Positions 1 to 64,000 of a stretch of 64,000 nucleotides of DNA are shown one piece after another. The DNA is from Brachyhypopomus gauderio (Eukaryota > Chordata > Actinopteri > Gymnotiformes > Hypopomidae): NCBI RefSeq assembly GCF_052324685.1, contig NW_027506876.1, forward strand, positions 1,381,001 through 1,445,000, given 5' to 3'. Made by a program: the position numbers and the translations under genes. The notes under the pieces are model-generated. The model was not told where the DNA came from and made no database searches. It was given only the letters and a program-made list of their open reading frames with translations. Within the stretch, counting starts at the first letter, position 1, and each line of letters begins with the position of its first letter.

Positions 1-238
1 CACAGTTGGAATACCTCCTGTCGGATTTAAAGCAGATGATTTTATTTTTACTTTTTTATTTGATAAAATGTTTTGTTTTATTTTATGAACAACCTGTAAG
101 ATATGTTGGAAGTTTGTAAGGTTGTAGAAGGGTGATGAAGAGGTTCATTCAGCGTATAACTCCACCTTTGGTCTCATCCACGTTGACGTTTGCCAGATTC
201 ATGCGGACTCTCACCGTGTCTCCTCTAGTCATGCACAG

Positions 239-618
239 TGGCCTTCATCGAGAAACTGGACGGACCGGCACTCAACCTCACCGCAGAGGAATTCAACAGC
301 TACATGCAGGGGCGCACAGTGCCTCCCAGGCCACCAGAGGGCGACAGCAAGAAGAAAGCCCAGGAAAACCGCCAACAGCTAGAAGACCTGAAGAAGCGTC
401 AGGAGAGCGTGGAGCAGGGGGTGCGGGCTCTTCGGGAGCAGCTGGATCAGTGGGTGCGCTGCGTGCAGGAGCAGGTGGAGGAGGTCAGGGCTCGGTCCAC
501 ACTGCCACACCTGGACCAGGTTCAGGAGGAGCCCGACGGCCACGCCGGAGAACCCTCGCTGGCGCCCCTCAGAGACGGAGCGGCAGCCGAGCTCCGGCCA
601 GGGAACGGAGAGTGTTGA
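239..618 (+). CDS. rabgef1: RABGEF1 (Rabex-5)-like Rab5 exchange factor, last coding exon (partial)
   Basis: An AG acceptor ends at 238 and the exon runs open to a TGA at 616-618, entering in phase 1 (the first codon is completed by an upstream exon). The translated start, VAFIEKLDGPALNLTAEEF, closely matches the end of the VPS9 domain of RABGEF1. It is followed by a proline/lysine-rich linker and a predicted coiled coil (roughly exon residues 43-85, rich in Q/E/L/R), as in Rabex-5, where this region binds Rabaptin-5. The family protein exchanges GDP for GTP on Rab5 at early endosomes. The A20 zinc finger and most of the VPS9 domain must lie left of the window. It could be the teleost paralogue (rabgef1-like) rather than the direct orthologue. 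The C-terminal tail after the coiled coil diverges from mammals. Confidence 0.8.
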
Positions 619-2987
619 CCGGAGGGGTGTGAAGTGTGAACTTGACACGGTTCTGTGCTGCATCTACACCGCCGGGTCAAACAGCCCAGTCGTTTCCAGA
701 TACTGTGCATATACACTAAAAAAACACAGACGTTTAGGTGGTACTGATATTAATCCTAAATCCTTTATTGGCCAAAGCAAATGGCAAATATTTTAAGTAC
801 TTAGCAGTGACACTAAAGCACCAATGTTGCCAGTTTAACAATATGTTGGTACTGTTTTTCCAAACAGTTTTTTGTCTACAACACAGGTGATGTAAATTTT
901 TATATTATACATTATATCAGTGATGTAAAATCTGTGTAGCTGGTGTAAGACCTGCCAGGGCAGAATTTTAATATGACATATGCGTTATTCCTTGGATATA
1001 GGGTCATTATTTCACATATTTCTTCACATCCTTGGTGATGAGGTTTAGTGTTCAGTCTCTGTGTTGTTTGTTTCCTGAAAAGATCACATGTGAGCACAGT
1101 CAAATAGTCCCGGTGGTCGTGGCTGAAGTAGATGGACAGAACACAAGTATGAATATGGTCCTTAGTCCTGGCTTAATCCAGTGGTAGCTTACGTATGAGT
1201 TTATATTATAACTTATAAGCCCAGCGTACCATCTGTGATAGATTCTCAGAGTGACATCAGTTATTTCTTTTAAAGGTGTCTTACATCATGGTATTAAAGC
1301 TGAGCTCCGTTTATATGCTCTAGGATATAGTACATTTTGAGCTAGCGATGTTGAGGCACTTTTTGGCTGGCCATCCTAAGCCTGACATTTAAAATCATGA
1401 AGTAAACCTTGTGATATTTGCTCCAATGGCCAATACATCTCTGAACAGCTATAGTAATTATAATAATACTCTGTAATAATGATTACAATAATAATCTAGC
1501 CATGTCATGAACAGTGCATGCCTTTAGCCATCAGTTCAACCATGTTGGCGCTGCCTTTTTATTAATTGTGTTCCTTGAAGAATAAGGTAGTTGATGAATT
1601 GAGAGGACAGTCTGGTGAAACCCAGTCTTGCACAAGATATGGATCATCTTTAAAAATTAATATATAAATTTAAGAGAATTTTAGCCTTCCAGACCTGCGG
1701 TGTAAATGCAGCATTCAGTATCGTATATAACTTGTCTTGGTTCTAATCCAAATACCCCCAATCCTGTTCTATTCTGTTGATTCTAATCCAGATACTCCCA
1801 AACCTTTTACAACCAGTCTGTGTGATAGGATTACACTTGGGGCCAGTCTCCCAGTGCCAGGTTAAGCCTTTATTTTGGTCTAAGACTAGACTTGATGTCT
1901 GGACAACTGATGTTATTTACTACACCTTTGTGTGCTCTTGAATATGATGTACTTTCAGTGTTTAAACTGTGTTGTACTTCAAGAAGAATTCTTTATCTTC
2001 CCTGTTTCCTTTTCCCACCGAGCACAAGCTGCCAGTCCCTGTTTAGAGCCACAGATGATGCAGTGTTCTGTTTTCATTCATTTCCCTGCAAGAAGTCATT
2101 GGATTTATATGGTGTTGCACAAGGACTTTGTACAAATTAGCAAACCTATTGCACTTTCTGGGGTTATAGCTCACCACACTGGGCTGGACTTGTTTATCTT
2201 TACAAGCACTATATTCAATCCTCTCAGGGTGACACTGTTAACTGGGTCCAGTCTGAAAAGGGTGTCTATGCAGGTGGAGCAGAAACATTGTTATCTTACA
2301 GGAATACCAGTTCTACTGGTCCTTTTGTTTACATGTTTTAAATGAAGGCTGGGGGTGGAAGTGAATGTGAAACTGTTCTCAGTTCTTAATAATGTACATA
2401 TAAATGAAATAGCATCTTGTATTTCCAACACAATAACAAATGGTAGAATTACTTGAATCGTCTTGTTATAAATCACAGTTCATAGTTTTATATGTTAAAC
2501 TATTAAAAGTAATCAATCTTCATTGCTCTTGTACACTGTGTTCTTGTAAGTAATATTCTTTCTTATACCACAAGTTACTTTAGAAGTAAACTTGGTCATG
2601 TTTATTTTCATATTTTGGATTTTATTGACCCAAATTTATCTCGTTCAAATAAACGAACACTAGAATTAAGGTTCAATGTTCAAGAATTTAGATGCCCATC
2701 TCATTTAATATTAGTTTAGTCAGTATTCAATTTAAATATTGTTAGTCACATATGGGCTTCATAGTAACCCAAAACAAGGTAGCTGTAGGCATGTCTGCTT
2801 ATTTTAAAATACAATATGTCGCATTATATCACAGTTCAGGCGTCATGACCGAACAGCAAAAAGGCTGTCATTAGTTATTTATTTCACCTTCCGTTCTCCG
2901 TGTGAAATAAAAATGTCGCCGCTGCCTTTCCCGAAGAAGTTTGTCCCTGTTTGCACGCCGTACATGTAGTTTCAGGAGAAGTCAGCC
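619..2987. other. RABGEF1 3' UTR and intergenic DNA up to PSMD9
   Basis: No coding exon is visible. The left part should be the 3' UTR of the Rab5 exchange factor. ATTAAA near 2503 and AATAAA near 2648 are candidate polyadenylation signals. The last 100 bases before 2988 are the PSMD9 5' region and show no TATA box. Confidence 0.5.
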
Positions 2988-5900
2988 ATGAAAATGACGG
3001 AGGAAAACAACAAACCAGCGATTACAGTGGAGGATGTGCAGCGTCTAATTAAACAGAAAGATGAGCTTGAGGAACAGATCAAAGCATACTATGATGTGTT
3101 GGAAGATGTAAGTTTCTATCAGCCTCGTATATTATAAACGAAATGAAACTGACTTTCAGTTTGCTAGTAGCTCCTAGCTAGCTTCACTAGCATTATTTGA
3201 GCTGGTGGATGTATAGTTGTTCATGAATTAATACTCTTTATGGTAATGCTCTAGTGTCTAGTAACTAGTAGGTAGTACCTAGTTTTTCTACCCAACCTGT
3301 GATATTGGAGATGTGCTAGCTAGCCAACAGGTACTTCCTACACCAATGGTTTTACCAGTACCATTTCCTTGGTTACTACTACAGTAAACCAGTAAAGTCA
3401 AATGAATTCCTGAATTAACCGTATATTTGTACTTTTGTACTGATGCACATTTCAGCAAGGAGATGTGGGCATGCAGGCTCCTCTGGTGGATGTAGAGGGC
3501 TATCCTCGCTCAGATGTGGATTTGTTCCAGATACGAACAGCAAGACACAGTATCTCATGTAGGTCATTAAACATGCGCAGTGCAGTAAAGGTATAAACAC
3601 ATTTCAACACCTGTTACAGGTAATAGTATATCATCTTGTCTCCCCTGCTTGGTCACAAGAATAGGCATACCTGAACATCATATGTGAGCTAAATGAGAAT
3701 ATTGAGCATCCAATTACTAAACCAGAGGTATTAATATGGAGTTGGCACCCACTGTACAGATACAACAGCTTACACACTTCTGTTAAGACTTTCCATGAAA
3801 TTTTGGAGTGTGTCTGTGAGAATTTATGCCATTCAAAAATTGTTAGGTCAAGCCTATAATTGTCTCAAGTGTCTCTGTGTTTTAACATTACCCTTCAGTG
3901 GAACTAATGGCCTAGTGCTAACCCTGAAGAACAGGCAAGCATTATCCTTTCTCAATCAAACTTTTGTTAGCACTTTGTAATCCAGTGGGTTGTGTATTCC
4001 TGACATGACGTTAAACATGACTCATCACTACAGGAAACACGTTTCCACTGCTCCAGAGTCTAGTGGCAGCCACATGTTTCATAACCACCTCTTTTATCAA
4101 AGATGGCATTCTGTGACAGTGCTACGGTTAGTCACTCTAGAGCTTTTCAGTATAACCCATTCAACAGAAATATTTCTTTATGGAGATTACTTGGCTATGT
4201 GCTTGATTTTATACATCTAAACATGATAATCAAAGAGGGCTGTCTACATAATTGTGGCTGTGTAGTGTATTGACTGTAGATTTTTACTGTATCTGTCAGG
4301 CTTGCAGAATGACCACAAAGCTATCATGGTGGAGATTGAGGACGCCCTCCACAGGCTGCACGCCCGAGAGCGGGCCAAGCAGGAGCAGGACCAAGCAGGA
4401 GCTCCTGTGGAGACCACTGATCAGCTGCCGTCCCTGCCATCCCCTTTCGCCCGAGTGGACGCTGTGACGCAGGGCTCCCCTGCTCATCAGGCGGTGAGGT
4501 CAAGCGCCCTGACCACCTGGTCTTGATAGTCATCAGCCAGAAGAACTGGCTTCACTCATGGTGCTAAGTAGGGGTGAACCGATTATCACCCTACGGAGTT
4601 GATATTCAGATTGTTGGAATTACCACTTGAACTTGTTTCTTTGCCTATAAAACCAGAGTTTAATTTTTTATTGTGCATATCTGATCATAAAACACCTGAG
4701 ACACAAGACAATGTTGTACCCTCTGTGTTATTGAATGGGTTGAAATATGGAGGACACATTAAGTACAGGACAAACACGTCTTCAGTCTGTCTCTACACTC
4801 CGCCCGCGTGTCTCTACACTCCGCCCGCGTGTCTCTACACTCCGCCCGCGTGTCTCTACACTCCGCCCTCGTGCACACTGACTCCGCCCTCGTGCACACT
4901 GACTCCGCCCACGTGCACACTGACTCCGCCCATGTGCACACTGGACTGATATATGTGTTGCATATGTGGAGTGAACCCAGTCAAACTTGGTTTTCCACAT
5001 TAGTGACGTGGGGATGAAACATACATTTAAGTGACAGCGGGAGAGTGTGAGCTTTACTTAGATTTATATATTATATAATATTCATTATTTTATATAAACT
5101 TTTAAATATAAAAAACATTTTGAAAAGCTATATGAAATTTTATACGGTTATTGTCATTGAGATTTGGGAAGCTATTTTTGTTGTTTAATAGAGCAATTTA
5201 AGTTTAGTTTTATCTGTCTGTAGATTAAAATGTTTTTCATTTACTGTTTTTGCAAACTTTATACTGTGTTTTATATATTTTATATTAATTTCTGAGTAAA
5301 AGATTATACATTTTCACACTACAAATATCTAATTTATGGTAAAGAATATCAGCCCCATATATCACGTATTAGTGTCCTTGATTACTAATAATCATTGTCA
5401 GTATTTTCCCTGGCAAAATCATCGATTGACCCCGAATACCAACAATATTGTTTCTGCTACTGTCATGCTTTTGTCCATATGATGATTTCCCTGTACAACA
5501 CTTTGAAAGCTGCATTTGTTATAACTCCTTTTTATACTTCCACTCATTGCTTTGGGTTGTTTAATAATATTGGTATTTGCAGGGCTTACTCACTGGCGAT
5601 GAGATCATTGAGTTTGGTTCTGTCAACACCAGCAACTTCCAGAACCTGCAGAACATTGGATCTGTGGTGCAGCATAGTGAGGGGGTATGTGACCAGGAAA
5701 ACACCTTAAACCTGAGAGAAATCCTTCAGAATGGTTTCCTAACACTGAAGTTCTGTGTCATATACACAATGCAAGTCATGACTTGGAATCTTCCATCCAT
5801 ACTTCAGAAGTCCCTGAGTGTCGCGGTGGTTCGGAATGGACAGAGACTTCAGCTTGGCTTGACGCCTCAACGCTGGCCCGGCAGAGGTCTACTGGGGTAA

Positions 5901-6277
5901 TTACTGCAACTTTTGTACTATGTCTTTTAGGGTCCAGACTTGCATTGACTTCATTTTATGTTCTTGACATGTTTTCATCACATTCACTCATGTTGTGTTA
6001 GTTCAGCGCTCATCTAACACTCATTTTAACTATATGCTAAAAATAGAACAATATGTATTCTCATTGTATTTAATTGTTTATTTTAAGCAACGTGTTATGA
6101 GATCACCAAACCTAAATCTATCTGAAAGATGCAAATATCAGTTTAGTATGAGTTCATGTTGCCAAATTCTAGTACTCCAGACACCTAAAATCACTGTAAG
6201 TAAAGCTGGACATTGCTGGATATTTAACATTTTGTTTTGCTGTCAACAGGTGCAACATAGTACCTCTCCATAGATGA
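2988..6277 (+). CDS. psmd9: PSMD9, 26S proteasome assembly chaperone (p27/Nas2/Bridge-1)
   Basis: Six exons: 2988-3107, 3456-3558, 4300-4493, 5583-5684, 5808-5896, 6250-6277. They total 636 nt and encode 211 residues (human 223). The ATG at 2988 gives an N-terminal helical region containing [10 protein letters not shown], then the conserved [20 protein letters not shown] and LQNDHKA segments. The PDZ domain (about residues 120-200) contains [15 protein letters not shown] and VVQHSEG and ends RWPGRGLLG. The last exon adds only CNIVPLHR, matching the human C-terminus. In the family, PSMD9 chaperones the Rpt4-Rpt5 ATPase pair during base assembly and leaves before the 26S proteasome matures. Intron 3 carries a minisatellite (4789-4942). 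PSMD9 followed by CFAP251 on the same strand is the human order. Confidence 0.96.
4789..4942. repeat. Minisatellite in PSMD9 intron 3
   Basis: Seven to eight tandem units of about 21 bp. The first half has the form TCTCTACACTCCGCCCGCG and the second half CACACTGACTCCGCCC(A/T)CG. All frames stay open across it, giving spurious proline- and serine-rich ORFs on both strands. Confidence 0.9.
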
Positions 6278-7516
6278 CCGTGATTATGGAAATGCAACAA
6301 CAGTCCAGATATTATCATCGTCCACCAGTCACCTATGGGCCAGCCACTACACTTTTGTCACTGAGTGACTTAAAATAGTATACAGTATCCAACAAAATGT
6401 ATTTAAATGGATTTATTTTCAAATGTATTACGTTGACCACACATTTGTACATTTGAACCACACATAAATGTTTGTATTTGATGAACTGTGTGGCATGAGT
6501 GGAAAAAAACATCTGGAGAATTACATCCACAGCACTGGAATATTGATAAAATTTCAACACAAATTCCTCTTGTTTCTTTTCCATCATTTGAAAGAATGTG
6601 TAAAACAAGTATTGGTATTTTAGTTGAGTAACAACAAGTTATCTTTGTTCTTCTAATGTCCCGATGTCTCAGATTTTAAGGAAGGATATTGGCTGTTGCC
6701 AGTGTATCCACCTTTTTGGTTAGACTTTGGGCCACTGTTGGGTGACCTTCAACCCAGTGTTTCTACAGCTATTAGGGCTTGTTTAGCCTTTAGGACTCTG
6801 TTTTTTTCTATCCACAGAAACGGTCGCAGTTTCATAATGGCTTCATTTGGAGTCATGGCCAGGCGTACTTAATATATTGTCAGCTTCAGGTGGAGTCACT
6901 ATGTCACTTTGAATTACCGCTTTTAAAAGCATCGTTTTATACATACACTAGGTCTTCACAGTGCTGAGAATAACAACGGTAAGTTAAACCACAAGAACAA
7001 GCAGAAACTCATAATCAGCTAATGGAGAATGACAGGAATGCTCTGTGTAATATTGAACATCAAAGCTGCGTTGTCATGTTTGCATATAGGCCTACTTAGT
7101 ATTGGGGTTTTTTTTTGTTTCTTTGTTTTTTTTACATATAGTATAAAATCGTTGTATGATTGTGTAGTAATAATTGAGAAGCCCAGCAGACCTCTCCGGG
7201 ATGCTGCAGGTGCGCCCTCTAGTCGTTCAGGTCTCAGCGAAGTCGCTCTAGTTCGTTTCTTAGCAACACACGCTTTGGTAGAGCAGACGAGTGTGTTTGT
7301 GTGTTTGAGTGTTTGTGGTTGTTAACCTAGCGCCCTTGAATTGTTTAAAAACTCATAGTCAACTGAAGAAATTATTTTTGTTTGGTTTTCTTTGATAAAT
7401 TAAAGCTATGGTTGTAGATGTTAGGTTAAATTAGCTTTGTCAGCGAACCTACCAAGCACGCAGTCGTGCCGAGCGTTTGGTCCTGTTCTTAGAGGTGTTG
7501 GGCTGCTGTTGGCACC
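6278..7516. other. PSMD9 3' UTR, intergenic DNA and CFAP251 5' region
   Basis: No coding exon is seen. The interval holds the PSMD9 3' UTR, an AT-rich stretch, and from about 7190 a more GC-rich segment leading into the CFAP251 start. An RFX-type X-box at 7255-7267 is listed separately. Confidence 0.5.
7255..7267 (+). promoter_or_regulatory. X-box-like RFX site upstream of CFAP251
   Basis: GTTTCTTAGCAAC fits the RFX X-box pattern GTNRCC-N(0-3)-RGYAAC with one imperfect half-site. It lies 250 bp upstream of the CFAP251 ATG. RFX factors drive many ciliary genes, and CFAP251 is one, so the site is plausible. This is inference from the motif only. Confidence 0.45.
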
Positions 7517-9271
7517 ATGTGGGCTGTGGAGCAGACCTCACACGTCTCTGATGAAGATGAGGAAGACTCTCAACGTGAGGAGCAGCGCAGCTCCGCGGAT
7601 GAGCAAGTAGACGGAGAACTGCAAACGGAGAACGGAGAAACGAGCGATAATGAACATGAGATATCCAGCCCTGAAACTAAGGACGAATATGCAAACTCAG
7701 AAGTCTACACTGCAGCCTCGCTGTCGCTCAAGACCAAGGAGAAAAGTGTAAAAACTCAGCCCCTGGTAATTTCTTTAAAATATACTTCAGAAGTTATACC
7801 AGATACAATTCTAAAAGGCTCGGAAAAACAAACCTGGTGTGACTTAATTCAGCATGTGGATTACTGTAAATCTTAAATAAATGATTGAGTATCTTTCTGC
7901 AGTGACTTTCAGTCCCGTAGACTTAAATAAAGAAAGCCATAAAAAAGATTATTATTATTATTATTATTATTATTACTGATAATAATAATAATTTTCAGCA
8001 CCCCAAAACACTTCACATCACAATAAATGACACAAAAGACATCATTGGACATACAATACAGAATACATAGGGAATACAGAGCATTTGCACACAACATTAC
8101 CAAGACATGAGAACTGTTGTTCGTGGTTGCAGACTCTAGACTGGGCCCTGGGCATCAACCAAACTCTACCTGTGTTCAACCTCCTGGACCAAGACAGTCT
8201 TGTCATACTCTATGGCTGTGCCCATGTAGCTGTCATACGTGACCACACCTCCAATACTCAACGTCTTCTGCAAGTAAGTGTTTACAATAATATTTTAAGC
8301 TATATCTATGCATAAAAAGTCTATGGAGTTGAATATGATAGAGGTTGTATTCAAAAGCAAACCTAGCCAATACTAAGCGATTACAACCTGCTTCTGCTCA
8401 TTAACAATTGTAGTATGTTGCCTTTTTCTTCCCTGAGGCAGTCTGAACAGTAGAAGGTCAGTGAGGTTATACATGCAGGCTGTACCTATCAGAATCAGAA
8501 CCAGAATCAGGGTCTTGTGTCTTCCACAGGGTCACAGCGGCCCCATTTCCTCCCTGTGTGTCAGCGAGGACCGACGCTGGCTGGTGAGCGCTGACAGCGG
8601 CTCGGAGAACCTTGTTATCGTGTGGGACTCATTCACAGGGTATTGTACACCAATCCGAATCCTGTCATCCATACATTCTTTGGCCCTATTCTGGAAAAGA
8701 TGGAGGTTACAATCATTGTGATGATAAATCATTGTGAAGAATGCACTGAGCCATGCTGCAGGTCGTTATATTATTACACTACTGTACTATTATCTGCGGG
8801 TTATTTGTGTTGTAGGATCCCGGTGCTCACGTTGTTTGATTGTCATCCTGAAGGAGGCATCGTTGCACTTGCACTATCAAAGGACTCCAAATATCTTGCG
8901 ACCGTTGGAGGCGGACCAGTGCAGGTGACACATGGGGCCTGCTCTCGTGTTATTGTGTCAATCGTGCTTTATTGCTTGGGCGGAAATGACATATTTTATC
9001 TCATATTTGTTATTTGTTTATTTCATATTTGGATCACAGAGAGTTTATATCTGGGATTGGACCAATGAGGGTGAAGGCCCCACATGCCAGACTGACATCA
9101 GCCCACAGTACGGTTGCCAGGTATGTGGCTATGTCGTGCATGAGTACGGTTGCCAGGTATGTAGCTATGCCATGCATTTGGATAGTATGAGTTCAATAAA
9201 CAAAATATTCCACTCTGGGTTAGATGTGCTTGTATTTGGAGATTATTTTAATCTTGATTAAATTATAAAGT

Positions 9272-9317
<46 letters not shown>

Positions 9318-12300
9318 CACATCTTATTCAACCCTGCTGACAGCTCTCAACTGCTGAGCAATAGTAAAAGTCATGTACTCTTTTATACCTGGGTAGGTAC
9401 TGCTTATATGTGTATTGTATATTACATTATATTATGTGGTTATATTCAATTAAAATATTTTGAACTATATATTATTAAAAATGTGCTCATTGTGCTAGTT
9501 AACTAGATTTCTTGTTTTAATAATAAACTTTCTCAGGATAAGGGAATTTTACAATATACAGCCCCAGAACTATCAGACAAGGTAAGCTGCAAGCTCTCAC
9601 AATTTTTTCCTTCCATTTCATGATGGTTAATCTATTTTGCATGTTCCCTATGGAATTCATTATGTGTGTACCATTCACCAAGCACGAGTTAATAGTTCTT
9701 CCTAGTTGGACTGACAACAAAGGCAGATTCTAGAGACGAGTAAAGGTTAAAAGCAGGAATACTCTGTACGCTTTTGTCTCTGACATCAGCATGTTCAGCA
9801 GCTGCAACTGGACACATCTAACCCATTACACAGTTCAGACATTGTCCCAGTACTTAGGAAGTGTGAACAGAAAGTGAATTAGTTTTCATTTTACCCACAA
9901 TCCATAAAGAAAGACTTAACATTCTGCAGATTGTTAACCACCCCACTCCAAAAACATGGATTTGTGTCAAAACACTCCTAAATATAAAGTGTAATTGTTG
10001 AATTTTACCAAATGCTCAAGAGACGCATTGTGCTTTGTTATTTCCTTTTTCCGTGTCATAGATGTTCAGCAAGGTAGTGGGTTCCTTGAGCCGGTCGGTC
10101 TTCCATTTCACGGGTCTTCAGGCTTTCTCAGTTACGTTAGCAGGGAACCTGGTGCTGTGGGAGTCCTTGGAGGCCACTACCACACACCAACACCACACAA
10201 TGAAAGCTACCAAACTCATCCCACTGCAGAAGGATGGAATCACTGCACTAACCATGTGTGACAGGTACACCCTTTGTCCCTTTGAGCCACAACATTGTGA
10301 TGACAATGAAACATTACAATTTCAAAGGATATAGTCATACTTTTTTATTCATTTTAAAAAACTACATGCATTATCTGAGACTTTAATGGAATGTAGCCGT
10401 CATACAGAAACATATCATACAGAAAACACACAGGATGTAATTTTGATCTTCTCATTCATTCCTTCCAGCTTAATTGTGACGGGTGACGTGAGAGGCCACA
10501 TCAAATTCTACGACGAGAACTTCAAGCTTATTAGCTGGTGCAACAAGTTCAATTTGGACACCATCACCTCCATCTCTTTTTCAAAGGAAATTCCTGTCAG
10601 TAGCAGCCCGGAGCAGCAGGAAGATTGCACCCCACAAGCCAAGCAGTTTGTCATTAGGTAAGTCTCATGTTCTCATATACTGCCCATTGTGGTCATCTGG
10701 CCAGTAGGTGAATGTTGTACATTTTAATGTAACCAATGTTTTGAAGATGGCTGAGGTAAAATGTTGATGTTAAAATTGAGAATGAAGGGACAGATCAAAT
10801 TTATGGTTTTGGGTGTTTGAGGATACATTTTGGATCAATGTATGCATAAATAGATAAATATGTGTATTTAATTGATTAAAATTAAATAAATTAACTATAT
10901 AAATCACTCAATGCATTCACAGGTTGTTACATGTACTGCATCTAAATGTAAATACATCTAAATGTAATTCAGTGATTAAATGATTTATAATATCAAGTAC
11001 ACCTAGCCCCTAAACATCCCTCTTTTCACTTTACAGGAACTTTGTGGTGTCTACGGTTAGTGCAGCCGTGGTGTACGTGAGTGGCCGAGGCAGCCTGGCA
11101 CAGACTGTGCTCAGGGAACACCAAGGGCCGGTCCACACAGTCTCCTGCCATCCCAAGCAGCCACTACTGGCTACAGGAGGCCACGATGGCATGCTGAGGG
11201 TTTGGGACTATGAGCAAAAAGTGGTCATATCCAGCAGGGTCTTCCATGACCAGCAGATCCAGTGCATCGCCTATGATCCTCAAGGTAATTCCTGTTACTA
11301 GACATTGGACTGTCTGACTTCCATTGGCAAAAATATACTTAATTGGGTCAAATGTAGTTTGGCATGGTGGTTTGGGTCATGAACTTATTTCTGAGGCTTT
11401 CTGAGGTAAAATGTCTTTGAACTGCAAGTGTACAGTCATGGTAAAACATCATCAGACATCCTTTGTCTTTTGTAACTAAGGTTTATCTAACATTGTCATT
11501 TTTCTGCTCCACTGGGGTGTTTTTGTAAACACATATGAAATCTAAAGAATCCTGAACAATGGTCAATACTGGAACAATATTGACCCCTTTTGAATGTTCC
11601 CTTTTGGAGACAACTTACAGATTTGTCCCTCAGAAAAACCTCAAAGCAGATTTCTGTACATCTCCTAGTATTTTCTGTCCTTATGTCAGCCTTAGGAAAG
11701 ACTGTGGTAGTTTCACTAATTCATAAATACTGAAATGTCAGTCACTGTAATAGCTGTCATCGGTACCAAAGCTGACAGCAAATAACCTTTGCAAACACAA
11801 GAACAGAGTGACAGGATATTCCGAGGATATGTGGGAGTAATTTAGCCATCGCTGGATATCTTTGACAGGCTTCTACCTGGCTGTGGGCTTCTGTAGTGGG
11901 GCAGTGCAGGTTCTAGATTCCTGTAGCCTACAGCAGGAGGAACAGGAGGGGGTTCAGTACAGTCAGGACTGCATTACCCATCTCATCTTCTCCCATGACT
12001 CGTCCCTCCTGGCCACGGCGGTTAGTCTGCACCTCTTTTATTTTTAATACATTCATGGCAAAACCATATATAAGTAATTATATAAGACTTTAATAAGCCA
12101 CTAAAATTATACTTATGTGGTTTTTTTCTGCCTCATTGGTTTGGTGGAATATCATTATGAGTGTTTTTTTTTTTTTACTTTTTTTTCCAGTGGCTGTGGG
12201 ACAGTGTGATTTCTTTGTGCTACTACCTATAGTAGCACAAATAATATGAATATGATTTCTTTGTGCTACTATTATTTCACACGTACACATCATATAAAGT

Positions 12301-15300
12301 ACAGTATATTTACCAGGAAAGAAAATTAGAGGTGTCAATTCCAGGTTCAGAAAGTAAAAGTCCTCACCAGGATTTTGCTCAGGCTTCCTGGATTGTGTTG
12401 ATTTCACTAATTTTGCCTGGCTTGCACTAATTAGAAAATCCAGCAAGCTTGAGCAAAATCCTGGTGAGGACTTTTACTTTCTGAACCTGGAATTGACACC
12501 CCTGAAGAAAATAATGATAATTAAATGCATTCTTTAAAGTAGTATATGATGAGGCTTGAAGTGCAGCTAAGAACCCCTAAAGCTTTGATTTGCGTGTTTG
12601 CGTGTTTGTGTGTTTGTGTGTTTGTGTGTTGTCCCTCCAGGACAGCAGCAAGGCCGTGATGGTGTTTCACCTGTGTGAGGAAGCTGCAGGCCACTCGTGG
12701 AAGTACCTGAGCAAGCAGCGGTCACACTACGAGCCCGTCCAGGACCTGCTGTTTGGGCTGGACCTGGACACCAGGCAGCCACGTCTGCTCTCACTCGGCA
12801 TGGACCGCAGACTGGTGAGAACCCCGTCTTCACTGACACAGGAGTAACGAGGGGATCTGAGGATCTGATACTAAGAGTCATACTCACAGTGGCAATGGAC
12901 TCCAAACAAATTTAATATTTTGATTTTCTGGAATAAAAGTAAAATATTTAGACATCATCAGGAATTCATATTCACATTTTGAATGTTGCTTTTGAGTATT
13001 GCTTTGCAGTGTTGTACTGTATTTTCCATGAACCCCTTCTGAACATAAATACCTGTTTTTGATTGACCACTGATATAATGAGAGAAAAGCTATTGTAGTG
13101 TTGCTGTCCAGTCTCACAACAGCGCTGCTGTCTTCTGTCTACTAGGACAGAGTCTGTCTGTGACTCTGTCTCCGTGACTCTGTGACTCAGTGACTCAGTG
13201 ACTTAGTGGCTCATGGTGTAGCACTGGGTCATTCTTCTCCCTGTTGTTACATGATGAGGTAGGATGACAGTGTTTCTTATTAGGTGGAGTATGACCTTCA
13301 GAACAGCAGGAAGGACGAGCTGCCCATCCTCAGCTCTCAGCGCGTTGAGCAAGACGGCGTGCCAACATGCATGGCCTGGTACCCGCCCCTCACCCCCGAA
13401 CACTTCCTGCTCACCGCGTCCAGCCACTACAAGATGAGACTGTTCAACGTCACCACAAAGATGTGCAGGTCCGTCCTCTTAAAATCAGCAAGCTTCCTTC
13501 ACTGAGCATAACAGTAACAGCATAACTCAATAAATATTAGTGTTCGACAGAACTGTTGAATGTACTCACACTGTCAAAAAAATCTACAAAAAATCCTAGT
13601 TAGGTTCTGCCCACAGGACCACTGCTGACTTAATTATTTTATTGTTATTGTCACTGCCTTGTGGAGGGTTGGTCCCACCAAAATCAGCAGCAGAGGTGGA
13701 AAGAGTACTGAAAAATTGTAATTGAGTAAAAGTATCTTTACTTTGCCTAAATTCTACTCAGAGTAAAAGTAAAATTACCCATCTCAAAAGTTACTCGAGT
13801 AAAAGTACAAAATTACATCATTTAAAATGTAATTTGAGTAAAAGTTACAGTTACTTTCAGTTATTTAATGCATGGATGAATCATGAACCAAATTCAGCAC
13901 AAGTTGTTTTAATCGATTTCAAAGCATATTTAAGTGCACATCCACACTTGCAAAAAGATCAGCTGGGCTCAGGAACATACTTCCTCACAGCACAAGGACA
14001 GTCACAACCTGTACCATAAAGTGCAAACAATTTTCAGTCCTATTGTACAACGGACAACAATATGATAAGAATAAAGAAGTTAAAATTACAAATTATTCAA
14101 AAAACAAAATGCACACAAAATTAAGTGCCCACAAGATACCACAAATCAAAAATAAAAAAATGCTCATAGGATCCCACAATTTAAAAGTAAGTGCTCACAG
14201 GATCCAACTATTCAAAATACAGTGCCCACCAGATCCCACTATTCACAATAAAATGCCCACAGGATCCCACAGAACCTGATAGATAGAAGATTTTTTTTTT
14301 TTAAGTGCACCAGATTACGACCTGATTATGAGACAATGGAAAGGGCGCGCACAAGGCAAGGCCATGCAATTGGCATTCAGTTCTGGGACTCAGAAGTTTA
14401 AATTCTGCCCGCATTTAATTTTTCACCATCAATATTTTTTACTCAGTAATGTGAGGGCGTTCAAATGTAATGAAGTAAAACTACTTAGGTCAAAATTTAC
14501 TCAAGTAAAAGTAAAAATTACATATTTCAAAAACTACTCAGAAAATTACAAATTACTCATAAAAAGTACCCAATTACAGTAATGTTGTGATGCCGGAGGC
14601 GTCGGGACAGAGGCAGCCGGAGACGGGGGTTGAACAGAAGGATGTTTATTGTCCATGGCAACCAAACCAGTAAAGCTCTTAGCGCACTGCAAGTGATGCA
14701 AGGTAAAGCTTGTAGCGCACACACTATAAGTGATGCAAGGTAAAGCTCGTAGCGCACACTAGTAAGGCTCCTAAAGCACGCACTGCAAGTGATGCAAGGT
14801 AAAGCTCGTAGCGCACGCAGGTAGGGAACGCAGTGACGGACACGCAGAAACCAGAGACGCTCATGTAGCGGCAACGTGCAGCACTGGACCAGACGACCTG
14901 CGGGCTTAAGAAGAGCAAAGTAAACAAGAAACAGGTGTTCAGTATGTTGGTGATTGTGACTGTGGGAGTGGTTGCGTGCGCGGGGGTGTGTGCTGGGATC
15001 GGCTGCTGGCCGGGATGCGCGCCCTCTGGTGGCGACCCGGCCCGCTCACCGTGACAAATGTGAGTAAGTGTAATTAGTTACTTTCCACCCCTGATCAGCA
15101 GATATGTGGTGATGAAGCTGGTATATTAAGCATTAGTGTAAACATTAATTGTGCAGGACTATTCACTCCAACATATTTGGTTAATCCAGGTAAAGACATT
15201 GATATTTGTGGATGTACATTGCAACTTTGACACTTGTATTTTCAAACTATTTTTTCTTTCTCTTCAGAAACCCATTTTTTTATCTTATGTTAGTGGGGAT

Positions 15301-18300
15301 TTTTGTGTATGTGCAGAAAAACTGTCCTTGGTCCCACGTATGGTTCACCTGTGAAGAGGATACAGATGCTCCCACCTTCTACAGATGGGCATCTCAACTC
15401 TCGTTACATGGCTTATATAACGCAAGACAAGGTTCGAGCTGGTTTGACCTATATCCAAAACTGTTAAACTGAGATGGGTGATTTTTTCTGTTATTGGGTT
15501 TTTCTGTTTGCCCCCTTCTTGTTGTAGGTTGGACTTCAAATTCTGCCCCTGGATGGGAACCCGTTCAAGTCATCTGCAGTGTTGTGCCACTCCACGGCTG
15601 TCTCCAGTCTGACCTGTTCCTATGATGGCAGATATGTTTTCACTGCGGGTGGTGTAGACAGGGCAGTCTTCTCATGGGGGATCAGCCTTCCGTATGTCTC
15701 TAGGATAACAGCAACATTACATAAGATATAACTTTTTTGGTAAAAGTATCTATTTACATATTGTTGTGATTTGATAAGTGTCTTTTTATTTAATCTCCTA
15801 TTATTACTCATATTGACACTCACGCTATCATTAATTTGCTTACCTGGTACAGCAGATGGAGTAAAAATCTAGTAATGCCAAGGTTATGGGTTCAATTCCC
15901 ATACAACACACGTACTGCCACACTCATGAATATGTATGTAATTCTGCATAGTCTGACAAGCACTGTAGATGTAATGCCAGTCTGCAGTATGTGTTGTCTG
16001 AGATAACTGGACTTTTATGATGACCTTTATAATGTACTGTAAGCCCGTCTGTCTGTGTGGTCGTCTGCGCTCGTCCGCTAAGGATTCAACGTCTGCATTT
16101 GTAGCGCATTGGAGGCAGCTGCAGCTTTGGGAGGAAAAGACCTGCTTCCCTTTTACACGCTTTTAGAAGGAGGACGAGATGGAGAGCTTTTTAGGGTAAG
16201 ACTTTAAATGATCTGAATGCTTGTATACAGTATATGCATAACACTTTAACATATATATGTACATATATATGTCAATGTTAATGGAAGTAATGGTTACAAC
16301 GTACTATTCCTTGAAATATTATTTAATTACATATGGCTTATTGTACTTTTAGCTAATAGAGCTGTTTTTTATGTATCCTCTCATGTTTTTCACCAAACAC
16401 CACTCAATTTATTGTAATCTTTTTATATGCTCCTCTTAGGAATACTGTGTTTTATTATACTGTCTTTTATTGTTGCCAGTTTACGTTTTTTCCCATTAGG
16501 ACATGGAAGATTTCTTTTACTACTGTCAGTTGCGCAATCATGGCATCGATTCCATGGAAACCATTGGTGTGTCCAATCATATCCCTCTTAGTGAAGTGAC
16601 CTATGGCATGAGAGCGCTGGGATTCTACCCCACAGAGCAGCAGGTACCGGCTGTTTACACCCACAATAGACTAGGCCAACAAAATGGAATACGCAGCCGC
16701 TTTATCAAATACATGTCTCCAAATTGCCATTTTAAACTGGGCATAGTGCTGACTCCAAGCACCATGGGAGACTCAGTTATGTCTGGGTCTGATATTTCCC
16801 TGTGCAAGTGAGCGTTGCTGATGTGTGGTGTAACACATTCAGACAGCATTGCCTGGGAATCAAGACTGGACACAGTCAAGGACTGATCGTTTCTGTGTAA
16901 TTGTTTACTTCTGTAGAAAGTAAAGAGCAGAATAGTCCATTCCATTTGTTATTATTGTGGCCCTGTTTTATTGTTTTTTCTGTTCTAGCTGGAGGACATG
17001 CAAAACGAGGTCAAATTCAGCCGTTATGCTGAGACGGGGAACTACGTCACTCATGTGGACCTGCAGGAATTTATTAAGCTGTTTGTCAACCACCGGCCAG
17101 TCTGTGGCACCTCCTGGAAGGAGCTGTGTAAAGCCTTCCAGGTGCTGGGGGCAGCAGAGGACGGTTGGGCAGTTATCACCCGAGAAGATCTGCTGGAGCT
17201 ACTGCAGACCAGGGGTACCTGTACAGGTTACACTACTACCACATACCATACCAGGGGTACCTGTACAGGTTACACTACTACCACATACCATACCAGGAGT
17301 ACCTGTACAGGTTACACTACTACCACATACCATACCAGGAGTACCTGTACAGGTTACACTACTACCACATTCCATACCAGGAGTACCTGTACAGGTTAAA
17401 CTACTACCACATACCATACCAGGGGTACCTGTACAGGTTACACTACTACCACATACCATACCAGGAGTACCTGTACAGGTTACACTACTACCACATACCA
17501 TACCAGGAGTATCTGTACAGGTTACACTACTACCACATACCATACCAGGAGTACCTGTACAGGTTACAGTACTACCACATACCATACCAGGGGTACCTGT
17601 ACAGGTTACACTACTACCACATACCATACCAGGAGTACCTGTACAGGTTACACTACTACCACATACCATACCAGGAGTATCTGTACAGGTTACACTACTC
17701 CCATATACCATAACAGGGGTACTGTATTAATGCAGCTATGTGGTTTTCAGAGAGTGTTATGGGATCATTACATGAGGCGTATTCAAAGGGACCTTTGCTG
17801 TTGTTTAACCCATATCTTCTCAAAATTGTTGTCTTCCATTATCAACCTTGCCAATTAATATAGTAATAAGAGACTTGCAGCTTCTCATTGGACTTAAATG
17901 GGTCCCATGGGTCATTTATCTAAGCTGTGATGAAGCCCATTAAATCTACTATAGTGTTTTATATTTACTAATGGATGGGATGTCCTGGGCCAACAGCAAA
18001 TAGCTCTACATAAATAAGCAGGTTTATCCATAACATATTATTTTTTGCTATGTATAACATGTTAATTGGTGGTTCTTGAGAAGTTCTTCAGAGCCACCCA
18101 CTCCTGGAAAGTTTGAGGTGATGCTTTGTATGCTCCTGGTGTTCTTAACGAGCTTCATGAGGCAGCACCTATGATGCCCTGAAGATGAGGGGCAAAAGTC
18201 ATGAATTTTTTGAAGAAGCAATTTAAATTCATTTAAAATTTCATTATTATTATTTTAATCATATACTGTATACATTCTTTTGGAAAAACATTCATATATA

Positions 18301-19252
18301 GGCCACCAATATTAATTATTCATATTTGTCTTAGAAGCATAAACCATTGGCTAAAATGCCTTTAATTCTATGAAGAACATACATTCAGTCAGCTGTGTCC
18401 AACCTTTGAGTGGTGTTTGTTTGGGTGTGTTATATATATATACTTTAGATGTAGCGTCTAACTAAGGTGATGTTGCTTACTGAAGCAGTGGGTATATTGA
18501 ATTAATTACATGTTAGCTGGAGACCTGGCTGTGTATTTGAAGCTGGTTTCCTCTTGTAGGAGAGCGCATGACTGAGGAGGAGCTGGGAGAATGCTTCACA
18601 ACACTGTTGGGCTCTAATGAGGAAGGAGCACCACCTCAATCAGGTAGAGGTCCATGTGATGGTATGTTTTACCCACCATTATTGCGTATTGCCCTCTGCC
18701 TTTAGCTTCAAATATGTTTTTTGTTTGTTTTCTGGGACATCACAATATTCACAGTTTGGGTGGAACTATTAATGCAGTCTGTTTTCATTAGTAGTTGATT
18801 GGCGGTGGACAGTGTGGGTTATCTGCATGTAAATCTCACCTGTTACTTGTAATAGTAGTTATGTGAACTGCTAAGATAGCTGATTTCTTTGTATTCAAGT
18901 GTAAACCCACAGATTTCTATTTATGTATTTTATTTTTGTAATTTAGCACTAAATGATCAAAAGCCTCTATGAATCCAGAAATGTTCAGTGTGTTCTTACA
19001 CGCGTTCTGAAGCTGCTGCACTGTGTGTGTGTGTGTGTGTGTGTTTGCGTTGGAAATGGTTAAGGCGTTAATGGTTAATCCATTGTGTATTTGGTTGTAT
19101 GTCTAGAAACAGATCAATTTCTGCTGGAAAGCGAGTTGCCTCCAAACTTCACCGTGGCCACATTTGCCAGAAGAATGTTGGGGTTCCCCATTAGCAGCGA
19201 GGAGGTCCCTCATGACCAACACTCCTCATCCTCTTCCTCACCACTCCTTTGA
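7517..19252 (+). CDS. cfap251: CFAP251 (WDR66), ciliary WD-repeat protein with C-terminal EF-hand-like region
   Basis: Twenty exons: 7517-7765, 8133-8273, 8530-8639, 8816-8924, 9040-9120, 9315-9392, 9537-9581, 10062-10264, 10469-10657, 11037-11284, 11869-12020, 12641-12814, 13284-13468, 15317-15431, 15528-15691, 16105-16195, 16500-16643, 16989-17214, 18560-18643, 19107-19252. They sum to 2934 nt, 977 residues, all phases consistent. An acidic Glu/Asp/Ser-rich N-terminus (residues 1-80) precedes many WD repeats (for example [20 protein letters not shown], then VYIWDW and LRVWDYE). The C-terminus, from about residue 770, has the helical EF-hand-like segments seen in WDR66 ([23 protein letters not shown]). 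In the family it is part of the calmodulin- and spoke-associated complex at radial spoke 3 and is needed for sperm flagella. Exon 14 uses the less usual donor GTTCGA. Exon 19 has a second in-phase donor at 18662 (6 residues longer). An AATAAA lies at 19431. Confidence 0.95.
7949..7993. repeat. (ATT)n/(AAT)n microsatellite, CFAP251 intron 1
   Basis: About nine ATT units are followed by short AAT units, forming a weak inverted repeat. Confidence 0.8.
9109..9180 (+). repeat. 36-bp tandem duplication spanning the CFAP251 exon 5 splice donor
   Basis: TACGGTTGCCAG|GTATGT occurs at 9109 and again at 9145, followed by near-identical intron sequence. The second copy contains a second GTATGT donor exactly 36 nt downstream. 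The stretch between them is open in frame, so use of the second donor would add 12 residues. Confidence 0.85.
9273..9312 (+). repeat. 40-T homopolymer forming the polypyrimidine tract of CFAP251 exon 6
   Basis: An uninterrupted run of 40 T lies directly against the AG acceptor at 9313-9314, so it serves as the polypyrimidine tract. Run length may be an assembly or sequencing estimate. Confidence 0.85.
12329..12503. mobile_element. Foldback MITE in CFAP251 intron 11
   Basis: Two inverted arms of about 52 bp (12329-12380 and 12451-12503) pair almost perfectly. They begin GAGGTGTCAATTCCAGG and end with its complement, and are separated by about 70 bp. The ends resemble (A)GGGGTGTCAA. No coding capacity. 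A clear target duplication was not identified. Confidence 0.75.
13691..15093. mobile_element. hAT-like non-autonomous DNA transposon in CFAP251 intron 13
   Basis: The ends are CAGAGGTGGAAAG at the left and the complement of CAGGGGTGGAAAG at the right. They are flanked by a perfect 8-bp duplication ATCAGCAG (13683-13690 and 15094-15101), as hAT transposases make. The interior holds several diverged runs of GAGTAAAAGTA-type sequence, short imperfect repeats of the form GTGCCCACAGGATCCCA, and no transposase ORF. A solo LTR (14586-15056) was inserted later. Confidence 0.85.
14586..15056 (-). mobile_element. Solo LTR (antisense) of the gypsy family found at 48.7-53.3 kb
   Basis: Read on the minus strand it begins TGTCACGGTGAG and ends CCGGCATCACA, matching the two LTRs at 48741 and 52858 over their length, including the shared GAGCACCTG/TTGTTTACTTTGC region and the CTACGAGCTTTACCTTGCAT tandem units. 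It is flanked by the 5-bp duplication AATGT (14581-14585 and 15057-15061). No internal region is present, so it is the product of LTR-LTR recombination. Confidence 0.9.
15840..15920 (+). repeat. tRNA-like SINE head fragment in CFAP251 intron 15
   Basis: TGGTACAGCAGATGG resembles a pol III A box, and GGTTCAATTCC at 15888-15898 is a good B box at the usual spacing. No full cloverleaf is apparent, so this is a SINE remnant rather than a tRNA gene. Confidence 0.45.
17215..17727 (+). repeat. 42-bp minisatellite beginning at the CFAP251 exon 18 splice donor
   Basis: About twelve tandem copies of a 42-bp unit (GTACCTGTACAGGTTACAC ... CATACCAG). The first copy starts at the exon 18 donor itself (ACCAGGG|GTACCT at 17214/17215). 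Because 42 is a multiple of three, several frames stay open and give spurious repetitive ORFs (for example 14-residue units on + and -). Each unit carries a GTACCT or GTATCT potential donor preceded by CAGG or CAGGA. Confidence 0.93.
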
Positions 19253-24096
<4,844 letters not shown>

Positions 24097-25743
24097 CTGT
24101 CTTTTACCAACTGTTACACTCTAGTGATCTCCCTTCTCTCTCCCTATGTACTTCGACTCGTTTTATTTCAGACATTAAGTTGTACATGTCCCTGTTCATC
24201 TACCCCCTCCCTGAGAAACGCACTCATCCCTTACAGTCACCCTTCAGAATGGACAGGGTGAAAATCCAGAGGTTTCTGGTCTCATTATAGTTGGTTAATA
24301 GGATAAAATCAAGATCCAAGCTGTGAGACTGTGGGGTGGGGGCCAGGGGTTTTACATTGCACTGATCCTAGAACAGCCTGCCCTGTCATAACGTCACCTC
24401 CTGCTACTTCCTCTGTGCTTAGAACGGTCAAGTCAGCGTCCCTCCCAACATGGCAGAGACGGCCATGGATGGACTTCTCAGTCATCACCATCAACTCCCA
24501 CGTGCTGTTTCAAAGCGAACCATTATTTCTCCAGTCTTTCCTTTGCTCAGGAGGGTCAACACACTGTTAGTCATGTTGAAAATGATGGGCTCTGCTGCTG
24601 TAGCTGAAAGGTGTGGTTCTTTTTTCTTTTGTTAATCCACAGATAGGTAGTCAAAAGATACGGTCATGTGAGTGAATGGTACTAGTCACAGGTTAAGAAG
24701 TTGGAGAGCTTCTCCTCGGACACTGCAGTTCTGCTGTGAAGACTGTAGCTTGTAGCATACGTCCTGCTAGGCTGTGTGCCTTGTGTTACTGAAATAAGCT
24801 TGTTTAGTCTTTTAGTCTGTGTCCCCACATACACACACGTCCATAAACACACGTCTCCTAAGTGCCCGCGTTGGTGTTTCACAATCTTGCGTCCCAGCGA
24901 AACTCTCCATTTCCACTAATGTTCAGTATAAACTGTGACAGTTATGGAGTGCAAAGCTTTGAAATGCAGGTCACCATTTCAATAGCACTACAACCTTAGA
25001 AAGTCCACATTGCACAAGAACAGGATTTTGACCACATCCCCATCAGATCCATTAAGTACTTGTCTTTCTCTGGCAAGCGTCTGCCGTTATCTTGTGTAGC
25101 TGTCCAAGGAGAAACAAAGTGGTTTTCATTAGACTTTAACAGGCAGGTTATGGACAGACAGCTGTGCAAATACCTCATACGCAGTCCAGCAGTGCTGGCA
25201 TATAGACACTAAGTATGACTTTTAGAAAAAATCACTCGGATATGTCTGCTTGCAAAAATATGTATATATTTATACAATAACATTTTTGTTATTACCCTTT
25301 TGATTTTGCCACAATATTTCGCCAAAATATTGCCTTCTGTAGTTCAATCTTTGAACCTTTTAGCAAAAATTTACTCATTGGGACCATATTGTTTTGTTTT
25401 TTTCCACTCTGCATTAGATATGTCTTGTACAGAAGTATGGTTGTGTTTCATTTATTTATTCCACATGTAGTTTTGGTTTTATATAAAAAATACATTTCCT
25501 TTGAATAATCTTGACTTTGCATCTTTGTTAACTAAACTTTATTATAGAATAGTTAATTCAACCGCATATTGTCATTGGCAACACCAGTGGACAGTGGAAC
25601 TTGACAAAAAAAAATGACAAGCCGTTGGCTCAGTGTAACACTTTTTTTTTTTTTTTTTTAAGTGCTTAACTCAAAAGACTAAAATAATGTGATCAAACAC
25701 TCTTAATGCTCCACTCTGATGTTACACACCATCACAGAAAGAC
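24097..25743. other. BCL7A 3' UTR, convergent with ALKBH2 3' UTR
   Basis: No coding exon. BCL7A (+) and ALKBH2 (-) converge here. The complement of AATAAA at 25538-25543 is the likely ALKBH2 polyadenylation signal. No canonical signal for BCL7A was found by eye. A T-run (25643-25660) and short microsatellites occur near the ALKBH2 end. Confidence 0.5.
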
Positions 25744-26790
25744 TCATTGGTTTTTAACGTTGCTTTTGGGTCCTTCAACAATGCGTCTGAAGGTGAGGTT
25801 GATCCTCGGCGTCTTTACCTTCTTCCGGATGGGGAGGCTGTGATACCAGTATGTGTTGGTGGGGGCGTTCATGAGCAGAAGGCTTCCATGTGCCAGCTCC
25901 AACTTCACAGGCTCGATGTTTCGTTTTCTTTGCCCTCCCCGGGCGTCCTTATGTCTGAAGATGAAGTCACGGGCAGCCCCCAGTGACACAGAAGCAATGG
26001 GACATGTAGTATCCAACTCTCGCTCATCATCTCTGTGTTCACCTATATGATCCAGGCCATCTTTATACCTGAGGAAAAAGAACAGCAGAGGTTTCAGGGA
26101 AAAAAATCAAAAATTCCTACCAATACATGTGCAAACTAATGATGTGTAATAAGTTCACTGTAAATTTAGAGTGATGGTGGATAAACACCTGTTTATGAGG
26201 ACAAAGTTAAAGGTCTGCCCCGTCACATTGGTGATGGCATCGCGGATGTACTCCAAGGTAGGAGTCCACGTTCGGGCTAGAAGATGCACTCCAGAGAAAG
26301 AGTACGTCAGCCCTTCCTCCGCATAGGTGGCTTGCTGTCGGGGGACACTGTGCAATTTCCCGAACACCTGCACCTTCGCTTTTTCACCTAGAAGGAAAAG
26401 GAAGAAAACAAAATATCAGGAACATAAAAAAATCTCTAGGCATCATTTGATAACATGATTTGAACACATAACGACAAAAATGTTTATCATTATATTCAAA
26501 ATGCTAATTTACATGTACCTTACACTGATTAAAAAGCCATTAATACCTGTGAAATAATCCACCTCATTCTCCAGATGGTGAAAAAGCCGGTCAGCCTCCT
26601 CTTTGGAGAACAGGAAACTGTAGTCACAGTCCAAGCCTTCTGCCTCAATCTTCTGCCAAGGGATGGGTTGAGGGAATTCCTCCTCAACATCCTCAACTTC
26701 GTCTTTACGCACTTCTTTAGAGGCCTGCTGTAGAAGGTCCTCCCTCACACCTCTGTTTTGTTGTGCACACACAGCTACTTGCTTGTGCAT
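25744..26790 (-). CDS. alkbh2: ALKBH2, Fe(II)/2-oxoglutarate DNA alkylation-repair dioxygenase
   Basis: Three coding exons on the minus strand: 26790-26547, 26387-26189, 26068-25744. They total 768 nt, 255 residues (human 261). The enzyme oxidatively removes 1-methyladenine and 3-methylcytosine from double-stranded DNA in the nucleus. The jelly-roll core is intact: HIGEHRDDE supplies iron ligands H159 and D161, WYHSLP supplies H224, and RINLTFR supplies R236 and R242 for 2-oxoglutarate. VFGKLHSVPRQQATY and GQTFNFVLINRYKDG also match. The N-terminal PCNA-binding APIM motif of the human protein is not present after the chosen ATG. The first coding exon has an acceptor at 26831 or thereabouts, so a noncoding 5' exon is likely. 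Head-to-head with UNG. Confidence 0.94.
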
Positions 26791-26830
26791 TCTGTAGTCA
26801 CTAGCGCATTCACTTCTGTTAATGTAATGA

Positions 26831-27099
26831 CCTGGGAAACAGACCTTTATGTGTAAAACAAATATTTAAAGTGATTTTAACCGATTGGACTGTCATCATA
26901 TATGATATGTATATTAATTATACCTGATTGTGAGTGAGTGGTGTGTAAAGTGGGGGCCCTAAACTCATGTCGCGTTTTCATTGGTTGGATAAACATTTGG
27001 CGGGACGTGAGAAACTAAGACCCAGGCGTCTCGACTCGGAGTTCCTACATTACCAGTCGGTTTACTCAGACGTTTAACAGACGTTTTCCATTGTTGAAA
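26831..27099. promoter_or_regulatory. Bidirectional ALKBH2/UNG promoter
   Basis: Only about 300 bp separate the two start codons. The segment holds an inverted CCAAT motif (CATTGGTT at 26979-26986) and an E2F-type site TTTGGCGGGA at 26996-27005. UNG is known to be E2F- and cell-cycle-regulated in mammals. A possible minus-strand noncoding exon of ALKBH2 ends at the GTATAA donor near 26922. No TATA box lies next to either start. Confidence 0.6.
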
Positions 27100-29428
27100 A
27101 TGATTGGGCAGAAAAGCATCAAATCATTTTTCGCTCCAACGAGCAAAAAAAGAGATTTTGAGGAGCAAACTGGGAGCGACGGCGCGTGTAAGGTGAGAAT
27201 AAGCGTTAGACCCGCACGCGCGGCTGCATCATCCGCCTACCTCGCTCCTTTAATTAGGACGCGCGTGTCTCACCACACGTATAGCTATTTTGTTTTTTGG
27301 CTTCACATTGTTCTTTAACGTGTTAATCGTGTTTCGCTGCCCTACCTGCGTCTAAATACGTTTTCACATACCTGCATCTAAATATGTTTCAACTACCGAA
27401 ACGGAGCGCTGCGCGCGCGTGTAGACCTGCTGACCCGGAAGTAAAGCCTACGTCACACGCAACCAAAACACACACGAGGTCCTTTACGCTGCTAAAAGAT
27501 GAACAGAATATATAATATACAATTATAAACTAATATATTTAGAAAACGACTTACTCGCATTGTCGAGTCTGTTGTTATACACGATTCGTAGCGTTCGGTC
27601 AATGTCAACGTTGTGTTCCTACAATAAAGGTCCGCACACAGCGCTGTGATCAGCGGTAACTAGAAGATATAAGATCACGTTAATTATAAGATCACGTTAG
27701 TGTTGGTACCAGAGACCGTATATATAAGTATATATGTAAGTATATATACCGTCACTGGTTCAGACACGGACACGCGATGACTCTATTTTCAAATATTCCG
27801 CTGCGAATTTTGAGCGTACAAGTAACGAACCTTCATCTGAAACGATTATGGATTTCTACCAAGTATACTAAGATTTCATCCCAGGTGAAGAAGTTAAAAA
27901 CAGCCCCCAGTGCAGTGCTGCCGTCGCCGTCCCGGAGCCCCGAACTGCTGGATCGGACCGCCAGGAGCGAGAAGGCGCAGGACCTGCTGGCAGCTCACGC
28001 CACTCCGGCTGGAATTGGGGAAAGTTGGCGAAGAGCACTTGGCGCTCAGTTTGGAAAACCTTATTTCCGATCAGTAAGACATTGCACCAAGTTCATTTGT
28101 GATTCATCGGCTATTGCTCCGGCATTCATGAAGTAGGACATTCTTTCAACAGTTAATGTCCTTTGTTGCGGAGGAGAGGCAAAAACACACCATCTATCCG
28201 CCCCTCCACCAAGTGTTCACGTGGACCCACATGTGCGAGATAGAAGATGTGAGTTTTATTACACTGCCATTATGTTTATGGAATAAGTGATGCTCAAACG
28301 ATACCATTATAAAACATTAAGAAACGAATCGGTTCAAAAATGTGTCAGGACCGTGTATGAGCACCCACTAACGAGAAAAGTGTTTGTTTCTGCAGGTAAA
28401 GGTTGTGGTGCTTGGTCAGGACCCATATCACGGGCCTAACCAGGCTCACGGGCTGTGCTTCAGTGTGCAAAGGCCTGTTCCACCTCCTCCAAGGTACTGC
28501 TGGTTTTCTGACCACTGATTTGGGTCCTTTCAGGTGCTAATGTGCTGTTTCTAGCAAACACTGGTTAGAGCTCAGTAATTAAAATATGTGATGGTGATGA
28601 TGGAAATCAAAGATATATTAAGGCATATTATTTCAATATGAATTATTTTTTATTGAGTAATTATTTTGCATAGTGATTTCAAAGAAAAACTATGTACATA
28701 AGCAATTCTAAAATGGTATGCGTGTTAAAACGTCTGTACAGCAGGATTTGGGCGTTCTTATTGCTGTATGGGGCTCATGTTTGTGAGATGTCAACATGTG
28801 TATAATGTGTATTCATGTTTTACTTGCAGCTTGGTGAACATGTATAAAGAACTGCAAGCAGACATTGAGGGCTTTCAGCATCCAGGTCATGGTGATCTGA
28901 CTGGATGGGCAAAACAAGGTGACCACTTTCTCTTCCTGGTTGCTGTCGCTTCATGTAAACATATGAAGTGAGTTTAAAGGCCATGTCATGACTTTGCAGG
29001 TGTTCTTTTGCTGAATGCTGTGCTGACCGTCCGAGCACATCAGGCCAACTCTCACAAGGACAAAGGATGGGAGATCTTTACAGATGCTGTGGTGAATTGG
29101 CTTAGTGCTAACCTGGAAGGTCTGGTCTTCATGCTGTGGGGCTCCTATGCTCAGAAGAAGGGGGCTGCAATTGACAGAGTAAGTCTGAGATATACTTCAT
29201 TTCAAAATGATCAAAAACACTTGGAGTGTTTGTCAGTTGTCGTCATTTGTGACCTACAGAGTTGTTTTCTTTGTTGCCATCTTGTAGAAGCGGCACCATG
29301 TCCTCCAGAGTGTTCACCCCTCTCCACTGTCTGCACATCGTGGCTTCTTTGGGTGCAAACATTTCTCAAAGACCAATGAACTGTTAAAGAAATCTGGAAA
29401 GAAACCCATAGACTGGAAATCACTGTGA
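27100..29428 (+). CDS. ung: UNG, uracil-DNA glycosylase (nuclear isoform, UNG2-type)
   Basis: Seven exons: 27100-27192, 27885-28073, 28153-28248, 28396-28493, 28830-28918, 29000-29178, 29288-29428. They total 885 nt, 294 residues. The N-terminus [18 protein letters not shown] carries a PCNA-interacting box (QKSIKSFF). The catalytic core is complete: GQDPYHGP at 133-140 with water-activating D135, [21 protein letters not shown]-type segment (here MLWGSYAQ), and the DNA-intercalation loop HPSPLS with H258. It excises uracil from DNA to start base-excision repair. The start is fixed by identity to the UNG2 N-terminus. A second, mitochondrial-type first exon lies at 27777. ATTAAA at 29855 is a possible polyadenylation signal. 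Confidence 0.96.
27777..27884 (+). CDS. ung: UNG alternative first exon (mitochondrial UNG1-type leader)
   Basis: From ATG 27777 the frame runs without a stop straight through the exon 2 acceptor at 27883-27884 and continues in the same frame as UNG exon 2. It adds 36 residues that are rich in Arg, Lys, Ser, Thr and hydrophobics and lack acidic residues ([15 protein letters not shown] at the start), as a mitochondrial import signal should be. The upstream 27715-27755 segment is TATA-like (TATATAAG). Mammalian UNG has the same plan: a downstream promoter, with the UNG2 exon splicing into the UNG1 exon. The resulting protein would have 299 residues. Confidence 0.75.
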
Positions 29429-31386
29429 GTCAGTGGATGCCTACATTTGGTTTCATTTGAGTAACATTCCCATGGATCACTATAAGCTTTTGTTTGTGAT
29501 GGCCTGTGTGGTCATCTTCAGTAGTTTTACACTACTTGCATAGAAGACAAATTTATGCTGGACATTTTTCTCTAGGTCTTGATTTGTTGTTGACTTTTCC
29601 AGTTTTCTCCCATAGGATCTTTGAGTAAAGTTCTGTTTCTGTGTTTTGTATGTTGGTTGCTATAGTGTGGTTTGTTTGTGCAGACTGCCTGATTTGCTCT
29701 ATAAGCTAGTGTGCTGTTAACAAGAGGTTTGTGATGTTTGTTTGTGGAGTTCCTTGTATAGTTCTTAAACCACTGATGAGTGGTTTTTGAAAAAAACAGT
29801 TTAAGCATTTGCACTATTTTATACCTTTTGTCCATGTTAAAATGAACCCTTTCTATTAAACATGTACTTATTAACATTGTGCGGCTGCTGAAGTTCATTT
29901 TTGACAAGAAGAAGTTTATGGGTATGTTTGTAATTGCACTCAGTTTTAAAGTAGGATAAGATGAGATGTTTAAATCTAATTAAATTGCAAGACATTCAAA
30001 GCATTTAGCTTGAGTATGGCCAAGGATGTAAATGTGATGCATTATTGCAATTTATTGAACTTGGTTCTATAAAATATAAAATATTATTAACTGTCTAAAG
30101 TGGCTTCATAAGAGTTTTTGTATTCTTGGTTTCCAAGAATCTAATTTTAACTGGCTAATAGTAATTTATTAATGATATACTTTTGATGTTCCGTGGTTCT
30201 AGTGAAAACCGTTTTACTACAGGTCTTGTCATTATTCACCAGTGGAGCAAATATCCTCCATTTTCTGTTGCCATTTTTATGGTGAGGGTGCATTCTGCAT
30301 TTTTATACAGGCTCGCAAGTGTGCCTTGTTTTCAATGCTATGTTTAATCTGACTGAGAACTCAAGTGAAAATGTATGACTTTGTTATGAATACATAATTA
30401 TTTATTTCAGACATGGTATATGCATAAATCATACAGCAAATGTAATTATTTGGTTTTTATTACATTTATGATGTGACACAAAATATGACAATTGACATGA
30501 TTCACAATGGAGAAAACTATACATGCATTTGCAATTCTGAGATTTGATTAGACAGTACACATATTTGAAGGGATGTTTTGTGGGAGACTTTTCCATTGTT
30601 TTACTGCATTGCACTTGTCCTTGTAGTTGCTGTTATTTTTTTTTTATAAACAAGGTCTTGCTCTGGGCAAGCAAAAAGCAGTCTAAACTATTCATTGGTT
30701 GGGTGTAGGTTTGTGAAACAACATCAGTCACAGTCTTCATGGCTGGAGGGCTTGTAACGTAGTGCGATATGCCAGAATTCAGACAATGTGAAGGCAGCTC
30801 ACCAAAACCAAAAGCGAATATCGTGTGTGTGTGTATAAAGACCGCCGGAGGAGGGCGCCTGGGGTTTAAATATATAATCTTCTTTTCCAGGGAAACTTGA
30901 TATTTCAGATAGAGATAATTATCCAAAAGTAACATATTTATAGCCAAATCATATTTACGAATTTTGCCACAAGAGCATATTTATCAATCTGAGAAACCTT
31001 TAATGACTTAAAATTGCCCGATTCGGCACCGTCTGTTTATCTAATGCGAGTTCGTCAGTGGGAGGGTGTAGCCGGCTCTAACCAATCATGAGTGACTTGT
31101 TTCTGTGACGTACCCTTCAGTGGGCGGGTGTAGTCAGACTCTAACCAATCATGAGTGACTTAGTTGACGAAACGCAAGAGTTTTGAGTGCTACATCATAA
31201 AACCCACTGTGTGCGCGAAATCAACCAAAATTATGGAGTACTAAACTAAAGGGGTTTTATAAAAAAATGAGTTTTATGTATTTTTCGCTTGACGTTAAAG
31301 TCGCGGAGGAAGAGCACACAGTAGTTCACGGTGTTAACGACAGTTGAACGACTTGACTAACAGCTGAACAAAGAAGCAACACAAGT
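29429..31386. other. UNG 3' UTR, intergenic DNA, MLXIP promoter region
   Basis: AT-rich and without visible coding exons until MLXIP. The last 350 bp carry promoter-like elements described separately. Confidence 0.5.
31055..31161 (+). promoter_or_regulatory. mlxip: Duplicated CCAAT/GC-box promoter unit upstream of MLXIP
   Basis: A block of about 45 bp occurs twice, 62 bp apart. Each copy reads CAGTGGG(A/C)GGGTGTAG, then CTCTAACCAATCATGAGTGA. Each therefore contains a GC-rich box and a forward CCAAT box. The copies lie 225-330 bp upstream of the MLXIP ATG. Promoter role is inferred from motifs and position. Confidence 0.55.
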
Positions 31387-31880
31387 ATGGCGACCCGAGA
31401 CGTGCGAGTGTACCGAGGCGCGGCGGCCAAGCAGGACGAGGACTCGGACGTGGAGGAACCGCAGCTCGCGTTAAAGAAGTCGGACGGACGCGAGTCACAG
31501 ATCATCCACAGTGGACATTTTATGGTGTCAACTCCTCACATTGAACACCCACCAAAGAAAGGTTACGACTTCGACACTGTCAATAAACAGACCTGTCAGA
31601 CGTACCACTTTGGGAAGACGAGTACGTCGCATCTCTCCATCGATGCTTCCCTAACGAAACTGTTCGAGTGCATGACCCTCGCGTACAGGTGAGTTTCTTA
31701 TTCACCTTAGAAAAACATGACGAATCTACTGGGTAGCACATCTGACATGGGAGAGGACCGCCGTGGTAGACAGAGAGGGTAGACGACCACATGTCCATCC
31801 ACAGACGGCCCCGGTGACAGCGGCGATCGTGCGACGGGGTAGATCTATATATCTCTCTCTACATAGATCTCGCTCTACAT

Positions 31881-31944
<64 letters not shown>

Positions 31945-34900
31945 ACATAGATCTCTCTCTACATAGATCTCTCTCTCTATACATGGATCTCTCTATACAT
32001 GGATCTCTCTCTACATGGATCTCTATCTACATGGATCTCTCTCTACATAGATCTCTCTATTTACATATATCTCTCTCTACATATATCTCTCTCTACATAG
32101 ATCTCTCTCTACATAGATCTCTCTCTGCATAGATCTATCTACATATATCTATCTACATATATCTATCTACATATATCTCTCTACATAGATCTCTCTCTGC
32201 ATAGATCTCTCTCTACATAGATCTCTCTCTACATAGATCTCTCTCTACATAGATCTCTCTCTACATAGATCTCTCTCTACATAGATCTCTATACATAGAT
32301 CTCTATACATAGATCAATCTCTACATAGATATCTCTACATGGATCTCTCTCTGCATAGATCTCTCTCTGCATAGATCTCTCTCTGCATAGATCTCTCTCT
32401 ACTTAGATCTCTATGCATATATCTCTACATAGATCTCTCTCAACTTAGATCTCTCTCTCTACATGGATCTCTATACATATATCTCTACATGGATCTCTCT
32501 CTACATAGATGTCTATACATGGATGTCTCTACATATATCTCTATACATATATCTCTCTCTACATAGATCTCTCTCTTTACATATATCTTTCTATACATAG
32601 ATCTATCTATACATGGATCTCTCTCTACAAAGATCTCTCTACATAGATCTCTCTCTACATAGATCTCTTCTACATAGATCTCTTCTACATAGATCTCTCT
32701 CTTTACATATATCTTTCTATACATAGATCTATCTATACATGGATCTCTCTCTGCATAGATCTCTCTCTACATAGATCTCTCTACATAGATCTCTCTCTGC
32801 ATAGATCTCTCACTACATAGATCTCTCTACATAGATCTCTCTACATAGATCTATCTATTCATGGATCTCTCTCTGCAAAGATCTCTCTCTACATAGATCT
32901 CTCTCTACATAGATCTCTATACATAGATCTCTATACATAGATCTCTCTACATAGATCTCTCTACATAGATCTCTCACTACATAGATCTCTCTCTACATAG
33001 ATCTCTCTACATAGATCTATCTATTCATGGATCTCTCTCTGCAAAGATCTCTCTCTACATAGATCTCTATACATAGATCTCTATACATAGATCTCTCTAC
33101 ATAGATCTCTCACTACATAGATCTCTCACTACATAGATCTCTCACTACATAGATCTCTCTCTACATAGATCTATCTATACATGGATCTCTCTCTGCAAAG
33201 ATCTATCACTACATAGATCTATCTTTACATGGATCTCTCTCTGCAAAGATCTATCACTACATAGATCTATCTTTGCATAGATCTCTATACATAGATCTCT
33301 CTACATAGATATCTATACATAGATCTCTATACATGGATGTCTCTACATATATCTCTCTCTACATAGATCTCTCTACATAGATCTCACTACATAGATCTCT
33401 CTCTACATAGATCTCTCTACATAGATCTCTCTACATAGATCTCTCTACATAGATCTCTCTACATAGATCTCTCTCTACATAGATCTCTCTCTACATAGAT
33501 CTCTCTCTACATAGATCTCTCTCTACATAGATCTCTCTCTACATAGATCTCACTCTACATAGATCTCTCTACATAGATCTCTCTACATAGATCTCACTAC
33601 ATAGATCTCACTACATAGATCTCTCTCTACATAGATCTCTCTCTACATAGATCTCTCTCTACATAGATCTCTCTCTCTACATAGATCTCACTACATAGAT
33701 CTCTCTCTACATAGATCTCTCTCTACATAGCCTGCTCGCCAGTTGCTTTTGTCTCGAAGTGATTAGTTTTCTGTCAGGATCCGCGGTGTCAGACTGACGC
33801 CGCACTTAGAGTCTGAATGAACCTGCATCCTAACCCAGTTAGCTGGTGTTACCGTCGTTGCCGGCATCGTTAGACATGAGATAGTCAGTTAATAAACTAG
33901 AGCCAATTAAAATAACCATTACAGCATGTTAATGCTTAAGCACAGAGTCTTCATAGAGTGTGCTGCTAACACCAAACTCACTAGCCGTCCATCGAGGTTA
34001 CTACTGTTGGCTAGTTACTTATTTTGGCTTATTAAATGTTCTAGTTTATGCTAAATAAGTCATATATCAACGACATGGATATAGTTCTGCTCAAGCAGTC
34101 AGTTAAACTCGGGAATTACCGTGTGGACATGTTTAGCTACCTTATACACTTCCCCTTTTGTTTGTAGCGCAGTGCTGTCTGTTGACTTTCGTTGGCCTTC
34201 TACCCAGTGGTGATCGTGCAGTGATGGACGTGCAGGTGCAGGAACCGCTGAAGAGCATGTTGTTGTGGTCAAAGATTGTAAAGGCGTAACACCTGGCTGT
34301 ACGGGTCTGGACATGAGTGGGCAGCTCTGTGTTCCCCTCTCTGGAGGCTAAATTGTGAAGGTGGTGGTAAAATAATGAGCTGTACAACAGTGTCCTCCCA
34401 CCTGCCGTGTCTGGTGGTTCTGCAGGTGGTCAAAGGCACAGACAGCAGTACTGTAGGACGCACAGACTCAGTTATACACGAGAAACCCTTAAACCTCATC
34501 GCAATTAGACGCAATGAACTCTTATAATGCATCTCCGTACGCTTGTTTCCGTTAGTGCATGTACATTTTAAGGGAAGCACTCGTGATAAGACTGCAATTG
34601 AATTGGGTGAAATGTATAAACTTTTTTTTTTTTTTTTCCTTTGGTGATGTTGGCTTTTCCCATATTAGTATGTAACATGTGTCACCATGGTCTAGTTATT
34701 GTATTTCCTACACATAGCTAAAAAACATGATATGTTAATACCATGATAGATTGCCTTATTTCACATATCACTTATTAGCTTGCTTATATCTGTGACTCCT
34801 GTAGTTTTCAGCCCAGCACTGTTGTATGTTGAGCCGTGGCAGTCTGACATGTATGTGGCAGTATCTGGTTGTTGCCTATCTGTTCCTCCTCAGCCCTTAA

Positions 34901-37900
34901 TCAAATTAACTAATTGCTAATGTACATTTTGCAGTTAGAAAGTGTTTGTTCAATTTGAAAAAGTTTTATGGACCATCCATTGGTTGTATGCTTGTAGTAG
35001 TAGCGTGGTTTACTGTTGTTGTTTGTTATCAGACATTAATATGTTAATGGGATGCTAACTTGGCAGTTTTGTCATTTAAAGCTATGTTCATATTTGTTGT
35101 ACTTGTATGACATGCGGAGTGACATTCTCATACACAGGAATGCAGAAAACCACCTTCCCTGTGTGATTCTATACACCCACAAGAGCACTGCCTCTGTTTC
35201 CTCTGGACATTTATATGTGCGCTTGATCTATTGCCTGATTATGAAAAGGAGCCATTGACAACCTGCACATAGTTCAGTATTTGCTGTTTTAAATCATAAG
35301 ATTACATCTCTAAATTTGTTTCTCAGATGTGTTTCTCATGTTCACATCTGTATTTTTCTTGGCTTCTGTAACTAAAGGAGAGAATGAGACCAGACCTGAA
35401 GACTTTAGGTGGCTGTTCTTTACACTCTTGTTTCAGTCCTCTGTCTAGAGGTTTTTATAGACAAGCACTTCCTGTGTTGTCTTTCCTGGTACATTTTAGA
35501 AATGACACTGTTTGGTTACTGTGTCCTTAGTGCAGTGAGAGTGTTTGTCTTCTGCCATTGCTGATTCTGTCCTTTCTTAATATCTCAGCGATACTGGGTA
35601 ATCGGGAGTGGTGTGTCCCGTCACACAGCCTGCGGTGTGAGAAAACACACTCCTGCAAGTGCAGCGAACTTTAACTCTGTGTGAGAGAAATACTGGAAAG
35701 TTTGTTCAGCCTCGCATGTTGTGCAGGAAGCAGGGGCAATCCTTGACCTCCCCGCGTGCCTTCCCCGCGTGCCTTTAATGAGGAACGTGTGAACAAACGG
35801 AAAGAGCAAACAACTAGGAGAGCAAAAATCTAGACAGAGGTGTAGTTTACAATTATTACAGAAACAAAGGTCATCCAGTGTTCTAAACCTTTTAAAAATA
35901 ATAATGGATCAACAAATGAGGTTTGGTTTATTCTGAACTGCATCTAGGATGAAATCTATAAAATAGTGATAGAAGAGTCCTTGCAGATCATGTGCGGTTT
36001 CATATATGGTGGGAACATAGTTATGGGTGTCCATTTTGCCCTTTAGTAACAGTAAACAGATTAGGTTTCTTTGGACTGTCTTTCACTGGAGCCTCTCTGC
36101 TGTAGCGTAGTCTTGTCTGAGAGCTCCTGTCTGAACTTATTCTTCATGCATCTGCTTCAGCAACCAAACTAATTCGTTGTATTCCAAGAGCTGTTACAGC
36201 CGTTAAGGCAGGAAAACAGTTTCTGGACCCCAGAGACTGATAACACCCTACATTCCAGGACACGGAGGAGGAAGGGGAGGCTTGAACAGTATGAAAATGA
36301 TCCCTTTAAAGGACAGGACCAAAATGCTCACAGCACCTGGCGTTCCGTCAGGGTTCCTCAGCCAAGCAGGTATTACAATTGTCTTCTGTTTTGCAATCAG
36401 TGGGAGGCTGGTATCCCCGAAATGGAAGAACTTCAAGGGTCTGAAGCTTCTTTGGAGGGACAAAATCCGCCTGAACAATGCCATCTGGAGAGCCTGGTAC
36501 ATCCAATGTAAGGGCCAGTCACCAGACATGAGCACTGTTAGAATGACAGGTATGAAATGCTTCTGAAACTTCTTTCTGCTGCAGATGTGGAGAAGAGAGA
36601 GAACCCTGTCTGTCATTTCGTCACGCCTTTAGACGGGACCATGGATTCTGGAGTGCATCGTCCTGCAGAGGTGAGGCCAGGGGCTGAACTTCACTCTCCA
36701 TGTTTCCGTCATAGTTGACCGCTGAATCCTGATGTTATGGCTTTTCACTGACCCAAGCTTTTTTTTTTTGCTGACGTAACACAAGGATGTGCTACAGATG
36801 TCATGTGTTCTTGTGGTTTGTCCCTCTTTTCCTGTTTCAAAGGCGATAGCAATTGAAGGGAAGTACTGGAAGAGACGTATCGAGATTGTTCTCAGGGAGT
36901 ACCATAAATGGAGAACGTACTTCAAGAAAAGGGTATAGCGCCTTCATAACTGCACTTCACTTACCATAGGAACACAGTACAGACGGCATCACTTGATATG
37001 TAGTCTACGCAACTAGTGTAGAAGGCTAATTATTTTGTTACTCTATGCAGACTATCATACATGTGGACATTATGTTGATTTAAAGCAAATTTCTTTCATT
37101 TGTGTTCCCAAGGCATTTGTTTACCTGTTTACGTTATTATGCTGTATGTTAATTTCATTGATGTATTAGTTCTGATGCTCACAAGCATTTTTTCAGTGAC
37201 CAAACATTTTATTCTTTTCGCAGTTACAGAAGCACAAAGATGATGACCTCTCCAGTCTTCTCAAGGTAACAGGATCACTCACGAAATCATAAAAAGAAAC
37301 ACAAACATGTATAAATGATTGGATTTGTGGATGCATGGTTCACTGTGCATTGCTCTGCGGAGAACAGTACAACACCCTGTGTACACGTTTCGTATTGATA
37401 TTTTAATCTTACGCATGGGTAAATTTTTTGGATTAACATTTTGATTTCTTGCATTACAAGTGTGTACTGAAGTTTTGCGTACGGCCGTTGGGTTGAGATG
37501 TGTGTTTGTGTGGTCTGGTCCTGTCTGCCCAGTCCATGCTGGTGCATACAGGTGTACCAGCGGGGAACCGTCAGGGCCCTCTACGCCCTCTCCGAGGGCC
37601 TAAAATATTCTTAAAGCATTATATATATAATTATCCAATTTTATTTTATCTACTTACAGTTTGACATTCGACATCTAAACAATTACAAAAATATAAGCAA
37701 ATAAAATATTCACCCGTGTCTATTCAATCTGTGTTGGAAGGTGAGGGGTTAAGTGGAAGCCTGTGAGCCTGTGTCTCCCCCTATCAGGACTGTGATGCCC
37801 GCTGTTCGTTTACAGAGGGCCTGGCAGTTATAATTCAGCGCAATACCAGTTTCAAATGACAGTAAAATTGACCAATCATATCTTCTCTCTTAGTGGGCGG

Positions 37901-40900
37901 GCTTAACTGTATGATAATTTCCGCCCGCTGTGGCGACGCTAGCTGTCGTTAGCGTACCACCTCTAGCTAGTTTCGATTCATTCCTTTGACGTCCTCGTGC
38001 GCGTTGTTTACATATTCCGCTTCCGAGAACCACGGAGCACTGTCGTCTCAGTTTTTCTTTATTGCAGTTTATTAAGAAAGGAAAAAAAAAATTTTCGGGG
38101 TGGGGTAGCGGGCCCAGGTTTAAAGGTCACGGTTCGCTACTGAGGTGTACAGACTAACGCGTGTGGTACAAGTGTACAGACTAACGCGTGTGGCGCGCGG
38201 CAGGTCTACCAGAGGCCACAGAAGAGCTGCACCAATGCCATTCCAAGCTCCGCCTCCTCCTCACGGTACACTCACCAACCAGGCAGTATTGGCTGGTGTG
38301 AAGGAGGAGGCTGAGCTTTGACCAGCATGGGCGTGGCCCTCATGTACCCACAACGAATCATCATAGAGAATTGGCAAATGTACCTAAATAGGGCCACACC
38401 ACAAATACACAGGCCAAAATAAACACATCATGAGACAAGATGTCTCTACCTTCAGAAAATCAGACCTTCTCCTCAGTTACACATATGTACAGCACTAACC
38501 GATGACACAGTGAATGTGGTTCTGGACGTCCTCAGACCAAAGAACTTAACATGGGGGTCTGAACCCCAAAGTTTTCATCTCTGTTGGCAGTTTCACAGCG
38601 TAAAGCCTGTAGAGTTCATCTGTTTGGAGGTCTGTAATCCCTTGGTGCTCCTGTTAAGTCTGAGGCTACAAATAAGACAGACTGCAGAGCTCATTTACAT
38701 ATCACATTTGTATTATAATATGCAAATGTGTAACATAAAATGCCAAGATAAAACAAAAACAGGAATCTTGTCTGTTTAAATGCATGTACTTCATATTTCT
38801 TCAGTTGTCTAACAGCACTACACTACTACAATGCATATGAGTTGAACACTACCACTTTGATAACCAAACCTTAACAGGCCTAATACAGATTGTTGTCATA
38901 CAGGGACCAACCTTGGCCGCCTTGGGCTTTATGCAGACATTTATAAACGTTCCTCCTGGTTTGGTTAATTTGGCCTGTGTTCCTGTTTACAGTGGTTACG
39001 ATGACGTTAAAACACGCATCTCTCCTGTTGACCAACACCATAGGTGTCAACTCTATGCATTCAGCTTTGCATGGGCTTGTCTGCTGACCCCACCTGCCTG
39101 TGCCGTTTTTCTTGCCCTCCCACAAGGGGGCGGAGGAGCAGTTCTCGCTTTTCGGGGTGCATCCCGACGCCGTCCGTCTCCCCTTCTACCAGGACGAGGA
39201 CGTGGGGACCGGCGTCCGCCGCGCCTCCCGGAGAAGCTGCGACTCACCCCTTCCCATGGAGATGGACACCATCTTCGACATGGACGTGCTCATGTCCGAG
39301 TTCTCTGATACGCTCTTCTCCACGCTGGCCTCTCACCAGTCCCTGCCCTGGCCTAACCCCAGAGAGATTGGTAAGACAGCAACTGGCGTATTCCTGGACG
39401 AGCTTTTAGCGTCCATGCTGACGATCTGCTCAGACGATAATGCGTAACGCTAGCTTAAACCTGAAATCACACGTGATGCGTTTGTAATAAGTATGCCACG
39501 ATGACGTGTGGTCCTGTGGTGTAACGGCCACGCCGTCCTCTCAGCGCACGCAGGCAACGCAGACATGATCCAACCTGGTCTCATCCCACTGCAGCCCAAC
39601 CTGGACTTCATGGACACCTTTGAGCCTCTGCAAGGTGAGAACTCAATTGATTGGTTAGATGATTGATTAGTTAGGTGATTGATCTTGGGGGGTTGATCGG
39701 TGGAGGATTGATGGATTGGGTTGTGCCGGTCTAGGTTGGTCTTGAAAATGTGACATGCTCAGAACACTGTGGCCCTGGTTGCTGTGGGCTGTGATCAGCC
39801 CCATCGACAGGGGGGGACAACCGGGTCTGTTGTCCCGGGCCCCATGGCCAGGGGGGCCCATAAAAGAGCCCAGCAATTTATTTTTTATTTAAAGTCTATA
39901 ATTTTTAATAATCTTGAAATCTTTCATTAATATAAAATTCTGTACTCAAAATAAGCTCAATGGCTAAAAATATATGTTTTTTACCTATCTGCATATTTTC
40001 CATTAAGTGCATACACCCCCGCCTCCCACTGAAAAATGGTTTGATCCAGCACCGTAGCCGGCTGGTACCTGCCAAACAGCGGGAAATACAGTGGTGGATA
40101 GTTAAAGTAAACAAAAATCTGGAGCGCAGAAAAGAAAGGAAAAATATTTACCTGACGAATTTTAATGTTGCATTGTGTTCCACGTTTGAAAAGTGCTAAA
40201 GTAGGCTAAAGTACTTGAAAATACTTGAAACTGTAACTTCACAAGCTGTTTGACTGAACAGTTCTCTTGTATTACGTTAACAAATACGAGCCTCTTGTAA
40301 TTCCAGGGGGAAACATGAGAGAACGTGAAGACGTTAAGATTTGGCGTTTTGAAAATGAATAACCATTAAATAATGTGATTAAAAAAGCTAATTATTTCGA
40401 GTATATGTATAAATATTTAACTTAATTAAGTTTAACGTTCTGGGAAATATTGAAATGGACCTTTAAAGTGACGTACAAGTGCTTTAATTCACCTTATAGA
40501 GGTGTATGAGCCCTGCAAACATGACTTTGTTCATTGCGCTGAAGCGTGGCGCGCGCGAAGTTACAAAATTCAAGAGGTGCATGATCTCGCAAATCGACAG
40601 CGTGAGGCCCTCGCGCACGGGCGCGTCATTTTCCCCGCGCGGGCCCTCGCGCCGCTCGCGACGCGTCAAGTATAAACCAGTCAGCTGTCAGAAACAGCTT
40701 TGATGTGTGGCTATATTATATACTATATGACCTAACACAAGGATTGTCTGCTACAGAGGAAATTCAAATGACGTAAGCGGGCGGGGGGCACATGAAACTT
40801 TCTTGTCCCGGGCCCCAGCAAGACTGTCAACGGGCCTGGCTGTGATACATTTTTCCTGTGATTTTTCCACATTTGTGGCCCTGTTAGAGGTTGCGGGCCA

Positions 40901-43900
40901 AGCTGAATACAGAACAGCTTCTTGATTTCGAAATGCCCATCTTATAATGTGCCTCATGTCATTGTTTATAATATATGGTGACATATATCATATATGGTGA
41001 TTTCTCCTTTGTTTGTCAGATCTTTTTATTTTTTGTGGGCCTCCATTCCAAACAACCCTCTTCATTATTAACACCAAGTTCTACAGATGTGCCCCCACCA
41101 CTGTGTTTGGGTGGAGGTGTTGTAGCACTGTCACCCCCACTGAAACCTTCCTCCTTCTCTCCTCTTAACTGCCAGATCTGTTTCACCCCCTGCGTCAGCC
41201 TGTCTACCCTCCCACCTCCCCCACTGCCCCAACCACCACTCCCTTACATAGTAGCAGCACTCCGACGCAGGTAAACCCGCTGGGTCCACACGCCCTCATG
41301 ACCTTTCACCCCTTGAGTCTCCACGGGTAGGGGTGGTATTTCACACTGGCAGTAGAGTCCCGCAAGGTGTTTGCACAACACGTGTAATACTGGCTTAACA
41401 CTTAACACTTCCATGTAGCTGTTCAGGACACAAATGAGTCAGGTGTGATTAAGCTGTGTGGAATGAGAGATGGCTTGCCTCAGATTAGCGTGGCGCTACA
41501 CAACACCTTTGAGTCAGGCTCGGCATTTGGTGCCATGTTTTTCAGTAGGTTTCTACATACTGCGTTTGTCGAACACGTATCAAATACCTCGTTCTGGACA
41601 AACACAACGGCAGTTATTATTTAGTAATTACAACACTATTCAGTTTCCAAACCTACCTGGTGAAACTGAGAAATCGTGGTGAAAATATAGAAGGATTAGC
41701 CGACTATTGTTCTATTGTCAGCATGCCAAACGTTGTGCTGTGCGGTCTAACCGTGTCCTCTCCACAGGCGCCGTTGCTGCCGTCCATGTCTCTCCCCCCA
41801 GAACTGAGCTCCATCCCGCTGGCTCCGCTCTCCAGCTCCCCTTCCATGTCCAGTCAGGGTGGCCTCGACTCGGTCAGCTTCATGTCTCTCTTCCCTACAT
41901 GCCTGTGTTCTCAGTCCGTCATGGCTCCCACAGCGGCCCTGCCCCCGCCGTCTGCGCACACGCTGCGCTGTCTGCCCATCGCCCCCCTGCCCCAGCCCGT
42001 GCCCACCGTGCCCACCGTGCCCACCGCGGTCACGCATGCCGCCCCGTCCCCCGTCACTCCCAGCGCGGCCGCCACCAGCGCCAGCCAGTCCAGCTTTGCC
42101 CTTTCCCCGGCCCCCTCGCGCCAGGACGCCGTGGCGGGGGGGCAGGTGGCCCCGTCCTGCCCCCCTTTACCCCCGCCGCCTCAGACCTTCGCCATGCCCT
42201 GCTCCATTCTGCCCTCCAGCTCCACGAAGAAGAACCGGCCCATCGTGCCCTCGCCTCGCCTCATACTAGGTCAGTGCTTCCCCTGCCACAGGTCACGCAG
42301 CCAGACCACTGACTATGGTGGAAACAAACATTTTTGTTACGTCTGTCAATATGCTGATATGAGAGAAATGGAGTCCTAAAACACTAAAAACAGAATTTAT
42401 GCTTCGTTCATTGGGTTTTAAAGAGATTGACAGCTTGTATTTATGCATTAACGTTTCCATTTTCATTTTGCTTCATTTCCAGGTCCTGCCAGTGCAGTGA
42501 TCGTCACTCCACCTCCCCGTAAATCGGATGCTGTCCCGACTACCAACGTGGTCATCACCTCCTCCTGCATTCCGCTCGTAAGCCCTCACTTCTCATATTA
42601 ACTCTACAACAGGCTCTTTTTGGACAGCTGTTGGAGTCCAGTTTCGTTTTTGCTCCTTTTCACAGGGGTCTAGCTTCCACATTGTCTCACAGAACCAGAA
42701 ATCGCCTCAACTCATTGTGCCCAAGCAGGAAACTGCCCCGTGTGCACCCAGTTGCAAGAGCCCTGCTCCCTCTCCCTGCTCAGGTGAGACACACTCTTTC
42801 AGGTTCATCCTCATTTTCCAAACATCTAAACAACCGAAAGTGTTCAAGTGCCCCACCCAAAATTGACTTTGGAATCTTTTTCTTGGCAGCATAATAAATC
42901 TCTTAGTGCCACCAGTAAACTTTATATGGCCTCTTTGTTTTCGTCCTCATTTTAAGTACGTCTATGCTGTTTGTTCCTACTTTTCAGCACGCGATAGACG
43001 AAATTCAGGTCAAGGGTCACCTCTAGGGGTGGAGCAGGTGCCAAGCCCACAGTCTCCACTCAACAGCACCACGGGCCTGACCAAGAACGAGACCACCCAG
43101 GTAGCCAGACAGTGTGCTCTTAGGGTTAGAGCTTACCCTTAACACCTAACCCTTAACACCTAACCCTAACACTGATGAGCCTGCTAACCCTAACCTTAAC
43201 CCCTAACTCTTAACACTAACCCTGCTGAATTTACAGACTGCACCCAACTAAACTAGCACCACAGTAATTTCTACAAGTACTGGTTCCTCACTACATCTGA
43301 CAAGTTCTTTCTATGTCTGGCCTGAAACAGCAACATATTCCAAGCCTGAATGAAGTTTGCCAAAGAAATAATCATATGGAGAAAAGTTTGAATAACAAAG
43401 GTTGAACTTTTTGGCTGTAAAACAAAATAAATGTGCAAAAAAACGTCACAGCACAGCATGGCATCAAAATCATGGCAGCGTCTTGCTTTGGGGGTGATCA
43501 TTCCGTAATGGGGAACCGGGACTTTGGCCATTTAGGGCCAAAACGTTGTCTCCTGCTATAACACTTATATTTCACGAATTTCATGTTTCAGCATGATGGC
43601 AACCTAAACACATTTCCAAATGTTCATTTGGCCACTAAAATCGTTCTTATTTCTGGTTTGTTATTTTGACCCTGTTCTCTTCCCCCGTCCTGTTTTTGTT
43701 TGTGTTTGCTCAGAGTCGGCGCGTGAACCACATATCGGCTGAGCAGAAAAGGCGATTCAACATCAACGTGGGCTTCAAGACTCTCTGCACCCTGGTCCCC
43801 ACTCTCAAATCACAGTCCAATGTAAACTACTTCTCCTGCACTCTTTACTCTTCTCCTGCACTCTTTACTCTTCTCCTGCACTCTTTACTTGTCTGAGTGT

Positions 43901-44165
43901 ACAGTACCATTCATCAGTTGAAAGCAGTAATGGTCTTGTTGATGTTTTTGATGTGTTGGTCTTGTGACTGAAATTGTGTGACTGATGGTTAATGCCACTT
44001 TAGTGTAATTTTACTTTTTACCTGTTTAAAGGTTATGTTAACTGTTTAAAGGTTATGTTAACTGTTTAAAGCAGGGGTGCCCACAGTTTTCAGCTTGCGA
44101 GCTACTTATAAGATGACCAAGTCAGAAAGATCTACCGGGGGTGGCGGCGAACGTAATTTGTTGAG

Positions 44166-44197
<32 letters not shown>

Positions 44198-47071
44198 GGC
44201 GAACGTAATTTGTTGAGTGGATTGCAGATTGGCTACCGTGAATGTCAATCAAAATACAACCGTCAGAGCAGATGTGCTGATTCATCTACTACTATTTTAT
44301 GTGACGCGATCTACGCACATTCCTTCGCGATCGACCGACACTTCCTTCGCGATCGACCGGTCGATCGCGATCGACGTAATGAGCACCCCTGGTTTAAAGG
44401 TTATGTTAACTGTTTAAAGGTTAGGTTAACTGTTTAAAGGTTAGGTTAACTGTTTAAAGGTTATGTTTACAGAGTGTGCGTAGCATTATCTATTAGAGAG
44501 CTGAATCCATTTTGGTTACTGTTCCAGGAAAAAATGGCGCATGACATTTATTTCACAATTTTTAGATATTTCTTTATTTTTATTATGAGCCTGTACATCA
44601 GTGGGACTCCAGCTACCAACTGGGACTGCAGACAAACACGTTGTGTTGTGAGCAGTGTGAACCGAGCTGGCATCGCGCCTAATTCAGTGTTGTGGACTGG
44701 ACTTGTTTTGTTGATGCTGTTGTAGACTGTTGGTTCACATATTAGTCCAAATCAGTGCTTGTGGCTGCAATGTCTTCATCATCTCACTGTTCTGACCCTT
44801 TTGGAAGAAAATGGGTTAAAAGTTTTACCACAGTCATTAGATTGGCATATTAGTGGGGGAATCCTTAGTGTTTGTCGTGTAACACCTGAAAAGTCCACCA
44901 GGGGTCAGACAGCAGCTTTTGGAGTGTCTGTGCCTGCTTTGATAACTTCACCCTAGATGAGGGAGAACAGTGTGAAATAAGCTTGAGTGCACAAAGCACA
45001 CATTTTCACAATTATGCAGGTTCCTTCCACTGCCAGTGTGTTCAGGTTCTTAAAGAGGCTCTTCAACCTGAATGGCTGCCTCTCTGTTTGGGTTGCCAGA
45101 TCAGTAATGCCGTAACCCTCCAGAAGACCGTCGAGTACATTGGAAAACTGCAGCAGGAAAGGCAGCAGATGCAGGAGGAGACGAGGCGACTGCGTGAGGA
45201 GATCGAGGAGCTCCAGGCATCCATAAAGTTAGTTTTCCCCATTATTATAAATGAAATGTGTAGTTTCATGTGTAGAAAGTGATAATTAAATACTTGTGGA
45301 GACCAATAGCAAGTGATCTAATACAGTTTTCAGCGTAATGACACGGTTTAGCTCCATGAAGAGTTGAGGTTGTACTCCCCTCCGTCAGCTTGAGCAGTGC
45401 CGTCCCATGAGAGGACCGCACACAGTTATGGGGCCGACTGCTTTCAGACATTTCTTGAAACTGACTGCTGTTTGTTTTCTATTAAAGTTCATGCCAGGAA
45501 CAGCTCCCAGAGACTGGCGTCCCCATTACGCGCCATCGTTTTGATCATATGAAGGAGAAGTTTGATGAGTATGTCAAGAACCGAACTCTGCAGAACTGGA
45601 AGTTCTGGGTTGTATCCTTTTCAGACCCAGTTAACGGCTCAGCTGGAGGGGTGTGACCTTCTTCCACATGGTTACGTGTGGATATATCCTGAAAACTGCA
45701 GTAACAAAGGCAGTTTGAATGGTGTGAGAGCTAATCTGTGCCTGTGGTGGGACTGCAGAGGAATGACCTCTGAACACCCACTTCACCGCCCATCTCGTTG
45801 CTCGTCTTTACTGCTACCACAAAGTTATAGATCACAAAACTTTAATGCATCCAGGTTGTAAATTAACAACATGGTTTGTTACGATCAAACAATGTATACG
45901 GTGTTTATTGACACAATCAAGACTCTCTTTTCCTTAAAGGTTTTCTTCCAGTTTAGCATCATCATTAGGCCTCTGTTTGAGTCCTTCAACGGGAGTGTGT
46001 CCACCAGCAGCAGGAGTGAACTGTGTGACAGCACCATGCAGTGGCTGGACCGGGACTGTGCTTTGCCCATCCTCAGACCCAGTAGGCATTTCCACGCACT
46101 CACACGGCTGCTCAGTGAAGCCCTTGCTTGGCTTGGTGCTATAGTCCACAGGTCTCCTGCTGGGTTGCCAAAGAACCTGCAGTCTGTCCACATTTTAGTT
46201 TTATAATAGCCACTAAACCAACTGAGAACTGGTGAAACACCACATTGATTGGTTGAGACGGCAACGCATATTTAATGCATATGCTCTGGCACCGTTATTA
46301 TTTTGTCTGCAAGCATTAAATAATTTGGCCAAAAATAATGTCTAACCTTGCAAATATCCACTGTAGGCTTATTGTCTGCCTCAAAGAAAGCAGATGATTC
46401 AGCAGATATGTGATTTTGAGTCATCGCCTTCCTCTCTTTTTAATTTGTATGTGTTAAAGCATATCGAGATGCCTATCTTTAAAACGGCAGTGTACTGAGG
46501 TTTTTTTCTTTGGTTTTTGTAAAAAGATTTAATAAAAAAAAGATAGGACCATGCTACAAAACATCCGCCATTAAGTGTGTACGTCACAGAATAAAATAAG
46601 ATGGAAAGAGTGGGAGTGAAATGGACATTGGAGACCCCAAATTGGCAAAATCCATTAAGCCATCAGTGAAAACATTTCAAAGCAGAAGCACATAGATATT
46701 CTGTTCATGGCAATCATATGGAAACATTTAATAATGTGAAATCAAGCTTAGGGTAGAGATAGGAGTCATCTGGTTGGTCTGTTTCATGACAAGCATCCCA
46801 GATTTTTATTTGCGTTTAGTGTGTATTTTTAGCTCATTGCTTACACAGCATTTGATTATAATGAGATAAGGTTTCCTTATTAGGAGTTTCAGACAGTCAG
46901 CTTGATCTCCATCTGTTATTCACTGGTCTGTCTTCTCTCGCACTAACAGTGGTGTTACGGACACTACGGCAGCTAAGCACTACAACGTCCATCTTGACTG
47001 ATCCTGCGCTCCTTCCGGAAGAATCCAGGCAGGCAGTAATCGGTCCTAAACAGCACTCTGCCGAGTCCTAG
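31387..47071 (+). CDS. mlxip: MLXIP (MondoA), glucose-6-phosphate-responsive bHLH-Zip transcription factor
   Basis: Seventeen exons: 31387-31688, 36401-36507, 36585-36670, 36843-36932, 37224-37265, 39127-39370, 39545-39634, 41176-41270, 41768-42269, 42483-42577, 42666-42783, 42988-43100, 43714-43821, 45100-45227, 45488-45611, 45952-46081, 46950-47071. They total 2496 nt, 831 residues (human 919). The Mondo conserved regions are visible: SGHFMVS (42-48), the KKGYDFDTVNKQTCQTY segment, LVSPKWKNFKGLKLLWRDKI and IEIVLREYHKWRTYFKKR. MSEFSDTLFSTL and GNADMIQPGLIPLQPNLDF follow. A Pro/Ser-rich centre (exon 9) leads to the basic HLH start HISAEQKRRFNIN (about residue 634), the zipper, and the C-terminal cytoplasmic-localisation domain (NWKFWVFSIIIRPLFESFNG). 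It pairs with MLX at carbohydrate response elements such as TXNIP. The KKGYDFDTVNK block distinguishes it from ChREBP. Exon 6 starts differently from the human protein. Confidence 0.95.
31841..33730. repeat. 1.9-kb ACATAGATCTCTCTCT minisatellite in MLXIP intron 1
   Basis: More than a hundred degenerate units of 12-16 bp with the form ACATAGATCTCTCTCT, including a (CT)n/(AT)n segment at 31880-31942. Most units contain AGATCT. Reading frames across it give spurious repetitive ORFs on the minus strand. Confidence 0.95.
33731..36400. other. Remainder of MLXIP intron 1
   Basis: No exon or clear mobile element identified. The content is unique-looking, with a T-run at 34622-34637. Confidence 0.4.
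39796..40838. mobile_element. hAT-like DNA transposon in MLXIP intron 7
   Basis: The left end is CAGCCCCATCGACAGGG and the right end, reversed, is CAGGCCCGTTGACAG, so the termini form imperfect inverted repeats. The perfect 8-bp duplication GCTGTGAT flanks both sides (39788-39795 and 40839-40846). Internal CCCGGGCCCC blocks are repeated near both ends. No intact transposase is encoded. Confidence 0.85.
43115..43230. repeat. Degenerate telomere-like (CCCTAA)n tract in MLXIP intron 12
   Basis: TTAGGG at 43119, then repeated CCTAACCCTTAACA and ACCCTAAC-type units through about 43225. This looks like an interstitial telomeric or related satellite tract. Confidence 0.7.
43829..43890. repeat. Three 20-bp tandem units after MLXIP exon 13
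   Basis: CTTCTCCTGCACTCTTTACT is repeated three times, starting 8 nt after the exon 13 donor. Confidence 0.9.
44029..44475. repeat. 20-bp tandem array interrupted by a hAT-like MITE
   Basis: Units of GTTATGTTAACTGTTTAAAG occur at 44029-44071 and resume at 44392-44470. A mobile element (44072-44391) splits the array. Confidence 0.85.
44072..44391. mobile_element. hAT-like MITE in MLXIP intron 13
   Basis: The ends are CAGGGGTGCCCA and the complement of CAGGGGTGCTCA. They are flanked by GTTTAAAG on both sides (44064-44071, 44392-44399), which fits an 8-bp duplication, although the host tandem array contains the same word. The interior has a run of about 29 G (44168-44196) and GATCGACCG-type palindromes. 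Confidence 0.8.
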
Positions 47072-48735
47072 CCCTTGGTCGGTCTGGACGTCTCTCTCAG
47101 GCCTAGCAGGACATTCTCAGGAGGCTGGGGCGGGCGTGGCAATAACTTCACGTGCCTTGCTTGGGGCCTTGCTTCAACATACTCTACAGTTTGATTTTGA
47201 ACTCTGAGAGCTTGTGGTGGAGTATTCTCCTTTTCTGCATTCATTGATTTTATTGCAGACCATATTTTTGGTTGTAACAGTGTTAAGAGGACCGGGCTGC
47301 TTTGGACATAGCTCAGAAGCGGTTGGCCATGGCACCGACTGCCTGCCAGGCACAGGTTAACACAGGTTAACACAGGTTAAAAAAGGACAAACCAAGCCCC
47401 TCCCCTCAGATGAACAAGTACAGTAGATCCCCGGAAGTGGACGGTAATCCGTTCCGAAACTCACGTCGACAACTTATGCGGTCGAGTTCCAAATTGAATT
47501 TCCCCAAAAGAAATAACTGAAAACCGATTAATTGTTTCTCAATTTTTTTACCATAAATTTTCACATTTCCCTACAAAAATGATCAACAATTACTTTTGTA
47601 GGTAAATAATACTGTATAAAGCTAATGTTTTAACAAAATAATCTTAACATATCCAATGAATTCCAATGCTAAGTCTCACACGAATGCCTTTTTCATACTT
47701 CTCTATGATTGCCTTTTTGAACCATTTTCCTCTTCTTCTTTTCTGCTGTCTTTCTTGGGACCCATGTTTTTGTCTAAAACAGTACAAAAAACAGCTAAAA
47801 TACTGCAAAGGCTTCGAGCACAGCCTCAAATGGTTTAAAAACCTTTTGAACAACAACGGCAACTAATGGCAACTAGCGGCATGTGACCGAAGCACGAACT
47901 GCATTTTGTTTACAAAAGTCACGTGAGTTGGTCAGATTCCAAAGTTTTGTTCGAGCTCAGAGATAAGATTTTCTTGAAATTTTGCGTCAAACTGAATGTG
48001 GAGTACTGAGGCGGTCGAATTTCGGGGTTCTACTGTACTGTGTCTCAGTCTCCTGGACTGACAGTCTTCTGTCTTCCACATTTTTTGTACTTCTAAGCTA
48101 CCACTGTGTGTCACAGGGTCAGAGGTTTGTAAGCTGTGTCTGTGTCTGTGCACTAAACGCACGCCTTTCATACAGTGGGGTAAGGTAAATTTTACCATCC
48201 ACCACAGTTGTGAACAAATATCCAAAAACAAGTCGTGTGCCTCAACAGCAGAGGGGAAAGCTGAATTGTATGTATCAATCTCAGATTAGATCTGTTCCTC
48301 GAGAATTTTCCTCTTTCTTAAAGGATAGAAAGATGAAGAGCGCTTCAGGAAGCCCACTGCACTCTTGGAGAGGTTTAGAAAAGTGTGTTTTTTGGAACTG
48401 TTATTTCTCTTTGCATGTGCTTTTCAATGGAACGATGTATGAAAATAAAAAAGTATATCTTCATTCTTTCATTGAGTCAGTTTTATGATTAGTTGCCTGT
48501 AAATTCCCACTGGTTTCAGAGCAAACTTTGTAGTCTTAAAGTAAAAAAAGTTTACTGACTAGCAAAAAAAATATGTCCTCAAATATGATAAAATGTAAGT
48601 TCTAGCAAAAAACATTGCCTTACAAGTGAGCCAAAATAAGCTTTTGTTATAGTTTCTAAACTGTGGTAATCAGGTGCTTTGCGGTAACCTTACAGGAGGA
48701 CTGGATCCTTCAAAGTTGGGCCATCATCCTAACCA
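47072..48735. other. MLXIP 3' UTR and downstream DNA
   Basis: Noncoding. It contains the TA-flanked MITE at 47421-48035 and an AATAAA at 48444-48449 that could serve MLXIP if the 3' UTR runs through the MITE. Confidence 0.5.
47421..48035. mobile_element. TA-flanked MITE (pogo/mariner-like) downstream of MLXIP
   Basis: The left end CAGTAGATCCCCGGAAG and the right end read in reverse, CAGTAGAACCCCGAAATTCG, are inverted repeats. Both sides abut TA (47419-47420, 48036-48037), the mariner-superfamily target. No transposase is visible. Confidence 0.75.
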
Positions 48736-48740
48736 GGTAG

Positions 48741-49163
48741 TGTCACGGTGAGGGCCACCAGAGGGCGCGCAACCCGGCCAGCAGCCGATCCCAGCACACA
48801 CCCCCGCGCACGCAGCCACTCCCACAGTCGCAATCACCATCATACTGAGCACCTGTTTCTTGTTTACTTTGCACTTCTTAAGCCCGCAGGTCGTCTGGTC
48901 CAGTGCTGCACATTGCCGCTACACGAGCGTCTCTGGTTGATAGCAAGTCCCTACCGTGTGTGTACGCTACGAGCTTCACCTTGCATCCACAGTGTATGCG
49001 CTACGAGCTTTACCTTGCATCTACAGTGTGTGCGCTACGAGCTTTACCGTGCATTACTTGCTGTGTATGCGCTACGAGTATTACTGGTTGCCATGGATAA
49101 TAAACCACCTTCTGTCCAACCCACGTCTCCGGCTGCCTCTGTCCCGACGCCCCCGGCGTCACA
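48741..49163 (+). repeat. 5' LTR
   Basis: 423 bp. Compared with the 3' LTR it has one fewer tandem CTACGAGCTTTACC unit, a short deletion near its 5' end, and an extra CTCCGGCTGCCTCTG-type segment near its 3' end. It is otherwise nearly identical. The gag-like reading frame begins within it at ATG 49093. Confidence 0.95.
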
Positions 49164-52100
49164 GAATGTGCAGCCTGGAGCAGCCGGAGGCGAGGGCGCC
49201 TCTGCTATAGAGGTGTTGGCCCATCAAGGCATCATCCAGGGCAGACAACAGCAGGAGCTCCAGGAGCTCCGCTCAGTAGTGAATACCCTGACGACCTGCA
49301 TCCAGGCTCTGACGGTACAGGCATCTGCGCGCCAAGAACGCCGATTCCTCCACCCGAGCCCTATAACGGGGACCCGGAGCGCTGTGAGGGCTTCCTGGTC
49401 CAGTGCCAGCTCTATTTTACCAGCATGCCCCACCTGGAGGAGAAGGAGAAAGTCGGCTTCATGGTAAACAGGTTGCCGAGCCCATGGAGATGGGTGCTGC
49501 CGCCCCCCCCCCCCCCCCTCACTTGTACCGCTGGTCCGAGGAGGGGGCGGGCTAGGGTAAGTATCGCTCTGATGGGTAATCTTTTAACTTGGGAGGCGTC
49601 AGTGTCTTACGGGGCGATGTCCTTATCTGTGTTTGCGTTAGTGGACACAGGAGCCTCGGGGAACCTGATGCGGAGGAGCGTCGCTGAGCAGCTGAGGGTG
49701 CCCCTGATCCAACTCGAGGAGCCGAGACGCGTGCATGCACTGGACGGGCGACCTGTGGGCGGGGGTTTTATTTCTCACCGCACTGCACCAGTCACCATAC
49801 ACGTTCAGGGCCGTGGTTTTTTTGTACTCTCTTCCACACGCTATTCCATCACATTAGGTCTCCCATGGTTTAAACTCCACAACCCAGTCATCGACTGGTC
49901 CACGGGTAGGCTGCTGAAGTGGGTAGCGCCCCTGCAGGGCACCCGGTCTCCCTCCCGTGTGTTCGCGCAATCCACCAGCGTTGAGAGCCCTAACATCAGC
50001 TCCACCCCAGTCATTCCCGCTCCGTACCGTGATCTAGCGGAGGTGTTCAGCGCTGCCAAGGCAACCCAGTTACCACCCCACCGACCCTGGGACTCTCACA
50101 TCACCCTCAAGGCAGGTACTACGCCACCGCGCGGTCGAGTCTATCCACTTTCTCAGGAAGAGGAGCGGGTCATGGCTCAGTATGTTAAGGAGGCTCTCGC
50201 TCAGGGCTATATTACTCCCTCCACCTCTCCCGCCTCAGCCAGCGTCTTCTTCGTAAAGAAGAAAGACGGTGGACTGAGGCCATGCGTAGATTACCGAGGG
50301 CTCAATTCCCTCTTAGTGAACTTTGCCTACCCGCTGCCTCTAGTGCCGTCGGCGCTGGAGCAGTTAAGGAGGGCTAAAGTCTTCACTAAACTAGATCTGC
50401 GCAGCGCCTACAACCTTATTCGCGTACGCGAGGGTGATGAATGGAAGACGGCGTTTAGTACCTCTACGGGTCACTATGAGTATCGCGTCTTGCCTTATGG
50501 CTTGGCCTCTGCTCCGTCGTTCTTCCAGGCGTTCATTAACGAGGTCATAAGGGAGTATTTGAATAGATGCGTTGTCGCTTACATCGACGATTCTGATCTA
50601 TTCTCCCTCCTATGGCCAACATGTGCGTGATGTACGGGCAGTTCTGGGCACGCTCTTGCGCAATCGGTTGTATTGCAAGCTCGAGAAGTGCGAGTTCCAT
50701 CTCAGTGAGATGAACTTCCTAGGCTACACCATTAGGCCAGGCTCCGTGCACATGCAGCACAGGAAGGTGGAGGCAGTCGTGAAATGGACGCAGCCTCACA
50801 CACGGCGCGAGCTGCAGAGATTTCTGGGCTTCGCGAATTTCTACAGGCGGTTCATTCGCGCATATAGTCAGATCGCAGAGCCCTTTACTGACATGCTGAG
50901 AGGGGGAGGAGTTAAGCTTCGCTGGACAGAGAGATCTACGAGAGCGTTCAACCAGCTGAAGCAAGCGTTTGTCGACGCGCCGGTTCTGCACCAACCGGAT
51001 CCTAACCGTCCCTTTATAGTGGAGGTAGACGCGTCGAACGTGGGAGTAGGCGCGGTGCTGTCACAGCGACTGAAGAAGCATAGCTCTCTCCGTCCCATAG
51101 CCTTCTACTCGAGGAAGCTCACCACCGCCGAGCGTAACTACGGGGTGGGAGACCGTGAGTTGTTGGCCATGCGCAAGGCTTCCGGTGAGTGGAGACACTG
51201 GCTGGAGGGAGCTAAGCATCCATTCACCGTGCTTACTGACCACAAAAACCTGGAATATATCAGGACCACGAAACGGATGAACGCCCGTCAAGCCAGGTGG
51301 TCTCTGTATTTCTCTCGTTTCAAGTTCCAGGTGACGTACCGGCCAGGAGAGAAGAACCAGCGTGTGGATGCGCTGTCTAGGTCCTTTCCTGGCAGTACGG
51401 AGTCGACGAGCGAGGAGCCGGTGCTTATACCTGAGTGCATCGTGGGAGCTTTGGAGTGGAGGATCGATCGGGAGATCGAGGCAGCGAACCCGCATCCAGG
51501 ATGCCCACCGCACCGTAAGTACGTTCCCCCCGCGCACCGTAGTGCCCTCATCAGCTGGGCTCATACGTCAGTGGGGACGGGGCACCCAGGGGTGTCAAAA
51601 ACGGCTCAGTTGTTGGGGGCTCGCTACTGGTGGCCGGGGCTGCACCGGGACGTACTGCAGCAGGTGGCTGTGTGCGCGGTGCAAGGTGCCACACACTCCT
51701 CCTGCGGGTAAGCTCCTCCCTCTCCCTGCACCCAAGCAACCATGGACGCACATCGCTCTGGACTTCGTCACGGACCTCCCCCCGTCCGAGGAGAACACGG
51801 TCATCATGGTGGTGATAGACCGGTTCTCGAAGATGGTTCGCTTCCTTCCCCTGCGGGGCCTGCCCACCGCATGGGAGACTGCGGATCTCTTGTTTCGGCA
51901 CATATTCCGGCAGTTCGGTCTGCCTGAGGATATCGTGTCGGACCGGGGACCGCAGTTCACCTCACGTGTGTGGCGAGAGTTCCTGTCCAAGCTCAACATC
52001 ACGGTTAGCCTAACCTCTGGTTACCATCCGCAGGCTAACGGACAGGTGGAGCGAGCGAATCAGGAGGTGGGAAAGTTCCTGCGCGCGTACTGCAGCGAGC

Positions 52101-52975
52101 ACGCGGACACATGGTGCGCCCTTCTGCCCTGGGCCGAGTACGCACAGAACTCCCTCACTCATTCCAGCACGGGGATGACACCATTCGAGTGCGTGCTCGG
52201 TCGCCAGCCGCCGCTCTATCCTTGGAACGCCGCGTCCTCAGACCAGCCCATCGTTGAGGAGTGGTGCAAGAGGAGCGAGCGGGTGTGGGAGGACACCCAT
52301 CAGCGGCTGAGGGAGGCGATTCGGCGATTCAAGAGGAAAGCCGACTGTCGGAGGGGAGAGGCCCCATCTTATCAGGTAGGGGATAAGGTGTGGGTCTCCA
52401 CCGAAGATGGACGCCTGGGCAGGAGAGGTAAACTGGGGGAGAGATATGCCAGCCCGTACGTCATCTTGAGGCGGCTTAACCCAGTTACTTATCGCATCAG
52501 TCTGCCCGAAGACAGACGTGTGTCGCGTGCATTTCATGTGTCCGCTCTCAAGCCATACAGAGCAGGTGCATTGGAGGAGGCCTCAACGTCACGGCCGCCC
52601 TCGCCGCTGCAGTTGTCGGACGGACCCGCGTACCTCGTGGAGAGGTTACTGGACTCGAGGCGCAGAAAAGGTGGCTTACAGTACCTGGTGGACTGGGTCG
52701 GATACGGACCGGAGGAGCGCTCCTGGATACCGGCCTCTGAAGTGGTAGGCCCCTCCCTTATCGCAGACTTCCACAGGGAACATCCAGACCAGCCAGCTCC
52801 GCGGCGACGGGGAAGACCGTGTGGGAGTCGACGGGAGGGGTCCTTGGGGGAGGGCTCTGTCACGGTGAGGGGGCCGGGTCGCCACCAGAGGGCGCGCAAC
52901 CCGGCCAGCAGCCGATCCCAGCACACACCCCCGCGCACGCAGCCACTCCCACAGTCGCAATCACCATCATACTGA
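49093..52975 (+). pseudogene. gag-pol of the gypsy element, frameshifted
   Basis: The gag-like start ([13 protein letters not shown]) soon changes frame near 49340. The gag region is short, lacks a CCHC zinc knuckle, and runs through a poly-C tract (49502-49518), which suggests an internal deletion. Protease has DTGASGN at 49643. Reverse transcriptase has [17 protein letters not shown] and a disrupted YIDD active-site region near 50590, where the frame shifts. RNase H begins at VEVDASNVG. A third shift falls in the integrase zinc-binding region near 51700. The integrase core (LDFVTDLPP, SDRGPQFTS, NGQVERANQE) and a chromodomain (YLVERLLDSRRR through WIPASEV, about 52630-52760) are open. As it stands the polyprotein cannot be made in one frame. 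Confidence 0.9.
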
Positions 52976-53300
52976 GCACCTGTTTCTTGTTTACTTTGCA
53001 CTTCTTAAGCCCGCAGGTCATCTGGTCCAGTGCTGCACATTGCCGCTACACGAGCGTCTCTGGTTGATAGCAAGTCCCTACCGTGTGTGTACGCTACGAG
53101 CTTCACCTTGCATCCACAGTGTATGCGCTACGAGCTTTACCTTGCATCTACAGTGTATGCGCTACGAGCTTTACCTTGCATCTACAGTGTGTGCGCTACG
53201 AGCTTTACCGTGCATTACTTGCTGTGTATGCGCTACGAGTATTACTGGTTGCCATGGATAATAAACCACCTTCTGTCCAACCCACGCCCCCGGCGTCACA
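52858..53300 (+). repeat. 3' LTR
   Basis: 443 bp, with four GCGCTACGAG(C/T)-type tandem units. High similarity to the 5' LTR indicates a recent insertion. Confidence 0.95.
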
Positions 53301-53812
53301 GGTAGATCATTTTTTTTCATTTCATTTTATAATTTCAGCTACAATTGACACACAAACTGGTGTTTTGAGGTCTGAAACATGATTAAGTTGAAAGGTGATA
53401 GTAACAGCTTGAACAATTGTAGTTAACATTTAAAAAAATTATTTATGGTCACCCTTTCACAAGAAATGAATACAAATAAAAAAGCAGGATCAGGGAAAGA
53501 AGACCTGTTGCATGACAGGCATGTTCTAGCAGAATATTTGAGCCTTTAAATAATGACTCTGCTCCCTGTGTTTTAGTAAAAGTATTTCACCTTCAGACGT
53601 TCTTAGTTTGTGTGCACCGTGTAATGTGGTTTTGTTGAGGTTTGTTTAAAACTTTGTTTATCTTGGCAACCCTATGGTAGCTACAATAGGAAAGATGCTG
53701 CTCCATTAGATCACTGGAGATCATGAAAGTTTTCAACTAAACATGCTGTGATTCATTGCTTGTTCAAAAAGCTGAGCACTGATTTGAAGACGTATATGCC
53801 AAGTTTAGCCTG

Positions 53813-53818
53813 TTTATT
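53813..53818 (-). terminator. Polyadenylation signal of the cytokine gene
   Basis: TTTATT on the plus strand is AATAAA on the minus strand, 135 nt after the stop codon and downstream of the AU-rich element. Confidence 0.6.
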
Positions 53819-53856
53819 TATAAACCAAATACTTTTACCAATGACAATCATGGACC

Positions 53857-53873
53857 TAAATAAATAAATAAAT
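53857..53873 (-). promoter_or_regulatory. AU-rich mRNA instability element in the cytokine 3' UTR
   Basis: On the minus strand this reads ATTTATTTATTTATTTA: four overlapping AUUUA pentamers, a class II-type AU-rich element of the kind found in short-lived cytokine mRNAs. It is 80 nt after the stop codon and before the polyadenylation signal. Confidence 0.75.
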
Positions 53874-53952
53874 ACATTCAAACATAAATAATGGCATAAA
53901 TTAAAAAATTACTGTTTTGTAATCAGCTTTAACATTGACTACTTGAAAGCAT

Positions 53953-55314
53953 TTATCTTTCAAGAAAGTCAGACAATACAGGTCTTTCCAGCCATCTTGT
54001 CAAGAGCACCAAAAGGCTTCTCACTTTGGACAGCTTCTGATAATCATCATCATCTGTCTGGAAGGCCTTCACGCAGCTGTTTACTGGAGCTTTCGAGTTG
54101 CATTTCTTCCTGTAGTCACGAATGTGCTGCCTGATTGCATTCAAGCCGTCCGTTAGGTTGCTCTGAATGTCTAGAGCAATTGCCTCAGCAAAATATTCAT
54201 CAAAAGTTGAGATCTGTTTGCAGCTCAGTAAATCATTTGTGTCTTTGTCAGGTTCGCTGATGCACCCAACGATGTGGGTTCCGTTGTGCTCAGCAAGAGT
54301 TTGTTCTGTTTCCTTCTTCTGTAAGAAAAACCGCAAAGCCATCAGTGTTTGTTGAGGAATTAAAATACAGTTCTACCATTTCTCAATTGAACATCACAGA
54401 TATGTCTGCATATATAGTATATGTTCTACTGCAGTTATATTGGTGCAACATGCATGTTAACAAGAGAAATGAGCTGGTCAGTTACTCCTCAGCAAAATCA
54501 AGAGTGTTTGTTTGAGATAGCAGACAGGTCTGGACCCAAACTTAATACGCACCAGGAAGTCGAGTAGTTCTTGAGTTCTGTTTTTCATGTCTTTTATGGC
54601 TGAACTAATAGGAAATGTTTGTATGGCATGAATTAAAAGTGTCAAAAATAAAACTGAAAGAGAAGAAGAAAACATGTTATCAGAGAAGTACAGTAATAAT
54701 GAAATAAATAAATATCTAAGCATTTCTTTTCAAATGTAAATTACTAGGACTCTACAGATGACTACATAATTACAGTACCACTCATCTACAGTAGATCTAT
54801 AGTGGTTCTGACCGCGCCAACATCTTCATACACAAACACCTCCCTCGCTCCCAGTCCTCTTGTTACCTCACTGAACTATGCACACCTGACTCTCATGAAC
54901 CTTCAGAAGCCCCAGGAACCTCCAGAGCTTCACGTTCGCTTCTTCATCAGAGACACCAATGTGTGATAAAGGCTCCTCTATGATTTTCTTCCCATTGTCT
55001 TTTGAGTTTGCTCATTCTCTCATATTTGCTCGCTTGAGTTAATGCCTTTCTCAGCCTGCACGAGGGCTTTGCTCTCTCCATGTGAGAGCATTTGTCTAAA
55101 GTAAAGCCTCATGCTGTCTGTTCTTTAGATGTTTTCAGGCAACCAAGATTGCAAGAACTTTGCTACAACATCTTACACAAGGCATGCCATTGCGCAATGT
55201 CCTTCCTTTGAGAGATTCATTCAGATATGTAAATGCTTGCAAAGAGTCTGATCCCTTAGACATTCATCAGGTGAACTTACCAGAGACCTGGAGCTTATTT
55301 CTGATCATGGCCAT
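53953..55314 (-). CDS. Secreted helical cytokine, candidate fish counterpart of IL31 (IL-6/LIF superfamily)
   Basis: Three coding exons on the minus strand: 55314-55281, 54653-54553, 54318-53953. They total 501 nt, 166 residues (human IL-31 has 164 and three exons). Donors are GTAAGT and GTGCGT, acceptors CTTTCAG and CTTACAG, and phases agree. A hydrophobic signal peptide (about residues 1-24, core VLFLTLLIHAI) splits across exons 1 and 2. The mature chain is predominantly helical, with N-glycosylation sequons at N36, N57 and N99, and cysteines C64, C78, C118 and C127. The last helix, around 138-157, is rich in Leu with a Trp (LVLLTRWLER). A TATA box and an AU-rich 3' UTR flank it. It lies immediately downstream of MLXIP on the opposite strand, where human has IL31. 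I see no diagnostic IL-31 motif, so fish M17 or another IL-6-family cytokine remains possible. It was presumably separated further from MLXIP by the retrotransposon. Confidence 0.65.
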
Positions 55315-55384
55315 ATTGATAGCCCTCGCTGGTTTTCTCTCAGTTAGTTTGCTCAGATTGGATTGAAGGTATCCCGCACTGAAC

Positions 55385-55393
55385 TATATATAA
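55385..55393 (-). promoter_or_regulatory. TATA box of the cytokine gene
   Basis: TTATATATA on the minus strand, about 75 nt before the ATG at 55314. With initiation about 30 nt downstream, the 5' UTR would be about 45 nt. Confidence 0.55.
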
Positions 55394-55954
55394 GCTGTCA
55401 TCTGGGTCATCACTCACCATACAGATAAACATCAGTGGTGTGATTTTGGAGATTTTGAGTTGTTCCATTCATTGGGGAGTTCACGCTTCTGAGCCACATT
55501 GCAAGGGAACCTACTCTATGGAAAGAAAGAAAAAAAACTTAATGGTCCTTGAAACAAAACTACATAACAACTTGGTTATAGTATGCCATTACAAAATGGA
55601 CACACTTTCTCATTGACTGTAACGATCATAGCATTTTTTTTGTTCTCCAACAGAAATGAATGATGTTACTCAATGCAAGCCACTGACAAAGCAAAAATAC
55701 CTCAGAAAATATCATCTTTCAGATGGACTGTTGAGAATCGTTTCAAACTTATCGGACATCCATGGTACACCAAGTGAAGCTACGTCAGCGCTAACACCCA
55801 TGGACAAAGAATTGTCCAGGTCTTCACAAATGGCCATGGTGCCTTTAGCAGCTGAAGGAACAACTTCATGGGCCTTGTAAGTAAACCCAAAAGAAAGCAT
55901 GCACATGTGGTATAAATACGGATGAGACTTATTATCCAAAACGTTAGTGAATAT

Positions 55955-56261
55955 CTCATTACTGGTGGCCCAAGGGATGAGTCTTCTCGGAAATAGTATT
56001 TAAGCACTTAACTAAATAATGACTTTAATAACACACAGTACAACATTTGGTAAACAAGGTCTAAAATGTTTTAAAGCCTTTACTAATTTTTTGTATTTTT
56101 TATATTGTTCTATTTTTTTCTGTGCATCATTGTGGTGACATCATTTACTACAGTTAACTGCTGTTACTCACCTGGAATCTTCTCCTGAGTTTTTATATGT
56201 ACAGTACTGTGCAATAGTCATAGGCCATAATTATATATGCTATAATGACCACATATAATTA
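55955..56261. repeat. Dispersed direct repeat, copy 1
   Basis: About 307 bp nearly identical to 60614-60919. It starts CTCATTACTGGTGGCCCAAG and ends ACCACATATAATTA, and contains GTACAGTACTGTGCAATAGT, which resembles a Tc1-type terminal repeat. Confidence 0.85.
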
Positions 56262-56320
56262 TGGCTGCACATCCATGATACAAATCTCCTGTTCCACCAC
56301 ATCCCAAAGGTGCTCTGTTG

Positions 56321-56628
56321 CAGCGCTCCCTAACCTTTTTTGCACCATGGACCAGTTACATGTCAGACAATATTTTCCCGGACCGGCCTTTAAAGTGTGG
56401 GGGGTAAATACAACATAAAAAATAAAATGACATAAAAACAAATATAAACTGCATAAAAATAAAACTCACCAGACGCACCGACGGATGTAATTGGGAGAGA
56501 ATCCCAATTAAAAAATTTTTTTTCTGAATATTATCAGATTCTGGTTGTCGATAAAATAAATAAATAAATAAATAAATATATATATGCGGCCCAGTACCGG
56601 TCTGCGGTCCGGTGGTTGGTGACCGCTG
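56321..56628. mobile_element. hAT-like MITE nested in the Tc1 remnant
   Basis: The ends CAGCGCTCCCTAACC and, reversed, CAGCGGTCACCAACC are inverted repeats. They interrupt a sequence that is otherwise continuous Tc1 (AAGGTGCTCTGTTG ... CTCAATTTGGATTGAG). The flanks CTCTGTTG and CTCAATTT may be a decayed 8-bp duplication. Confidence 0.75.
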
Positions 56629-57399
56629 CTCAATTTGGATTGAGATCTGGTGACTGTGGAGGCCATTCGAATACAGTGAACTCATTGTCATGTTCAAGAA
56701 ACCAGTCTAAGATGATTCATGCTTTATGACATGGTGTATTATCCTGCTGGACGTAGCCATCAGAAGATGGGTTCACTGGTCATAAAGGGATGGACATGGT
56801 CAGCAACAAGACTCAGGTAGGACACAATGCATTGACAGAATGCTCAATTGGTATTAATGGGCCCAAATTGTGCCAGAGAAAATATCTGAGAGAAAATATC
56901 TCTCACACCATTGCACCACCACCACCAGCCCGAACCGTTGATACAAGGCAGGATGGATCCATGCTTTCATGTTAGTAACACCAAATTCTGGCCCTACCAT
57001 CCAAATGTTGCAGCAGAAATTCATCCAATTTTTCCAATCTTCTATTGCCCAATATTGCTGAGCCTGTGCAAATTGTAGCCTCAGTTTCCTGTTCTTAGCT
57101 TACTAGTTACTGTTGCCGTTCTATCAGCTCGAACCATTTTGGTCATTCTCCTCTGACCTCTGACATCAACAAGGCATTTGCACCCACAGAACTGCCGTTC
57201 AGTCGATATTTTCTCTTTTTCGAATCATTCTCTGTAAACCCTAGAGATGGTTGTGCGTGAAAATCCCAGTAGATCAGCATTTTCTATTCAGAACAGCCTA
57301 TCTTGCACCAACCTCTATGCCACGTTCAAAGTCACTTAAATCTCCTTTCTTCCCCATTCTGATGCTCGGTCTGAACTGCAGCAGATCGTCTTGGTCATG

Positions 57400-57600
57400 T
57401 CTACATGTCTAAATGCACTAACATAGGATAACATAACATATATGTCTAAATGCACTAACATAGGATAACATAACATATATGTCTAAATGCACTAACATAG
57501 GATAACATAACATATATGTCTAAATGCACTAACATAGGATAACATAACATATGTCTAAATGCACTAACATAGGATAACATAACATATATGTCTAAATGCA
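57400..57600. repeat. 37-bp tandem repeat
   Basis: Five units of the form TCTAAATGCACTAACATAGG plus ATAACATAACATATATG, generated from the Tc1 remnant sequence itself (CTACATGTCTAAATGCA is part of the element). Confidence 0.9.
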
Positions 57601-57683
57601 CTGCGCTTCTGCCATGTGATTGGCTGATTCCACATTTGGGTTAATGAGCAGTTGGACAGGTGTACCTAATAAAGTGGCTGAGG

Positions 57684-57751
<68 letters not shown>

Positions 57752-57754
<3 letters not shown>

Positions 57755-59351
57755 TACCGTTCAAAGGTTTGGGGTCACCTAGACAATTTTGTGTTTTCCC
57801 TGAAATCTCATACTTTTATTTATCAAATGAGTTGCAAAATGAATAGAAATATAGTCCAGACATTGACAAGTTAGAAATAATGTTTTTTTTTTTTTTTAAT
57901 AATTTTCTTCTTTAAACTTTGCTTTCGTCAAAGAATGCTCCCTTAGCAGCAATTACAGCATTGCAGACCTTTGGCATTCTAGCTGTTAATTTGCTGAGGT
58001 AATCTGGAGAAATTTCACCCTATGCTTCCAGAAGTCGCTCCCACAAGTTTGATTGGGTTAATGGGCACTTTTTTTGTACCATACGGTCAAGCTGCTCCCA
58101 CAACAGCTCAATGGGGTTGAGATCTGGTGACTGCGCTGGCCACTCCATTACCGATAAAACACCAACTGCCTGCTTCTTCTCTAAATAGTTTGTGCATAAT
58201 TTGGAGGTGTGCTTTGGGTCATTGTCCTGTTGCAGGATGAAATTGACTCCAATCAAGCGCAGTCCACAGGGTATGGCATGGTGTTGCAAAATGGAGTGAT
58301 AGCCTTCCTTATTCAAAATCCCTTTTACCTTGTACAAATCTCCCACTTTACCAGCACCAAAGCAACCCCAGACCATCACATTACCTCCACCATGTTTGAC
58401 AGATGGTGTCAGGCACTCATCCAGCATCTTTTAAGTTGTTCTGCGTCTCACAAATGTTCGTCTGTATGATCTAAACACTTCAAACTTTGATTCATCTGTC
58501 CATAACACTTTTTACCAATCTTCCTCTGTCCAATGTCTGTGTTCTTTTGCCCATATTAATCTTTTTCTTTTATTAGCCAGATATGGCTTTTTCTTTGCCA
58601 CTCTGCCCTGAAGGCCAGCATCCCGGAGTCGCCTCTTCACTGTAGACGTTGACACTGGCGTTTTGCGGGTACTATTTAATGAAGCTGCCAGTTGAGGACC
58701 TGTGAGGCATGGATTTCTCAAACTTGAGACTATAATGTACTTGTCTTGTTGCTCAGTTGTGCAGCGGGGCCTTCCACTTCTCCTTCTACTCTGGTTAGAG
58801 TCTGTGCTCTCCTCTGAAGGGAGTAGTACACACCATTGTAGGAAATCTTCAGTTTCTTGGCAATGTCTCGCATGGAATAGCCTTCATTTCTCAGAACAAG
58901 AATAGACTGTCGAGTTTCAATTGAAAGTTGTCTTTTTCTGGCCATTTTGTGAGTTTAATCGAACCAACAATTGTAATGCTCCAGATTCTCAACTAGATTA
59001 AAGGAAGGTCAGTTTTATAGCGTCTCTAATCAGCAAAACTGTTTTCAGCTGTGCTAACCTACTTGCACAAGGGTTTTCAAGGGTTTTCTAAATATCCAAT
59101 AGCCTCCTTTCACAGTTAGCAAACACAATGTACCATTAGAACACTGGAGTGATGGTTGTTGGAAATGGGTCTCCATACATCTATGTAGATATTGCATTAA
59201 AAACCAGATGTTTACAGCTAGAATAGTTATTTACCATATTAATAATGTATAATAATAATGCATTTAATGTTAGCTAAATTGAAAAAAAAAACTGCTTTTC
59301 TTTCAAAAATAAGAAAATTTCTAAGTGACCCCAAACTTTTGAACGGTAGTG
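57752..59351 (-). mobile_element. Tc1-like transposon with complete terminal repeats, inserted in a TA microsatellite
   Basis: The left end CACTACCGTTCAAAGGTTTG and the right end (reverse: CACTACCGTTCAAAAGTTTG) are inverted repeats. (TA)n tracts abut both sides (57689-57751 and about 59354-59400), which supply the TA target. The transposase lies on the minus strand and is broken. Confidence 0.9.
58020..58945 (-). pseudogene. Tc1-family transposase, interrupted
   Basis: From ATG 58945 the N-terminal helix-turn-helix is visible (LSIETRQSILVLRNEGYSMR). It is followed by the second HTH (TPVSTSTVKRRLRDAGLQG near 58630-58670). Catalytic-core motifs are WTDE (about 58500), QQDNDPKHTSK, and PDLNPIELLWEQL, so all three acidic residues of the DD34E triad can be recognised. 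The pieces lie in different frames. Confidence 0.88.
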
Positions 59352-59353
59352 TG

Positions 59354-59385
<32 letters not shown>

Positions 59386-59748
59386 ATATATATATATATA
59401 TGAAATATTTAAAAGTTTCACTATTAGAATGCTACATTGCATTCTGACTAATACTACTAATCATAATTTTCCCTTGATATGGTTTTTCCCCTATTTGTGA
59501 TTCATAGCATCTATTGCATCTAAACATTCAGATACCGTAAGTTTAGAGTGCCTTTCTTAACACTACCTGAGTCAGCATTAGCATGGTTGAATGAGGCAGA
59601 AGTGAACTTTCCTTAGCTAATAAACAAAAAAGTGATAGCAAGTGATAGACACTGTCTTCATCCTTTATCAATATTAGTAGGATTACAGTAACAAAATACA
59701 CTGTCTTCATCCTTTATCAGTGTTAGTGTGGTAATGGCTAGACTATAA

Positions 59749-60511
59749 CCCCCATACTCAAATAGCAGCCTGCGAGCTGTATTTAAAAGTTTTTTTCAAT
59801 CGCGCTATCCGCTCTTATTTTGAAATCGCGCACCGCGATCTCAAGACGAGGCTGGGGATTGCCTCCATGGCAACAATAAACAGATAGCAGCAGCGACACG
59901 TTTACTGACCGGAGTAATAATGACATGCCCGAAATTGGCCCCCCAATAAAACTGGACAGTGAAAACCGCCAGTTCAGCCAGAATGGACAGAAAGGTTTGC
60001 GTTCTTTCTACCACCGTTCAGTACTCGCCCTATGTGATTAATATGTCAAGAAACTGTCGTGGCAATAAAAATGCAATGTGAAACGACACTATGAATCAAA
60101 ACTCAAGCATTTTGAAGAGACATTTCCGCAAAACTCAGAGATCAGAACAACAAAATTAAATGCTCTTAAAGCATCACATGAAACATCCAACCGAATCCTC
60201 CACACTTCTTTGACAAAACAGCAATAGGCAACACAATGCTCCCTTAGAGCAGCGTGGGTTTAGACGAAGCATATGAAGCCATTCACGGATTCAGAGATAA
60301 TGAATAGTTATTCATTTTAATTCATGCCTAAATGCAAATTATATTTTTATTTTAGGTAATATTTTGTTTTGAATAAAAAGGAAATGTTAAAAATGTTAGG
60401 CTATACATTATATTGTTATGATACATTATCATACACGGTCCCAAACAATGGCCCCTTGAGTCATTGAAAAAAAAATTGTGGCCCCTCATCATTTCTCTTT
60501 GAGTACCCCTG
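59749..60511 (+). mobile_element. Degenerate hAT element with BED zinc-finger transposase fragment
   Basis: The interior (59921-60240), read across frame breaks, contains a BED-finger-like signature: a Cys-x2-Cys (CLICQETV), a downstream RHYESKLKHF, then ETFPQNSEIRTTKLNALKAS. This resembles GTF2IRD2/ZBED-type hAT transposases. GACTATAA and GACTATAG flank it (59741-59748, 60512-60519) as an almost perfect 8-bp duplication. The ends are ATACTCAAAT and its complement near GAGTACCCCTG. Confidence 0.65.
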
Positions 60512-60613
60512 GACTATAGTATAAAGCAGCATGATGCTCAGAGACTGTTACTGAACGCATTGTACCAAACACGGTATCACGCCCCCCGACTCGGGGAACT
60601 CCAGTTCTCAACT

Positions 60614-60919
60614 CTCATTACTGGTGGCCCAAGGGAGTCTTCTCGGAAATAGTTTTTAAGCACTTAACTAATTAACAACTTTAATAACACACAGTACGAC
60701 ATTTTGTAAACAAGGTCTAAAATGTTTTAAAGCCTTTACTGATTTTTTGTATTTTTTTATATTGTTCTTATTTTTTTCTGTCCATCATTATGGTGACATC
60801 ATTTACTACAGTTAACTGCTGTTACTCACCTGGAATCTTCTCCTGAGTTTTTATATGTACAGTACTGTGCAATAATCATTGGCCATAATTATATATGCTA
60901 TAATGACCACATATAATTA
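60614..60919. repeat. Dispersed direct repeat, copy 2
   Basis: Same sequence as 55955-56261 with a few substitutions and short indels, in the same orientation 4.66 kb away. Confidence 0.85.
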
Positions 60920-61168
60920 CTTATAATATAATTATAAATACTCTGTCTCTTTATTAGAGTACAACCAGAAAATAAATAGGATTCATATGCAATATTTAAA
61001 AACCAGAACAAGCTTTTGTAGGTTATGGTGGCAAGTATTTAGTGTGACCTCCCCATACACTTGAGCTTATCTCTGGCTCTCCTGCTGAAAAAATTACTAA
61101 GTTACGTCACCAAATGTTCTGAACATAAATGTTCGAGTACATATTTTTGGTATTTTCTGTTTGTATCT

Positions 61169-61196
61169 CACACACACACACACACACACACACACT
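61169..61196. repeat. (CA)n microsatellite
   Basis: Perfect CA dinucleotide run next to Tc1-derived sequence (GGCATAGATTCAACAAGG at 61221). Confidence 0.9.
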
Positions 61197-61738
61197 TCAC
61201 AACTGCCTTAATCCTTTGTGGCATAGATTCAACAAGGTATTGGAAACATTCCTCAGAGAGTCTGGTCCATATTGACATGATAGCATGATTACTGAATATA
61301 CCTGTTGCTCATTATACAGAACAATTTAAGACCTGCAACCACAGACCGTGTTGCGAAGTATTGCCTACACTTTACGTTGGAAGCATACCGAGGGTTCATT
61401 GTTCTGGTTGATTTCTGGTTTGATCTGTTTCATTTAATACTTTTATTTTGGATTTGCCCTCTTATTCTTTTGCTAGGTTTGATTGGTTTGATGGATTTAC
61501 TGACTCGATTGCCCGTTTGGATCGTGTTTGGCTGCTGTCTCTCTCTGCATATCGCTGTTGAACTGTGTTAATAAAACTCATTCATTGAATCTGCAAACAT
61601 CTGTGTCCAACATGTACAGAGCATCACACACGAGACATGAGAAGCCATTGTAATTTTAATCTGCAGTGTAATGTTACTATTTTCAAGTAATTTTGTACAT
61701 TACTACAAAGTATAATTTGTCTGTAAATTGTACAGATC

Positions 61739-61950
61739 TGAGGCCATGACTGAGGTGTCCTTGAGCAAGGCACCTAACCCCAACTGCTCCCCGGGCGCCG
61801 GGCTAGGACTGCCCACCTCTCTGGGCATGTGTGATCCACAGCCCCCTAGTAATCACTAGTGTGTGTGTGTGTGTATTCTAACTGCACAGATGTGTAAAAA
61901 GCGGAGAAAAATTGTGAAAAAAATCACAATTGACAAAATATGGCACATTT
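61739..61950 (+). repeat. SINE, 5'-truncated copy
   Basis: It matches 23523-23740 (CCTTGAGCAAGGCACCTAAC, then AATATGGCACATTTC) but lacks the tRNA-like head with its A and B boxes. Confidence 0.85.
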
Positions 61951-62439
61951 CACATTTACAGGAGGGATCACTGGCTACTTCCTGACACTTGCTTGCTCAT
62001 TACAGAGAAAGATTTGGATATCTTACTCGCACCCCCCCACCCCCAACCACGCCCCCGCCCCCCCCCCGCATGCTCTTCGTTGTTACTGTTTCTCTGTGGG
62101 GAAAAAGGCAACATCACAGAGTGAGTGACATCTCCCCGTAAGGATGTTAAAAAGGTAAAAGTGCTCAGAAAAAGGAGAAAAGATGAGGAAGAAAGGAGGA
62201 AAAAAAACAGAGGTAATATAATGGTAGTATATGGTGAATTAACACTATACTGTATGTTGTACAGTAAAAGTTCTCTTCAGAAAGGTAGTTACTAGCTATC
62301 AAGTGATAGCGTCAGTTACCCCCTTCCTTAAACTCATTAAAGAAATTTGAAAAGACCTCATAACACCCCCATTTTCACTAAATAAGCAGGTCTTATTCCT
62401 CGTTGATTAGAGACTCTCTACAATAAGCAGAAACTTCAC

Positions 62440-62720
62440 ATGTCACTAATGTAATCGCCTTCTATCGTCTCTTTTGTATTTTTTTGTATTTGGCAAAAGC
62501 TCCAATTAAAGTGGTGACTGAGTCTGGACTTTTCTAGCACCTGCTGAATTGTAATTGAAGGGTGCTTCGTTTTAATATGAGAATGCATGTTTGATGTGTT
62601 TCCATCTTTGGAGAATTTTTGTAAGCAGATCTTACACACTGACTCATATAGGTTTGCTGACTCTCCCTTTTTATTTGAAACAAATCCAAAATGCTGCCAG
62701 TCTGACGCCCACAGATCTTT
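62440..62720 (-). pseudogene. hAT transposase BED zinc-finger fragment
   Basis: The minus strand reads ...ESVCKICLQKFSKDGNTSNM and then HSHIKTKHPSI: a BED finger with Cys-x2-Cys and His-x4-His spacing, preceded by a W..FGFVSNKKGES-type block. The rest of the transposase is missing or out of frame. Confidence 0.7.
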
Positions 62721-63199
62721 TTAATGGATGCGCAAAATGTCTTAAATGTCCCATTTTTCAAAGAACAGATTTGGCACCATTGCGTCACGTCATGTGGTTA
62801 ATATACTCCCACAATTTTACAATACTGTCATCATACTGCCCAATCCTAGTAGGTGCTATTATTAGCTTAGCTCAGCAAGTTTTTAAAATAAATATATATT
62901 AAAACACACATATGCTCCTCTCTTCATTTCAGATGCACTTTTGAAAAAAATTGCACTGATTTGCGCTGGTGGTTGTTGTTTTATTTTATTTTATTTATTA
63001 TTACATTATTATTATTATTATTATTAATCATTTATTTACTTTATATAAAATCGTTTTTTAATATTTTTGTAAAAAACCTTTATATTTATTTCATGTTATA
63101 CGGTAATATTTATAATTCATTTGCTTTTTATTTGTTTCTTTAATACTGATACAATCAACCTGATAACTGATGATGATCAAAAATATTAAAACACCTCTT

Positions 63200-63510
63200 T
63201 CATCACCATCCATTATCTGTACTGCTTAATTCCATTAGTCGGGGTCACAGGGGGGTGGGGGGTGGCTGGAGCCAATGCCAGCATCATTCGGCTGGGTACA
63301 CCACGAGCAGGTCGCCAGTCCACCACATGGCCAACACACACACACCTATGGGCAATTTAGAGTGATCAATCAGCCTAACACACATATCTTTGGACTGGGG
63401 GAGGAAACCCACACAGGGAGAACACGCAAACTCCACACAGAACAGCCTGAACCAAGAATCAAACCCAGACCACCTTGCTTTGAGGCAACAGCACTAACCA
63501 CCACACCACA
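63200..63510. repeat. Teleost interspersed repeat
   Basis: Recognisable blocks: GGGTACACCACGAGCAGGTC, CCTATGGGCAATTTAGAGTG, CTTTGGACTGGGGGAGGAAA and GAGAACACGCAAACTCCACA. These recur in many fish genomes. I do not assign the family with certainty. Confidence 0.6.
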
Positions 63511-63602
63511 CCACCCCACCCCTCTTACATCACCCGCTTGATTAAACAAAGTCAAATGCAAGTTAATAAATAATTTAAATAAATAAAGAAGGGATATCAG
63601 TG

Positions 63603-63604
<2 letters not shown>

Positions 63605-63649
<45 letters not shown>

Positions 63650-63650
63650 A

Positions 63651-63737
<87 letters not shown>
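63605..63737. repeat. (CA)n(TA)n compound microsatellite
   Basis: About 18 CA units run directly into more than 40 AT units. Confidence 0.95.
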
Positions 63738-63740
<3 letters not shown>

Positions 63741-64000
63741 TCTATCAGATAACAGATCTAGATGTTCAGGAGATCGTGATTCGTGTCCGACATGAATTTT
63801 GTGGATATAGTGTCTGGCTAAACTACCAGTTATGACAGTATGACAGTATATATATATATGCATTCTCTGTGTATTTCAGAAACTTACCATTGCTTCTGGT
63901 TTCTGTGAAAAGCAAAGTGAGAATATGAAGAGAGAGCTATTATCAAAATACTCTTCAGTGATGAATGGTTACGTTAAAAAAATCTTGTAGTCATGAAAAA

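Follow-up and report, generated by a model that had tools for sequence, protein, structure and literature searches.

A predicted three-exon cytokine gene beside MLXIP in Brachyhypopomus gauderio: a candidate fish IL31

The cytokine IL-31 is produced by T cells, causes itch and serves as a drug target; IL31RA was formerly known as GLMR. The locus described here raises the question of whether a fish possesses this cytokine. According to excerpts of a 2016 review IL-31 was unknown in fish to date (PMC4929537), and the excerpted text of a 2026 survey, which worked by BLAST with an E value of 1e-5 and 30% identity, describes IL31 as exclusive to mammals and IL31R as present from cyclostomes on (PMC13203501). 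Literature searches and the excerpts of these two papers yielded no report of a fish IL31, and in the available part of one further article IL-31 appears only in a reference title (PMC3509574). On the receptor side, the accessible sections of a 2007 survey give osmr, lifr.a, lifr.b and gp130 for zebrafish and found no GLMR (PMC1963337). In the partial texts of other studies IL31RA is mentioned for Asian seabass (PMC2893601), appears as the human symbol in a trout table (PMC12428285) and is named together with IL6ST as a duplication (PMC12162339).

We analysed a window of 64,000 nucleotides from B. gauderio, which corresponds to C32:1381001-1445000 of the genome searched (G000; 796.5 Mb, 840 contigs). 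A preliminary description had proposed a secreted three-exon cytokine gene in this window, in the position of IL31 next to MLXIP. Unless a contig is named, all positions are those of the window. The features of the candidate gene are:

55384..55392, minus strand: TATA-like sequence TATATATAG, 70-78 nt upstream of the ATG, read directly
55281..55314, minus strand: coding part of exon 1, 34 nt, with the start codon and the first 11 residues of the signal peptide
54553..54653, minus strand: exon 2, 101 nt, with the remaining signal peptide and most of the first helical stretch
53953..54318, minus strand: exon 3, to the C-terminus and the TAA stop
53813..53952, minus strand: 3' UTR with six ATTTA motifs and AATAAA

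Joined, the three predicted exons give a coding sequence of 501 nt (minus strand, 55314-53953) and a protein of 166 residues, and our reading of the exons bears out the exon number, the consistent phases (1 and 0) and the length given in the preliminary description. With the predicted splicing intron 1 measures 627 nt and intron 2 measures 234 nt. The donor of exon 1 was read from the sequence as CTG/GTAAGT (phase 1, the slash marking the exon end); exon 2 has the acceptor TTCTTCTTCTCTTTCAG and the weaker donor CTG/GTGCGT (phase 0). By eye and by hydrophobicity we placed a signal peptide at about residues 1-24, split by the first intron and followed by a mature part of about 142 residues. The protein has three sequons (N36, N57 and N99) and four cysteines (64, 78, 118 and 127), so that these features, too, are as first described. 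A further in-frame ATG, absent from the preliminary description, lies at 54675 in the stretch preceding the first acceptor; starting there, a two-exon model of 162 aa would carry another signal peptide and an identical mature protein. A TATA-like sequence and the AU-rich 3' UTR were likewise found: the six ATTTA motifs span about 45 nt, four of the six overlap, and the AATAAA follows 134 nt past the stop. An AU-rich 3' UTR with AUUUA motifs is a pattern of unstable cytokine mRNAs.

Chance frames combined with splice-like sites, a decayed gene or some other secreted protein might give a similar picture. Such a reading could draw on the weak second donor (GTGCGT) and on the lack of any relative in Pfam, the PDB or the protein database searched; other frames of about 140 aa are also present in the window, where that of exon 3 by itself (139 aa from stop to stop) is nothing unusual. 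However, its reading frame contains no internal stop, and the TATA-like sequence, the AU-rich 3' UTR and the AATAAA are fittingly placed. We also scanned both strands of the window for gene models of three exons that begin with a hydrophobic leader, have splice scores no worse than those of the candidate, end in a third exon of 300-700 nt and are followed by AATAAA within 300 nt. Across the 64-kb window the scan found nothing but the candidate locus, with two start codons and a single end, and such a model was present in 0 of 100 dinucleotide-shuffled windows. When six 10-kb loci were scanned, five had no such model and the sixth contains the candidate itself. As the thresholds are the candidate's own scores, the test is post hoc and its result descriptive. 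We regard the gene as very probably real, and the absence of a functional cytokine gene at this locus as quite improbable.

In a whole-genome search, in which exon 1 was too short for detection, exons 2 and 3 each matched once, at the candidate locus (the counts are lower bounds), and the search with these two exons found no second copy. Between 47000 and 60000 Rfam returned nothing above its gathering scores. A bacterial promoter scan was set aside as inapplicable to vertebrate DNA.

The position of the gene was assessed from its neighbours, for which the landmarks are:

3021..5876, plus strand: PSMD9 exons, four tblastn segments in order with 39-64% identity to human PSMD9
19621..19857, plus strand: first exon of BCL7 (PF04714)
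31510..47038, plus strand: MLXIP, with HLH by Pfam and its 3' end facing the candidate

From left to right the order is PSMD9, a WD40 gene, BCL7, ALKBH2, UNG, MLXIP, a gypsy-type retroelement and the candidate, which is the next gene after MLXIP and lies on the opposite strand. The WD40 gene stands at the place of CFAP251/WDR66 and was assigned by Pfam WD40 only; its region contains a minisatellite (17199-17730) that is open in several frames. In the PDB comparison the BCL7 exon scored 48.2 bits with BCL7A and 45.7 bits with BCL7B, which is a small margin. For MLXIP, human segments sum to 710 bits as against 521 bits for MLXIPL. UNG (homology search) and ALKBH2 (by eye; no Pfam match) occupy 26509-29425, between BCL7 and MLXIP, and compared with the mammalian order they are inserted between BCL7A and MLXIP in this fish. 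The retroelement, recognised by eye as Ty3/gypsy-type, extends over 48733-53300 between MLXIP and the candidate and includes 34-bp tandem repeats near 53085-53245.

Mammalian IL31, as known from human, lies on the strand opposite to MLXIP, and the candidate adjoins MLXIP in the same way. The available part of a horse gene list, in which strands are absent, runs PSMD9, WDR66, BCL7A, MLXIP, IL31, LRRC43, B3GNT4, DIABLO, CLIP1 (PMC6402180). The fish order matches this list up to IL31, so that, with the exception of UNG and ALKBH2, the left flank is conserved. The MLXIP side and the opposite strand of the proposed IL31 position therefore stand, whereas the right flank does not agree. LRRC43, which had been expected as the right-hand neighbour, was not seen by eye among the open reading frames of the window, and neither DIABLO nor CLIP1 gave a segment at E 1e-3 up to 246 kb beyond it (5000 bases left out). 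By eye this flank is rich in transposable elements and zinc-finger genes. All eight DIABLO matches in the genome fall on contigs C16 and C18 and none on C32. They represent two DIABLO genes (C16:11497044-11498086 and C18:18280028-18281117), which perhaps go back to the teleost genome duplication. Judged by these genes, the right flank of mammalian IL31 is not conserved in this fish.

Human IL31 has three coding exons and 164 residues. The candidate is like it in having three predicted coding exons, a split signal peptide and 166 residues, but human and dog IL31 have three mature cysteines and the candidate has four. In LIF and OSM, too, the first intron interrupts the signal peptide and a large third exon encodes the body of the protein, and the candidate shares this layout with LIF/OSM and fish M17. 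The exon layout thus suits LIF and OSM equally well, and the gene might be a real cytokine of the IL-6/LIF/OSM kind other than IL31, of fish-specific or ancestral LIF/OSM/M17 type, that came to lie beside MLXIP independently. Against this, LIF and OSM are longer proteins encoded at another locus, and the place and orientation of the candidate are those of mammalian IL31. Membership in the IL-3/IL-5/GM-CSF or another short-chain cytokine class would fit a small, secreted and (by prediction) helical protein with four cysteines and, as in GM-CSF, a P-x-x-S-C before the last helix. The genes for IL-3, IL-5 and GM-CSF, however, lie elsewhere and are built of four coding exons separated by phase 0 introns, unlike the candidate with its three coding exons, its phases 1 and 0 and its different locus.

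Database searches did not name a family, in agreement with the earlier remark that no clear sequence motif proves one. As references for mammalian IL31 we used Pfam PF15209 and the PDB entries 22pl (human) and 9uk5 (dog). The candidate shows no significant similarity to mammalian IL31: at E values up to 10 Pfam gave no match to IL31 (PF15209) or LIF_OSM and only five unrelated sub-threshold families. The PDB sequence search returned one histidine kinase and no cytokine, and a large protein database, which may lack vertebrate proteins, produced 21 candidates, every one of them with an E value above 1. Searching the fish's own genome, we found nothing over the cut-off with Pfam LIF_OSM and nothing real with PRF; one sub-threshold LIF_OSM match (E 5.25) was rejected, as by eye the locus resembles that of an LHX homeobox gene. 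The LIF_OSM and PRF families should, we assume, include fish M17 and CLCF1. As these families also come up empty, the PF15209 test may lack the sensitivity to recognise members from fish. The same result can be turned in favour of the LIF/OSM-type reading: LIF_OSM finds no M17-type gene elsewhere in the genome, so the candidate could be that gene.

We compared the candidate with 14 cytokine profiles, and the IL31 profile scored best with 5.4 bits; it was built from three sequences (human, dog and mouse IL31) and the other 13 from one each, which may favour IL31. CLCF1 gave no score. The IL31 alignment is in register over mature residues 5-53 and pairs the first cysteine (C64). The score was reached by 20 of 2000 full shuffles in a first run and 14 of 2000 in a second, by 51 of 2000 local shuffles and by none of 128 ORF decoys. 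Human IL-3 (9.5 bits) and IL-4 (5.9 bits) both score above the candidate on this profile, so we read the signal as that of a helical cytokine with a lean to IL31. A LIF/OSM profile, likewise of three sequences (LIF, mouse LIF and OSM), gave -0.5 bits, and 445 of 2000 shuffles were at least as good. This speaks against a LIF/OSM-type gene, although the sequence comparisons as a whole do not single out IL31; we consider that origin possible but rather unlikely. For GM-CSF the profile score was 1.6 bits, and 78 of 2000 shuffles did as well or better.

Pairwise alignments gave a more mixed result. Among 15 cytokines the three highest global in-register z values were those of GM-CSF (2.96, reached by 5 of 1000 shuffles), CLCF1 (2.6) and human IL31 (1.83); dog IL31 had 1.25. 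In a semi-global run IL6 (z 3.77) and human IL31 (z 3.67, with the alignment out of register) took the first two places. The local alignment to human IL31 reaches 33% identity over 72 columns (pair E 0.035; z 3.65, 3 of 300 shuffles) but was not accepted as support, since it sets the N-terminal half of the candidate against the C-terminal half of IL31. The leading global z of GM-CSF and the likeness of IL31 itself to IL-3, seen in the PDB search and in the IL31-profile scoring, lend something to the short-chain class. Given the shuffle result for the GM-CSF profile and the gene structure and locus described above, we give that class hardly any credence.

IL31 has a cysteine in the AB loop and one before the last helix. 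Global alignment pairs C64 and C127 of the candidate with cysteines of human IL31, whereas a mafft alignment pairs no cysteines. At its first cysteine the candidate carries C[LIVF][ST]x(1,2)D, like IL31: the motif occurs in all three IL31 sequences, in none of 13 other cytokines and in 585 of 20000 shuffles. A sequon stands just before it, as in human and dog IL31. The combination of sequon and motif is found in the candidate, in two of the three IL31 sequences (not mouse), in none of the 13 others and in 12 of 20000 shuffles; the motif was chosen after looking. We take this shared sequon-cysteine motif as suggestive.

The structure prediction and fold search proposed in the preliminary description were carried out, and the models are too weak to use as fold evidence. 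The single-sequence model of the full-length protein had a pLDDT of 59.7 and a pTM of 0.48, with the signal peptide forming one helix; the mature part alone had 50.1 and 0.30. In these low-confidence models the mature part consists of three long helices and two short strands. Neither Foldseek (both models) nor VIA-align (first model) placed a cytokine among the 50, 50 and 49 matches listed, which were designed bundles, kinases, ferritins and others; we do not count the missing cytokine match against the fold. Hydrophobic-moment maxima lie at window starts 31 (0.48), 100 (0.58) and 142 (0.54), with a weaker one at 76 (0.33) and further ones at 61 (0.36) and 124 (0.41). Neither sequence nor fold establishes membership of the IL31 family.

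A search of the genome with human gp130 gave 14 matches, of which we characterised the five within two tandem genes on C10; the remaining nine lie on C2, C4, C8, C19 and C80. We dropped the reading of these tandem genes as an il6st-il31ra pair, since the intracellular parts make both of them il6st. In their region (C10:13957800-13981500) segments with about 95% DNA identity adjoin segments with 76-79%, which suggests gene conversion or recent duplication, and by eye the first copy contains a transposase-like frame. Downstream of the pair and tail-to-tail with it, a third gp130-family receptor gene is found on the minus strand (about C10:13,981,347-13,979,451, part covered). From pieces picked by eye it has FN3 pieces, a transmembrane stretch, a box 1 (FPNPRRSSLSVW) and a short tail. 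Its alignment z values were 35.0 with the fish il6st, 30.9 with human gp130 and 27.9 with human IL31RA; gp130 is thus a little ahead of IL31RA, and the sequence does not name the receptor. Human IL31RA and IL6ST are arranged tail-to-tail. According to the accessible part of one study il31ra and il6st adjoin vasa in spotted gar, striped catfish and cavefish, but neither is present there in pufferfish or in two groupers (PMC9222667). On the basis of this fish arrangement and the tail-to-tail orientation with il6st, the third receptor is taken as il31ra by position. That this genome also carries a receptor gene where mammals have IL31RA strengthens the positional argument for the ligand.

Overall we consider it probable that the candidate is the fish positional ortholog of IL31. 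This reading draws on the order of the left flank, the strand, the three exons, the length, the AUUUA motifs, the IL31 profile, the motif at the first cysteine and the receptor gene. The proposal that the gene is the IL31 counterpart is thus supported in part, by its position on the MLXIP side and by the receptor, but Pfam and the PDB give no match, the profile signal is weak and the structure models could not be used. As the positional ortholog of IL31 the candidate would be a short, secreted, glycosylated helical cytokine of LIF/OSM/IL-31 type with a presumed four-helix fold. Activated immune cells would make its mRNA, which may be inducible and short-lived, and the protein would be N-glycosylated and secreted. 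Its receptor would most likely be the gp130-family chain whose gene lies tail-to-tail with il6st, in combination with an OSMR/LIFR-type chain, and the complex may activate JAK-STAT signalling in barrier tissue or sensory neurons.

We lean slightly towards the broader view that ray-finned fish have a true IL31 and IL31RA, that the pair dates to the bony vertebrate ancestor and is not a mammalian invention, and that earlier surveys missed the ligand, which had diverged beyond the reach of BLAST. The BLAST cut-offs stated in the excerpts of the 2026 survey would miss a gene as strongly diverged as the candidate (PMC13203501). If IL31 were restricted to mammals while its receptor reaches back to cyclostomes, as those excerpts have it, the il31ra of fish would be a receptor without a ligand. 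The candidate is a concrete and testable candidate ligand for it. If it is IL31, the signal would be far older than mammals, and this would open the question of what role the IL-31 axis played before hair and mammalian skin.
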